A stretch of DNA of 64,000 bases from Fulvia fulva. Lineage: Eukaryota > Ascomycota > Dothideomycetes > Mycosphaerellales > Mycosphaerellaceae. Shown here piece after piece: positions 1 through 64,000 of the stretch. Under the pieces are notes generated by a model that made no database searches, was not told the origin of the DNA, and was given only the letters and a program-made list of their open reading frames with translations. Numbering within the stretch: the first letter of the stretch is position 1; each line of letters opens with the position of its first letter. Location of the stretch: NCBI RefSeq assembly GCF_020509005.1, contig NC_063012.1:9486001-9550000 (forward strand). Reading direction: 5' to 3'. Both the position numbers and the translations under genes were made by a program.

Positions 1-97
1 AAGCAGATTGTGCTCCCATCAGAAGCAGCAGCCTTCCGCATCTTCGAGCTCTCGACAATTTCAACACCACGTTCCCACGAGCGCTGCCATTTCAACC

Positions 98-1772
98 ATG
101 GCCGTCGTCCACTCGGAGTATAGCGAATCTGCAGTCCTGACTGCACTGAGAACCCTGTTATCATACTGGCCTATTGTTCTTCTCCTCGTCCTCGTCGCTC
201 GTTTCTTGTACTACAAGTACGCTTCGCCGTTGCGACATTATCCTGGACCATTGCTGGCCTCTGGGAGTCGTCTTTGGAAGGTCTGGAGCACTTGGTCAGG
301 GCACACTGAGACAGACCACATCAGGATTCATGAAGTCTATGGTAGGTGTCCCTTTGCAATGCACTCTCGCAGCAACTGAAAACATAGGCCCGATTGTCCG
401 AATCGCCCCCAACGAACTCTCACTCTCCTCGCCCCACGCCGCACGCGAAGTCCTAGCAGCAGGTAAAGGCTTCCACAAGACCGACTTCTATGGGGTCTTC
501 CCACCTCCAGAGAATCCGGATATCTTCACCGAGACTCGCGAAGCCGTCCATGCAGTCAAAAAGCGCTATGCCTCGAATCCGTATAGCATGGCTACGATGC
601 ACACAATGACGGACTACATCGAGGACACCGAGCGCCTGTTCATGCAAAAGCTAGATGGAATGTGTCAAACAAAAGATCAGTATTGCGACCTGGGAAGCTA
701 TCTGCACTACTACGCCTTCGATGTGCTTGGCGAGATAGCCTTCTCCAGGAGATTTGGCTTCCTCGAAGCGGGATATGACCTCGAGAAGGCGATCAAGACC
801 ATCGACGACATGCAATGGTATGATGGAATCGTTGGACAGATCCCAGAATGGGACTTCGCATTCCGTCGGAACCCGCTGTGGAAGTGTGTGCCCTCCTGGC
901 TGCTGACCGGGAACTTCCTGATCACGCGCATGGCCTTGGAAGAGATGGACAAGAGGAAGAAGCTTGGCAAGCAGCTGGATAGAAGGGATCTGATGGCTTC
1001 GCTGTTCGAGGCGCATGAGAAGGCGCCACAGAACTTCACGGAAGGAGATGTCTTCGCTGTCGCTCACGGTGCAATGTGAGTAGAAGAACAACGGTTGACA
1101 TGCGCTCTGCTAACTGATCGCAGCTTCGCCGGGTCTGACTCGACGGCTTCGACAATGCAGAGCTTTTCTTGGCACGTCTTGCGCGATCCTGAGGTCTACG
1201 CCAAGCTCAAGCAAGAACTTGATGAAGCTACCGCAGGCGGTAAGCTCTCTGCGATGCCACAGTGGAACGAAGTGCAAGCGTTGCCTTATTTCCAGGCTTG
1301 CTTGAAGGAGGCAATGCGGGTTCGACCCGCGGTTGGGCTGAACATCACAAGACATGTACCTCAAGAAGGAGCAGAGATCGACGGCCACCGGCTGCCAGGG
1401 GGCACCCGGGTCGCGCTCAATGGCTGGGTCCTACATCGCAACAAGCTCTTTGGACACGATCCTGAGGTATATCGACCAGAGCGATGGATCGAGGGCGATG
1501 CCAAGATGATGGAAAGGTATATGTTCCAGGTAAGCTTTCCCCATAGCGAACGTCTCTCTCGCCGCTAACATCAAGCACAGTTCGGTGGCGGGAGTCATCT
1601 GTGCATCGGGAAGAATTTGGCTCTGCTCGAGATGAACAAGACGCTGCCGCTACTGTTCCGTGATTACAACTTCGAGCTGCTGAGACCGAATGAGGAGTTG
1701 AAGTATCATTCGACGTTCTTTGTGGTGCACGAAGGCTTAGAGGTTCGCATCTCAAAGCGGAAGGTAGATTGA
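98..1772 (+). CDS. Cytochrome P450 monooxygenase (microsomal, E-class group I)
   Basis: Heme-thiolate monooxygenase, expected on the ER membrane with an NADPH-P450 reductase as partner. Four exons (98-341, 388-1075, 1124-1529, 1581-1772) give 509 residues, a normal length for the family. The start at 98 is followed by a hydrophobic anchor (residues about 24-45) and a YPGP hinge. Visible signatures are the I-helix AGSDST at 313-318, the K-helix EAMR (E373, R376), PERW, and the heme loop FGGGSHLCIG with the thiolate ligand C454. All introns are 46-51 nt. The third codon of exon 2's end and the first base of exon 3 rebuild the I-helix, which supports the splice sites. It resembles the pisatin-demethylase-like fungal P450s in general style, but the substrate cannot be read from sequence. 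An MFS transporter follows on the same strand, so a role in detoxification or a small metabolite pathway is possible but unproven. Confidence 0.93.
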
Positions 1773-2870
1773 GACCTCAGATGCCGCTTCGTCTCGACCC
1801 GAAAAACCAATCACCAGAGTGTGAGCGAAGCCAATGCGCGAATCTCCAAGGCTGAGGTCGTGGCGAAGGCGTGTTGCATATAGACGGCGAATCTGATGAA
1901 GTCTTATCCAGGCAGCGGGCTGCTTCCGCCCACTTTGTCAGCCTCACGGCTACACGGTATATGACGGTCTCCACTCCGGGCAGTTCATGAATATTCGCTT
2001 CGGAGAGTGATGTCTACTTAAACCAATCGGGCATTCGGTGAAGCATTCGGGACCACTCCATGTGCTCACGTTGACTGAGAGAAGCCGAGTCTCAATGCAA
2101 TGCAGTGTCAGCAAGAGCGAGCAGCAGCCATGCTCACGTGTCTTTGTCCAAGCATGGTGACTGATAGATGAAAGGGCTGTATATCTTCACTGGGGATTTT
2201 GATCCTCCTCCGACAAACGCGACATGTTCGGCCGAAGCCTTTGCAACCACGCGGACGCGGACGCTTCACCCGGAAGGGAGTCGGGCCCACCCAAGGATCT
2301 CGAAGATTCACCAACCAGAAGCCAAGCCAAAGCTTGACCAACGCCACTACGCGGCTTGTGCTTTGACGCGAGGCTCTTCAAACTCCACCCACACACATCC
2401 TTTGACGACCCACTCGGGCCCACTGCGACAACGACGCATCTCTCTGCTTCGGAGAACGTTCACGGCATCTGGGATTGTAGCACACGTCTCCAGAAAGTGA
2501 GGATCGGCTGCGGGTGAATGTGTGGAGGCTAAGATGGAGAAGTACTGCTTTACTTATCTACTTGAGGGGCTCGAGCCAGTAGTGCCGTTGAGGTTCTGTG
2601 TGTCTCCGGTATGATGGACTATTAATACAGCGAAGGCGTGGGACAAGGATTGTAGGCGATTCCTCTCTTTTGGTTCCACTTTCTTTGCTTGTAAAGGAAC
2701 TCCTATCTTCGTATCTGAGGCTGGGCTGTCTTTCCACGGAGCAGAGCTTGGCTTTATTGCTGCTTTTAGGACGAAGCGAAGTTGCTGAGTGCGGGACGAA
2801 AGAGCGTCCATCTTGAGTGAAGAGTCTGCAGCTCGTTTCGTCCTTCCGTCCTGCTTTCCACTCCTCGACA
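1773..2870. other. Intergenic, P450 to MFS
   Basis: About 1.1 kb with no convincing gene. Several overlapping short frames on both strands (for example around 2108-2500) lack domain character and have no matching intron structure. The last part presumably holds the promoter and 5' leader of the MFS gene. A frame runs into that gene from 2817, but its first codon is GTG, so the start was placed at the ATG at 2871. Confidence 0.6.
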
Positions 2871-4585
2871 ATGGCGACAACTACAGGACAACAGGACTTC
2901 GCGTCAACGATCGGAAAGCAGAACATACGACAGCCGACAGAGACATTCAAGGACGACGACAGCTCCGATGTGCCAGTCGAACCCATTTCAGATGTCGAGA
3001 TTGGACACCGAGCCACGAACATCAGTCTCGGCGCAGCAGCGTCACTACCACAAGAGCATCGCGACTACCTCATAGCAAGACATGGCACACTCGATCTGGA
3101 CCCCATCCCATCAGACGACCCAGCAGATCCTTATAACTGGCCAGAATGGAAGAAGATGGCAAATCTGATCCTTGTCGGCTTCCACGCCATGATCACGACC
3201 TTCACAGCGGCGGCCATCATTCCAGCATATGAGAGTATCGCCGAGGAGTTCGAGACGAGTATAACGAAAGCTAGCTATCTCACGTCTATGCAAATCGTCG
3301 TCCTGGGCTTTGCACCTCTTTTCTGGAAACCTGTTGCGAACAGGTATGGACGGCGACCTGTGTGGCTAATCAGCACGATTTGTTCGCTGTTGTTCAACGT
3401 TGGGTGTGCGCTTTGCCATAGCTATGGATCTATGGCGGCGTGCCGTGTGATGGGAGCATTCTTCATCAGTCCGGCGATTGCGATTGGTAGTGGTATTGTG
3501 ACGGAGACGTACTTCAAGCGTCAGCGTGCGCAGTTTATGGGTGTTTGGACTCTGCTGGTAACTTTGGGTAAGTCGTTCTCATCTTGCTGGTGATCGATCT
3601 CGTTCTGACTGCCGTGGCAGGTCCTCCAGGCGGGCCTTTCATCATGGGCTTCGTCACCGAGCAGACCGGTGACTACCGCTGGATCTACTGGGTTCTGGCC
3701 ATCATCAACGGTATCCAGTTCATCGCATACATCTTCCTTGGGCCAGAAACTCGCTACATCCGTCGTGGTGTCGAGCACAGAGGATCCGCATTCAAGCAGG
3801 AGTACATGCAATTCCGCCGGATCGATCCCAACCCATTCAGCTTCTACGATTTCGTCCAGCCGCTGTCGCTATTCAAATACCCGACCATCGTCATCCCGAC
3901 CTGCGCTTATTCTATCGTCTTCGGCTTCAGTAGCGTCCTGATGACGGTCGAGATTCCACAGCTCTTCGTGCCGAAGTTCGGTTTCGATTCCCAGCAGATT
4001 GGGCTCCAGTTCATAGGAATCATCATTGGTAGCGTGGTTGGCGAGCAGATTGGCGGAAGGCTCAGCGACTTCTGGATGCGGCGAAAGGCCAATGCTCTCA
4101 ACCAAGCAACTCAACCGGAGTTCAGATTATGGCTCAGCTACCTGGGCTTCTTGCTGGCAATGGTCGGTGTGATCGTCTTCGGCGTACGATACGAACAAGC
4201 TGCTCAAGACCACTGGAACGTGACGCCCATCATCGGCGTGGCAATCGCAGCTGTCGGCAACCAGATCGTAACGACGGTGATCGTAACATACTGTATCGAC
4301 AGCCATATTGAGCAGAGCGCCAGCATTGGTGTCTTTGTCAACGTCGTTCGACAGACGTGGGGCTTCATAGGACCTTTCTGGTTTCCGGACATGTTGACTG
4401 CGCTCGGTGGCTCTGGTAGTGGCGGACTTATGGCTGGAATCATTTTTGTGGTTAGCTGGATCCCAATAATATTTGTGCAGTGGCAAGGAAGGAAGTGGAG
4501 GAAGGCGGAGCGATCTCCCATATCTTCTCCTCGAGTCGACAAGATCGAGACTGCGCAGAAGGAAGGCCTCAAGGATGAAGTCTGA
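2871..4585 (+). CDS. MFS transporter, DHA1 (drug:H+ antiporter) type
   Basis: Predicted proton-coupled exporter of the plasma membrane with 12 membrane segments. Two exons (2871-3567 and 3621-4585, intron of 53 nt with GTAAGT...GGCAG) give 553 residues. The cytosolic N-terminus carries the DPADPYNWPEWKK signature that precedes TM1 in fungal DHA1 proteins. The loop 2-3 motif is NRYGRRPVW, and a long loop between TM6 and TM7 contains the charged R-x-x-R segment usual in this group. The intron splits a glycine in the TLGPPGGPF turn. DHA1 members export toxins, fungicides, polyamines or self-made metabolites. The adjacent P450 on the same strand hints at a shared xenobiotic or metabolite role (inference only). 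Confidence 0.92.
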
Positions 4586-5643
4586 CGGTTGAGGGAATCC
4601 CTTGTAATGATCGAAGAAATGTGATATAGCGACAGGCGTTGATAGACAGGAAGTGTGGCCGAGGGAAAGACTTCAAAATAATATTGCCATGCTGATCCAC
4701 TCACGGTCAGTGCTCGGGCGATGTCGGAAGCTGGTCATATTGATTGTACGACCCGAGCTTCGAAATCGCTGCCAAATCAGGAGACCGGTCGCCAGACGTA
4801 TCGTGAACTCCGATAGTGCGGCTTATTTGGTCGGCTAGACGTCGAGATGTCCGAGAGGCTCGGAGGTTCTCGATCAGTGCACATCCACTGCATACATTGG
4901 AGGTTAGTCTAGCGTTGTGATTTAGAACACTCGTAGGTTTTCTACGTTTGTGAGGTCGTGGAGTCGCTGGCCATGGCGAAGGCGCATCGAGTATATGATG
5001 TGCCTGAGAACGTCGGTTATCGATCGTTGTTCAAAGCAATACCAAAATGAATCCTCAGCCGGACATTCGAACCCAGAGCAAAAGGGAAATGATCTCGCGA
5101 GCGAGACCGGAACGAAATTGCTTTGACTCAGCTACTTCCCTGATGATACTCCAGTCTTTTGCAGATATATTGGTAACGACTACTCGGGGACGTGGTTGAC
5201 TTCTTTGGAGCTGTTGCCTGGTAAGCGAAGGGTGGCGTGGAAGCACCTGAGGACAAAAGGCAGGAGTTGTGGGCCACAGTCAGAGTGACCAACAATGGAG
5301 ACGGAACTCCGTATTTTCAGTTCGTCGAAGGGACCAGAAAGATAACCGCCGATGATTCAATCGTGGCCACAGTCCACCTGCGCAGCAAGTCGAAATCGAG
5401 CGCAGCTATACTAGTGGATTGGGGCGATGCGCCAGGGCAACAATGTTCACTCTCCGACTAGACCATTGTGCCAACAGTGGTTGCTGAGGACGAGATGTTC
5501 TTTATCGAATATATCGACACTTCCATCCAAGATGGTGCTTGGACGAGTCGCGAGGGGCCGTAGCGTCAAAGCAGTTTCTGAGGGTATCTCGGTGGACAAC
5601 TATAAATCGTGGTCACATTATCACACAGATGTATACAAGTAGA
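4586..5643. other. Intergenic, downstream of MFS
   Basis: About 1 kb without a gene I can support. Two fragments look faintly protein-like: an ATG frame at 5047-5199 and a frame at 5237-5461 that has only a GTG start and contains VTNNGDGTPYFQFVEGT. No pair of splice sites with matching phase joins them, so neither is called. Confidence 0.5.
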
Positions 5644-6535
5644 TCATCTCTCCTTCTTAGTAACCCCCGGAGCAGTCTCCAGCCCTTGCAAGATCTCAGC
5701 TCCTTGCACATAGGCAATGTAGCCCGGAATGAAGATCCACGGAAGATTCGGGAGAGCAAAGAGCGTGATCCAGTTGAACGCGGTGTTGTGGCCAGTCGAA
5801 TCGAAGCCGGAGAAGAACTCAATGAGCCCTGTTCCAGCGTTAGCACATCAGTTGTTCATGTTCCCACGTCATCGTCAACTCACAATAAAGCACCGTCTTT
5901 CCAAACGTGAAAGTCGCCGTCGTGTAGCAGATCAGAACAGCCACAGCCGCCTCCCTCCCCACCAGCGTCCGGGATTTACTCAACCCCCTCAGTCTACCCA
6001 TAAGACTTCTATCCGGCGCTCCCCTGCCCTGCTTTGGTTCCTGCTCTCCATATGTGTAGACCATCCAGAGATACGCCAAATACAACGCCGTCTCAATCGC
6101 ATTACTCAACCCTTGCGCGCTCGGCCATCCATCGTTCCGCTCCAACGCAGGGAGACCGTACATGTAGTCCGTAACCGCGTACAGCTCGTAGGGAACGTAC
6201 ATGGGCCAGTGCAGCCAGCCGCCTTTCATGGTGGCGGGGCGGTTGAGGATGTAGATTGTGTCCCAGATTACGAGAGGCAGGCTGAGGGCGAGCCAACCTA
6301 GGGCGCGAGGGCTAGGTGTATGGGTCCATGTTGAAGTGGAGGACCTTGAGCGGCGGGCTGGAGTCGCGCGCGTCGGGGTATCGGGCGGTGATGTCGCTCG
6401 GGCGGAGGCGGAGTCTTCGTCGAAAGACAATGCTGCTTTGGCGGTGCGCGTTGTATGCTTTGTTGGAGAGGGCTTAGGGGGAGTGTCGGCGGGTGCTGGG
6501 TCGAAGTCGCGGGGGTGGTTTCGTGTCGCGACCAT
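5644..6535 (-). CDS. EXPERA-domain membrane protein (emopamil-binding-protein-like)
   Basis: Two exons (6535-5884 and 5828-5644, intron of 55 nt with GTGAGT...ACAG) encode 278 residues. The first 75 or so residues are disordered and rich in Ser, Thr, Pro and Arg. Then come four hydrophobic segments beginning SPRALGWLALSLPLVIWD and ending PNLPWIFIPGYIAYV, which is the layout of the EXPERA fold (EBP sterol isomerase, TMEM97, TM6SF). The splice rebuilds FGKTVLYWLIEFFSGFD, a stretch typical of a fungal branch of the family. The EBP-type catalytic His/Glu set cannot be assigned with certainty, so sterol isomerase activity is not claimed; a sterol- or ligand-binding ER protein is the safer description. 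It lies head to head with the hydrolase gene, with starts about 250 bp apart. Confidence 0.8.
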
Positions 6536-6784
6536 GGTGATGGAGTCGCCGGTGATGTGCGATCGAAATGACGGTGTGCTTGGTAGTCACCGATGTGATG
6601 TACGTCGTCAGCATCGATTGTCGCAGAGAAGTGTTGTTCTTTTAGGGGAGCGCTGAGATCGACAGGAGGAGGCTGGGAGTGGACCGAGCGGTGACTCTAG
6701 CCCCGGTCAATAGCATCAAAATGCCATCTACATCCGATCGGTGACAGTACGAGAGGAACCGAAAGTGGTGGTCAAGCAGCCGTC

Positions 6785-8211
6785 ATGCCACCGCCGTCAC
6801 CAGTGATGAGCAGGATCGCATATGGCGTTGCCAGCGCAGTAGGGGTGTATGCCGTGCTCCTGGGTGTGCTGCTTACGCCGCCTATGCAACGATTGTAGGT
6901 GCCATTGCGGACGCGACGAGCATTGGCTAATCACGAGGTAAGTGCTCTGTATGCCAACAGCTTCAATACACTCTTCCTGGGCGATGACCTGCACAATGGC
7001 GAGCGTTTCGGCTTTGCGAAGAACCAGGTAACGCCATTCAACATCGCCACAGCTGATGGCGAGACTCTCTTCGCTTGGCATATCCTGCCTCTCAATGTAT
7101 ACGCACAGAACGACAAGGCATTGCTGGCAGAAGAGAGGCCTCATGGCCAATGCGTGGAGGACATCACAACTTCACTCGCGTTCAGACTGCTAAAATCGGA
7201 TGAGGATGCCAGGGTTGTGATTAGCTGTGAGTGCTGAGTTCATATGTTGGAGTACTCTTGCTCCATATACTGATCTCAAACCATAGTCCATGGCAACGCT
7301 GGCCACATAGCCCAGAACCAAAGGCCACTCACGAACCGCTACATGACGACACAACCCAACACTCATGTCCTGACAGTCGACTACCGCGGGTTCGGCCTCT
7401 CAACGGGATCTCCAACAGAAGCAGGCCTCATTGCAGATGGCGTTGCACTGGTAGACTGGGTTCTTCATGTTGCCAACATCCCACCACAAAGGACTGTGAT
7501 TCTCGGCCAGAGTCTCGGCACAGCCGTCTCGAGTGCTGTAGCATTGCGATATGCTGATCCATCGAATCGATACGGTCTCATTCCTGTCGAATCTGCGGAG
7601 ATGAGGTCTATGGAGAAGGGCGAAATCAAGTCGGTCGTCTTCGCGGGCATTGTGCTCGCTGCTCCGTTCAACAGCGTACCCACGCTTCTTTCAACATACC
7701 GCATCGGAGGGCTACTACCAATCTTGCTTCCCTTGAGACCATTCCCATGGCTGTCGAGTGCGCTCACAAACCAAATGGTCGACAAATGGCTGACTGCAGA
7801 ACGATTGACGGCATACTACGAAGCGCTCAAAGGCCACCCGCAGCTATCTGGCAACAACGGTGGGATGGGCAGTCTGCAGATCATTCACGCATTGAACGAT
7901 GCCGACATCCCATATCATCAGACTGAGATGATCTGCCGGCGGATGCTTGGTCAACGAAGTGCTGATTCCGCGATGGAGCCCGAGGAACTTGATGCGGATC
8001 ATTGCGTCGATGGGGCGAAGGCGACGGGGGTGCAGGATGTGAAGCGTACTGGGAGGCCGAGGTTGAGGTTTGAGTTGGTGGGTTATGGAGGTGAGTGACA
8101 AGGTAATGCTTATTTGTTCATGGCTCACAGAATGCAGGCCATAACGAGATTATAACACACACCCCAGTTTCCTTGGCAGTCATGCGAGCATTCGATGGCC
8201 TTTTTGAATAG
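6785..8211 (+). CDS. Alpha/beta-hydrolase, ABHD12/Bem46-like serine hydrolase
   Basis: Four exons (6785-6894, 6961-7226, 7287-8090, 8138-8211) give 417 residues. The N-terminus (residues about 10-32) is a membrane anchor, followed by a lumenal or cytosolic hydrolase fold. The oxyanion strand is FHGNAGHIAQN, rebuilt across intron 2. The nucleophile elbow is GQSLG with S201, an acid lies in NDADIP (D330 or D332), and the catalytic His395 sits in YGGHNE, rebuilt across intron 3. That completes a Ser-Asp-His triad. ABHD12-type enzymes hydrolyse monoacylglycerols or lysophospholipids; Bem46 relatives are tied to cell polarity. The intron 1 acceptor at 6960 was chosen because the nearer AG at about 6938 leads at once to a stop. 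Exact substrate unknown. Confidence 0.85.
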
Positions 8212-8609
8212 ATTGTAGACTTACAACTTAGATCGACAGCTGATCTGACTCCTACTGATCAGGAAATTGGACCTTTCGTTCGCCACACATGCCACCAGGG
8301 CATATTTTTGAGCCCAGAATATCGCTCCTAGACGATCGTGTTCGCCCATCGGTGGCACCTCAGTGGACTGATGGGGCCTCCTTGACAGGCTTTGGCATTG
8401 CTCGGCCATTGCGAACCCTTCCTTTTGCTCCCATCTCAACCTAATGGACGGTCACGTGCAGTATATTTGTCTTGGTACAGATGATGTAATCCTTTCAGGG
8501 ATACTAACACTTCGTCCAGCTTCATCTCAAATGTCCAAGCACCAATGCTCCGGAAGCTCTTCGATCTCTTACCTGCGAGCAACATCATCTCACACCACAT
8601 CTAAACGAC
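8212..8609. other. Intergenic, 398 bp
   Basis: Leader region of the small membrane-protein gene at 8610. An upstream ATG at about 8530 is in another frame and runs past the start. No other feature seen. Confidence 0.5.
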
Positions 8610-9028
8610 ATGAGTGGCCGTGGCATAGGCGGTGGCGGCACCGCCATCCTCGGGTACTTTACACTCCCCTCCCCTCAATCCCATCATCAGTCCACTAACT
8701 AAAACCTCACAGTGGTGGCGCTATAGCCGGCATAGTCGTCGGCTCCGTCTTCGGCGCTTTCATCCTAGCAGCTCTGGTCTACTGGTTCATCGCTCGACCA
8801 CTCTTGGCCAAAAGGCGAGAGAAGAGTGGCGGGCAACCCAACGGAGGACAGAAGTATCCGAGTTTCTATGATGGGAGAAAGCCTCGGGCGGTCAAGGGGC
8901 AGAAGTGGCCTAGCTTCTATGATAGAACGAGGCCTGATCGGAGTGCTGGGATCGAGGCTGGTGGTGGGGTGGAGAGGAAGATGGAGGCTAGAGAGGGTGA
9001 TGGACGGCATATGCCGTATCATGGATGA
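8610..9028 (+). CDS. Small single-pass membrane protein, function unknown
   Basis: Two exons (8610-8653 and 8713-9028) give 119 residues. The 14-codon first exon encodes a Gly-rich start (MSGRGIGGGGTAIL). Splicing with GTACTT...CACAG restores one open frame into a clear transmembrane helix, AGIVVGSVFGAFILAALVYW. A basic stop-transfer (KRREK) follows, then a cytosolic tail with two copies of a short motif, GQKYPSFYDGRKP and GQKWPSFYDRTRP. The layout (short outside, one helix, basic tail) suggests a type I/III membrane protein. The paired tyrosine motif could be a docking or sorting signal, but no family is recognised. It ends 83 bp before the end of the convergent gene at 9112. Confidence 0.6.
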
Positions 9029-9111
9029 GGGTCTATCTCTATCGATTTGCACGAGCTTCGAAAAGCCAGGTCGGTCCATATCACGCCGCTCTACTCAAGA
9101 CAAAGCACCAC

Positions 9112-9595
9112 TTAACGCTCATTCTTCTCCTCCATCTCCGTGACAACCCTATCAGCCGCCATCGCCACAGACTGCTCCACAACTCCCTTCGCCGCATCAA
9201 CAGCATGACCATTAGCCTCCACAACAGCAGAATAACCCAGATCAACAACAGCCCCCTCCGCACCCGTCGCAACTCCTAAGCCGACCAACGCGCATGCCCA
9301 ATCCATCATAAAGGGCGCGATCCTATCTCTGCTAGTCTCCTGATGTATAGGCAGCCTGGATTAGCGCGAGTCGGAGGGTGGCGACTTCACGGCGTCGAAG
9401 ACCGATAGGGACAGCCACGAGACTGACGCCGAAAGTCAGGCCGGCGGTCATAACGCCGCGGACGCTGGAGTATGCGCCGCCGTGGCGGCTGCGGCAGTTG
9501 TAGATTTCTTGGTGTTGGAGTTGGGGGTCGGACAGGGCTTGTAGCTTCGCGACGTATTCGGTGGAGTTGAAGTCGAAGAACTCATCGATGGTCAT
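9112..9595 (-). CDS. Small conserved-looking protein, frame broken in the middle
   Basis: The frame from the ATG at 9595 encodes 87 codons (MTIDEFFDFNSTEYVAKLQ...) and ends at 9332. It contains a hydrophobic segment (TAGLTFGVSLVAVPIGL) and a basic helix, and breaks off at LIQAAYTSGD. A second frame, open from 9360 to 9112, continues with SRDRIAPFMMDW and a second hydrophobic, Ala/Val-rich segment, ending MEEKNER. The two halves together look like one small fungal protein of about 150-160 residues with two membrane-associated segments. No consensus intron joins them: the only phase-compatible donor is GTCGCC, which is poor, while the better GTGAAG donor is out of phase. A frameshift between 9332 and 9360 (real or a sequencing error) is the simplest reading. 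Confidence 0.45.
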
Positions 9596-10126
9596 GGCTG
9601 CTTCAGAGGGTAGATGGAGTGTTTTACGTTTGTCTGTCGCTTCCGAAGTGATGTTGTGAGAGTGCTTGCCCTGGAAGTAGGGACTATACGTTATGTAGAG
9701 TGTCTACCGCGAAGCTCGTTGAATCGTCTTCGGAGACATGCTGCTCTGCAACTTCGAAGGATCTGTTGGTGTAACCACAACACGCTACCAAACAAGGTAG
9801 CCCTCATAGCCCCAAGCGAAGAGCATCCAGGATATGTGTTGCCAAATGTGGCAATGCGTCCCTGCATAATCCTTGCATGGCTCAGCTGTACCGAGTTTGG
9901 CAGTATCGCGACGTGCCCTAGCTCGCTAATTGGGTCAGACGCCAAGGCCATGCACAGCAGCCTCGTAGGGTGCAGGGGTACCAAAGATTTCTTGTGAGGG
10001 CTTTCAGATCTGCAGAAGCAGAGCTGTGGCCGTAAATACTCAAGCAGGCAGGTATGTTGGTCCCATCGCCTGTATGCTTGCTGATCATTCTCTGTATACG
10101 CTGTCGCCACCTTTGCCACGCGGACT
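9596..10126. other. Intergenic, about 530 bp
   Basis: Opposing short frames (9614-9997 plus, 9691-10191 minus) shadow each other and show no domain or splice support. Nothing else seen. Confidence 0.5.
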
Positions 10127-12825
10127 CTAGGCGTTAGCTTGCTGCAATAGCCTTGGATCCACAGTCGCAGTGCACTGCTGAATCTTTGCATCGCCCATAC
10201 TAGTCGAGATGCCGCTCCTCTTGTCTAGGATCGACATTGCCACTGCTCCGCCTTGGATGATGTTGCCAACGTGCTGATGATCAAAGTGCACACTAGCAAG
10301 CTCTGGCAGAATCTTGAGCAAGTTCAGTGGCCCAGAGTGACTGCTCCCGGTCGAGACACCGAACGCCCCGTACGCACTCCACTGATCCATACGTTGTCGT
10401 TGCAGCTTACAGCCATCATAGACTCCTGAGTGGCATATGATCACCACTTTTGCCCAGCCTTTCATGATTGATGTCTGCTTTGCCTCGCCCAAGCCGTCGA
10501 TATCGCTTCGTAAGGCGATATGGATTTGGCCATAAATGGTGTGAAGTTGTACGATACTGTTATCCCGCTTTCCGGATTGCGCCATAGATTCCTGCTGGTC
10601 GGCAACAAGCACGGCTGTAAGAGAGCTGTTGCGAATCGCCCTTGCTCGTTCTGCAAGCATCTGATCAACCTGAGATCGATCATAGGCTCCTTCTCTGATA
10701 CCCTCGATGATACTGGGCTTCATTCGCATATATCCGGCGGTCATAGCTTTACTCTGGAAGTACTTGCAATCGACTTGGCGGAAGCTACTCGCGTCGCTCA
10801 TCCTTCTGCATGCTCCTGGATAGTTCGGAGACGTTGGCGACAGACCGGCTGCTCCACTTCTGCTGCGGTATAACAGATCCATTTGTGGTCGCGTATCGTA
10901 CCTCCCCACTGTCGAGCCACTAAGTCCCGTCTGGCGTAGCGGCACATCGCTTATGGAGCTGACAGATTCCGCGTACTGTCGACCTCGCACGTCATTTGAA
11001 GACAGATCTGATTGACGGCTGCTTACGGACGTCGTGTCACTCACGATTGAAGCGGCCCTGTGCGTTGAATGGCCGCCTGTCGTTCGCAGCGTTGAGGATG
11101 ATGTCTGGCGGCTTGCGTAGGGTGTAGAATCTGGGTTGTGTATCGGTTCAGCGTCTCGCTGCTTTGATTGCCTCCATGTGGCCGGATTGTAGAACGATCG
11201 CTTTCTCTCTTTGACTGTGGCTTGAGGGACCGGGTCGGCCGCGCTTATGCTGTTCATCTTGGCGACATGTGTTCGAACGTCATCACCGTCGCCGCCAGAG
11301 CTCGACTCTGCTATCGACGGGCTAGTCTGCATCGCGACAGGCTGGATCTCGGGTAGGGTGAGGTTCCCAAACATGCTCTCGAGCGACTCTCTTTCGGCAT
11401 CAGGTACAGTCTTCATGTAAATTTTGGCGCGATAGTCATTCCCTTGCAGTTCGTAAACACGAGCCATGAGTGCCACCGACCTATAGTAGTCATCGTTCGT
11501 CTTACCCAGGAGCCGGCGCCGACCTTGTAGTGCGTTCTCGCAGTACAGTCTGGCTTGATCGAGCTTGTTCAGCTTGACACAGACCTGCGACAGTAGATGA
11601 CCGGCTTCGCATACTTGAAGGAGTTGCTCATCCGGCCTTTCCACAAGCTGTGACGAGTCGTCTATCACGCTTGTAAGACTGGCTTCTACTTCGACGGGCT
11701 CCAAGGTGTGATAAGCGCAAACGCTAAGCATGAAGCGTAGATCCCACGTGTCGCATATCTTCTGGCGCTTCGCAGGTAGCTCGCGAACGATCTTGAGCGT
11801 TTCGCGTAGGTAAGAGCTTGCTTCTTGGTGATCTCCAGCTTTGAAAAGAGACTTGCCCCACCGTCTTCCACGATCTTGTTCATGATGTTGCTAGTATCGC
11901 CTGGCGGTTCTGTAGATAGCGGTGGTTGGCGGGCAGGAACGATATCACCGTTCAAGCTGGGAGAAGCTACAGATGAATGTCGTACGACACTGGTCGAGCG
12001 GGATATGATCGCATCGATCGCGGAGATGTCCTGCATCCACTCTGCTATGTTGATGCCTCGGGGTCCTGACATTCCATGGTCGCCACCTAGAAGAGATCCG
12101 CTTGCTTGACTTTTATTGTAGAGGCTCTCACCGTCGACAGTGATACCTTCACTCAATGCCAGCACATCGTCCTCGCTGGCTCGCACCTTGGTCGGGGTAC
12201 CGGCACGCTCAAGTCGAAGGGCTTTTAGTTGCTCCATACACTCTTCCGTCCGGCTAAGTAGCATACGAAGCTGTTGGTCAGCCTTCTTTGGTGCGAGATA
12301 GCATATTTCGCTACACGACATGTTAGCTGCAAGATATTTGATCAGCGGTAGAACGACTTGCATTGCCACTGTTTGCAAGATAGTCTGTAAGCTGGCCGTA
12401 TGAGACCGGATCCTGTTTCTAGCTTCGCCGATGTCCTTGGTCTGCATGTTGAGCTTCACCTGTCTCCAGGCTTGGGCAAACGCATTCGAGCCGTCTTTCA
12501 CCAAGCCCGCGATGGCTGCTTCCAACTGGTCGACACTCTTCTGGCTGTCGACCACTTGCGCCTCGACACAAGCCCATAGCTTAGCGCGACTCTCGCTGGG
12601 CTTCGTAATTTCATGATCGAAATTCTGCACAATATCGCGTAGGCGTTCATCCACAAGAGTGCAAGCACCACTCAGCGCTTTGATCTCGGCGACCAGTCCG
12701 CCGACAGTCTGATCAATGACTTTGACGTCGTGGAAGAACATGTACAGAGCTTCTCCGACAGTCCAGGCGGCCTTGGCAGTGGTTGCAGCTGACCCTGCGA
12801 TGGAGAGAACGGTGACTGGATCCAT
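10127..12825 (-). CDS. PigL_N/STAND-type N-terminal domain protein with TPR-like middle
   Basis: The first frame runs from the ATG at 12825 (MDPVTVLSIAGSAATTAKAAW). This is the helical opening shared by fungal proteins with the PigL_N or STAND N-terminal domain, which in NLR-like fungal proteins is the signalling domain. About 290 residues in, the frame must change to the one that ends at 10127. That frame is open from about 11894 and reads KSLFKAGDHQEASSYLRE, then helical hairpins (RPDEQLLQVCEAGHLLSQVC, LDQARLYCENALQGRRRLL) that look like tetratricopeptide units. An intron with donor GTGATA and an acceptor near 11872 fits the phase, but other joins are possible. The C-terminal 300 residues are Ser-rich with no recognised domain. 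No NACHT or NB-ARC P-loop is seen, so if related to NLRs it lacks the nucleotide switch. Confidence 0.6.
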
Positions 12826-13524
12826 GTTGTCTGGACTTAGTGCTGATCTGCACTGAAGGAGTGTTTGCTGAGACCTGCGTTCGAGTTGGGGGTCATTAGT
12901 ACAACGCCAGACCGCGAGTGGAGCTGTGCCGTGAACATGCTCTACATCCTGAAGAAGAGATAGCGTCGGTCGCCCGAACGGATTGCGGCTATGTTCAGCT
13001 CATGATGCCGTCCCGCAGCAGCCACACTGCTCAGACAGGTTAGTGCCGTGCTAGACTACGCGAGGTGAAGCACTGGCAGCAGGATGCCGTTTCTCATCTG
13101 GCACAAGTCGACACAGCATGCAGTGGCGACGCAGCTACTGCCATCACATATCGTCTGACATCTGTGGGTGACAGTCCTCGTGCAGTGCCAATTTCCTGCA
13201 TCGAATAGCCACGAAGAAGTGATCTCCGCAACGAGCTGATGCAGATCACCTTTAGTGATCGACGAGCGGCTGAACCAGATGTCCGCATTAGAACCAAAAC
13301 GCTCTATGCCTGATGTTGCTGCAACATCCACCTGAGGGCATGGCACTGCAGGTTGATGGAAGTTGATGGTCGTTGATGCAGGAACAGGACTCTGACAGCT
13401 AGGCAGATTTGGCAGTCCGCCTTGTCGGAGGTCGGCCTCTTGAACCTGAGGACGAATCGGGACTTGGGTGAGATACCGCTGCTCTGGTGTCTATAATCTT
13501 CAATATCACCACAACTTTCCCCTT
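12826..13524. other. Intergenic, about 700 bp
   Basis: Lies between the 5' end of the PigL_N-like gene and the 3' end of the flavin monooxygenase gene. Short minus-strand frames at 13056-13346 have no support. No repeats noticed. Confidence 0.5.
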
Positions 13525-15194
13525 TTAATTTATCGATGTAGTTTCAAATCCCTTCCAGTCTTCCAACGCACTCACGCAAGCCTTGTGCCATGCTGGAATT
13601 CCACCCGCATAAATGAGCATCTCCTGCTTCTTGCCTTCGACGTTGGCACCCATCCACCAGCTCGGGGTGTCTACGATAAGAGTCTTGCTCGCGAGGTCTA
13701 GAGTATGCTTCCTCCACGCCTCTTCCTCTTCCCTCTTTGGCTCGACGCTGCGAATCTTCTGTTCTCTCTGCTTCTCAAGAACGTCAACGATCCACTCGAC
13801 TTGGAGCTCGAGGAATGGCGGGCCGTTGGTGAGGGAGGTAGGAGCCTGGGGGCCATAGATCATAAACATATTTGGGACTAAGAATCGTTAGCATGCTCTT
13901 CGACCCAGCTCTCTCGTTGCGCGCAGTACTTACATCCATTGGCAATCATACCAAGATGCGTGATGACACCGTCCTTCCATTTCTCGTCGAGGTCGATGCC
14001 CTCTTTGCCCTTGATACCCATAGTGCGGAGCCCGCCAGTGACAGCATCGTATCCAGTGCAAAGCGCGATGATGTCGACTTCATATACCTTGCCATCTTTG
14101 GTCCTGACCCCATTCGCCGTCACTTCCTCAATGGCCGAGTTTGTGATATCAACGTTCGCTTGATCGCACATCTCGTAGTAATCCTGTTCAAGCGACGGTC
14201 TCTTAGTGCTGATCCAGTACGGCATATCCTTAGGTGCTAGTATGTCGGCTTTCCGAGGATCGCTGATTCGCTCTCTGGTCTTCCTACACCAGTACTTGTA
14301 GGCCTCTCGGTTCGCATCCTTGCTGAGGATTGTGTCGGAGAAGCCACCTTGCGACCAATTGAACCCCCCACGCTTCCAAAGCTCGTCCCACGTCTTCATC
14401 CGTTCCTCATCGGAGACGTCGAAGGTGTTCTTGCCATTTCCAACGATTGGCAGGCCGGTCCTAGTTTCACGACACGCCTTGAAGACATGCTGGATGTGAG
14501 ACTTGTTGGCATAAATCTCCTGCTCGGAAATCTGTCGTTGACGCATCGGAATGGCGAAGTTGGGAGTTCGGATGAACTGCACAACTTGGTCGGCTACTTT
14601 GGCAGCCTCTTGGACGACTTGAATGCCGGTGCTGCCTGCGCCGATGATCGCCACCCGCTTGCCTTCCATCTCTACGCCTTCTTCTGGCCATGCTGCGGAA
14701 TGATGCATGGCACCCTTGAAAGTGTCAAGACCCTTGATCTTGGCGATATTGGGCTTGAACGACGTTCCTGTGGCAGCCATAAGCCATGTGCTTCGATACT
14801 GCTGACCATCGCGGGTCGTCACCAGCCAGACTCCCGCCTCTTCCTGCCAGACTGCTCCTGTCACCTGAGTGTTAAGCACACAATCTTGGGACAGCTTCCA
14901 GACCTCATCGACATGTTCGAAGTAGCTTCTTAGCTGTTTGTATTCAGGGAAGCGCTCAGTCCAGTTCCATGTGCTCCAGATGTCAGGATCGCTATAGCCA
15001 TAATACGGAAGCTCGCAGTCCACTCTCGCGCCTGGATAGCAACTCCAAGCCCATACACCTCCAAGTCTGGCACCTGCCTCCAACAGTATCGTTGAGAAGC
15101 CTCGGTCTCGCAGCAGCTTCAAGAGATAACAGCCTCCGAATCCTCCTCCCACGATCGTGACGTCTCGGTCGATGATGTTTGCTGTTGCCGGCAT
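13525..15194 (-). CDS. FAD/NADPH monooxygenase, Baeyer-Villiger type
   Basis: Two exons (15194-13934 and 13877-13525, intron of 56 nt with GTAAGT, branch-like GCTAACG and TTAG) give 537 residues. Residues 12-21 are the FAD Rossmann motif (TIVGGGFGG). F159-P170 (FKGAMHHSAAWP) fits the Baeyer-Villiger fingerprint FxGxxxHxxxWP. Residues 185-190 (GAGSTG) are the NADPH-binding glycine motif. The enzyme would use NADPH and O2 to turn ketones into esters or lactones, and is expected in the cytosol since no targeting signal is visible. The splice restores IANGFPNMFMIYGPQ, the conserved strand seen in cyclohexanone and phenylacetone monooxygenase-like proteins. The natural substrate is unknown. No partner pathway genes flank it. 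Confidence 0.92.
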
Positions 15195-16419
15195 CGTGAA
15201 GTCCTCTGAAGAATTGTACGAAGGTGAGAGAGAGGTGTAACGACGATGGAATAAGTAGATGAGAGGATGTGGGAGAAACTACTTGGTCTTGAAAAAGAGT
15301 CCTGTGCCTTGATCAGCAGAGATGTCCATAATCTGGAGCTCTGAATTCTTGACCGAGGTCATTACAATGGCTCTCGACCCTACCATAGCGGCAATACGCG
15401 CCACGGAGGACGAGTAGCTAGACTGTTTGTGTGTTGGCTTTCACCTTGCAGCTTGGACGGGAAGTGGCAATTGCCGAGTGTGCCATCCCGATGCAGCAAT
15501 CCGTGTCCGTTTCCGAGTTATGCCTAGTGGACAGACTCGCCGGGATGCAGGGCAAAGAATCAAAGTAATATGTTGACTCCGTAACCACCCACCACCAGTG
15601 TCTTGCGAGTAGACAGGAGTATCAGCTTCATTGGCAGTCGTGTCCCTAGCCTACAATGGCGCATAGGCTGGTCGTCCAACCTCACTGCTGCCCGTACGAG
15701 GGCGGAGCAGGTTGTCGAAATCGCAAGCGCAGCCGTAGTCAGCATCATAGTGGCATGCAAGGAGTACATTGGGCGGAACATGTTTGCAAACAATGTAATC
15801 ATGGTCGTGATGGACTACATGTAGCAAATGAGACGGAAAGATGTGCTCCGGAATTAGGAGGGAGGAAGGAGCGTCGTTGCCAAGACTTGGCCGCCCCTGT
15901 CATCTCTCCCGAGCAGCCGATAGTTCTATCGATATCGATATCGATCTCAACCTCACCTCGCACCTGCTTTCTCTTTCTCTTCATCTTAGACACATCTTAT
16001 TTGACCCTTCGTTCGCCATCAAGCTGCATCACATAGGGAACTCTGTCATACGGCAGTGTCTCTGCAATTCCTACTTCAATGGTGCTATTGTACGCATCTC
16101 CGTCAGCCAGCTATTGTTCAGTCGACAATACAAGCTCACTTGAGCAATGGCGGCACCGCATTGTCGTGGTCGACAATAGTAGCTCTCGCGCCTCTGCAAG
16201 TATCCTACAAGCATCCTACATTACTTCTCATGTCTCAACTTTTCCAGACTTCTACACTCATACCACAAAGACTGACAGTTTCTTTGTCTGCTTACCTCTT
16301 ACCCTGCTCGTCTAGCAATTCCCCCCATCTCTCGACATCAACGACAAAGACTTCGACCGGATCTGTACACTTATCACGTTATACTCGTACTCCGACCAAA
16401 ATCAAAGCTTTCAACAGCG
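15195..16419. other. Intergenic, about 1.2 kb
   Basis: Divergent spacer between the monooxygenase and the coiled-coil gene. Both strands carry short overlapping frames with no domain content. A small run of alternating GATATC/ATCGAT palindromes lies at about 15927-15945, followed by pyrimidine-rich DNA that may belong to the promoter of the gene at 16420. Confidence 0.5.
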
Positions 16420-18095
16420 ATGGACTGGCTCCATGCTCGCCTTCCGACTTGGCTGCAGTGGCGGGACCATCAAGCCGATGCTGGGAATGCCACAAGACAT
16501 CCATTGGACGATCTCGCGCAGGAGTCATCCCTTCTTCTCGATGCGGTTGCGCAGAGAGAAACTGGTCAGAGCACGCGCCTGGCGACGAGACGACTTGGCG
16601 GTAAGGCCGCTTTCAGTCCTCCAGGCATCAAAACTGCGGAGACATTTGTCGACGTCTTGTCTCAGATCTGTATGTACGAAGTCAAGCGTAAGGACCTGGA
16701 CGAAGAGCTCGTGAACCGTACGTTGGCCACTTCTTCCACGCTGCGTTGTGACTGACAAACATGACAGTGGAGCAGCAGGCCCGCATTCGGCGCCGCATCG
16801 CAGACATTCGGACAGAAGAAATCGCTATCCTCTCGGCACGAGACATTCCTGAGCTGCAACAGTACCTCGAAGATATACAAACGGATTGTGCATCACATCA
16901 TGAGGCTTTAAGTTCTCTAACGGAGCAACTTGATGCTCGGAAAGTAGACCTCACTGGTTGTGCCAGAGCCCAAAAACATCTTCTTGGGCGTCTCTACAAT
17001 AATGCACAGCCTTTCCTCGATGCCAGCCAACAGTCTGGAACACTAGGACACTTTCGTCCTAGCCAGTCCTTTGAGATGAGATTGAGACATCTGGTGATCC
17101 TCCACGAAGTAATCTTGAAAAGTCAGGCGACAACGAAGATCCTTCAGCAGGACTTTCTTGACGCGAGTAGCACATTCCGGAACCGGGACTGCGACATGTC
17201 TGGGGATGAGTACGAAGCGCTCTCTGCATCTCTACGGCTAGCGAAAGACAGTTCTCTCGAGGCACAACGTCACCTGAACCTTCGGAAAGCAGAACAGAGA
17301 TCCCAGGAGACCAATTTCTTGCTTGAGGTTGTACTGCCAATGCTGGTAGAACAAGATCTTCTACAGTCTCCTCACTCTCCTGCCGCATCCTCGAACTACG
17401 ACGATCTGATAATCTTCAAGGACGAAGAGAGAGAACGACGACCATGCGACACCATCAAGCTAAGCGCAGGAGAGGGACGTGACATCGCTTCAAGCAATGA
17501 TCTATTGAAGAAGGTTGTGAAGAAAAGACGGATCATCTTCAAACGTCAGCGTAAAGTGGACTCCAGAAAGAAGGACCGCCAGAACAAAATGGCTCGTTTC
17601 CTTGTGCTGTACCCAACCTGCTCATTGGAGGCTTACAACGAAGCCTTCTCTGTTGAGAGTGCTTCTTATGAGGAGAAGCGTTTGTCAAATGAGCGGTGGC
17701 TGGACGTCCTCCGAAAAGAGTATACCGATCTGAAGGAGAAGGCCATCAAGGAAAACGTGGATCATTTACCACTATCACCAATGTCATTTGCCGAAAAGTC
17801 CGAGGATGATGATAACGATTCGATACGAGACGCGAACACCAAGAGTCGTACACGTGGTGGGCCCAGGATAGAAAAGAGAGTCCGTCGGTGGCAACGCAGA
17901 GTCGCCCGTCAGCCATCTGAAGAGCCACGAGAAGTGGAAGTGGCATCACTGAGAAGCATCACAGACTGGTCAGATGAGTATGAGACCACCGTCATGCAGT
18001 CGAATAAGAGGTGGGTGCAGCGGGAAGAGATGTACAAGGAAGCAATCAGAGACGCTTTGAAAAGAAGCGAGCCACAGACACCATTAGATACATAG
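16420..18095 (+). CDS. Coiled-coil protein, function unknown
   Basis: Two exons (16420-16717 and 16768-18095, intron GTACGT...GACAG of 50 nt) give 541 residues. After a basic N-terminus, most of the chain is charged and helical with heptad-like Leu spacing (residues about 75-210 and 280-390). There is a very basic stretch near KKVVKKRRIIFKRQRK and an Arg-rich patch (KRVRRWQRRVARQ) near the C-terminus that could serve as a nuclear signal or nucleic-acid contact. No catalytic motif was found. The splice gives ELVNLEQQARIRRR, keeping the helix uninterrupted. It is tail to tail with the acidic gene downstream, 52 bp apart. Confidence 0.65.
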
Positions 18096-18147
18096 AGAAG
18101 CTTTCTGCGCAGCGCGCAGGCCTTGACGTGCTTAAGCGAGACCCTCA

Positions 18148-19544
18148 TCATCCCCGAAGATCTGGGAAACGCATCAACAGCTTGGCACTTGGAGTCTCTG
18201 GCTGCATTTGCGCCTCACTCTTCCTCTTCCGGCCAGTGGTTCCAGCAGTAGCCACATCAGAACGCGCACCACTTCCAAGGCCAAACCCGTCAAATAGCCC
18301 GCGCACGTCGCTTGTGAAGGACTGGTCGAGGGCTGGCACCATCGCGAGATCTTTGTTGCGATCGGACCATTCAACCAAGGCTCCATCCTCCTCCTCCTCC
18401 CCGTCCTCCTCCTCTTCTTCATCGTCATCTTCGTCCTCGTGTTCCTCAGCTAAATCACCATCTTTCGCGTGCTCAATGATGATGTTTTCTTCCACCATCG
18501 CAAGACCTCCAATACGGCCCGACCAGTCAGCCAAGCCTCCGTCCTCGTCGTTCTCCTCGTCGTCGTCGTCCTCTTCTTCCTCCTCTTCGTCTTCGTCTCC
18601 ATCCTCGCCTCCGTCAGCCGATTCCTCATCGTCTACCTCTTCTTCGATCTCCATGGCGTTCACATCGCCTCCGACAGCCTCCAATTCCTTGTAAAAGGAC
18701 TTCACGCCGTCGAGCCAAGAGCGCGCGTATTTGCCCTGAACATCGCCCACGGAGCACGAGTTGCAGATCGACCGATAGCTTCGAGAGATGGCATGGATGT
18801 AGTCGGTGATATCCCAGGGTCCTAAACAGATATGCTGATGTGATTTACACACGACGCAGTAAAGAATAGTGTCCGCTGATACGACTTTGTCCACGGAATG
18901 CTTGAAGTTCACATGGTAGTCCCACGACAGTGTGCAAAGCTTTGTTGTGATCAAGTATTGAGGTTCCAAGCCTTTCCAATAACGCTTGCTGTTCTGCAGA
19001 AAAGTCAATGTCAGTGACACTCTTTTGATAGATGGCCGCTCGGGCATGATTCGAGGTAAGCCTGGGGTATACGTACCAGTATGAAGAGCTCATGTGGGAA
19101 GCGTGAAAGAGGAAACTCTTCCAAGTAGCTGCCATCGTTCATCACAGTCAAGGTGAGATCGGGTGCGAGGCGGATGATCTTTTTCACAGCGCGCGTCTGA
19201 TCGTCTCACTTCTCGTGTCCTCCTCCACCGCTGCTGGCTACAACCGGTCGAGTGACCTGCTCTTTGAAATCCGCGCCACCTGATTGCTCGTCGTGTCTGA
19301 CCTTTTGGTGGACATCAACTTCATCTCTGTGGTCGAAGGAGCTGGTGGATCTTCGGCATGGTTCTGGCTGTTCGATCTCTTCAAAGTACGTGATGTGTAC
19401 TGGCGATACAGGGGTGTCGTCTGCGTCGCTCTCATCATCGCTAGTATCATCGCTGCTGTATGAGGTTGTAGGCTTGCTGGTTTGCTTGCCTCGAGGTGGC
19501 GAACCACGATTGGTGGTGGGGGGAGAGGTAGTGCTGGCGGACAT
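18148..19544 (-). CDS. Acidic-repeat protein with CxxC...CxxC pair, function unknown
   Basis: Proposed three exons (19544-19210, 19128-19077, 18993-18148) encode 410 residues. The first intron begins with GTGAGA, which overlaps the apparent in-frame stop TGA at 19206. Removing it joins a Ser/Asp-rich N-terminus to YLEEFPLSRFPHELFIL. The second intron starts GTACGT and ends CTGCAG. Exon 3 has a folded section containing C175xxC178 and C206xxC209, likely a zinc site, then long Asp/Glu runs separating two copies of a motif (GGLADWSGRIGGLAMV and GALVEWSDRNKDLAMV). The tail is basic (TGRKRKSEAQ). If intron 1 is not spliced, the part after it could be a separate gene starting near 19150. A histone- or nucleic-acid-related acidic protein is possible, but no family is recognised. 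Confidence 0.5.
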
Positions 19545-20741
19545 GACGAGAAACGGCGACAAGAGTTCGAACAGTCGTGGTGAGTGATGACAGCAAGTCG
19601 TACGTCGGATGTATGTTTGAATTGTTGGTCGAAGTTCTGATGTGATGTGAGTATCTAGCGTGGAGTATTGAGGATTGTGTTTACGCGAAAGAGAAGCGCG
19701 TTTCGGATGTGGTTGAAATCGAGGTTCCCGAATGAATGCGAGCTGTCTCGCGCAATTGGCGTTGTCTTTACAGGACCCACATTCACGAAGTGAACAAAAG
19801 CTGATACATTTGTGAGTCAAGTGTGGGCTGAAGTAAGTTCAAGGTGAGGGGACTCGTCGCGAGAAACATTGGCGTTCACATGTGCCTGGACCCTGAATTC
19901 ACGCTTGCGCAATATTCCCATGGGCTCTTGACAAAAAAAAGGTCGCTGTGGTCTAAATGGCGAGAATGATTAGAGCCTGCACAAAACGCTCCGGGCACCC
20001 CAGGCCGAAGCAGTTTGTAGAGAGAGACGCGTCGTGTAACGCTTCCGCTTCTACATCCGTAGCAATCACTACGCTGCGAGAGCGCTGTCGTAGATACCTA
20101 AGGAGGTGACTCTGTAGTTGTACAAGCGGCCACCTCTTTGGTCAGGAGCTGTCGTCCCACAGCAGGCGGATGCCCCCATCGATATGCTAAATGACAATTA
20201 GACACTAATCTAGAATCGCGCACCACAGCCAAACTCGAGGATCTAACTGATAACCATAAGCACAGTCAAGCTGATGGACTTCTTCTTCGCTCGTCCAAGA
20301 CGGGAGTCTACTGGAAGTGTATCTATACAAGCCTGGCACTGACGAAATACAGTGGTCGACTAATACGATAACATCGAGAGTGTCAAACGTCTGAAATTAC
20401 CATTTCACCAGTGATGCTGAAGTGTTTATCGCAAGACAGCGCGCAAAGCGCGTCGCTCCGACCCACCTTCTCAGACATGAGCCGAGATGCATAGCACAGG
20501 CCGCAACGCAGAAGCTTGCTAAACATTGCAGAGAAGATCATGACTGCTGCCTGTAGCTTTCAAACAGTCCCAGATAACTTGTACTTAGCTGAAATGTCGT
20601 TTTACAGCATTACTATCACGATACAAAGGACTATATGACCGCGTTAACATACACTGGGCACTATCAAACATAAAATCATCACAACACTCCTACACAAACA
20701 ATGATGCCACTCCTCCAGATGGGTGTACCCTGCTTCCCTTA
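19545..20741. other. Intergenic, about 1.2 kb
   Basis: No coding signal beyond an in-frame upstream extension of the acidic gene's first exon to 19820, which is Cys-rich and probably leader. The part from 20000 to 20690 is stop-rich and slightly AT-richer than its surroundings. No repeats or tRNA seen. The last 50 bases are the 3' region of the giant gene. Confidence 0.5.
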
Positions 20742-23700
20742 CTAACCTCTGGCTCTACCCCTGCCCCTCGACTCGCCTCCTCCACCTTGATGTCTTGGAC
20801 CTCGCTGCCCGCGACCATTGCCGCCTCCTCGTCCGTTATTATTCGCACCTCGTCCCCGATTCCGCGGTCCCCCTCGACTGTGCGATCCCCCTCGATTATG
20901 CGATCCTCCTGGATTCTGCGATCCTCCTCGATTTTGCGATCCTCCACGTGTGCTATTACGCGAGTCGCCTCGACCTCGACCTCCATCAGACCTCCCTCCT
21001 GGCGCCGGGTCGTCCGGAGCATTTGCAAACCTCGAATTGAAGATACCACCAGAGGATCCTGCGGCAGTCGCAGCTGGTTCTGGTCTGTGGCCTTGATCGG
21101 CTTGACTTTGCGTAGAGGTATCGTCGGACTCACGCAGTACCCATCTTCCTTGCTCTGTTTTAGCCATGACTTGCACCTGCCGCCAGAACTCGTCATGTCC
21201 GGCATCGTTTCCCCATCTCTTCTCAAACTTCGCCTTGAATTCGGCAAGAGATGGTCTCTTCGCGAGCTCAGCGCGAAGCTCATCCGTGGTTGGAAAACTG
21301 CTAGGCTGAGTGGTCGATGCGGTCGACTTGGTACTTTCAGAGGAGCCCTTTGTCGATTTGGCCTTCGTAGTTTCCAACGGAGGGATGCTTGGCTCAGATT
21401 GAGACGATCCTTCCGATGGCCTCTTGCTCGAAGTAGCTGCTGTAGGTGGGTTGACCGGCTTCTCTTGTTGTTTCTTGTCTTCCGGCGGCGGATCTTGCTT
21501 GGATTGAGTAGCATGAGGCAGGGTTTTCTGATGACCTGCGGCTGCCTCTCGCAGTTTCCAACGGATGATGGACTGATATCTTTTGGCCCTCTTCTTCCCT
21601 GCCTTGGGTCCCTCGTCTTCTCTGACCTTCTCTTCCTCGGCCATGGTGTGGACTCTCTTCCAGAATTGATACTCTCCATTGTCATCAGCCCATCTACTGC
21701 TGAAGTGGGCCCTTAGTTCGGTATCTAAGGGGTTTGTCCTGAGCACTGCGATGATCTCGTCATCCGTCGGGGCGCCGGCGGGAGGCTTTGTTTGAGGGGC
21801 TCTTTGTGGACCTCCGACAACGCCGTCAGATGCTTGGTCGGTCCCTATACTCGTCGGAGTGGTAACGACTGGCTGAAGGGATCCTTTCAGCGGAGCTTCC
21901 TCTGCCGGCGCAGTAGAAGTGGACGAGGCCGTCTCCACCGCTGGAGCCCATATGGATGAATCCATGCCAGGTTTGACTACGTCAGACGAAGGTGGCTCGG
22001 TCTGCGCTCCGTTTGTAGCCTGACTACTGGCAGCAGGCGTTGGCTGTGGCGCAGCTTCCGAAGCTGGTAGCGCAGTTGGCTCTTCCTTTAGCTGGAACTT
22101 GGATCCGCTGATTTGTTTCGAGACGAGCCTACACATTTCCCAGAACGAGCTTCTGCCCTTAATGTTGCCCCATCGGTTCTCAAATCGTTCGCTTAATACC
22201 CCTATGTCCCCATTCTCTGCAATTGCAGCTCGAACCTCGTCGATTGTGGGAAAGTTGGGGGCCTCTAGGTCTTCAAGCAGTATAAGGTCACCCTTGATAT
22301 GCCTCGCCAGTAGCGATGGCGAGGCATTGTCAGGACGGGAAGCCTCTAAACTCTCTTTTCTGGATGCAGAGTCTTTCTGCAAGTCCTCCGCCTTTGATGC
22401 TGTCAACATAAGCTCTGCTTCTGGCGAAGAGCTGGGAGCCGAAGCGTCTTGCTTTGCATCTTCGCTGGCTACTGTTGAGCTGGTAGTCTTTAGGTCGTCC
22501 TTGTTTCGATCATCTGAAGGCGTGGTGTCATTGCCGAGCGTGGCTTGATTGTCAGCTTCACTTTGGTCGACAATGGTAGATACTTCTCTTGCGGTCGTCC
22601 CTGGTTTGACAGAAGTACTCAAGGTGACGTTCGGGACTGTAGGGGAGGTTTGGTCGTTAGCAGGAGGCAGGTTTGGGTTGCCTTCCTCAACGAGTGGTTC
22701 CGTCGAGCTCGTAGTGATTTGCGCAGATGTTTGTGTCTGAGGTATTGACTCACTCGAAGCAGGAGCATCATTCTGTGCAGCTATGGGTGAAGCTGTCGCG
22801 AGCACAGCAGGCTTCGATCCGGTATCATCATTCAAGATTAGTCTGTCTCCGGACACTGTGCCCATCTCAAGGATTCGCAGAACGAAGTCGCTTTCACTTG
22901 ACCACCTGTGGCTGAAGCGCTCACGCAATGAAGCGATCAAGTCATTCTCGTGGACTGCTTCACATATCTCCTCGTCGGTGATAGGGTCAAGAACGTCAAT
23001 GACAGAGCTAGAGCGCTCTGAGTCTTCTCCAGGGGTCTCGCTGGGCCCGTCTCGGACCGGTGACGCGGGAGGAGTCGAAATCAAGTCAGAACCATCGCGA
23101 AGGATGAAGTTATCACCTTGCTCAAAGGCTACCTCCCTGACCTTTTTGAAGAATGGTATGAGGTTCTCATTGCCATAGCATAGATAGATATCAATGATGT
23201 TACGGCCTTTTGGATTCCTTCGGATATGAGCTCGAATCTCTTCGTAAGATGGGAGCTTGTTGACCAGTTGTTTCCTCGGGACCATATGCGCGGTAAAACG
23301 TTGCACGTTACGTTGGGGCTCCTGCTCCTGAGTAGCTGCGAGATTTGAGGACAGGCTATTGGCAGCTCCAGTGGCGCCGCCATGCCCAGAGGCGGGCTGC
23401 AGACTGCCTTGTGACTGGGCAGGTTGACTGGCTTGGTCGCGATTCTCCCATGGCCGGTGCGGTTGAACGTTCGGATTTTCACTTGGCCTGGTGGTTGGGC
23501 CAGGTAGATAACTTGCAGCTGGAGGATGCATCATACCAGGTGTTGTGGGAGTATTGACGGCTCCTGACGAAGGGCCCGCAGGTTTGTAGGATGCCTTGCC
23601 ATACTCTTGAGCTGTAGTTCTAGGCTTCGAGAAATCCGTTGGGCGTTCAGACGTGCCCAAATTTCCCCTAGGAGTGAACGTATTCTTTAACGACCGGACG

Positions 23701-26700
23701 CGTTTGAGATCTTCGCTGGCTCTGCGACCTTGTGGAGTCGTGAGGCCGCTAGGACTTTGCTTCTCTAGTGGACTGCCACTGTCCGAAGTCCCTGTGACGG
23801 CTCCTCGATGCTTGCCACTGCTTTTAGGGTCCTTCGGGCCAGTCGGAACATTTGGCGGAAGATTTGTTGTAGCATTAGGTCGAGGCTCTGTCGCCCAGCG
23901 CGAGTCGTATATGTCTTCCGATGGTCTGGCAGTAGCGCTGCCACTGGTGACAGTTTCATCGACCGCTGGCTGGGTGCTTCTTGCCGCAAGTGGCGCTATA
24001 GAAGGCGTAGAAAGCTCACCAGAGCTCTCGTCCTCCAGATCCTGCGCAGCTGGCAGAAGTTGTGTCGTGATGTCCATGGCAGGCGAAGCCAAAGTTGGCG
24101 CCGAAGCGGCGACAGTCTGTTGAGAATCCCCAGTCGCACCTGAAATCGAAGTTTGCGCAGAATTGACTACCTGTGCCGTGGTGGTTGTGTCCTGCTGCCC
24201 TCCGCCACTCTTATCCAACTGTTCTTGGGTAGGTGTATAATTATGGGTCTTCTCCCACTGCGACAAAACACCTCGCAAGTAGTTTTCTCGACCCGCTGGT
24301 GTCATGCTTGCGTAGCGTTCTCCTGAATTATACATTGCCTCCCATTCCTGGCTTAGGTCAGGAACAACCATGGGTGGCAATGGGGTTGTCACTCTACTCG
24401 TTGCTCCAGAAGGGGTAAAGCTTGGCGCAGTGCCACTCAGTGCAGAGGAAGGTCCCGAACTCAAGCCGTGGCCACCTTGTCCATAAGTGTTCAATTGCAA
24501 AGAGCCCTTCGACGGCGGTTCCTCCGTTTTAGCCTCTATGAAAGGGTCCTCATTGTCGTCGTCTTCGTTGTCAGCCTCATCGATGTCGTCCTCTTCGCCG
24601 CGGGCCATTCTGTCTTCCCATCTGCGAATTTCATCAAGAGCTCTTCCTTGATTGGCACGATCTCGTCTCAGAAAGACGATGTCATACTGTGCTTGTCTGC
24701 GCGCCTCATCCTCTTGTGTGGATTGCGGCCAGGGGAAGAAGCCCTCTGAGGTCTGATCACCAGGGCCAACAATGCTGAACAAGTAGTAAAGACCATCACG
24801 AGTGATTTGTTGATCCTGGTACAGCTTCATAAGCTCCTGCTCGTGGATGGTCAGCGCCTGGCTTTCGGGCACCGGGCATTTTTCAACCGTGTGTGGTGCT
24901 ACAGATCTGTCGGTATCCCCGCATCTGGGGCAGGGGTATTGTCGCCAGTGGTCCCTGAATGTACCGTTGATCCACCGGCATCGAGAGTGAAGAGGTTGCC
25001 ATGTGATGTCTGGGTGCCGTTCTCTCCACGTCTCATTGGTAATGTGCCATTTCTCGTGTCTGCCCAGCGGGCGTGAGATGTCGTCGTCGCGTCCCCATTG
25101 ATCGGAGCGAAAGTCGGCTGGCTTTTCCCACTGGGTGTGGCCAGTGGTCTCGTGAAAGGACGTCTTCACCGGGGCCCCATCACGCGTAGGGCGAAGAGGG
25201 CAAACGAACCAACGTCGCACCCGTGGTGGCTCTTCAAGCTTTCGCTGTGGGTCATGATCGTTGTGGTCATCTCCTCCCTCCCGGTCCTGCTCAAACTTGT
25301 CAGGCGAGAACCACTGCCGCCTGCCGCTCGTCTGCACGTAGTACATTCGCCCTGCAAACGGATCCCACCTTCGAAACCAAGTACACTCCGGCTGCACAAG
25401 TCTCTTGTCGAGTCTCGCATCATAAGTGTTTGCGTTTGACCGCTGGCTCTGGGGAGTATTCTCCTTCGACATGTGAAATACAGTACTAGCGGGACTCGCG
25501 CTCTTGGCATCGGTCTCGTTGTCTTCAGACTGTGCAGTGGGTGACTTCACGTCGACAGACAACTGTTCATCGTTCTGCTTGGGCCCTTCCTCTGCTGCTA
25601 TTGCTGCGACCGGGGTGGCTGCCGGGGCGTTGTCTCCAGCAATAACCTCATCAGCAGCATTCATCCACTGGCGGAGAGTGTCTGCAGCCTCCTGGACCGT
25701 AGATCCCTGCCACCAAGCTGGGTCAACCATCAACAGATAGCGCACCGCCTGCGGGAGGTGATGATCTCCGAACAAGACCGATGGGCCGCTCGTGCTGGTC
25801 TGGTCACTATGTGCAGCATAGAGAGCTTTTGCCCGATCGTTGATCAGATGAGCGATATCTGGATGATCCATAGATCTGAATAAGTCTCCTTCGGCAAAGT
25901 TTTGTTCGCGGGGGGACTCATGCCGCGAGCGGATGTACTCAACAGCTTCTTGAGCGACTTCGTAGATGCGGGCGACAGCAGGCGAGGGACTGGCTGGGTC
26001 TGAAAGCGGCGCGTTTGGCACAACGCGAAGTCGATCTACATTTCGTGGCACACCGTTCTCATGAAAGCCATGTGGCCGTTCGAGGCTGAGATCGTGCTCG
26101 TCTACGCGCTCCAATGGAATACTGGCGTCATTATCCATCAGCCTGAGGAGGTCTTGCTGCACCTCGGAAGCCGTGAAGTGCGGTATTGCTTGTGGAAGCA
26201 GTTGGAATCTGCTTCGCAGCGCTGTGACCAGTTCGTTGATGCTAAAGACTCCGTCCCTGAACAATGGCGCCTGAAGCACAGGGCGTAGCTCGCTGTCCAA
26301 CAGATCTAGGAGCTCGAGCGGGTCGTTCTGCTGCGGTTCGCCGCCAAAGGGTGCAGTCTCCGCGGCAATTAGGGCATCACTCGCGGCTTCTTGGGTACCT
26401 GCTGCTGGTGTTGAATCTTCGCTCGAAGTCTGCTCCTCCGACTTCTGGTTGTTCTCAGTCTTAACGGAGTCGTCCAAGAGAGTCGAGTCTTCCTTGAACT
26501 CCTGATCACCAGTCTCGCTCGTGGGAGGCGCGCCATCTGCAGTTCCTGCTCGCTGAGATGATGAGCCTCCTCGACCCTGCCTGTGTCTAGCCTTGGAGTC
26601 GTTGTCGTCGTTTTTGTCTTCGTCCTCTTTGGGCTTCTGATCCTTGGCTTTCTTGTCTCCAGGCTTAGAACCAGAACCGTCACCCCCAGCCCGAGAATCT

Positions 26701-29700
26701 TCATCTTCCGAAGACTGCCAACTATCATCAGGACTGCCAGGACTTGGGCGCCTTCGTACAAAATCCACTTTGCCTTTTGCCTTTGACTCGGGGTCTGGGA
26801 ATATCACAAGCTCTTGATTTTGCGACAGCCACTCCAATATCACACGGAGTCTATCATCGCTTGTAGCGAGCGATTCGAAAACTTCAGCCTCGCTAGGGTT
26901 CGTCCAATTGAGCAGAGAACTAGATTGGAGCCTCGTCTCCCATCCTCCCTTTTCTGTCTTTGGAAGGATGTAGAGCAGCGTCCTTAGGGTATTGAAATCA
27001 GCACCCCTCAGTTCTCTGAAACCCGGTCTGTTCAATATTTCCGCCAAGGCGACTCGTAGGTCATGGAGCAGTTCTCCATCCACGCCTTTGGGAAGACGTC
27101 TTGGTCGCGCATTGGATGGTCGGGATACCGGCGGGGTAGGCGTTGCCGACTGAGACTGAGGTAAGGCTGGCGTGTTCGGTTGCGAAGAATTCCGCCCCTT
27201 TCGATGGCTTTCACACTCCTCCAACTTCTTCTTCTGCGCTTCGAACGCCTTGCTCAGCTTTGCAAGTTCTTTGCGAGCCTCATCGAGATCTTTCGGAGCT
27301 TGCTCGCGTTGCGTCTGAGCGGCAGGATCTCTGACCCGTGGCATTCTCAGCCTAAGCACATTGTTGTTGGCGCGTGACCTTGCTTCGCTTCGACGTCGCT
27401 GCTCTGCTCGACTGATGATGGGCATAGCGTTGTAGTTGTCTTCAAGTACGATTGAAGCATCACTGTCATTGGCGTTCTGCGACCCAAATAGTTCATCAAC
27501 GAGCGCGTCATCCCAAACCTGTCGGGCTTCCGCTTGCTCTTCCACTTGCTCCTTAGCATCCCGCAGCTCCATCTGCAGCTTTTCGTACTGCGATAGAGGA
27601 ACAGTGGCGACATCAACTGGGTTTAACAGGTCGTTCCTGATTCGTGCTTCGAATAGTGAGTTCTCACCCACTAGAGCCTCCTGCTCACGTTCCAGCCTGC
27701 GCATCTCGTTGTGTTTCCTGTCGCACTCGGCTTGCAGCTCTCGATGTATCGCCAGAGGAATGACTCGGTTGTCCTCAGCTTGAGCATTGTTGGCCGTCTC
27801 ATCGCTTCTAAGCTGTCTTCCATGCCTCGCAATCTCAAGCTCGTGTTCAAGCCTTCTGTTCTCATTCTCCAGATGGTTCATCTGACGCCTCTGCTCATCA
27901 AGCTTGGCTTGAGCTTCTTGCTGCATCTGTTGAGCCCAGTCACCGTTGTCGATTTTGGATTTCTTTTGCTTAGGCTTCGACTGATCATCATTGCCTTGGA
28001 CCTCACTTTGCTCCTGCTCGTGCTTTCTACACTTGGCCAGCTCACGATTTACACCTCTGAGCGTGACCTCCAACTCGTGATTCCTTTTTGCACGTCGATA
28101 GATTACCTCCTCCAGGTCTCGTATTTCGGCAGCTGCGAGCTCTGGAAGCCATGTAGACCTTTCTTCCTCCTTCGACCAGCTCGCGAGCCATAGTAATGGA
28201 GTGTTCGCCTTCCACCGCTCCAGCTTATGAGTCTGGTCATCGAGCTGAATGCGCAGTAGGTCTCTGTCGGATGCGAGCTTCTCGTTCTCCTCTTCGAGCT
28301 GGTGAAGCTGACTCTGGAGCGCATCATACTCAGCTTTCAATGGATTTCCCCCTTTTTCGGGCTCGGCTTGCTGCTTCTTGTGCTGCTCACATACATCGAG
28401 CTTGTGCTTTACCTCCCCCAGCTCTTTACTCAGAACTTCCGCCTCGCCCTTCAACTTCTTAACCTCCTTCTCCCGCTCATCGAAACCATTCTTGAGCTTG
28501 TCGAACTCTCCCTTGGAAGGACCGTCTCCACTCGCAGGACCATTCTGCGACTGCTTCCCCGCCTCGCATTCAGCCAGCTTGCGGGACGTATCCTCGAGCT
28601 CATTCTTCAGCGCATCATAGTCATGCTGAAGCTTTCTCTTGTCAGCCTCTGATTGCTCGTTGGCATCCTTAAGGTCCTTATCGCCACTTCGTGGTCCACG
28701 CTGGAGCCCTCTATGCTCCTGACACTCCTTGAGCTCCTGCTTCAATGCTTTGACCTGATTCTGCAACTCCTTGTTGTATTGCTTGAGCCGATCTCTATCG
28801 TTGACGTTCTTCGACTGCTCAGTTGCCGCTGCTTCGGGGTCGGGCTTGTCTTTGGCGTCTTGGGCTCCGCCGAAGAAGGATGGTCTTTTCTTCTGCTGGA
28901 GGTTGTCCTTGTCGTTTGGCTTTTCATGGTCTGCGTCTGGATCGTTACCCTGGGAATCCTCATTGTCCTGAGTCTTGAGGTCCCGAAGTCGAATCAGTAT
29001 TTCGTCTCTCTCTTGCCGCACGAGGTCGTAGTTCCTCTGGAGCTCATCGTAGTCCTCCTGAGTAACTCGCTCGCCATCAGCATTGACCAGTCGCCTCTGA
29101 GCCGCTGGTCCAGCTGCTATGTTGCCTGTCTTCAGCATGTCGTCGACCTCGTCATCGAGTCTCTTGATGGCCTCGGCTTGTTCCTCCACTTTCGCTTTGA
29201 GGTGTTTGATGGTGTCGGCCTGCTCTTGATTCTCATCGACAAGTCCGTCAATCCGTGTGTTGAGTCCCACGATCTGCTCGTCTCGGTCTTGGACTTGGTC
29301 GTTCAATATCTTGTTCTGTGACCGCAGGTTTTCGACTTCATCATCGTTCCCAGCCTCTGAACCACCACCACCACCACCACCACCACCTCCCGGGCCGCCT
29401 TGACCTCCTCCGTCGCCGCCACCGGCAACTGGAGGTTGCTGACCCTGATGCAGTGCCGGCCAAATCCATTGCAAGACCGCCTGCGTTATAGTCCACGCGC
29501 CGATCAAAGCAAGACAACACTCAGCAAACCAGAAGAGCTTCTCGCCCCAACCGAAGCCACTCCAAACGTCCTTCAAGACATCATCCGAACCTGCATACAC
29601 ATAACCTTGACTCCAACTCTCATTCCCACTGCTCGCCGTAACAGTAACAGTGGCCGTCTCCCTTCTCACGACCGTCGCCGTCTCGGTCCTGACAAGTGGG

Positions 29701-29852
29701 ACGGGGTAAGAGTACGGAACCGGGATTGAATCATGGATGATGATCTCTCTGGTGTATGTCGGTTCCACCTCATATCGCGTAGTGTCCCATGGGACATGTC
29801 CTTCCCAGTACGCACCTGACAAGAGCCAGATTGCTGCTACTAGGAGCGCCAT
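20742..29852 (-). CDS. Giant 3,036-residue coiled-coil, WW-like, repeat-module and RG-rich protein
   Basis: A single uninterrupted frame of 9.1 kb from the ATG at 29852. In order: a hydrophobic N-terminus (residues 2-16, signal or anchor), a Thr/Val-rich stretch, a second membrane helix (about 105-131), a Gly-rich linker (143-164), and a long charged coiled coil broken by disordered linkers (about 170-950). Next are helical segments from about 960 to 1450, and two WW-like segments (about 1488-1525, RRWDPFAGRMYYVQTSGRRQW; about 1546-1585, TSFHETTGHTQWEKP). A possible zinc site follows (CPRCGDTD, about 1640), then low-complexity Ser/Thr/Pro DNA. Five copies of a roughly 48-residue module occupy 2200-2900, and the RG/SRGG-rich tail runs from about 2960. 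RG tails and WW folds suggest RNA or proline-rich partners; the N-terminus suggests an ER or nuclear-envelope tether. I recognise no family. Introns hidden in frame cannot be excluded. Confidence 0.8.
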   Translation of the reverse strand: MALLVAAIWLLSGAYWEGHVPWDTTRYEVEPTYTREIIIHDSIPVPYSYPVPLVRTETATVVRRETATVTVTASSGNESWSQGYVYAGSDDVLKDVWSGFGWGEKLFWFAECCLALIGAWTITQAVLQWIWPALHQGQQPPVAGGGDGGGQGGPGGGGGGGGGGSEAGNDDEVENLRSQNKILNDQVQDRDEQIVGLNTRIDGLVDENQEQADTIKHLKAKVEEQAEAIKRLDDEVDDMLKTGNIAAGPAAQRRLVNADGERVTQEDYDELQRNYDLVRQERDEILIRLRDLKTQDNEDSQGNDPDADHEKPNDKDNLQQKKRPSFFGGAQDAKDKPDPEAAATEQSKNVNDRDRLKQYNKELQNQVKALKQELKECQEHRGLQRGPRSGDKDLKDANEQSEADKRKLQHDYDALKNELEDTSRKLAECEAGKQSQNGPASGDGPSKGEFDKLKNGFDEREKEVKKLKGEAEVLSKELGEVKHKLDVCEQHKKQQAEPEKGGNPLKAEYDALQSQLHQLEEENEKLASDRDLLRIQLDDQTHKLERWKANTPLLWLASWSKEEERSTWLPELAAAEIRDLEEVIYRRAKRNHELEVTLRGVNRELAKCRKHEQEQSEVQGNDDQSKPKQKKSKIDNGDWAQQMQQEAQAKLDEQRRQMNHLENENRRLEHELEIARHGRQLRSDETANNAQAEDNRVIPLAIHRELQAECDRKHNEMRRLEREQEALVGENSLFEARIRNDLLNPVDVATVPLSQYEKLQMELRDAKEQVEEQAEARQVWDDALVDELFGSQNANDSDASIVLEDNYNAMPIISRAEQRRRSEARSRANNNVLRLRMPRVRDPAAQTQREQAPKDLDEARKELAKLSKAFEAQKKKLEECESHRKGRNSSQPNTPALPQSQSATPTPPVSRPSNARPRRLPKGVDGELLHDLRVALAEILNRPGFRELRGADFNTLRTLLYILPKTEKGGWETRLQSSSLLNWTNPSEAEVFESLATSDDRLRVILEWLSQNQELVIFPDPESKAKGKVDFVRRRPSPGSPDDSWQSSEDEDSRAGGDGSGSKPGDKKAKDQKPKEDEDKNDDNDSKARHRQGRGGSSSQRAGTADGAPPTSETGDQEFKEDSTLLDDSVKTENNQKSEEQTSSEDSTPAAGTQEAASDALIAAETAPFGGEPQQNDPLELLDLLDSELRPVLQAPLFRDGVFSINELVTALRSRFQLLPQAIPHFTASEVQQDLLRLMDNDASIPLERVDEHDLSLERPHGFHENGVPRNVDRLRVVPNAPLSDPASPSPAVARIYEVAQEAVEYIRSRHESPREQNFAEGDLFRSMDHPDIAHLINDRAKALYAAHSDQTSTSGPSVLFGDHHLPQAVRYLLMVDPAWWQGSTVQEAADTLRQWMNAADEVIAGDNAPAATPVAAIAAEEGPKQNDEQLSVDVKSPTAQSEDNETDAKSASPASTVFHMSKENTPQSQRSNANTYDARLDKRLVQPECTWFRRWDPFAGRMYYVQTSGRRQWFSPDKFEQDREGGDDHNDHDPQRKLEEPPRVRRWFVCPLRPTRDGAPVKTSFHETTGHTQWEKPADFRSDQWGRDDDISRPLGRHEKWHITNETWRERHPDITWQPLHSRCRWINGTFRDHWRQYPCPRCGDTDRSVAPHTVEKCPVPESQALTIHEQELMKLYQDQQITRDGLYYLFSIVGPGDQTSEGFFPWPQSTQEDEARRQAQYDIVFLRRDRANQGRALDEIRRWEDRMARGEEDDIDEADNEDDDNEDPFIEAKTEEPPSKGSLQLNTYGQGGHGLSSGPSSALSGTAPSFTPSGATSRVTTPLPPMVVPDLSQEWEAMYNSGERYASMTPAGRENYLRGVLSQWEKTHNYTPTQEQLDKSGGGQQDTTTTAQVVNSAQTSISGATGDSQQTVAASAPTLASPAMDITTQLLPAAQDLEDESSGELSTPSIAPLAARSTQPAVDETVTSGSATARPSEDIYDSRWATEPRPNATTNLPPNVPTGPKDPKSSGKHRGAVTGTSDSGSPLEKQSPSGLTTPQGRRASEDLKRVRSLKNTFTPRGNLGTSERPTDFSKPRTTAQEYGKASYKPAGPSSGAVNTPTTPGMMHPPAASYLPGPTTRPSENPNVQPHRPWENRDQASQPAQSQGSLQPASGHGGATGAANSLSSNLAATQEQEPQRNVQRFTAHMVPRKQLVNKLPSYEEIRAHIRRNPKGRNIIDIYLCYGNENLIPFFKKVREVAFEQGDNFILRDGSDLISTPPASPVRDGPSETPGEDSERSSSVIDVLDPITDEEICEAVHENDLIASLRERFSHRWSSESDFVLRILEMGTVSGDRLILNDDTGSKPAVLATASPIAAQNDAPASSESIPQTQTSAQITTSSTEPLVEEGNPNLPPANDQTSPTVPNVTLSTSVKPGTTAREVSTIVDQSEADNQATLGNDTTPSDDRNKDDLKTTSSTVASEDAKQDASAPSSSPEAELMLTASKAEDLQKDSASRKESLEASRPDNASPSLLARHIKGDLILLEDLEAPNFPTIDEVRAAIAENGDIGVLSERFENRWGNIKGRSSFWEMCRLVSKQISGSKFQLKEEPTALPASEAAPQPTPAASSQATNGAQTEPPSSDVVKPGMDSSIWAPAVETASSTSTAPAEEAPLKGSLQPVVTTPTSIGTDQASDGVVGGPQRAPQTKPPAGAPTDDEIIAVLRTNPLDTELRAHFSSRWADDNGEYQFWKRVHTMAEEEKVREDEGPKAGKKRAKRYQSIIRWKLREAAAGHQKTLPHATQSKQDPPPEDKKQQEKPVNPPTAATSSKRPSEGSSQSEPSIPPLETTKAKSTKGSSESTKSTASTTQPSSFPTTDELRAELAKRPSLAEFKAKFEKRWGNDAGHDEFWRQVQVMAKTEQGRWVLRESDDTSTQSQADQGHRPEPAATAAGSSGGIFNSRFANAPDDPAPGGRSDGGRGRGDSRNSTRGGSQNRGGSQNPGGSHNRGGSHSRGGPRNRGRGANNNGRGGGNGRGQRGPRHQGGGGESRGRGRARG
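21150..23260 (-). repeat. Five diverged copies of a novel ~48-residue protein module
   Basis: Within the giant gene, five segments share one pattern: a Pro/Thr-x-D/E-E-I/L/V-R-A opening, about 10 variable residues, L-x-x-x-F-x-x-R-W-(G/A), about 8 residues, then F-W-x-x-V-x-x-M-A. Openings seen are PSYEEIRAHIR (about residue 2200), ITDEEICEAVHEN (2289), PTIDEVRAAIAEN (2534), PTDDEIIAVLRTN (2692) and PTTDELRAELAKR (2853). The last three are closest (FENRWG, FSSRWA, FEKRWG). The second copy lacks the final FW, and the first has CYGNENLIPFFKKV in place of RWG...FW. The predicted fold is two or three helices. Disordered Ser/Thr/Pro linkers of 40-200 residues separate copies. Confidence 0.7.
29366..29395. 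repeat. CCA/CCACC microsatellite encoding poly-Gly
   Basis: A run of CCA/ACC triplets on the plus strand encodes about 10 consecutive glycines in the giant protein (residues about 155-164), between its membrane helix and coiled coil. Length is likely to vary between strains. Confidence 0.8.
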
Positions 29853-30738
29853 GTCGAGTTATCGTTGTTGGATTTTCGGATTTGGTGCTGGTGGTTAGTG
29901 TCTCCAATGATTCTGTGATACGCACCAAGATGTGTAGCAGCGCGGCTCGCGCAATGGGTCCCAGCAAACGCAGGGCAATTGTTATGCTCTTGTGGGAAGG
30001 ATGGGAGATGTTTGCCTGACTTTGTTGGAGGGAACTCGTCGAGTTGCCTTTTCCGGCAGACTTTGCATGCAAAGAATGGGAGCTGACATTGTCGACATGG
30101 CATAATTTGCAGGCGCCAATAGGCTGTGGCGTCGTGCGACAAAGGCTGCAGCTGCAATCAAGCTCTGGGCCATGCTTCTTTGTTCGGCCTGCAATCAGTC
30201 CTTTGTGTGAATGTCCGCATCGTTTCGATGCATTGATGCTCTGCGTTTTGTCAGATGGCATCTGTATGTGTAAGTGTGTAAGATGTAAAGAAATTCCCGG
30301 AAGGGGGCCTGAAGATAGTCAATGTGTTGACATTGGGGGTTTTAGCCATGTACACGTCCCTCATGTACCACCAGGATCCTCCATCGATTGGCTATGCGCA
30401 TCGTGATATATCGTCTCATCGGTATTATCCTCGCCATTGCCCATGTTAATATCGCCATCCACCGCAGTATTCTTTCCGCACGAAGGATTGAGCACGTTGG
30501 TGTAGACAGGTACAGGCGGACTGCTAGGGATGTCTTGGCTGAAGTCCACGGTCTCATCTGACTGCTCAACCTGTTTACGCCGGCAAGGTGCACTGGGGCC
30601 TGCCTCGACACGGGTATCAGCGTAGCCTTGCGGCATGGGTGCATTGGCGACGCTTCGCCGTGGTTCGACATGTGGTGGCGTTGGCAGACCTGGTCCGTGC
30701 AGTCCTGGCCCAGTGAATCCAGTAGCTCCAAACCGTGC
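29853..30738. other. Spacer with a Cys-rich minus-strand fragment
   Basis: Between the giant gene's start and the CANIN-like gene's stop. On the minus strand, an ATG frame from 30261 encodes KRCGHSHKGL and DCSCSLC...CKLC. A second frame just downstream encodes CRQCQLPFFACKVCRK, so two CxxC pairs sit in different frames without a valid intron between them. This could be a small zinc-binding protein with unseen introns, or chance. From 30738 down to 30361 the frame of the CANIN-like gene stays open beyond its stop (see findings). Confidence 0.35.
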
Positions 30739-33117
30739 TTAGCCAAAAGACACCTGCTTCTTGCTTCCAAATACACCCTTCCTATGCTTTGGTCTAGCAC
30801 GTACACTATGCTCGAGCCTTGAAATCAAATGCTCAATGGCAGTCTTTGCCTGCGTCCGGCGTAAATGGGTGGTTCCGGCATCGCGAACTCGGCTGACAAT
30901 GTGCTTCAGCTCACGGCAAATGGCGTCCATCTGTTCGTTGTGGCGCCGTTCGGTCTGCGTGGGCTCAGCGGGCCCATTCCATGGCCCCGTTGATGGCCCT
31001 GGAATGAGGTCTTTGTGATCTGTCCAGCCGCTCGATATCGCAATGTCAAGGACGGCGGTCAATCCAAGCAGCAACCCGAAGTCTGTCTCTTCGTTGATCT
31101 GAAATTCTGGCCAATGTCTGAGGGCATCAATGATAGTTCTCGCCCATTCTTGTCCAGCAGGATCCTTCTTGCTCGTCGTCTTCGAGAAGCACTCTGAGGC
31201 CAGCCGCCTCCGCAGCCTATATGCTCGTGGAGTGGCAGCTGGTAGAGCCACAATCGCTCGACAGCGGAGCTCAAGCGAAAGCTCGCTAGAAGATTTGAGT
31301 GCACTGACAACTTCCTCGATCAGCTTGTCGAAGCCATCTGCGGGCAATGCATCCATCATGTCCTCGATACTTTCTAGAATGGTCAACGACAGGCTTGGGT
31401 CATCCTTGACTTGGTCGTCAATGTTCATAAGCGCGAGGTCGAGCAGAGCTACAGACGTGTCTTGCGGTGGAGCAGCTGTCACAACACTGTCGCATGCTGG
31501 TGCCAAGAACGCTGCAACCCGCACAATATGTCGCAGACCCGGCGGCAATTTTGCACTTGCGACTGCCTCCTTGTAGTTGAACTCGAAGATCGAGCGTGTC
31601 TTGTATAGCGAGTTTATTGAAGCAGACGTTCTCCAAACAGATTCTTGATGAACGCTCGAAGCTCGAATGATCTCGAGGTAAGCTTCACATAGAGTCTCAT
31701 CCGCCTCGTGAAGCAGTTCCTGTGTCATCCAGCGCACAACACTGGCAGGCAGTGGGTAATGTAGAACCAGTTCAGCAGCAAAGCCACTTATGCACGCTTG
31801 GGTGCGCGAGGCTGCGGTTTGGAACAGCTTCTCCCAGGGAGCATGCGAGTGCTCGTCAAGCTCAGGTGACGAGCCACCGCGATCCCAAAGTGGCTTGTCA
31901 TCCAGAAAGAAGCGGTACTTGATTTCATCGTGCAGCGCTTCCGTTCGCTCGAGAGCCATGATCATCCTCTGTTGCTCGTCACTGTCACTTCCTGCCGCCT
32001 CGACCAACGCGCTCCCGTTGATGCCAGCCGCCTGCGCGTTCGCAAGTCGTTCCTCCCGTTTCTTGGCCTCGACGACTGAGCTCTCGAGACTCGCAATCGT
32101 AGCAGATTCCAGCTGATATCTCTCGTTCTGCGCTACCAAGTTCGCCAAGCTGTTTTTGAACACCTTCTTCGGCGGTGATCGAGGTAATGTGTTCGGCGTC
32201 TTTTGCTTCTTATCCTGGTCTGACAGCCTTGTGCTTTTCTTGACTGGCTTGGGCACTGCGAAAGTCGGTGTCGACTTATCGTCCGTGGTTGGAGAAAGTT
32301 TCCTCCTTTTCACAGAGAAGCTAGAAATGTCTGCCAGTCCTTCGCTGCTGCTTCCGCTGTCGTCTGAATCAGAATTTGTGACACCTTTCAAGCCATCCTT
32401 GGTAGATAGCACCCGTTTACTGTGCGAGCTGACGGGCATCGTCGACGCCTGTGATCCGGTCGGAACGCTCGAGAGGGTTGAGAAGGATGAGAATGAGGTT
32501 GCGTTGGTGGCTGACGCTGAAGACTTGGCCATCGATGCTGGAGTCGGTATCGGTGGCGCACACATGCTGCCAGAAGACACTGGTGACTTCGGCTTGGCTG
32601 ACGGGACCTCAACAGCTACCGCATCGCGTCGCTTCGAGGGCATGTCGGATGCCGATCGATGAGGTGAATGGTGTGTAAGCGTCACGTCTACCGCACCGTG
32701 CAGCGGATGAATGACATCCTGCTGAGGCGACTTCCTCGGTGACTGCCGCGCCGGAGGACTCGTGCTGCTATCCTTCAGCTGTTCATCTCGCGCCTGCTGA
32801 GACTCTGACTTCCGCGGTCGTCCTCGTTCCCTCGCAGCAGTGCTGCTTTCGCTGGCTGAGCTCTGTGTCGCAGACCGCGACTTGTGCGGTGACTTCTTAG
32901 GTCGATCTGGCCTCGGTGGTGATTCAACATTGGAATGGTCCGTCTGTGACGGGTGTGCAGGCGATATGCGTCTTTCGGATGGCTGCCGCGAGCTCCGACC
33001 ACTTTGTGAGGATGAGGCCACTACGATCTCTTCGGCCGTGTCGGACGGAGTGTTAAACTTGGTGAAGAAGCTCAAGATGGACCGGTTCTGCTTCGCGCCA
33101 TGTCGTGCGGGTGGCAT
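30739..33117 (-). CDS. CANIN/Nse6-like protein with PIP-like motif and AT-hook
   Basis: 792 residues in one frame from the ATG at 33117; an alternative ATG at 33156 adds 13 residues. The N-terminus has NRSILSFFTKF (residues 11-21), close to the PCNA-interacting IxxFF box though with Asn in place of Gln. It is followed by a basic, Ser/Pro-rich disordered region with an AT-hook-like GRPRK (99-103). The C-terminal half (about 360-700) is all-helical and matches my recollection of the CANIN domain (coiled-coil SMC6 and NSE5 interacting) of SLF2/Nse6-type proteins, with YPLPASVVRWMTQEL as the clearest stretch. Such proteins recruit the SMC5/6 complex to damaged chromatin in the nucleus. The stop TAA at 30739 is followed by about 125 further open codons in the same frame. 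Assignment to CANIN is from memory of the family's look and would need a profile search. Confidence 0.6.
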   Translation of the reverse strand: MPPARHGAKQNRSILSFFTKFNTPSDTAEEIVVASSSQSGRSSRQPSERRISPAHPSQTDHSNVESPPRPDRPKKSPHKSRSATQSSASESSTAARERGRPRKSESQQARDEQLKDSSTSPPARQSPRKSPQQDVIHPLHGAVDVTLTHHSPHRSASDMPSKRRDAVAVEVPSAKPKSPVSSGSMCAPPIPTPASMAKSSASATNATSFSSFSTLSSVPTGSQASTMPVSSHSKRVLSTKDGLKGVTNSDSDDSGSSSEGLADISSFSVKRRKLSPTTDDKSTPTFAVPKPVKKSTRLSDQDKKQKTPNTLPRSPPKKVFKNSLANLVAQNERYQLESATIASLESSVVEAKKREERLANAQAAGINGSALVEAAGSDSDEQQRMIMALERTEALHDEIKYRFFLDDKPLWDRGGSSPELDEHSHAPWEKLFQTAASRTQACISGFAAELVLHYPLPASVVRWMTQELLHEADETLCEAYLEIIRASSVHQESVWRTSASINSLYKTRSIFEFNYKEAVASAKLPPGLRHIVRVAAFLAPACDSVVTAAPPQDTSVALLDLALMNIDDQVKDDPSLSLTILESIEDMMDALPADGFDKLIEEVVSALKSSSELSLELRCRAIVALPAATPRAYRLRRRLASECFSKTTSKKDPAGQEWARTIIDALRHWPEFQINEETDFGLLLGLTAVLDIAISSGWTDHKDLIPGPSTGPWNGPAEPTQTERRHNEQMDAICRELKHIVSRVRDAGTTHLRRTQAKTAIEHLISRLEHSVRARPKHRKGVFGSKKQVSFG

Positions 33118-34235
33118 TGCTCTGAACAATATGTCCTGTCGTTCGTTAGCGAGCATTGAAGTCACGTCAAGTCGCGCTGAGGTACGCGTCGAGATCAATC
33201 AACTTGGCGAGCGGGCGTCGGCGTGTGAGGCGCATAGTTGCGATGGCGACCCACTAATATTTCACTTGCACAAGCAACTTCCATGAACCCTCGACTGAAA
33301 AGCACGTGTGCAACCATCATACATGTAGATCGCACAGTGCCTGCCAGGACTGCTCCAGCTGTCTACACAATGCAAGCCTAATCCTGATGCATAACGGCCG
33401 CGACTGAATGGCATCGATTGCACATGGTGGTGCAGTAGCAACATTGAAGTGCGACCTCTCAAACAATGAAGTCTCAGCTGAGCACAGCCCAGGCGTGCCA
33501 GAGGCAGACTGTTGGCGTAGGAGGGAGGAACAAATGTCATAAACCTCGAAGGTGCGGGCTCGAGCTGCAGCGGATGTCAGCGCTGGGGGATGAGGTGTCA
33601 GGGTGTGCATAAAATCTGCGTCTCTCATCATGGATCTCGTCGGTCTCGTCCGGTGGCTTCCGCAAAACAGTGCGGTCCCCACCGCCGTGCACGGTGCAGT
33701 AGCCCTGATGTTCAGTTTCCGCGTCCGAACGTATGTACGCGCTAAGCACCCACCCCTGTCCGTTATGTAAGATATCCTAGGTACCGTACCGGCGTGCCCT
33801 CTGCCGTCGTCTTCCACGACTGTTGGAAGCGAAAGGCTGGTCGTCTCGCGCTCTGGCATGCTGATGTAACTGCAAACCCCCTGCCCGTCAACGTCTTTAG
33901 GGGCCGGTGTCCGCAGCCTGTCTCTCAAACACCCGGGAACTCTAGCTTCCAGCGATCCCTCGAAGCAACATCCAACACCACACCCTACAAACCACACCCG
34001 CAGACGCCCCTCGCCACGGCTCGCGCCCACCGCACGTTCGTTGCCAACAAACACGTGCAACCACAGCTGCCACTCCAATTGCGCATCTACATCGCATACA
34101 CACCAATGCACACTTCTCTCTTGATGCTGCGCCATACACGATAGCATAGCGGAACGCCGCGGGCTCCCACGCCCTTCCATCGACAGCAGTCTCCTGCCGC
34201 ATGAGACATCCACCACCAACTATTGATCCGTCATC
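33118..34235. other. Divergent promoter region, CANIN-like gene / flippase
   Basis: About 1.1 kb between two divergent starts. The minus strand is open for 300 codons (34219-33317), but the translation is Cys/Arg/Thr-rich without domain character, so it is treated as chance. The 200 bases before 34236 are rich in CCACC/CACA runs, as common in fungal leaders. Confidence 0.55.
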
Positions 34236-37200
34236 ATGGCCACCGTGAGCTTTGGGGCCCAACAGCCGCGCCCTGAGGAGGCAGTGGAGGCAGGCAATGG
34301 CGCAGAACGGACACAACCACTTAATCGTATGCGATGGGCGACGGTGCGCCAGTCTGGCAAGAAGGGTGTGCAGAAACGAAAGTCCATATTCAATCGCCAG
34401 GTGGCACGATTAAGTGGCGTATCCAATAAACGGCAGTCAGCTGGCTCCAACATCAGCGATCTCAAGGCCGATGACATTGCGAACGACAAAGCCGCCCAAG
34501 GTCAGACGCATAGAACGATATACGTCAATCAGCAGCTACCGGACTCTGCGCGAGATGAGGAAGGGAGGCCGTTGCAGAACTTCAAGCGAAACAAAGTCCG
34601 GACGGCAAAGTACACGCCCATCAGTTTCATACCGAAGAACCTGTGGTTCCAGCTACACAACATCGCGAACGTGTACTTTATCTTCATCGTCATCCTGGGT
34701 GTAAGTACCACCTCGCGAATGCCACTCCAAGCTGAGTGTGGATGAGCTGACCAGCTGACAAAACACAGATCTTCTCCATCTTTGGCGTGCAGAATCCCGG
34801 TCTCTCCGCCGTGCCCATCATCGTTATTTTGACCATCACGGCTATAAAGGATGCAATAGAAGATTGGCGTAGGACGGTCCTGGATAACGAGCTGAACAAT
34901 GCGCCGGTACATCGGTTGGTCGGCTGGGAGAATGTCAACGTGTCCGACGAGAAAGTCGGCATTTGGCGTCAGTTCAAAAAGGCAAACACCCGCGCGATCC
35001 TCTTGGTTTGGAAATGGTGGAAGGCCAAACAGGAAGAGAAGGCCGCGAAGAAGGGCAAAGGCCCCAGTGCGAGAGATGCGAATTTGGATGCGAAACTGGA
35101 AGAGCAGAATCGACGCGCGAGCATGGTCACAGCCCGTTTGGACGCAGAGGACTATCCACATGAGAATGATGAGGGCGATGTTGAGATGACACCTGTTCCG
35201 TCTCCCACGCCAGGACAACGGCCACAACATGGTGGTGATGACATGCGGGATCCTGGCCTGCAACGAGACCATTTGACGGTTCCCAAAGAAGATGGTAAAG
35301 TCGAGCAGATTCCTGTCCCCAAGAAATTCTATGGAAGCTTGATCAATCCCAACAGGGAACAGCTTGACAAAGCACGATTCAAGCGGGACTACTGGAAGAA
35401 CGTGCGAGTTGGCGACTTTGTGCGACTCTACAACGACGAGGAAGTGCCCGCGGACATTGTGGTACTTTCGACAAGTGATGCAGACGGTGCTTGCTACATC
35501 GAGACGAAGAACCTGGACGGCGAGACGAATTTGAAAGTTCGGACGGCATTGTACTCGGGAAGGCAGATCAAAAGGGCGCGAGATTGCGAGCAAGCCGACT
35601 TCATCCTGGAAAGTGAGCCACCTCACGCTAATCTCTACGCATACTCCGGAGTGGTGCGCTGGAACCAGTACGATCGAAAACAACCTTCTGCGGAAACAAA
35701 GGAGATGGCTGAACCTGTGGGTATCAACAACCTGCTACTTCGTGGGTGTACAGTTCGCAACACCGAGTGGGTGCTCGGAGTGGTCGCCTTTACTGGAGAG
35801 GACACAAAGATCATGCTCAACTCGGGTATCACGCCTTCGAAACGGCCCAAGATCATGCGTGATCTGAACTGGAATGTGCTCTACAACTTTATCATCCTGT
35901 TTGTCATGTGTCTGGTTGCCGCAATCGTGGAAGGCGTGACCTGGGGCCAAGGAGACAATTCTCTCGACTTCTTCGAATTTGGCAGCTATGGCGGAACACC
36001 CGGCTTGAACGGTTTCATCACATTCTGGGCAGCCATCATTCTGTTCCAGAACTTGGTGCCCATCTCGCTGTACATCTCTCTGGAAATCGTGCGCAGTGTG
36101 CAGGCCTTCTTCATCTTCTCGGATACGTACATGTACTACGAGAAGATTGACTACCCGTGCACGCCAAAATCCTGGAACATCTCGGACGACCTTGGGCAGA
36201 TCGAGTATGTCTTTTCCGACAAGACCGGCACGCTTACGCAGAACGTCATGGAGTTCAAGAAGTGTACAGTTAACGGCCAGCCATATGGTGAAGCTTACAC
36301 TGAGGCTTTGGCTGGCATGCAGAAGCGTATGGGAATCAACGTCGAAGAGGAAGGTGCTCGGGCAAAGGCGCAGATCGCCCAAGACCGTGTCAGTATGCTG
36401 CAAAGGATCCGCAAGATGCACAACAACCCTTACTTGCGGGACGAGGACCTCACGTTCGTTGCACCAAGCTACATCGCAGACCTCGACGGCGACAGTGGTC
36501 CCGTACAGAAGGCTGCGACGGAACAGTTCATGCTCGCTTTGGCTCTCTGCCACAGTGTTATTACGGAAAGGACTCCAGGTGACCCGCCTAGGATCGAGTT
36601 CAAGGCACAAAGTCCCGACGAAGCTGCGCTCGTAGCGACCGCGAGGGATGTCGGCTTCACTGTCATTGGACGTTCGAATGATGGCATCATCGTCAACTAT
36701 CTGGGCGAGGAGCGAGAGTACACCGTACTCAACACTCTCGAGTTCAACTCCACCAGGAAACGAATGAGTTCGATCTTGCGCATGCCCAATGGCAAGATTA
36801 TGCTTTTCTGCAAGGGTGCTGATAGTATCATCTACTCGCGTCTGAAGAAGGGAGAACAAGCTCAACTTCGTGCCTCTACGGCCGAACATCTTGAAATGTT
36901 TGCTCGAGAAGGTCTGCGAACGCTGTGCATTGCGCAGCGTGAGCTCGATGAAGAAGAGTACCAAAGATGGAACGTTGACCACGAATTCGCGGCAGCTTCC
37001 GTCCAAGATCGAGAGGACAAGCTTGAAGAGTGCGCTGACCGCATTGAGCGTGAGCTTACACTGCTCGGAGGCACTGCCATCGAAGACAAACTTCAGGATG
37101 GCGTACCTGACGCAATCGCCCTGCTTGCCCAAGCCGGAATCAAGCTTTGGGTATTGACGGGTGACAAGGTTGAGACTGCCATCAACATTGGCTTCTCTTG

Positions 37201-39078
37201 CAACTTGCTTGACAACGACATGGATCTGATGTTGCTCAAGGTTGACGAAGACAACATCGAGCAAGCTGAAGCAGAGCTGGACAAGCACCTGGCCACGTTT
37301 GGGAAAACTGGATCTGACGAAGAACTCAAGGCAGCCAAGAAGAACCACGAACCTCCCGCGCCAACACATGCGCTTGTCATCGATGGTGACACCCTTAAGG
37401 TTGTGCTCGACGACAGGCTGCGGCAGAAGTTCTTGCTGCTCTGCAAAGAGTGCAGGTCTGTGCTTTGCTGTCGTGTCAGTCCTTCGCAGAAAGCTGCTGT
37501 CGTCGGCCTCGTCAAACATACTCTCGACGTCATGACGTTGTCCATTGGTGACGGTGCCAACGATGTTGCTATGATACAGGAGGCTGACGTTGGTGTCGGT
37601 ATTGCTGGTGAAGAAGGTCGCCAAGCCGTTATGAGTAGTGATTATGCCATTGGCCAGTTCCGCTTCCTGACAAGACTGCTCCTGGTGCACGGACGATGGG
37701 ATTACCGACGCATGGGCGAGTGTGTGGCCAACTTCTTCTACAAGGTACGATCTCTCATCCTTGTTGACGTACCGATGCTGACTTGATTCCTTAGAACATC
37801 ATCTGGGTATTCGCGCTCTTCTGGTACCAGATCTACGCCAACTTCGATTGTTCCTACGCTTTCGACTACACGTACATTCTGCTGTTCAACCTGGCGTTCA
37901 CATCGCTGCCAATCATCTTTCAAGGTATCCTGGATCAAGACGTCGACGACAAGGTCTCTTTGGCTGTTCCACAGCTGTATCGCCGCGGCATTGAGCAGAA
38001 AGAGTGGACACAGACCAAGTTCTGGATCTACATGTTCGACGGACTGTACCAATCGGTCATCGCCTTCTACTTCACCTACCTGCAGTTCATGCCGGCCAAT
38101 TTTGAGACCGAGGATGGCCGCAACGTCAACGACTACAAACGTCTTGGAGTGTACATTGTCAACCCAATTGTGGTGGTGGTGAACGTTTATATCCTGATCA
38201 ACACTTACCGCTGGGATTGGTTCATGCTGCTGATCACAGGCATCTCGATACTGCTCATCTGGTTCTGGACTGGTGTGTACACCTCTTTCACGGCCGGCTT
38301 CACATTCTACGGAGCCGCATCGCAGGTCTACGGAGCTTTGACTTTCTGGGCAATCGGACTACTCACTGTGGTGATGTGCCTCCTCCCTCGTTTCGGAGCA
38401 AAAGCGTTCCAGAAGATGTACATGCCCTACGACATCGACGTCATCCGCGAGCAAGTTCGCCGGGGCAAGTTTGATTATCTCAAAGATGTCGACCCTACCG
38501 CCGTCTCTACGCCAGCACCCGATAAGCTCGCCGAGTCAAGCTCAAGTTCCGAGATGTCCAACGGCAAACCCAAAGACGACAGGGGCCATAGAAGGTACAC
38601 GCCACCGCGACAAACGTTTGAAGACGATCAACGACCAATCTATCCCCCGAGCATCGCCGCCACAGCGACTACGAATAACCCTCGGAGTAATAATGGCAGC
38701 GATGGTACAGACTACACCGGCCACCGCTCGAGCCTCGATCGCCAGTTCCCTATGGTGTCGAGCAATAATGCAAACCCGACCATAACCCGTCAAGACGGCG
38801 GCGACCCATTCGGCTTCGACCGACCACAGCAAGGGTCTCACTTTGCAAGGCCTAGCGTTGACCGACCTCGACCAAGCTTCGATCGACTACGGAGCAGTAT
38901 GGACCGGACACGGCCTTCTTTCGAGGCTAGTAATGACTTCACAAGCGCAGCCTACCTATCGCGGGTGGAAAGCAGTCAAAGCCAGGGCAAAGGGGATACA
39001 CCCACGACACCCGGAGCAGGGACGGGTCTGAGACAAGACATAAGTCAAGATCTCAGAGGTCCTGGATCGGGAAGGTGA
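34236..39078 (+). CDS. DNF1: P4-ATPase phospholipid flippase, Dnf1/Dnf2 type
   Basis: Three exons (34236-34700, 34769-37744, 37795-39078) encode 1,574 residues. It moves aminophospholipids or phosphatidylcholine from the outer to the cytosolic leaflet, working with a Cdc50/Lem3-type subunit at the plasma membrane and endosomes. Visible P-type motifs are LDGETNLK in the actuator region (about 404), DKTGTLTQN with the phosphorylated Asp at about 639, KGADS in the nucleotide domain, and GDGANDV (about 1082). Ten membrane segments are placed as usual. The first exon ends after FIFIVILG, inside TM1-2. The N-terminal 150 residues and an insert after TM2 (KAKQEEKAAKKGKG) are long and charged, as in Dnf1/2 rather than Drs2. 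The tail carries a DRxRPSFDR-type repeat (SVDRPRPSFDRLRSSMDRT). The symbol is assigned by class, not by proven orthology. Confidence 0.93.
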
Positions 39079-39640
39079 CGCCAACGCCAGCGACGGTCAC
39101 AGTCGAATCTTTACCAGCGGCTTGACTGATCTACCCTACCGACAACTTGGAGTCGGGACGAAAGACCGGTCGCTGGCTTTGTTCGAGATGGCTGAGGAAG
39201 AATGGTCGGTTGGTTGGTTGGTGCTTGCATGAGGATACGCGACGCGATGGGATAGACGTAATGATGTTTTTTGAGAGAAAAGAGGGAGTGGGGGCTGGGG
39301 TTTTTCGTTTTATGGCTTGATTGAGGCCGTTGTACATACAGATGTGATGCTACGGCACATGTCACAGCCCGCCCCGCCGCTTATTGATACCACGCTCTTT
39401 GGGCTTTTGTTTGTTTGAGATGCGATGCGAGGCGTTTGGGAGTATAGAGCAGAGCAGATGAATTGGAATTGAGACTTTCGAGGATCAGGTTTTTTGGTCG
39501 TTTTGACGGTTGGGTAGATTGTTGTTACACACCTTATGCTATCGTAGAGAGAAGGAGAATGGAGGGAAAAGTCAGACTAGCATGCCATGCTTCCTAGATT
39601 CCATCACTCGCTACCTGCAAAAAAAGTCAGAACATCCACA
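39079..39640. other. 3' spacer between convergent genes
   Basis: About 560 bp between the flippase stop and the stop of the beta-lactamase-fold gene. It is richer in T and G on the plus strand, consistent with 3' untranslated DNA from both sides. No feature seen. Confidence 0.5.
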
Positions 39641-40852
39641 TCAGAACCCCTGACTCACCCAAAAATCCTTCTTCCACCCATTAACAACCTCCTTGCACTC
39701 CTTATTCGCAAACGGCACAATCTGCGTCCCAAGAACCCCCGCAAAGCCCTGTTGCATACAAACAAACCACGCAATATTACTCGCGCCACCCCAACACAAC
39801 ACATTCGCAGGCTGATGTATCTCCGGAACAGCCCCCTGCAGTAGAGCTCCTCCTAGCCCGTGATTGACACTTTCGTTCTCCTTGATGGGGCCCGCGACCA
39901 TTTCCCAGGCTGGCTTGAGCGCGTAGAGCATCGGGAGCGAGAGCGAGGCGGAGATTCCGTGTGCGCCCAGTTGCGGGGTGAAGAGGAGGTCTATAGTGGA
40001 GGGGAAGAGGAGGACGGGAGTGGGGCTGATGAGGTCGGCGAGGATGGGGGCATAGTCGTCCATGGTGCAGGCTAGGCCGCCTCCGCCTTCGCAACCCTGT
40101 GGGTTGTCGCCGAAGGTGAAGGTGGTGGGTCTCAGTTTCCCGTCGGACGTGCGTTCGGTAGCTTGTAAAAGGCGCGGCGCGTACTCTGGATGGCTGGAGA
40201 TGTGGAAGGTTGGGAAGGGGGCTTGACGGCCTAGAGGTTTGAAGATGTGTTCGATGAAGTAGGATTCGAGGGATATGTTGTTGTTGTTGAGGCGGGAAAT
40301 TACTACACCAGGCCAATCGAGGGAGCCGCCGTAGAACCAGCCCTGACCGGGCTCGAAGAGGAGGGGGTTGTTGTAGCGTTCTGTGAGGAGGTTGGAGCCG
40401 GTATGGTGGCTTTCTTTTCCGCGCCATTGGGCTAGGAGGGGGTGGAGGAAGTAGTAGGCTAGGCCGCTGGTGTGGGTGAGGAGGTGGCGGGCTGTGATGG
40501 GAGTTTTGCTGGGTGTAGGGGTGTAGCCGTTTTCTGCGATTTTGTCTTCCTTGATGATGGGTTTGTTCTCGAGCTCGGGGAGGATTTTGGTGAGTGGTGC
40601 GTCTAGGGTGAGTTGGCCGCGCTCGATGCATTGAAGGAGTGCGATGCTGGTGATGAACTTGGTGGCGCTGGCGATTTTGAGGACGGCGTCTTCGCGGATT
40701 TCTGGAGCGTCGGCGTCTAGGAAGGAGTAGCCGGCTTTCTTGCTGTAGACGACTTTGCCAGTCTTGTCGACACATTCGATCAAGATACCGTGTAAGAGGG
40801 CGTCTCCTTTCTTGGTCACGTGCTGGAGCTGTTGGTCGAAGGTGGATGTCAT
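39641..40852 (-). CDS. Serine beta-lactamase/esterase-fold enzyme (class C-like)
   Basis: One exon, 403 residues from the ATG at 40852; the frame is open further upstream but only with a TTG. The active-site motif SxxK is S62-A-T-K65 in KIASATKFITS. HLLTHTSGL is the classic second signature of the class C beta-lactamase/EstB/LovD fold. GWFYGGSLDW supplies the Tyr of the YxN/YxS motif. No signal peptide is visible, so an intracellular esterase, amidase or acyltransferase is more likely than antibiotic hydrolysis. Fungal members include transesterases of polyketide pathways, but no polyketide synthase is nearby. Divergent from RAD1 with 468 bp between starts. Confidence 0.88.
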   Translation of the reverse strand: MTSTFDQQLQHVTKKGDALLHGILIECVDKTGKVVYSKKAGYSFLDADAPEIREDAVLKIASATKFITSIALLQCIERGQLTLDAPLTKILPELENKPIIKEDKIAENGYTPTPSKTPITARHLLTHTSGLAYYFLHPLLAQWRGKESHHTGSNLLTERYNNPLLFEPGQGWFYGGSLDWPGVVISRLNNNNISLESYFIEHIFKPLGRQAPFPTFHISSHPEYAPRLLQATERTSDGKLRPTTFTFGDNPQGCEGGGGLACTMDDYAPILADLISPTPVLLFPSTIDLLFTPQLGAHGISASLSLPMLYALKPAWEMVAGPIKENESVNHGLGGALLQGAVPEIHQPANVLCWGGASNIAWFVCMQQGFAGVLGTQIVPFANKECKEVVNGWKKDFWVSQGF

Positions 40853-41320
40853 TGTGCCTGTTTGCGTGATATGACTTGGCCGCTGTTGCTCAAGCTCTGG
40901 GAAGAAGAGCAAGCAAAGGATAGATGTATATGTGCAGTTAAATGCGGTGTCTACATAGCCGTGTCAGTCATACCTCGCGCTATGCTGTCTTTGCAGCTAC
41001 AGTCTCCATGTATGCCGCCTGGGATGATGGCGTGTCCGAACAGAACCGAGCCTACAAGCTGCACCAAGGACGAAGGACGAAGGAAGCAGAAGGAACACTC
41101 GACGCCATCTTTCTTGGGCACACCGCACTTGCCGAAGTTGTAGGGCATTGACATGAAGGGCAGAGAAGGAGCGATGTTGGTGATGGAAGACCGCCCAAAG
41201 GGCTCACTAACCATTCAATGACATCAATGAATACTTGATTGATGACATCAGTCGCACCTACGCGCTCTCGCGTCGCCCATCTTCACAACCACTCACCAGA
41301 CATGCCTTATCCATACTACA
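40853..41320. promoter_or_regulatory. Shared divergent promoter, beta-lactamase-fold gene / RAD1
   Basis: 468 bp between two ATGs pointing away from each other. It contains a repeated TGATGACATCA-like pattern near 41215-41250 (CAATGACATCAATG, TTGATGACATCAGTC), which resembles bZIP/ATF sites (TGACATCA). Short frames on either strand are not supported as genes. Confidence 0.4.
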
Positions 41321-44152
41321 ATGCCATCCGGCCCATTGAATGCTGAGACGGCCAAAGACGCTCCCGTACGACTTTCGCTTCCTCTCGACTTCCAGCAAGA
41401 TGTCTTCCACGCACTCCGCGAAGAGGACATCCTCCTCATCCTCGCACGCGGTCTTGGTCTTTTGCGCCTCGTGACGAATCTCCTTCACAGCTACGATGCG
41501 GCTGGCAACAACCTCGTCATCCTTGTCGGCGCAGACGAACGTGAGAACGACTGGATCGGCGAGTCGTTGGCGGAGCATGCAGCAATGTCTGGCTCGCCAA
41601 AGTGCAGAGGCATGCAGTTGGTCAATACAGACTTGACCAACGTCGGAACAAGAGAGAAGATGTACAGGCGAGGCGGAATTTGCAGTATCACCAGCAGGAT
41701 ATTGATCGTTGACTTCTTGTCTGGGCTGCTAGATCCAGCTACAGTCACGGGCCTGGCGGTGCTGCATGCTGAGAGGGTTGCGGCCACCAGCTTGGAAGCA
41801 TTCATCGTCAGACTCTATAGGCAAAAGAACAAGGCCGGCTTCTTGAAAGCCTTCTCAGACTCTCCCGAACCGCTCACGTCAGGCTTCCAACCACTGACCA
41901 GCATCCTGAAGAACCTCTTCCTGCGAAAACCGCTGCTGTACCCACGATTCCATGTCACTGTGGCTAAGAGTCTCGAGGGCAAGAGGAAGGCAGAGGTCAT
42001 CGAGCTGGAAGTACCCATGTCCGATGCCATGAAGGACATCCAGAATGCACTATTGGAGTGCATTGACGTCAGCATATCCGAGCTGAAGAAGGGCAATACT
42101 GGCATCGACATGGACGACTGGAACGCAGACAGCGCTCTGCATCGCAACTTCGACTCCATTGTCAGAAGACAGCTGGATCCAGTGTGGCATCGTACGAGCT
42201 TTCGAACAAGACAGATCGTCCGAGATCTGAGCATGCTAAGGACGATTCTCCACCATGTACTGACCTTGAACGCTGTCGACTTCAACAAATACCTCGACAC
42301 CGTCCTTGCTGCATCGCAGCCACCTCCAGGCTCGACGAGACAGAACCAGTCACCTTGGCTGTTCCTGGATGCTGCACACACAATGTTCGATTCTGCTAAG
42401 AGACGGGTATACACGGGCAAAATTACAGAGAATGCTTCGGAAGAAAGTCTCAATGCAACGCTCGAAGAGATGCCGAAGTGGTCACTCCTAGCAGAGATCT
42501 TGGAAGAGATCGAAAGAGACGTATCCTTCAATCCACAACCCAACGACGAGTCTAGTGGTAGCATTTTGATAATGGTGGGAGATCAAGGTACTGCTAGACA
42601 GCTGCGAGAATATTTGCAGACCATGTTCAAGGGCTCTGATATGCTGGAGAAGGACGATGCAGACGACGAACCGCAGGATCGGAAGCCCAGTGCAAAGTAC
42701 CTGCTACGCCGGAAGCTCAGAAACTACCTGCAATGGAAGAGAGACTTCGCTCGAGTCAGCAGCAACCTCTTCACCGAAAACCAGAAAGAGATCAACGGTA
42801 CCTCAAAAGTACATGCGACCGGTCAAGGTCTTCGTGGAGGCAGAGCACCTCCGAACAAAAGACGAAGAGTACGTGGCGGCGGCACTGCCGGCTCTGCTCC
42901 AGCAAGAGCAGCCAATGGCTCTGTTCAGATCGCTGGCGATAAAGAGTCCCACATACAATCTCTGATGCACGACTTGACACAGAACGACACGCTTGATGAG
43001 AATGCGGCAGCCAAAGTTGACCTTGGTGCTGATCCGCTTGACGACATGGAAGACTATTACGAACTTTTCGACATGAAAGACCTTGTACTAATTCATCCCT
43101 ACGACGGTGATATGGATGATCACCTACTGGAAGAGATCAAACCCAGATATGTCATTATGTACGAACCAGATGCGGCGTTCATCAGGAGAATCGAAGTATA
43201 CAGGAGCAGCCATGGAAACCGACAGGTCCGTGTCTATTTCATGTACTACGGCGGAAGTGTTGAAGAGCAAAGGTATCTCAGCACTGTACGCAGGGAGAAA
43301 GATGCTTTCGCCAAGCTCATCCGAGAACGAGGAAACATGGCCCTGACGTTCACTCACGATGCGGAGAAGGCCGATCCGCAAGAGAGCTTTCTGCGCACTG
43401 TCAACACTCGCATAGCAGGTGGCGGTCGACTGGCAGCCACGGCAGAGCCACCTCGCGTCGTCGTTGACGTTCGAGAGTTTCGAAGCAGTCTACCATCGCT
43501 ATGCCACGGGCGCCAGATGATTGTGATACCTTGCATGCTCACAGTTGGCGACTATGTCCTGACCCCCGAGATCTGCATCGAGAGAAAGAGCGTTCGCGAC
43601 TTGATCTCCTCTTTCTCGGATGGACGCCTCTACAACCAAGCAGAGACAATGCTCCAGCACTACAAGTCACCCATGCTCCTCATCGAGTTCGACGCCCAGA
43701 AAGCCTTCACCCTCGAACCCTTCGCAGACCTCTCCGCCACCATCGGCACCTCATCCGTAGTCGGCACAGATCTCCAATCAAAACTCGTCCTCCTCACCCT
43801 AGCCTTCCCCAAACTCCGCATCATCTGGTCCAGCTCACCCTACCAAACAGCGGAAATCTTCGAAGAACTCAAGAAGCAGCAACCCGAACCTGACCCTATC
43901 AAGGCGGTCCAGCTTGGCCTTGAGAATGGCGAGGATCCAGAGACGAGGACTTTTAGTCAGACGCCGCAGGATATGCTACGGTGTGTGCCTGGCGTCACAG
44001 GAAAGGCCCTCAACAAACTCATTCTTGAGTATGAGAACGTGCAGGAAGTCGCGAATGAGGATGAGGCGAAGTTGTCGGGGTTGATTGGGAAAGAGAATGC
44101 TAGGCAGATTAGGGCGTTTTTTGATAGGAGTGTTTGGGATGTGGATGATTGA
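41321..44152 (+). CDS. RAD1: XPF/Rad1 structure-specific endonuclease subunit
   Basis: Intronless, 943 residues. This is the catalytic subunit of the nucleotide-excision-repair nuclease that, with Rad10/ERCC1, cuts 5' of a lesion and trims flaps in recombination. The N-terminus has the decayed helicase-like fold (LPLDFQQDVFHALREEDILL). The ERCC4 nuclease motif GDYVLTPEICIERKSVRD lies at about residues 741-758 and shows the GDx(n)ERKx3D metal-binding set. DVREFRSSLP begins the nuclease domain. The C-terminal tandem helix-hairpin-helix (CVPGVTGKALNKLI) mediates pairing with Rad10. A basic loop PPNKRRRVRGGG (about 515) is a likely nuclear signal. All parts are intact and length is normal. Confidence 0.95.
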   Translation: MPSGPLNAETAKDAPVRLSLPLDFQQDVFHALREEDILLILARGLGLLRLVTNLLHSYDAAGNNLVILVGADERENDWIGESLAEHAAMSGSPKCRGMQLVNTDLTNVGTREKMYRRGGICSITSRILIVDFLSGLLDPATVTGLAVLHAERVAATSLEAFIVRLYRQKNKAGFLKAFSDSPEPLTSGFQPLTSILKNLFLRKPLLYPRFHVTVAKSLEGKRKAEVIELEVPMSDAMKDIQNALLECIDVSISELKKGNTGIDMDDWNADSALHRNFDSIVRRQLDPVWHRTSFRTRQIVRDLSMLRTILHHVLTLNAVDFNKYLDTVLAASQPPPGSTRQNQSPWLFLDAAHTMFDSAKRRVYTGKITENASEESLNATLEEMPKWSLLAEILEEIERDVSFNPQPNDESSGSILIMVGDQGTARQLREYLQTMFKGSDMLEKDDADDEPQDRKPSAKYLLRRKLRNYLQWKRDFARVSSNLFTENQKEINGTSKVHATGQGLRGGRAPPNKRRRVRGGGTAGSAPARAANGSVQIAGDKESHIQSLMHDLTQNDTLDENAAAKVDLGADPLDDMEDYYELFDMKDLVLIHPYDGDMDDHLLEEIKPRYVIMYEPDAAFIRRIEVYRSSHGNRQVRVYFMYYGGSVEEQRYLSTVRREKDAFAKLIRERGNMALTFTHDAEKADPQESFLRTVNTRIAGGGRLAATAEPPRVVVDVREFRSSLPSLCHGRQMIVIPCMLTVGDYVLTPEICIERKSVRDLISSFSDGRLYNQAETMLQHYKSPMLLIEFDAQKAFTLEPFADLSATIGTSSVVGTDLQSKLVLLTLAFPKLRIIWSSSPYQTAEIFEELKKQQPEPDPIKAVQLGLENGEDPETRTFSQTPQDMLRCVPGVTGKALNKLILEYENVQEVANEDEAKLSGLIGKENARQIRAFFDRSVWDVDD

Positions 44153-44415
44153 AGTACTTCCCACGAAAGTCTTCACTTCACATGGAAAGAACGACTCGCG
44201 ATTGAGAGCTTGTGCATACAGATACTGGGCGCGTGGTCTCTCCGAAGCCTTCAGCTTCAAGGCCAGCCTTCCCGCGCAGCAGCTCACTTTCGGCGCCCTC
44301 ATAGCCTATGATCTCTTTCACTGCACATAATATCACTGACGTATCGACAACCTGGCGACAAATATCACACACTTGGTCAAGGTTGCACTGGCATCGACCA
44401 ACAGTCACCGCATGA

Positions 44416-45564
44416 ATGGCACCGTTCCATCAACGAAACATCGTCGCACAACATCTGCACTCAGCATACCGACCAGAAGAAGACGCCGACTCACTGTTCG
44501 AAGCGACCTTCAACACCAAGAACCACGCCAAGATGCCTCGCACTCCTTCCTCCGACCCAGGCTTCAAGCCTGATCTCAAGCTTGAGGAGCAAGAGACCGA
44601 CTGCGAAGAGCCACAAGCACCACACCGCACTTCCCTTCATCCACAGCGACCCCTCTATCAGCACCAGATTCCAGGCACGTTCGACCACACGTCCAAGAAC
44701 CAACGCCTCTCCTTGACTTGTCACATCAAAAAGTTCATGAAGGACAGCAAAGCCAACGACCTCACTCCTGACCAGCGTTGGCCCATGCTTTTGAAACTAC
44801 GAGAGAGCAAGCTCAAAGAGATGGAGGATATGGGCAAGCTGACCCTGCAAACGCACCCCGACCGCCTGGCCAACGGATGGATTGAACACGATGACGAATC
44901 CCGGATCCGGAAGCACTTTGCTAGCTACCTAGATGGTCGTACCGCAGGAACAAGCTACTTTCAGTCCACCGCCACCACCGACAGATCCGGAAGGCCAGTA
45001 CAGAGATGGGACTACAAGGAGAGCTCAGACGAGGAGGGCGACGACGATCAAGACGACGAAGAGCCAGACGCACCTAGGATCAAGCGCGAGCATCTCGGTA
45101 ACAGCGAGGTTAGCACACCACGCAGCGGCGCCACAGTTGCACAGATTGGCCTAGGCGTACCAGCACACCTCGAGTTGATCGATGGCAAAGCTGTCTCGCG
45201 TAGCTTCTGCTTTCGTGCGATGCTGAACGAGGCCAACGGCCTCGCGGCTGCCGAGGGAATGGAGAGCGTGCGGAAGACCTGGAAGTGGATCGATGGGGTG
45301 ATGGTGGTGTGGCCGGCTTTCGATACAGAGTCTGAGAATGATGGCCGCAACACAGATCCTCCACGGGCTGACTCGGTGGTTCATGGGGAGAGCAAAGTCG
45401 ACAAGCAGAAGGTTGAGGAGAAGACCGAGGCTTCATCATCTCAATGCGGCCCCGATGAGGTTTCTGGTGGCATTCAAGGCATCAAGCGACCGGGTGAGGA
45501 TGGCCTTGAGGGAGAGGAAGCTGTGGTGAAGAGGATCAAGATCGAGGCTGCAGAGGTGCTGTGA
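44416..45564 (+). CDS. Acidic hypothetical protein
   Basis: One frame of 382 residues from the ATG at 44416; a later ATG at 44533 (MPRTPSSDPGF) is an equally good start. The central region (about 95-185) is basic and helical (KFMKDSKANDLTPDQRWPML, KLKEMEDMGKLTLQ). An Asp/Glu run (DEEGDDDQDDEEPD) follows, then a second helical section (RSFCFRAMLNEANGLAAAEG) and a disordered acidic tail ending KRIKIEAAEVL. I see no enzyme motif; a nuclear or chromatin-associated protein would fit the charge pattern, but this is a guess. The 263-bp gap to RAD1 is featureless. Confidence 0.6.
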   Translation: MAPFHQRNIVAQHLHSAYRPEEDADSLFEATFNTKNHAKMPRTPSSDPGFKPDLKLEEQETDCEEPQAPHRTSLHPQRPLYQHQIPGTFDHTSKNQRLSLTCHIKKFMKDSKANDLTPDQRWPMLLKLRESKLKEMEDMGKLTLQTHPDRLANGWIEHDDESRIRKHFASYLDGRTAGTSYFQSTATTDRSGRPVQRWDYKESSDEEGDDDQDDEEPDAPRIKREHLGNSEVSTPRSGATVAQIGLGVPAHLELIDGKAVSRSFCFRAMLNEANGLAAAEGMESVRKTWKWIDGVMVVWPAFDTESENDGRNTDPPRADSVVHGESKVDKQKVEEKTEASSSQCGPDEVSGGIQGIKRPGEDGLEGEEAVVKRIKIEAAEVL

Positions 45565-45786
45565 ACACCTTATTGCTTTCGAGACCGGACATATCATAAT
45601 CTACGTAACTGACGACTCGGTGGAACGACTGCTTCTTTTGCTTCAAGCAGCAATATGTACCATACCATACTATGACCTAGTACCAAGCAGCGATCTGCGC
45701 TGCCATTGAAAGTGCACCATGCAAGCATATTCCTACACCTCAACGTTCAACACACATTCAGACCCATCCCTCATCGACGTACTGAC

Positions 45787-46203
45787 TCATTTAATACTCC
45801 CCTTAATCTCCGCCTTCATCCTCTCCGCCTCCCTCCGTCGATCCAACTCCGCCTGCACCCCCGCCGCCCTCTTCCTCTCTACATCCGCCTCCCACTCCGT
45901 CCAAACTACACACACCCCCAAGTCAGCAAAAAAGAAAAAAGAAACCCACACCATCACAATTCCAGCAAATAAAAAGTACTCACTATGCCGATCCGTCCCA
46001 CTATACTTCTTCAAATTCGTAACGAAATGGTCAAACTCCTCCTGCTTCTCCTTGCGCCGCTCCAAACTCCTACGCTGTAGCTCCGGGTTGTACTTTAGGA
46101 AGAGTTCCTCTTCGGTGGGTGTGACGTAGTAGATTAGAGCGGGACCACCGATGCAGCAGATGCCGCCTGCTGCGACCATTTTGATCCAGGTTATTGTGCG
46201 CAT
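45787..46203 (-). CDS. CBP4: Cbp4, cytochrome b/complex III assembly factor
   Basis: Two exons (46203-45984 and 45905-45787) encode 112 residues, the usual size. Cbp4 binds newly made cytochrome b in the inner mitochondrial membrane as part of the early complex III assembly intermediate. The N-terminus [26 protein letters not shown] is a membrane anchor (shown only to indicate the helix, residues 9-25). It is followed by the family signature [19 protein letters not shown] and the charged helix [14 protein letters not shown]. Splicing restores DRHIWTEWE, the expected continuation. The 78-nt intron is a multiple of three and has no stop in frame, so the unspliced RNA would encode a longer protein (see findings). 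Confidence 0.85.
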
Positions 46204-46582
46204 TGTTGCTGGTGGCGGGGGAGGTGCCGCAGGTTTGTGGTGGGATGGGGGTTCGGGCTAGTTGCAGGCTGAAGATGGGTGGTCTTGAGGGGGGTAATTG
46301 ATTGCGAGGGTTGGGTTGATGGAGTGGATGGTGGATGGGATGTCTATGGATTGTGTAGTAATAGCATGAAGTCGATTGCACCGAGATGCAGATTGGCGCT
46401 AGCTGTTTTGGGGAAGTGGAGCTCCATGCCTGGGGCAACAATTTCCATCAACGACAGGATATCAATTACTCACGATGCGGCTGGCGGACCATGAGTTATG
46501 ACGACTGATAAGCGTTGCTGCCACGAGTTCCATCGTATTATGTACCGGCCACTACATACATGTTATCTGATCCTACCTCGTC
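46204..46582. other. Spacer, 379 bp
   Basis: Lies between the CBP4 start and the stop of the WD40-RING gene, both on the minus strand. It must contain the CBP4 promoter. A G-rich plus-strand section (46250-46340) is the only compositional feature. Confidence 0.45.
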
Positions 46583-49500
46583 TCAACCATTCCCATAATC
46601 AAACTGCCGCAGACGCAAAGGATCAGTAAGGCTAGGATTCTTTCTGGTGCCGAACCTATTCCCATGTTCCTCCGTGCCGTTCTCTAGATTGGTGAATTGC
46701 AAGTTCGATATGTCCACGGTAGCGCAATGACAGCCACAACCTGTCGGGCACGTAAAGTCACCAGCCTCTATCGACGACACTACATCTTCAAGACACGCTG
46801 GATGCGTGACGTGCAGGCAAGAAGGACACATCTGTTCCGCCGCTTGAATCAAGCAAAAGCAAATGCTGCACTCAACAGCAAGTCGACCAGTCGTTGCCAT
46901 GGGTATGACGAAAGCATCGGAAATCGGACCTGCAACCTCAGCAGGACGATCGTCGAAAGCTCCAACATTCTCAAGCTCGGTTGCTTCAAGCACCATATCC
47001 CAAGAACGAAGTTGCTCGGCATAAGATTGCCGCCAGGAATGACCTTTTATGGCAAGCTGTTCCGTGAGAAGTGGCTCCGGAGCGGGCAACAGCTCCTCGC
47101 CAAAGAACATGTCATTCTTGGTCTTGAACACAACGCTTATGCCGGACTGCTTAGGCGTATGCGGGAGACTGTCATCGACAGTCCTGTCGCTGTCATAATT
47201 GTCATCTTGCTGCGCGAGACTCAAACTGCGTCGATCTGTTTTGCCAGCATCAAGGTTTGACGCAAAAGAGACAGTCTTACTCCAGCTGCCAGTAGACCGA
47301 TCTGGCAGACTTGTGGAAAGCTCGTTTCCAGGACTCGTGCCCAGCCGTTTCGTAGGCGGTGACGATCCGTATGAGGACAGCTTTTCGGCGATCGAGGCAG
47401 CATAATTCTTTGCAGCTATGCTGAAGCTGCTGCGGTGATGCTCAGGACTGACTGACCCCGATACAGTGAGCTTGGAGTTCTGTCGTGGCAAAGATGGCAA
47501 AGTCAGAGGAGGGGTACTGTTAGATGAATCGATGTATGGTGTGCCTGGCTGCGAGGCATTGCGCGAGGAGTTTTGAGATCCATGGCGCTTTCTCGGTGAA
47601 TTTGTGGAATGGCCTGAGCGGACGGAGCTGGCTTGCAGTATTGGGATACCAGGAGGATACCTTGTGCTATCTATCGAAGCGACTTCGCGAGTCGGCGATC
47701 GCTTGGCTTTTACCACTGATTGTGTAGTCGGCGGTTGTTGAGGTAGTTTGGGAGACTGTAGGTGCCGTTGGGAAGCTTGTTTCAGGATGGCCGACATACA
47801 TGCTAGGAGCTGCACACTGGCCAAAGCCTCTGCTTGAGCGAATATGCGCTCGAACGCCCATGCTTTATCAAGAGGGTGATATGGGAACGTCAGGTTTGTC
47901 GATCCGCTAGGCAGTCCAGCAAGGGGCTGGGCGAGGGAATTGTTCATCGAGGTTTCAAGACCAGCGTAACCCGTCGATACAACAGACATGTCATTAGATC
48001 GTTGGGGCTGATAGCCATCTGCGGCTGTTGATTCGGGCAGGAGTGCCAGCAGGCGCCAAAGATCAGCCGTTGCAGGCAAGTCCTCATCCTCAGCAGAGCT
48101 AGCGTTCTCACGACAGACCTTACCTAGATCCTCTGTATCGTCTTGCAGCATCCGATACTTGGCAGCGAGCAATTTACGCGTAGGTGTCAGTTCCTCGACA
48201 TTATGCACCGAGACGTTGACAGTACCTCCATTGAAGAAAGTAGCAGAAGTGGCCTTGATAGGTGATGTCTTGAGCTTCCACGATGGCCTGCTGTCGAAAG
48301 ACGACGGCTTTATGGCGAATTGCGGTACAGTAGGCTCGGTCTTCTCGGCATTGGACTCATTATCGCTATCCAGGACACTATCTCGGCTAGGTGAGGACGA
48401 CGCCAAGTTCCCGAAGCTAGGGAACAGCTGCGTGGTTCTAGTACCGCGGCCTGCGGACCGAGTCACCTCGTTTTGCTGTGGCTGCAGCTCTATCTGATCT
48501 TCGTACCTTGTGGGGAAGAAGGTCAGAAGTTGACCATTTGCATTGAAAGCCGCCCCACAACTTCTTGGAAGAGGCACGTTGACACCCCCAGGCAAGTAAG
48601 AGCTACTGCCCTGCATGTCTGCCGCGAACGTCTCATCATCAGAGTCGCTGTCATTGTCATTCGTGGCCATGGTGCTGATAGAATCGAATGATGCTCGTGG
48701 TGGAGGAAGATATAAACTCTCGTCAAGCGGTGCCAGCATCGAACCAGGAGACACCTTGCGCGCCGGAATTGAGGGCGACAAGAATGGCATCGGAGAATCG
48801 TTCTCGTCTCCGTCCGCATTGCTTTCATTAGGCAGCTCGAGGCTCGAGGTCATTGCTCGAGAGATAGGAGTTTCAGATCCTGACTCTTCGACCCTGGGAA
48901 GCTTCTTTTGTGCTTTCCTTTTCTGCTTGACTGGTGACTTGATGACAGCCTCGGGCGTTGGTGACAGTAAAGGGCTCCGGGACGAAATAATCTTGACACG
49001 GCGACTGGGCTCAGCTCTCATCATGCCTTTGGCAACGCCGGAAGGCTTTGAACCACTGTCACGGATCACCGTCTGCTGTAGAGCCTTTCGCTCTGCTTCC
49101 CAACCCATGCCATCGAGCACTTGCACGGGCACAGTATATGATTGTGCCGACGTCGCATAAGAAACGAGTACGTTTGCAGCGTTGTTGCGGCTGATAGTGG
49201 CAAAGCTGTCGATCAAGATATCGGCATGTAACCGCCACAGCTCCATGAGTTCTCCATGATCCATAGGATAAGCATAGAAGAATAAGGTCGTGCTTTGGAA
49301 AGGCAGTACTACTATTCCGTGGCGACCGAATGCGCTAGCTTGCCTGATCCGATAGCCCACCTCGAAAGTTACCAGCAGGGACAAGCTTGCGTTATCAGAG
49401 TGATACCAAGGCGTATCATCGTTGTCCAAATCCTCATGTATAGACGCCAATCGCGTGAGGCCGGGCGCCTCCAGTGGATTGGGAACCTTCAAGAGTTCAA

Positions 49501-50125
49501 CAGTGCCCTCAGGGCTGATATTCAGAATCGTTCCGCGGTTGGTTTGGGTCCAGCGAAACACTTTTGGCTTCAAGCTTCGGCGTCGAGAGACTGCAATGGG
49601 ACGGTTCCGGGCAACATTCCAGGTTGACACTGAACCATCGTGACTGGCTGCCAGATATCGCCAATCGTCCGACTTGAAAGCGATCGCATAGCACGGAGAA
49701 TTTATGCCTCGCAGCTGATACAGCGGCGTAGATGATGTTCTCAAGGACCAGATGCATATCGCTCCATCAGCCGAACCAGTGGCAAGCGCTCTGGGATCGT
49801 CATGAGCCCAAGCAATGTGAGTAACGACTCTGCCATTGCCCTTCAAGACATTACGAGCTCGCCTTTTCTCCACGTCGAAGATCAAAACTTGTGGCCCATT
49901 TGCAGCAGCCAAAAGGTTCAGCCTCAATGGACTGAAGGCCAGGGCCAGACATCGTTGCGATCTAGATTGATATCGAACGGTATACTTGTCTTCGTGACTG
50001 GCAGAGATCTTTCGAATGACTATGCCGTCCGGACCAGGAGACGCGACATACTCGCTGTTGACGGCCAAGTCAGAGCTGTCGCGGTCATCGTAGTGGTCCT
50101 TGATAGTGGCATCCCGAACGTCCAT
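46583..50125 (-). CDS. WDR59/Mtc5-like WD40-RING protein (GATOR2/SEACAT subunit)
   Basis: One frame of 1,180 residues. The first 330 residues form a WD40 propeller (HIAWAHDDPRALATGSADGA, YAIAFKSDDWRYLAASHDGS). A disordered Ser-rich centre is followed by VPLPRSCGAAFNANGQLLTF, which parallels the segment found in WDR59 after its RWD domain, and a helical section (DKAWAFERIFAQAEALASVQ). The C-terminus is a RING/zinc-ribbon: CSICFC...CPSC...TH...C...CPTGCGCHC. WDR59 family proteins sit on the vacuole or lysosome and relieve inhibition of TORC1 when amino acids are present. I could not find an RWD domain between propeller and PRSCGA motif, where animal WDR59 has one. The general class (WD40 plus C-terminal zinc ribbon of the SEA complex) is firmer than the exact orthologue. 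Confidence 0.72.
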   Translation of the reverse strand: MDVRDATIKDHYDDRDSSDLAVNSEYVASPGPDGIVIRKISASHEDKYTVRYQSRSQRCLALAFSPLRLNLLAAANGPQVLIFDVEKRRARNVLKGNGRVVTHIAWAHDDPRALATGSADGAICIWSLRTSSTPLYQLRGINSPCYAIAFKSDDWRYLAASHDGSVSTWNVARNRPIAVSRRRSLKPKVFRWTQTNRGTILNISPEGTVELLKVPNPLEAPGLTRLASIHEDLDNDDTPWYHSDNASLSLLVTFEVGYRIRQASAFGRHGIVVLPFQSTTLFFYAYPMDHGELMELWRLHADILIDSFATISRNNAANVLVSYATSAQSYTVPVQVLDGMGWEAERKALQQTVIRDSGSKPSGVAKGMMRAEPSRRVKIISSRSPLLSPTPEAVIKSPVKQKRKAQKKLPRVEESGSETPISRAMTSSLELPNESNADGDENDSPMPFLSPSIPARKVSPGSMLAPLDESLYLPPPRASFDSISTMATNDNDSDSDDETFAADMQGSSSYLPGGVNVPLPRSCGAAFNANGQLLTFFPTRYEDQIELQPQQNEVTRSAGRGTRTTQLFPSFGNLASSSPSRDSVLDSDNESNAEKTEPTVPQFAIKPSSFDSRPSWKLKTSPIKATSATFFNGGTVNVSVHNVEELTPTRKLLAAKYRMLQDDTEDLGKVCRENASSAEDEDLPATADLWRLLALLPESTAADGYQPQRSNDMSVVSTGYAGLETSMNNSLAQPLAGLPSGSTNLTFPYHPLDKAWAFERIFAQAEALASVQLLACMSAILKQASQRHLQSPKLPQQPPTTQSVVKAKRSPTREVASIDSTRYPPGIPILQASSVRSGHSTNSPRKRHGSQNSSRNASQPGTPYIDSSNSTPPLTLPSLPRQNSKLTVSGSVSPEHHRSSFSIAAKNYAASIAEKLSSYGSSPPTKRLGTSPGNELSTSLPDRSTGSWSKTVSFASNLDAGKTDRRSLSLAQQDDNYDSDRTVDDSLPHTPKQSGISVVFKTKNDMFFGEELLPAPEPLLTEQLAIKGHSWRQSYAEQLRSWDMVLEATELENVGAFDDRPAEVAGPISDAFVIPMATTGRLAVECSICFCLIQAAEQMCPSCLHVTHPACLEDVVSSIEAGDFTCPTGCGCHCATVDISNLQFTNLENGTEEHGNRFGTRKNPSLTDPLRLRQFDYGNG

Positions 50126-50526
50126 AAGCAGACTTTCAAGGCACTGCTGTGAATGTTGATGGCGCAGTCAGTACCGTGTCCATCAGGAAATGATGCCAAG
50201 GGTGAATGTAGAGGTTGTTGTCACATGCTAAGGACGAAGTTGAACACGCGACTGCCTCATGCCGCTGTCGCGATCGCCAAGCCGATGACCAAACAGGTGA
50301 CGTGGGGCAAGTCTTCACTTGAGCCTCTTTGACTACTTCACGCACCATCTGTTTGTCGCCCACAGTACCTCTCACACAGCGACACAGCGCAGAGGATCTA
50401 CGACATCTCCACTCCGCATCAGGCCGCGCAAGACCGACCACGAACAACCTCCTAGCCTGCGATCGACCACCGCCCCACCAGGCTGGTACAAACAGAGACA
50501 CCACCACCACCACCACCACCACCACC
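50126..50526. promoter_or_regulatory. Shared divergent promoter, WDR59-like gene / UBC13
   Basis: 401 bp between two start codons on opposite strands, so both promoters must lie here. Its right end is a (CAC)n tract touching the UBC13 start. No TATA box is obvious. Confidence 0.5.
50499..50526. repeat. (CAC)n microsatellite abutting the UBC13 start codon
   Basis: About nine CAC/ACC triplets run directly into the ATG at 50527. In the mRNA this would be an unstructured CA/C-rich leader right before the start, favourable for scanning. No in-frame ATG lies upstream. Confidence 0.85.
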
Positions 50527-51113
50527 ATGTCCGCCCCTCTCCCCAAGCGCATCATCAAAGAAACCGAACGCCTCCAAAACGAACCCGTCCCCGGCATCTC
50601 CGCACAACCCCACGACGACAATGCCCGCTACTTCGACGTGATAGTAGAAGGCCCAGGCGGCAGTTGCTATGAAGGTACCGCCTACCGTCACCACGAACTC
50701 CCACAATCGTATACTGACTAAAAGTACAGGCGGCGTCTTCCAGCTCGAACTCTTCCTCCCCGACGACTACCCCATGTGCCCACCGCGAATACGCTTCCTC
50801 ACACGAATCTACCACCCCAACATCGACCGTCTCGGCCGTATCTGTCTAGATGTCCTAAAGAACAACTGGAGTCCCGCGCTGCAGATTCGGACGATCTTGC
50901 TGAGTATACAGGCGCTTCTGGGAGCGCCGAACCCGGAGGATCCGTTGAATGAGGCGGTTGCGAAGCAGTGGAAGGTAAGTGAGGAATCTAGACATGGAGA
51001 GGACAGAGTATGGATGGGGTTCGGATGCTGATAATGAGTTGTAGGAGAACCAGCCGGAAGCGATCAAGACTGCGAAGGAGTGGACGGCGCAGTATGCGCA
51101 GCCGAAGAAGTGA
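50527..51113 (+). CDS. UBC13: Ubiquitin-conjugating enzyme E2 N (Ubc13)
   Basis: Three exons (50527-50674, 50730-50974, 51045-51113) give 153 residues, the family length. Ubc13 pairs with the inactive E2 variant Mms2 and builds Lys63-linked ubiquitin chains on PCNA in error-free damage tolerance. The N-terminal helix is [13 protein letters not shown], the HPN tripeptide is at 78-80, and the active-site Cys is C88 in [17 protein letters not shown]. The residues after it and the ending of the chain ([13 protein letters not shown]) are as in Ubc13. Introns are 55 and 70 nt and fall at frame-consistent points. Head to head with the WDR59-like gene. Confidence 0.96.
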
Positions 51114-51393
51114 GCATTGCCCAGGAAGAGGTAAGACGACACTTTGATATGCAAGGCGACATGGGCGCGGCGGCGGCATGGGCATTCCTGGGACATTTAG
51201 CGAGGTAGCGCGTCCCAGGAAAAGAGGGCATGAAGTGGAGAGCAGAGCAGAGCAGATGAACTGACTTACGGTGCTTTGGAACTCGGCGAGGCGGCAATAG
51301 CGTGGCGCTGGATATATGGCTCTTACACCCGTGCAGCAGTACGGTTCGACCTTACAATCATCTACATTGCAGAACATCCGACGATATCTCACG

Positions 51394-54300
51394 TCACATC
51401 CGCCTGGCAGCCTCCTCATCCCACAGACTAGGCCTTCTCCTCTGATACACACCACTCCTCCTCGGCACATCCATCGAAGCGTCTTTCCAAGTAACGTCCC
51501 CACTCCTCCTCAAACTCTTCGCCACAGACAAAGTATGCTCAATCTTCAAAGTCTGCCTCTCATACTCTACCTCCTCCCTCCCCCTCCGCCTAGGCCACCA
51601 CTGCCTCAGCCTCAATCTCACCCTCTTCATAGTATAACTCAACTCATCCACAGATAACGCAATCGCTATACAAGGGATAGAGATCGCAAGCCCAATCCCG
51701 AAGATATACTGAGATACGTACCCCAGACTCATCTCTGGCTGTCCGCTAGCAGCATTGTGCGGGAAGGACTCGACATTGATAGCGAAGAAGGCGGCGATGA
51801 AGGATAAGGGGAGGAAGATGACGGTGACGATGGTGAAGACCATAATCGTTTGTCCCTGTCGCTGTGCGCCGAGAGCCTGTTCGCGTGCGAAGCGCGCTTC
51901 GAAGGCGTTGGCGTGTTTTTGCTTGAGGTCGAGGAGATCGCGGATTGATTCGTAGATGCGTTTGGCTTGTTCTTCCATGCGCTCGATGTCTTTTAGTGGG
52001 TTGGAGATGGTCTTCTCTTGTTCTTCGAAAGTTCTGGTGACTTTTCGGATTGCACCCAAGGAGCGGTCATCGTGGTAGAGGGTTGTGATGGCTTTTTGTA
52101 GGTCTGGGAGAAGATTTTCTTGGTGTCGAAGAACCATCTTGAGGATATCCAGTTCGTCGCGAATGTCCTTGATCTCTGCTAGGAGGTCTGTTTCAGGACC
52201 GACATCAAGGAGCTTGTCGATGAACTCTGTATCGGGGTCGTCGTACTCGTTTGACTCAGATTTGTCGATTCTTTTGGCGACGTGGTGATGGACTTTGGAT
52301 TCTACTTCGAGGTTACGGAGGATCTTGTTGGGCTTCTTGTGGCTCCTTAACCAGATCGAGGCCTGTTCTGATGCCCTTGAGAACTCCTGAAAGCGCTTGG
52401 CTTCACGATCCATGGCCACGCCCAGTGACGCCCCGAACATATCGAGGAACTGGAAGCCATCGTCGTTCTTCCTGTGTCTGTCAAAGGTGCCGAAACATCG
52501 TCCTGCGATGGTCATGGCCAGCTCGTACACATTCTGTACGGGATCTCGCATCTTGATGGAGTTGATGTCCTCTACAATTCCCTCGAAAACGTCTAGTGGG
52601 TCATTGCGAGGCTGCTTCCATCTTTGTGGAAAGCTTGTGACGATGAGATCACGTCCCACGATCCACATCCACAACTGGTCAACCATGAAGATCTTTGGAT
52701 CCGGTTCTGGTGCATCGCGAAGATCGCGTTGGAATCGGAAGACCACTTGGTCCTCGTCACGGTATCTCGTGTCGATATTGTGGTAGAAGAATTGGTCAAG
52801 TGTTCTCCTCACATGTAAAAAGGAGCTAGACTTCGATAGATGGGCACGGATCAAGATCTCGTCGGCTTCGGCGTGCATGCTCAGACCTCGAAGATGATCT
52901 GGGTGCTCCAACGCACGCTGCATCTCTTTCCTGCGACGATGTGTTTCGAAGTGCAAGTAGGGCATGAACATAAACAGATTGCACGAGTTCGACACTCGAT
53001 CAGCAGTGACGTTCGTGCCGCTTCTGGAAGCTCTGCCCGTCACTGGCCTCCTCGAGGTCTTGTTGGTCTTAGAGCCCGTGGTGCTGGTGTGACCGTTCGC
53101 TTGGCCAGTGCTGCCACTCTCCGAGGCTGAGACAGTTGAAGCTGTCTCCTGACGCTTCACTTGTTGCTTACCAGGCTTACCGCGCTGTCTTCCAGCACCT
53201 GTGGGTTGGGGAGTTGCGGCCGTTGATGTTGAGTCTGTTCGTGGACTTTGTGGTCTGTTTCCTGTCTTGGCTGCATTCTGTTCGTTGCTGGACTCCGCGC
53301 CGGAGATGGTAGGCGGTGAATTTCGACGTTCAAGGTTGGGTAACAGTGGTTGATCACCGCCCTGCTTCGTAGACTTGGCTTCCGGAGTTGCTTCTGAGAC
53401 AGTGTTCAAGCTTGATCTAGGGACCCTCTTCGACTGCGGCGCAAGGGTCGAGCTTGCAAGCACAGACGAATCCTCGTCACCAGCTGCACGACGCACAACT
53501 TGGCACATAGGGCGCATGAAGCGAGAGTGATGATGATGGCCACGATGCTGATGGTTGAAAGAAGTCTCCAGAGCTTTGTAACCGTCCACATCGGCGACAT
53601 CCTCTTCAATGAAGCGCTTCTTGAGCAAAGCATCGCACCAAGCAACGTTGTTCGCAGGCAAATGAATCCATCGCACATTCGTAGCTTTCATCTTCTTCGG
53701 CATGGTGGTCCATAAGTGTTCCATGCCACGTCCAGGGTTCTTGGCATACAGCAGATCGTAGATTGTGGGAGGGTTCTGCATGACCCGGTTGCCATTGGGA
53801 AAGTCCCCGAAGTCCACTATCTTTGCTCGGAACTTCTTGCATGCATCGAGTTCCTCTTCAGACAGCTCGTTGAGATGGTTCCAGGGTGCGAGCATTTCCG
53901 CGATGTCTTTATGTCGGTGTTGAGCAGCCAGTAGAAGCGGAGTGTTGCCAAAGCGATCCCTCGTCGCCGACTTGCAGCTCGATTGCTGGAGAAGAAAAGC
54001 GACAGCATCCCTGTTGCCAGTCTCTGCAGCGACATGAAGTGGAGTTCTGCCATTCATAAGCTCGCCATTGATCTCAGCTCCTGCCGTAAGTAGCAGCTCA
54101 AGCAGATCTTCCGAGCCGTGTGTGCAGGAATTATGCAAAGCGGTCCAACCTCCATCTGACCTGTTGAGCACATCTGCGTCATGGTCCAACAATATCCGCA
54201 CAAGATGTCCATGGTCTCGAGAAGCGGCGAATTGTATGGGAGTCATCTGACGATCATTCTTCGCATTGACGTTCGCCTTTGGAGCTGCACCATTCGTACG

Positions 54301-54951
54301 AGAAGTCAGAAGCGCACGTAGGAGGTCTTCAAGATCGGTGACACAACACCAGTGCAGAGGTGTTCGACCATCTTCGTCTTGAGCTTCGACATCGACGCCT
54401 GCTTGTAAGAGGTAATGAACGACCTCCATGCTCCATTTGCGGGCAGGCTTACTTCCAGGCTTTCTGACCAAGCCTTTGTCAGCGGCGAGATTGAGTAGGA
54501 CATTCCGTTGCCTGTGATCTCGAGTCTCAATCTGGACCCCCCGAGCTACCAACAGTTCAACCATCTCTAACTGTCCTTTGTAGGCAGCCGTCATAAGTGC
54601 TGTGCGGCCTTTCTTGTCTCCAGCTTCCAGATTAGCTCCATGGTCGATGAGAGCCTCTGCGATCTCCTTGCGACCGAAGTCAGCTGCACGAAGCAGGCTC
54701 GCTGGTTTGTTTGCTGAGGCATAGTCTGGATTGGCTCCGTTTTCGAGCAGAAAGCGAGCAACGGCCGGGAGGTTCTTGTCGCAAGCCTTGATCAGACCAA
54801 CGCCCAGGAAGACATCGTTGCATTGATTGCGCCCTTGCGCTTCTTCGATTACAGTCTTCACCTCCGAGACACTGTTTGCCTCGACAGCTCGCACTAACTT
54901 CGGCTCCAAGCGATCAGAGTCGCTTTGTACACTCGCAGCCTTTCTACCCAT
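51394..54951 (-). CDS. Ankyrin-repeat protein fused to CorA-like membrane domain
   Basis: One frame of 1,185 residues from the ATG at 54951 (MGRKAASVQ). Residues about 15-360 hold eight or nine ankyrin repeats (GRTALMTAAYKGQLEMVELL, GRTPLHVAAETGNRDAVAFL). A disordered Ser/Thr section follows (about 500-660), then a large helical region with coiled coil (about 900-1020) and two membrane helices (about 1030-1055 and 1070-1095). This is the CorA/Mrs2-type arrangement known from many fungal ankyrin-CorA proteins. The loop position that normally reads GMN after the first helix reads AIN here (FFAINVESFP). Without GMN, magnesium transport is doubtful; a sensor or scaffold role at a membrane is equally possible. 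Confidence 0.85.
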   Translation of the reverse strand: MGRKAASVQSDSDRLEPKLVRAVEANSVSEVKTVIEEAQGRNQCNDVFLGVGLIKACDKNLPAVARFLLENGANPDYASANKPASLLRAADFGRKEIAEALIDHGANLEAGDKKGRTALMTAAYKGQLEMVELLVARGVQIETRDHRQRNVLLNLAADKGLVRKPGSKPARKWSMEVVHYLLQAGVDVEAQDEDGRTPLHWCCVTDLEDLLRALLTSRTNGAAPKANVNAKNDRQMTPIQFAASRDHGHLVRILLDHDADVLNRSDGGWTALHNSCTHGSEDLLELLLTAGAEINGELMNGRTPLHVAAETGNRDAVAFLLQQSSCKSATRDRFGNTPLLLAAQHRHKDIAEMLAPWNHLNELSEEELDACKKFRAKIVDFGDFPNGNRVMQNPPTIYDLLYAKNPGRGMEHLWTTMPKKMKATNVRWIHLPANNVAWCDALLKKRFIEEDVADVDGYKALETSFNHQHRGHHHHSRFMRPMCQVVRRAAGDEDSSVLASSTLAPQSKRVPRSSLNTVSEATPEAKSTKQGGDQPLLPNLERRNSPPTISGAESSNEQNAAKTGNRPQSPRTDSTSTAATPQPTGAGRQRGKPGKQQVKRQETASTVSASESGSTGQANGHTSTTGSKTNKTSRRPVTGRASRSGTNVTADRVSNSCNLFMFMPYLHFETHRRRKEMQRALEHPDHLRGLSMHAEADEILIRAHLSKSSSFLHVRRTLDQFFYHNIDTRYRDEDQVVFRFQRDLRDAPEPDPKIFMVDQLWMWIVGRDLIVTSFPQRWKQPRNDPLDVFEGIVEDINSIKMRDPVQNVYELAMTIAGRCFGTFDRHRKNDDGFQFLDMFGASLGVAMDREAKRFQEFSRASEQASIWLRSHKKPNKILRNLEVESKVHHHVAKRIDKSESNEYDDPDTEFIDKLLDVGPETDLLAEIKDIRDELDILKMVLRHQENLLPDLQKAITTLYHDDRSLGAIRKVTRTFEEQEKTISNPLKDIERMEEQAKRIYESIRDLLDLKQKHANAFEARFAREQALGAQRQGQTIMVFTIVTVIFLPLSFIAAFFAINVESFPHNAASGQPEMSLGYVSQYIFGIGLAISIPCIAIALSVDELSYTMKRVRLRLRQWWPRRRGREEVEYERQTLKIEHTLSVAKSLRRSGDVTWKDASMDVPRRSGVYQRRRPSLWDEEAARRM

Positions 54952-55811
54952 GATGATGCTGTGCAATGTCGATGACCACTTGGCAGAGCATCACCATCGT
55001 GCGTCCACCAGAGATGTGTTTCGAGATGCTGTCTTTGTACGATGCAGCTCGGAGTATGGCATGATCTACACCCTTTTGAATGTGGGTGCAGCAGTCAGTA
55101 TAGCTGCAATGGTATCATGAGACGTCGGAGGCACAAGAGGTTCTGCCCCGTATGGATGTCAATGCTGAAAAGTCGTCGAGATCAGCTCATCGTTCTTGAT
55201 GGGTTCCAGCCACTCCTTCCGTGGTGCGTGCTACAGTGGCTTGATGCTCTTCAGAAGAGACTTCCTGCGACATGTATGGCTTTTCGCGAGGTCCCATCAT
55301 GGCGGTGATAACGACGAAGACTTCGGCTACCTGGCTTATGGATCTGACCGGAGAATCGAAATTGAGAACGAAAATACTCTGTTCAAGAAGAGAAGGAGTG
55401 CTCAAGACATTGTCCGAGGGGCTCCAAGAAGAGCATAGCTCGGGTCACAAGCGAAAAGCCTATTTCGCGAGAGCGACGCGCTCGATATTATCCTTGACCT
55501 GTCTTGCTGACAACACTCTACAGTATCACTGACTGGGAGAGGCTCATACTCATCGCATGCGTGTCCCCGTGGGCCATCTGTCAAGACTGGAGGGTTTTCA
55601 ACGATCGAGGGGAATGCTAGTGGCTGCTGAAAGCCAAGAGCGTATCACCGTTATGACGTGCGTGAATCATGGCATACATGTCCATGTACCGCTTCGAGAC
55701 CGGGAACCAGATGGCGTCTGAAGACCTCGGAGCGGTGGCTGGCAGGTACGGTAGCAAGCTGAGCTGCTCCTACACACAACCTGCAAATTACCTGGTATTT
55801 CGTCCTTGACA
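54952..55811. other. Divergent spacer, about 860 bp
   Basis: Separates the ankyrin-CorA gene from the dehydrogenase gene. Several 60-90-codon frames occur on both strands, none with a domain or splice partner. Both promoters should lie here. No repeats seen. Confidence 0.5.
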
Positions 55812-56817
55812 ATGGCCGTCCGTACAGCTCTTGCCCTGCTGGGTGGTGCTTTCCTGTTGTACTACGCGACGCGTCTACCATTGTTTGTTCAACTGCACTT
55901 TGTCCATCAAAGCACACTGAGCCGCTATCGAAAAGCGAAGGGCAGACCAGAGGAATCAGCATGGGCATTGGTGTTCGTAGTACTGGGTCCTTGATGATAT
56001 TGTGCTGACCTGCTTCAGGACTGGATCCACTGACGGCATCGGCAAGGGATTTGCGGAGGAGCTCTGCGAACGCGGCTTTAATGTCATTATTCATGGACGC
56101 AATCAACACAAATTGGAAGCTGTCAAAACGGACCTAAACAAGCGATGGCCAAATCAGCAAGTCCAGATCCTGAAGCTCGACGCCGCCAAAGATGCTGCCA
56201 ACGCCGAAATCTTCTCTCGTACGGCGGCCAACCTGCGAAACTTCGATCTCAAAGTACTCATCAACAATCTGGGCGGGAATGGTGGCATGGATGTGAGTTT
56301 CATGCCTCTTCATGAAAGGACCTCGGACCAGATTGGCACTTTCATAAATGTCAATGCCCGCTTTCCTACTGAGATGACTCGGGCAGTCTTGCCACAGCTT
56401 CGCGAGAACGGCCCTGCCTTGATCGTGAATGTTGGAAGCACGACCAGCGACTTCGGCCTGCCTTATCTTTCCATCTACTCGGGCTGCAAGTCTTACAACA
56501 AAGGCTGGTCGCGCTCCTTGACAGCAGAGATGAAAGCTGAGGGAGCTAATATTGAGGTATTCTGCTTACTGGTTTCGGCTGTTGCCACAAACTACGTTCC
56601 GCGAGCGGCCTCTTTATTCGCCCCAACCGCACGGCAGATGGCCAGCTACAGCTTAGATAAAGTCGGCTGCGGCAAGAGCATAGTCTTTGGCTACTGGGCT
56701 CATGCTGTACAGGCAGCTTTCTTCTGGGTCCTTCCTGACTGGCTCGCGGAGAAAATGATCATTGAAGTTGGAATCAAAGAAAGGAAGGAAGATGAGGATC
56801 GTGCTAAGAACAGGTAG
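55812..56817 (+). CDS. Short-chain dehydrogenase/reductase, HSD17B12/Ifa38-like
   Basis: Two exons (55812-55972 and 56019-56817) give 319 residues. A membrane anchor (ALALLGGAFLLYYA) precedes the Rossmann fold. The splice rebuilds WALVTGSTDGIGKG, the NADPH-binding TGxxxGIG motif. NNLGG is the NNAG equivalent, and catalytic YSGCK fits YxxxK with the serine at VGSTTSD. The layout matches ER-bound 3-ketoacyl-CoA reductase/17-beta-HSD12 proteins, but the substrate is not determined. The intron donor is GTTCGT, a poor consensus, yet it is the only site that keeps the frame. Tail to tail with the next gene, 23 bp apart. Confidence 0.87.
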
Positions 56818-56840
56818 ATGTGTGTGCTGCAAATTCATAC

Positions 56841-57347
56841 CTAAGAGTCCAGCTCATCGACCACGATCTTCTGCAGCGTGAATACTGCGTCCTTTCTCCC
56901 ACCTTTCACGGGTCCATCGCGGAACAGGGAATACTGCGGCTCTTCGGGGTTGGACAAGTCCTGTAGGATGATTCTGCGGAAGCAATACGGCGGCCAGGTG
57001 ATCAAGTTTGTGATGGCTTGTCTGGCTCTCTCGGCAGTCTGGAATCCTTTCCAGCGCTGCTCTGTTGGCCGAGTCAACCCGTTGTCGTAATGCGAGGCTT
57101 CGAGTGTGAAGGACGAAACCTGACGCACATCATGTGTGTTGTTCTGTTGAGGACCACCTGCTTCTTCTCTGCCGGCGTCGTTCTTACTGGACAACAGGCT
57201 TTCTGTTGCTGGCCCCATATTGTCGATATGAGTGGAATCTGGCCGGAACTCCTTCGCCTCGGGGCGCAGACCATCCCGCTTCTGCATATCTTCCTTGTCC
57301 GACTTGTCTATCGACGCGTGTGTGCTGCTGCACTGCTTTTGGGACAT
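56841..57347 (-). CDS. Hypothetical protein, 168 residues
   Basis: A single frame from the ATG at 57347. The first 75 residues are polar and disordered. The second half looks folded (WKGFQTAERARQAITNLI, WPPYCFRRIILQDLS, AVFTLQKIVVDELDS) with a Trp/Pro-rich centre. It resembles small uncharacterised fungal proteins with a short alpha-beta domain, but I recognise no family. The opposite strand also carries frames, which are shadows. Confidence 0.55.
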   Translation of the reverse strand: MSQKQCSSTHASIDKSDKEDMQKRDGLRPEAKEFRPDSTHIDNMGPATESLLSSKNDAGREEAGGPQQNNTHDVRQVSSFTLEASHYDNGLTRPTEQRWKGFQTAERARQAITNLITWPPYCFRRIILQDLSNPEEPQYSLFRDGPVKGGRKDAVFTLQKIVVDELDS

Positions 57348-57598
57348 GATGCGGTGGTAAAATGACCGAATGTCGGGTGGATTCGAGAGATACAGGTTGC
57401 AACAAATTAAGTATTGCCTGCGATTTATATGCAGTTGGGAATGAATTGCGTTGTGTTTCTCTTTGCATCACTGACGAGCCCTCTAGATCGTGTCTGACGC
57501 AGTGTCTGTGATCATTCACATCGGTGGCCCAAGCAACATTCACTATCTCAATCCTGAACACGGTCCCGCAGAATGTCTCGAGGCGAGATCTGGAGGTT

Positions 57599-58393
57599 TC
57601 AGGGGCCCAGAAGCACTGCTCCCTGGTCCATCTTGGCTCGACCAGTGTGCGCTCGAAGCATAGTGCACCACAAAGCGCCCTGTACCAAAGCAAACAGCAA
57701 GTTGTTCACGGTCGCCCATCCGACAAGTTGATACCAGATAGTTGCCCAGGTCCGCAAAGGCACAGTCTGGCCATTGAGATGCCCGTAACATCCCGGAAAC
57801 TTGAGCCTGAACGCCCAGGAGATACCAACCGCTGCCAACACGAAAGCCTGTGCCGCGAGTCCGGCCGTACTGAGCGAACAATATGGAGTATTCACTTCGA
57901 ATAGCTGAGCCCAGAAGGATACAAAGATGAGGCTCGTGATAATCGGATTGGTATGGATTCCACTAAACGTGGCACGAACCATGCGTCCGTCATGCCAGGG
58001 GTTGTCAATCTTTCGTGGGAGGGTCGTCTCGTATGCTACGAAAGCCAGTGATATTGCCAAGGATGCCACGAAGAGGACGATGGCGAAGCTCTTCACAACG
58101 CTGTCGGTTGGTGGTAGCCAAAGCGTGCGGCCAAAACTAAACGGAGACATGTCAGCTCTGAGATGTGCTTGGTTGGAGTGCATCTTACAGATCACATGTC
58201 CAGCCCAAACGACCACGAGTTGAGCAATATCTAGCCAGTCGTTTAGGGTCGGTGGCTCACGGTGCAGGAAGCTCTCGGTCTCCACGATAATGAGGTGCAA
58301 GCCCAACGCGAGTTGCTCCGTCGCAGACATGGTGATGAATAGAACATATGCGAGAGAGAGAGAGAGAGAGCTGTCTTCTCTCTGCGGAGCCAT
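57599..58393 (-). CDS. Multi-pass membrane protein, function unknown
   Basis: One frame ending at 57599. The start is MAPQREDS at 58393, or MSATEQL at 58330. Five or six hydrophobic helices are visible (QLALGLHLIIV, DIAQLVVVWAGHVI, SFAIVLFVASLAISLAFVAY, IITSLIFVSFWAQL, GLAAQAFVLAAVGISWAF, WYQLVGWATVNNLLFALVQG). A perfect-looking 52-nt intron (58188-58137: GTAAGA, branch-like CTGAC, TTTAG) lies inside, but removing it would break the downstream frame. Either it is not used or the upstream exon differs from the one assumed. No family recognised; no charged catalytic pair stands out. Confidence 0.5.
   Translation of the reverse strand: MAPQREDSSLSLSLAYVLFITMSATEQLALGLHLIIVETESFLHREPPTLNDWLDIAQLVVVWAGHVICKMHSNQAHLRADMSPFSFGRTLWLPPTDSVVKSFAIVLFVASLAISLAFVAYETTLPRKIDNPWHDGRMVRATFSGIHTNPIITSLIFVSFWAQLFEVNTPYCSLSTAGLAAQAFVLAAVGISWAFRLKFPGCYGHLNGQTVPLRTWATIWYQLVGWATVNNLLFALVQGALWCTMLRAHTGRAKMDQGAVLLGP
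58352..58370. repeat. (GA)n dinucleotide microsatellite
   Basis: Nineteen bases of GA repeat, which in the minus-strand gene encode a Ser-Leu run between the two candidate start codons. Length changes here would shift the frame only if translation begins at 58393. Confidence 0.85.
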
Positions 58394-59854
58394 AGCAAGC
58401 GCAGTTGGAACGTGAACGGCCAGGCACTCAACAGAGTCAGAATGCTGCAAACCGTTATCTAATCGTGACCAGAGGAACGCGCACTGGGGACCTACATTCT
58501 TGATATGTCAGGTATTTGGTTGCAAAGTATTGCTGACGTTAATTACCCTCGGAAACAATGTGCGGCAGGTTATGACGATGCAGCTTGCCAGTTGAAGGGT
58601 GTGGGAGATGTCATGTCGGCGAGTGATTGTCATGAGGAAGCTCAAGAGTGCAGGTTGCTCTTATTAAGCGAAGGGTAGCTTGGAAGGCACCGAGAGCGAG
58701 CGCCAGTCGTACCGTAGCGAGCTTGCGACCGTAGGTCAACGACGTCAGCGAGCGAAGGTGTTTGGAAAGCGCCCGTAGCGATAACTACAATCATACGAAG
58801 GCCACATTGCGTTGATGCTGGAGAGCCACGTGATGCTGGAGAGCCACGTGATGCTGGAGAGCTACGTGATGCTTGGCGCCTGTATATGGAAGAGAGATAA
58901 TTTAGAGCGCACGCTCTCATTGGTCAATAAAAATCAGCAAGTTCGTGATTGGCTGCGCATACTCCCGCTAGCGGATTTCCAGCTTAAACATCAAAATTCG
59001 TATGCGATGAGCCTACACTTGATGCGACGGCATAGCTCGCGACGCGATTCTCTTGAAACAGTGCTTATGTGAAAGAGCGGCTCCGAAAACAAGCTGAGGG
59101 TCCTACTCGGGCATCGATGCGCAGTCATCGAGACGGGCGCACCCTTCGCTTTACCTTGAGACGGATTCACCGGCTCTCCAGCACTACATTTTACATTGAC
59201 TGGAGCATGAAGTGATGTGGAGTGCTATATCTCTGCTGTAATGCCCGGGTCGGAACATCAGTATCAGCATGCGCTCGTAGAATATGGACCAGTTGATTAT
59301 GTGATCCTCTGCCACGCGTTGTCATTACAACAGGATATTGACTGCCTCGCCGACAGCGAGAAGGAAGTCTCAGACTCAGACACCCCACGGCTTTCTTCTA
59401 TCCATGATCTTCATCATGAAACACATATTATTTTCTGCGTCAACATTGCTTCGACAAGCACAATTGCTAACCTACGCGTCCAAAAGTCTAATAGGCATAC
59501 GTGATCATCAAGGGCTATCTACAGCCGTGGATGCCGCCGGAGACACGATGGACTGCCACGGGAATCACTGCTCCTACCTGCCATTCAAAATCTCTGACCG
59601 AGTCGACAATGAGATCACCCCGTGATTTCATGCTTAGGTCGCGATGGGCAGCTCGATGCCAGTATGGGGAGCGACTTCACCTCTGGCCTGATGAGGGACC
59701 TACTAGCCTGCCAGACAGAGAAAGACCGAAAACGCTGGCAGCTTCTTGTATGTCAGCTCGCTCCCGGACGTCCTACCGAGTCCGAAGAGTTATACAAAGA
59801 CGGGGGTTCCAAGGCAATACTCATGCGTCAACGATACTTTATCGAAGTTCCATC
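58394..59854. other. Gene-poor transition with short repeats, possible element remnant
   Basis: No gene supported. It holds the three-copy 18-bp repeat at 58814 and an 11-bp inverted pair (AAGCGAAGGGT at 58666-58676, its reverse complement at 59141-59151), about 490 bp end to end. A single inverted copy of the repeat core (GGCTCTCCAGC) lies at 59172-59182. CpG-rich sequence such as CGTAGCGAGC sits between. This could be the shell of a small non-autonomous DNA transposon. From 59200 onward, short frames on both strands have no support. Confidence 0.4.
58814..58867. repeat. Three tandem 18-bp units with CACGTG
   Basis: Unit GATGCTGGAGAGCCACGT occurs at 58814-58831 and 58832-58849. The third unit (58850-58867) has one C-to-T change (CCACGT to CTACGT), and a partial fourth (GATGCT) follows. 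Each junction makes CACGTG, the E-box bound by Cbf1/Pho4-type bHLH factors; the third is TACGTG. Confidence 0.95.
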
Positions 59855-60209
59855 ATGTCGACTCCGAAGGGCAGGATTCTTCATCCCACTGATGCCTCCG
59901 TTAGCAACGAGAAGATCCAAGCATTGGTGAAGGAAGGCGCGGACAAAGCTCGAGCAGCTGGCTACGAAGTGCCATTGACGTTCGTAGAGCCTGTCGACCT
60001 TTCGGCATCTATGACTGCTCTTAGACAGAGTCTGCAGTCAGGGGATTGGGATGCCTTGATTGTTAGTGGTGCCCTTGGCGTAACCCCAGCTTACACACCA
60101 CAATTCGAGCGGACGATCAACATGCTGCCCCGAAAACAAGAATACTCTTCCAGACGGGCCTGGAGATATCTACGAGACAATCCAGAGAGGTCTTGAGGAG
60201 AAATGGTAG
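59855..60209 (+). pseudogene. Small Rossmann-like protein gene with two frameshifts
   Basis: The frame from the ATG at 59855 encodes KGRILHPTDASVSNEKIQAL, then LQSGDWDALIVSGALGVTP and FERTINM. This looks like a known type of small fungal protein (about 140 residues) of unknown function with a Rossmann-like core. After INM the expected continuation is in the next frame (APKTRILFQT). After that it is in the third frame (GPGDIYETIQRGLEEKW, stop at 60209). Thus two small indels, near 60125 and 60160, break the gene. The apparent frame instead runs to a stop at 60196 with an unrelated end. It lies about 150 bp from the start of the RIP-mutated repeats. Family identity is from memory of its general pattern. 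Confidence 0.55.
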
Positions 60210-60359
60210 CCTTATCAGGTATTACACTCGAAGCCGCCGATTGCTTCGGCTGACACTTGTGCCACAGAGGCTTGAAACTGTAGTACAGATGGCTTGACCT
60301 GCGTTCAAGCCTGCTAGACGCTCCACACATATTACGAAAAGTGTTTGCTCCCAAGAATA

Positions 60360-61963
60360 CTATAAAGACCCGATATAATGTTCGTAGACAAGCTTTATAT
60401 AAAGCTAAACCTTAAGAACTACGCTATATAGCCGAGCACTTCCTCTTCGTCTAATATCGCCTTACGCTCCTTAATATTAGCTTACTACCGGTAGATAGTT
60501 AATACTTATTAACTCTTAGTATTAGTGACTATTAGCTATTAGTACTAGGTGTCGCAATCCGAGCGTATATATAGGTAGTAGCCTATTATTAAAAATTAAG
60601 ACTACGTACGCTAAGAATTAGGTAACTAATGAGTTACCTATAGCCTCTTTAAGAGCAATACTTGTCTATTCTAGATAGATATATACGATATATACTCTAC
60701 TTTTAATATACCCTATAAAAGCCCGTATAATAACTTCCTATAACTTATAGATAACGGATATATACTAGATCTATTGCTACTATCGACGAGGACTATCTAT
60801 TCGATAGCCCTTATTAAGACGAGCAATCTACTTAAGTAGTAGCGACCCGCCTACGCTAGCGGCGGCGTAATCGTAGTATAAAGAACCCTAAAACTAAGGT
60901 TCCGTTCCCCTAACGGTAGACTCTAGAGTTACGGAGTTACGAAGGATAACTACCTAATTAGGAAGCGCGACCTTACCCCGAATAGTAGCGAAGGATAGTA
61001 ACTAACGAGAGCTATAGCCTTACGAGGCTAACGACATATAATATAGCGTAGACGACCCTATATACGGAGGCGGAAAACTTACTAGAGGATAACGAACACC
61101 TAGCCCGGGTATATAAGAACACTATAGTATAGCTACTAGGAGCGCTAAAAGCGCTATTATACTAAATCCCGAAGATAATCTAATAAGTAATATAGAAGGT
61201 AGCCTAGAGACTAACTATATAGGTAATAGTAGTAGTAGGTAAGAATTAACCCTCTATAAAGGTAAGTAATACGGTACGTCTATACATTACTAATCCGGCG
61301 GAGAAACAAGAAATTATAGCTCTAATAAGTAAGGAGATTGTCGATAGAATCGGCTAAAAGGAGGTAGTTAGGGCGAAGGTAGAGGTAATAGGCGTAGTAA
61401 GACTCTTTACCGTATAAGAGTCTAATAGACGAAAACTAGAGACCTATAAGGAGTAGACTACTAAAGTTGTAAAGTCGGTACGACTCTCCTACTAATAGTA
61501 TACTATCGTTACCTACGGGGTCCCTAGGACATTTAAGGTCGAAGACCCTCCCTAACTCTAAGTATAGAACTAGAATATATCCCTAGGAGTACGGCTGACG
61601 AAGGCGGCATAGTTATATAAGATAGTAGACTAAGAGAAGACGTATTTATCGCTTATTATCTAGGTAGAAACAGTAGAACAAGCTAACTAGATACTAGATA
61701 ATAGGCTATTCTAGAACTACGAGAGAATAGATACGGAGATCTATTAGAGTAGCTATAGGGTACTATAGTACTTCTAATACTAATAGTACGGTTATATAGC
61801 CCTAAAATACGGGGAGAAGACCCTAAGGTGTCCTTACTACGTAGGTGTCATAGTCTCCCTATAGAGTATACAGAAGGTAGGGACAGAAGAGCCTTAGAGT
61901 GCTTAGAAGTCGTTAAGAAGTAAAAGTCCAGCTTGGTATATAAGCGCTAAGAATCACATACCT
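60360..61963 (+). mobile_element. RIP-mutated non-LTR (Tad/I-like) retrotransposon, ORF1 part
   Basis: AT-rich, with TAG, TAA and TA dinucleotides everywhere and very few CA or TG pairs, as expected after RIP (C-to-T in CpA on both strands). One plus-strand frame still shows a gag-like ORF1. There are charged helical remains (LEDNEHLARVYKN at about 61080), and at about 61769-61850 a zinc-knuckle region in which Cys and His codons have become Tyr (tac/tat) and Gln codons have become stops. RCPYYVG and YGYIALKYGEKT remain, the pattern of the CCHC knuckles of LINE-type ORF1. The 5' end is not defined (between 60300 and 60400). The 3' end is interrupted at 61963 by the LTR. No endonuclease or reverse transcriptase part is in the window. 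Confidence 0.65.
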
Positions 61964-62364
61964 TGTAACATTTACTATAGGACCTAGCCCTCTAAACTCA
62001 CTACTCTACTAAACCTTAACAGATTCACTTCGGCTCGCGACTATATGACTTACGGCACTCCCGCGAGTACCCGCGACTACGCTAGACCCTAGAAGAAGCT
62101 CGTGGAAGACTCGGAACGTAGGGCAGGTTGGAATAAGGTTTTGAGTAAAGCTACTAAGCGCGGCTTCGTACGGGTTAGCCCTATTAATACGGGGACACGT
62201 ACTCGCGAGGGTCGCGTATAAATATCTAGCCTTCCCTAGGCCTCTCTTACTTTCTTCGTCTTTCGTTTTGTGTAGCAATTATACTATACCCTTTACATCT
62301 ACACTTCGTACCTATATTCTCGCTTTTATTCTTATATCTTATAGGCTAGGCTCTCGCCCTAACA
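61964..62364 (+). repeat. 5' LTR of Ty3/gypsy element (401 bp)
   Basis: It starts TGTAACATTT and ends CCCTAACA, so it has the TG...CA form with a short TGT/ACA inverted end. A TATA-like CGTATAAATATC is at about 62216, followed by a pyrimidine-rich stretch and TTTTGTGTAGCAATTATAC, as in LTR promoters. The five bases before it (TACCT) would be the target duplication if repeated after the right LTR, which is outside the window. Assigned from its ends and its place right before gag; the second copy cannot be compared here. Confidence 0.6.
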
Positions 62365-64000
62365 TTACGAAGGACTAACAAACCGTCAACTACTCGAGTC
62401 ATCCTTATAGGTGACTACGCTACCGATAGAGGTGTTAACCTCGACAACTAAGACACTCTATTCCACTTTAGTAAGTAGACTAATATCCCCTTCTCGAACG
62501 CCGCTACCTTTAGTGCCTAGGTAAACGCTAACCCCGACACCGCCTACGCTCTTATTAACCGTACCGTCTCCTCTTTCCGCGAGACCGCCTAGTAGGTCGA
62601 GTAAGTAAATAACTAAGTAACATACCTTCAAGGTATTATAAACATCTTCTAGAACCTCGCCCCGTACGCCGACGATAACCGCCGCTAGTACTTCTCTAAG
62701 AAGGTTAACGACCTAGACGAGTTCGACGGTAATAAGAGCAAGTTTAAGGCATTTAAGACATAGCTCACTATTAAGCTATTAGCTAATACCGACCACTTTC
62801 CGTAAGAGAAGGACAAGGTTACGTACGTCTTCTCCCTCCTTCGGGGAGACGCCGCGGCTTAGGTATAATACTATATCGATAACGCTACGTAGACTATCGG
62901 CTACCCGGACGTTCTCACCTTAATATAGGACCTCCGTACTGCCTTTAGTAATCTAGACCGTAGAGCTACCGCCTAGAACGCTATCTACAACCTCCTCTAG
63001 AAGAACAAGAGCTTCGTAGAGTACCTCGCGGCCTTAAACCGCGATATCGGGTTTACCGGCTATAACGAAGAGACTAAGAAGAGCACTCTCCGCCGTAGCT
63101 TATTAGTAGAGCTTCTTCGAGCCCTCGAGGACAAGGACGTCGGTACTATAAGCTTCCGTGAGCTCGTCGAGACCTACTAGCGCCTCGACTCTAATATAAA
63201 ATACACCGCCTCTCTCCTCGCTTCCCGTTCTTAAGGTCGTTAGCCTCGTAGTCCCGGAAGCCACTTCGCTACTCTACTAGGCGCCGCCGCTACTACGGCT
63301 CTCCCTCCCGTCTCTATAGGTAACGCTATAGATCTTAGCGCTAGTGCCGCCGTCCCTCGAGTCTAGGGCCTCGTTAACGGTAAGCTTACTCCCGAAGAGA
63401 AGCTTCGCCGTCGCTAGGCCGGACTCTATACCTACTACGGCGGTCTAGGCTATATCGTAGTTAACTATCCGTAGCTCGCTACCCGTAACGCCCGTAACCC
63501 GGTTCGCGGCGCTATCGGCGCTATCGAGCCTACTCCTACTACTCCCGCTAAGTAGGAAAAAGCCTAGGTCTTCCTTATCGACGCGATAAAGACTAAGAAT
63601 AACGTTTACTAAAAGTAAAGAGAGGAAAGAAGTTGAGGATCAATATAGTATAGCTAGACCTATACGACGAGACGGTAAGGACTACGCTTATAAACCGTTC
63701 GTTACGAATATAAGTACCGGCTTAAAGAAACTCTCTTCTTCTAATCTCACTCTTATAGACACTAGCGTACTAGGCGAGTCTTTTATAGACTATGAACTCG
63801 CGACCTCTCTTAACCTCGAACCCTAGGAACTAAAGTACCCTACACCCTTAAACTCTTTAACGGTACGGAGACTACTACTAGTAAGATTACTTATATTATA
63901 CACACGTTAATCACCCTCGGAGGCAAGCGTATATCGATTACTAGCTTCCTTACGTCCCTACCGTATTAGAAGTTTATCCTCGGCCTCCCCTAGTTTAGAC
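62365..64000 (+). mobile_element. RIP-mutated Ty3/gypsy retrotransposon, gag to protease, cut by window end
   Basis: The frame around 62713-63240 reads as retroelement Gag with stops where Gln or Trp codons stood: DEFDGNKSKFKAFKT, YVFSLLRGDAAA, YPDVLTLI, LDRRATA, FVEYLAALNRDIGFTGYNEE. At 63421-63471 the CCHC knuckle has Cys and His turned to Tyr (GLYTYYGGLGYIVVNYP). At about 63752 the aspartic protease begins, LIDTSVLGESFID, with the catalytic DTG turned to DTS by G-to-A. Near the end GLP-stop-F marks a lost Trp. All changes are C-to-T or G-to-A in CpA/TpG context, the RIP signature. Reverse transcriptase, RNase H and integrase lie beyond 64000. The element is dead. Confidence 0.85.

Follow-up and report, generated by a model that had tools for sequence, protein, structure and literature searches.

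Several described systems share part of the anatomy treated here. The animal ER coiled-coil membrane proteins p180/RRBP1 and kinectin have an N-terminal anchor and a long cytosolic coiled coil, and hold ribosomes or mRNA; we know of no WW domain, winged-helix repeats, zinc motif or RGG tail in either. WW pairs, CCHC motifs, winged helices and RGG tails are each known from proteins of RNA processing or from other nucleic-acid proteins. The splicing factors WBP4/FBP21 and PRPF40A carry tandem WW domains, FBP21 also carries a zinc finger, and to our knowledge neither has a membrane anchor or coiled coil of the kind described below. Leashins (LAH) tether the Woronin body; they have an extracellular C-terminal domain and an N-terminal domain that binds the Woronin-body protein WSC. 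Two reports give them lengths of 5,936 to 10,821 residues, a membrane segment within the C-terminal 288 residues and an acidic, PELS-rich middle (PMC2690989, PMC5345055).

The locus analysed here lies in a window of 64,000 nucleotides of the tomato leaf-mould fungus Fulvia fulva, also called Cladosporium fulvum (C1:9486001-9550000, from an assembly of 67,169,167 bases in 14 contigs) and comprises a single frame of 3,036 codons with a hydrophobic N-terminus, internal repeats and an in-frame RG-rich stretch. The protein and literature searches made returned no described protein with this order of parts. The gene is already public as a hypothetical protein and its existence is not new; what is new here is the repeat family, a probable correction of the tail, the resemblance to splicing-type WW domains and the CxxH sites.

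The reading frame and its deposited model

The open run occupies the minus strand of 20742-29852, from an ATG at 29852-29850 to a TAG at 20744-20742, with an in-frame TAA starting 9 nt upstream of the ATG; frame 1 of the plus strand carries many stops over the same interval. Under a Markov-1 model, which expects stops at 3.9 % of codons, so long an open run would arise with a probability near 10^-53 (log10 = -53). Using codon preference trained on five neighbouring frames, the coding score of the frame ranked top in 14 of 15 segments of 200 codons each, the sole exception being residues 2801-3000, where the score was undecided and which take in over half the RG tail. Because the coding signal runs continuously through the frame, the possibility of several genes read as one was dropped. 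The stop-free 9.1-kb frame reported in the first-pass annotation is thus upheld. That annotation set the frame against neighbours with introns every few hundred bases, but a single exon is not unusual in this genome: the Race 5 annotation report lists 5,474 single-exon genes among 14,690 (37.3 %), a mean intron of 80 bp and a mean coding length of 1,284 bp (PMC9453070), so the absence of introns is ordinary and the outstanding property of the frame is its length.

The protein database lists this gene under the title 'hypothetical protein CLAFUW4_01953 [Fulvia fulva]' (P0002) and the UniRef name 'WW domain-containing protein', with one member sequence found on five contigs. The deposited protein, 3,046 residues long, matches our frame with 100 % identity across 95 % of the frame, up to residue 2892, after which 22 nt are skipped (21176 to 21155), translation continues in another frame and the RG tail is absent. 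The stretch excised as an 'intron' (21155-21176, minus strand) has GT...AG ends, cuts the fifth repeat module, M5, and shifts the frame. The triplet CAG stands directly before it and again at its end. A profile of modules M1-M4 scored M5 at 50.8 bits in the uninterrupted version and at 37.2 bits in the version with the gap. Over the 20 residues past the junction, using pieces chosen by eye, the summed match to the ends of M1-M4 was reached by 7 of 2,000 shuffles for the uninterrupted version and by 1,255 of 2,000 for the other, while codon preference within the tail gave no decision between the two. The Race 5 annotation pipeline allowed introns from 20 bp (PMC9453070), and other F. fulva isolates were annotated partly by lift-over of Race 5 models (PMC10823647), so that a model common to several isolates does not amount to five independent observations. 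The conservation of M5, together with a pipeline accepting introns from 20 bp, favours the uninterrupted frame, which is more likely right than the deposited model; the 22-nt 'intron' is probably an annotation error and the deposited C-terminus wrong. If so, searches made with the public protein will miss the RG tail as well as the last part of M5, and this matters whatever the protein's function. A report on alternative splicing (PMC11694984) contained none of four intron-length phrases looked for in it.

It is highly improbable that the 22-nt stretch is a real and regulated intron that toggles the C-terminus between the RG tail and another one of 154 residues. Its presence in the deposited protein and its GT..AG ends would agree with such a switch, and unconventional HAC1/hacA introns of about 20 nt are known. 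The hallmark of such introns is that both ends lie in hairpin loops bearing a CNG|CNG cleavage motif. Three folds were predicted. In the two shorter ones a stem encloses the 5' end next to a loop of 4 nt, and the 3' end borders a 7-nt loop, AAAACAG, without CNG|CNG; the longest fold differs. A HAC1-type intron was rejected on the two shorter folds. Excision would also destroy the end of M5, with the loss of profile score and the chance-level tail match given above, and the stretch is short against a mean intron of 80 bp, under a pipeline that took introns of at least 20 bp (PMC9453070).

Anatomy of the predicted protein

All features below are on the minus strand. The N-terminus begins with a hydrophobic, signal-peptide or anchor-like segment (residues 2-14, 29811-29849; hydropathy 2.23), followed by a marginal transmembrane segment (residues 106-131, 29460-29537) with a best 19-mer hydropathy of 1.57 that contains one Glu and two Gln. 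All 19-residue stretches with hydropathy above 1.2 fall within the first 131 residues, and none beyond residue 170 exceeds 0.89. Of the N-terminal membrane helices proposed at first pass, the second is marginal. The poly-Gly hinge was found as proposed (residues ~143-167, 29352-29426), and its coding stretch includes an (ACC)9 array at 29361-29387. A coiled-coil-rich region then extends over residues 170-900 (27153-29345). For the long coiled coil of the earlier description, a period of 3.46-3.54 was seen in 5 of 13 overlapping stretches of residues 161-964, the other eight having other or weak periods. The region holds six cysteines, four of them within CxxH motifs at residues 377-380 (28713-28724), 488-491 (28380-28391), 608-611 (28020-28031) and 880-883 (27204-27215), which may possibly be inter-chain metal sites. 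Each of the four (27204-28724) is preceded by [KR]xLxx. Further on, residues 920-1040 (26733-27095) and 1170-1420 (25593-26345, one or more segments) look folded, with no Pfam match. Residues 901-1040 (26733-27155) resemble module M5 weakly (E 0.014 among 11 segments), and the five-module profile detected no module in them.

Two stretches, residues 1486-1524 (25281-25397) and 1543-1584 (25101-25226), resemble WW domains without passing the Pfam PF00397 cut-off, with E-values of 0.0078 and 0.0079 (16.7 bits each); jointly they reach 8.3e-5 and 23.0 bits, below the cut-off of 26.9. The pattern W...YY...W..P is visible in the first. The WW-like folds suggested earlier are thus seen as a pair of WW-like stretches under the cut-off, and the gene is absent from the 12 genome-wide WW matches in its own genome. 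The best PDB matches are weak: WBP4/FBP21 (E 0.052) and PRPF40A (E 0.073) for the first domain, and WBP4/FBP21 (E 0.0088) for the second. A CxxC site noted previously proved to be part of a longer CCHC-type motif, C-x2-C-x9-H-x4-C, at residues 1641-1659 (24876-24932), a region with a weak PDB match to the Nanos zinc finger (E 0.65). A Nanos-like second knuckle has the spacing C-x2-C-x7-H-x4-C, with a first knuckle ahead, and thus seven residues where this motif has nine. The structure of residues 1480-1760 predicted without relatives had a pLDDT of 34.7 and was kept out of the fold searches. A linker of which 54 % is Pro, Gly, Ser, Thr, Gln or Asn occupies residues 1760-2190.

The C-terminal third carries five modules that are, on sequence comparison, diverged copies of one unit of about 60 residues. 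The modules (with leave-one-out scores and the best shuffle in each case) are M1 at residues 2195-2262 (23067-23270; 18.5 against 3.8 bits), M2 at 2286-2346 (22815-22997; 25.5 against 5.6), M3 at 2529-2594 (22071-22268; 36.3 against 8.5), M4 at 2690-2752 (21597-21785; 46.9 against 7.0) and M5 at 2850-2914 (21111-21305; 50.8 against 8.9). The 'five novel modules' of the first-pass annotation are thus present as five, not as five kinds; they are repeats of one module, which is predicted to be a winged helix (modelled element order H-H-H-E-E; pLDDT of M5 77.8). Retention of shared core residues across M1-M5 suggests selection on the modules. Their net charges (+1, -10, 0, -5 and +1, respectively) are neutral or acidic, so they may bind proteins instead of RNA. 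Fold matches include CSB, chain R of a yeast Pol II pre-initiation complex, ELL, ELL2 and chromatosome chains, and the same lists contain many unrelated entries (methyltransferases, bacterial regulators, topoisomerases); M5 had no match in a viral fold library at E <= 0.001. Against TFIIF beta of the same genome, the module profile gave an hhalign probability of 0.7 on a scale of 0-100, which shows no family tie but leaves room for a distant relation. Searches of this genome for TFIIF alpha and ELL had no match, and neither had their controls, so they carry no weight. The chain ends in an RG/RGG-rich tail (residues 2941-3036, 20745-21032), which was also seen at first pass; RG occurs 14 times in these 96 residues and 9 times in the 2,940 before them.

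Searches for relatives and the neighbourhood

A whole-protein search, which scored the 7,978 candidates with the most words in common, found only the deposited F. fulva protein. The same protein was the only one found with residues 1480-1745 against proteins of about 1,670-5,313 aa (143 candidates), and residues 905-1745, within a 1,151-aa query, found none at E <= 1 when compared with proteins of about 633-2,014 aa (7,984 candidates). This database search covered the N-terminal 900 residues, and likewise the modules, as parts of the whole-protein query. The search needs shared five-residue words, two of the three runs were capped at the candidates richest in them, and low-complexity words easily swamp it, so the result means that no ortholog was close enough, and diverged orthologs are possible. 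Within its own genome no paralog was found for residues 1-170 (E <= 1), 171-900 or about 900-1800 (both E <= 0.01), or M3-M5 (E <= 10), with 1, 7, 1 and 13 candidates passing the first look, respectively; these four stretches define the scope of the paralog search. Residues 1480-1760 had no match in prokaryotic genome contigs.

Neither Pfam (whole protein and pieces) nor NCBIfam gave a domain over its cut-off. Rfam gave no match at gathering score over 19000-31000, and a bacterial-type promoter scan, uninformative for a fungus, had no match. Literature searches on the locus tag CLAFUW4_01953, the one tag covered among those of the isolates, and on the domain combination found no description, which does not prove absence. 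As far as searched, the claim of one undescribed giant protein holds, with an intact frame, no domain over cut-off and only F. fulva's own protein found.

The upstream neighbour (30739-33198, minus strand; 819 aa) has no Pfam match and carries in its N-terminal part QNRSILSFF, which we take to be PIP-box-like; it is perhaps a PCNA-linked repair protein. Further along the window lie a phospholipid-translocating P-type ATPase, or flippase (34787-37786, plus), a 423-aa frame that reads by eye as a serine beta-lactamase-type hydrolase (39641-40912, minus), an ERCC4-domain nuclease (41321-44152, plus; Pfam E 2.9e-25), presumably Rad1/XPF-like by its size, a WD40 protein with a C-terminal RING_16 domain (46583-50125, minus), a make-up we assume to be that of SEA/GATOR-type subunits, and ankyrin repeats fused with a CorA-like transporter domain (51394-54966, minus). 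An 18-bp tandem array (58813-58873; 3.4 copies, 97 % matches) falls outside the listed frames of at least 250 aa. G+C drops to 39-46 % in 60001-63000 against about 50-58 % across the rest of 1-60000, perhaps marking RIP-affected repeat DNA.

Proposed role and comparison with known systems

Our leading, tentative reading is of one intact gene for a lineage-restricted, membrane-anchored, oligomeric (dimeric) scaffold that is best regarded as a tether between a membrane and ribonucleoprotein. The whole of a very long chain separates the anchor from the RG-rich stretch, and the hinge, the coil and flexible linkers lie in between, an arrangement like that of a tether; the mechanism is inferred from this anatomy. 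The N-terminus would enter a secretory-pathway membrane, the ER or nuclear envelope first, and the Gly hinge and coiled coil would project some 2,900 residues into the cytosol. The coil would dimerise, perhaps locked through the repeated CxxH sites, while the WW pair could capture proline-rich ligands of the RNA-processing type, and a multivalent grip on RNA or RNP could come from the CCHC motif acting together with the RGG tail and with the five winged-helix-like modules, which are joined by flexible linkers. A membrane-to-RNA/RNP tether had been suggested at first pass, and the anatomy fits; less favourable to it are the marginal second helix, the neutral or acidic charge of the modules and the fact that the case for RNA binding depends on the RG tail plus weak resemblances of the WW pair and the zinc motif. 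A fuller version, in which an ER/nuclear-envelope anchor, splicing-type WW pair, CCHC motif, five winged helices of a new family and RGG tail serve a lineage-restricted RNA-processing or RNA-transport scaffold whose [KR]xLxxCxxH sites clasp metal between two chains, is unlikely.

Two other versions remain, each a little over half as likely as the membrane RNP tether and each, taken singly, unlikely. The protein might be a nuclear-envelope scaffold for chromatin or the transcription/splicing machinery, with its N-terminus in the nuclear membrane or ER and its winged helices and WW domains engaging nuclear proteins. The matches to transcription and chromatosome chains and to splicing factors would suit that role, but the fold lists also contain many unrelated proteins, the modules are not basic, and the comparison with the genome's own TFIIF beta establishes no kinship. 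Alternatively, a soluble nuclear or cytosolic RNA-processing scaffold would be expected if the signal-like stretch and an amphipathic helix do not anchor. The marginal second segment, with its Glu and two Gln, points that way, and WW pairs, CCHC motifs and RGG tails are typical of soluble RNA-processing proteins; against this, the most hydrophobic stretches are all confined to the first 131 residues, as in a targeting signal plus anchor. Rather less likely again is a fast-evolving orphan, with disordered linkers around a few relic domains and no dedicated RNP or tether role. The lack of any relative found beyond F. fulva and the length given over largely to Pro/Gly/Ser/Thr/Gln/Asn-rich linker are consistent with it, while the core residues kept by the five modules speak for selection. 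That the protein is a leashin-like scaffold of the septal pore or Woronin body is very unlikely. The protein shares with leashins the features of a very large, repeat-bearing scaffold of a filamentous ascomycete with a coiled coil and a membrane segment. Leashins, however, have about two to three and a half times its length (~5,900-10,800 residues), with a C-terminal membrane segment and a PELS-rich middle, whereas the hydrophobic segments here are N-terminal and no PELS-type repeat array was found at the DNA level. On size and membrane-segment position, as given in the leashin reports (PMC2690989, PMC5345055), we rejected the leashin form of the septum/Woronin-type alternative of the first-pass annotation.

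Prp40/PRPF40 was likewise rejected. The WW pair is below the cut-off, FF (PF01846) was not among matches to E 10 for the whole protein or the modules, under HMMER filters that drop most matches above about 0.1, and a Prp40-like gene with two WW and FF domains lies at C1:2.339 Mb, which makes Prp40 a separate gene. In PDB, both WW-like domains nevertheless have WBP4/FBP21 and PRPF40A as their first-ranked matches (E 0.0088 to 2.1). The winged helices of CSB and TFIIF beta share the element order of the module model with no sequence relation shown, and unlike them the module occurs five times within one protein. If the membrane-to-ribonucleoprotein tether is right, a large multi-domain scaffold can be almost private to a single fungal lineage. 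In anatomy and proposed mode the protein resembles p180/RRBP1 and kinectin, beside which it is set by description, not by sequence; as a tether, it would do in a fungus, with other building blocks, what these ER proteins do in animals when they keep ribosomes and mRNA at membranes.
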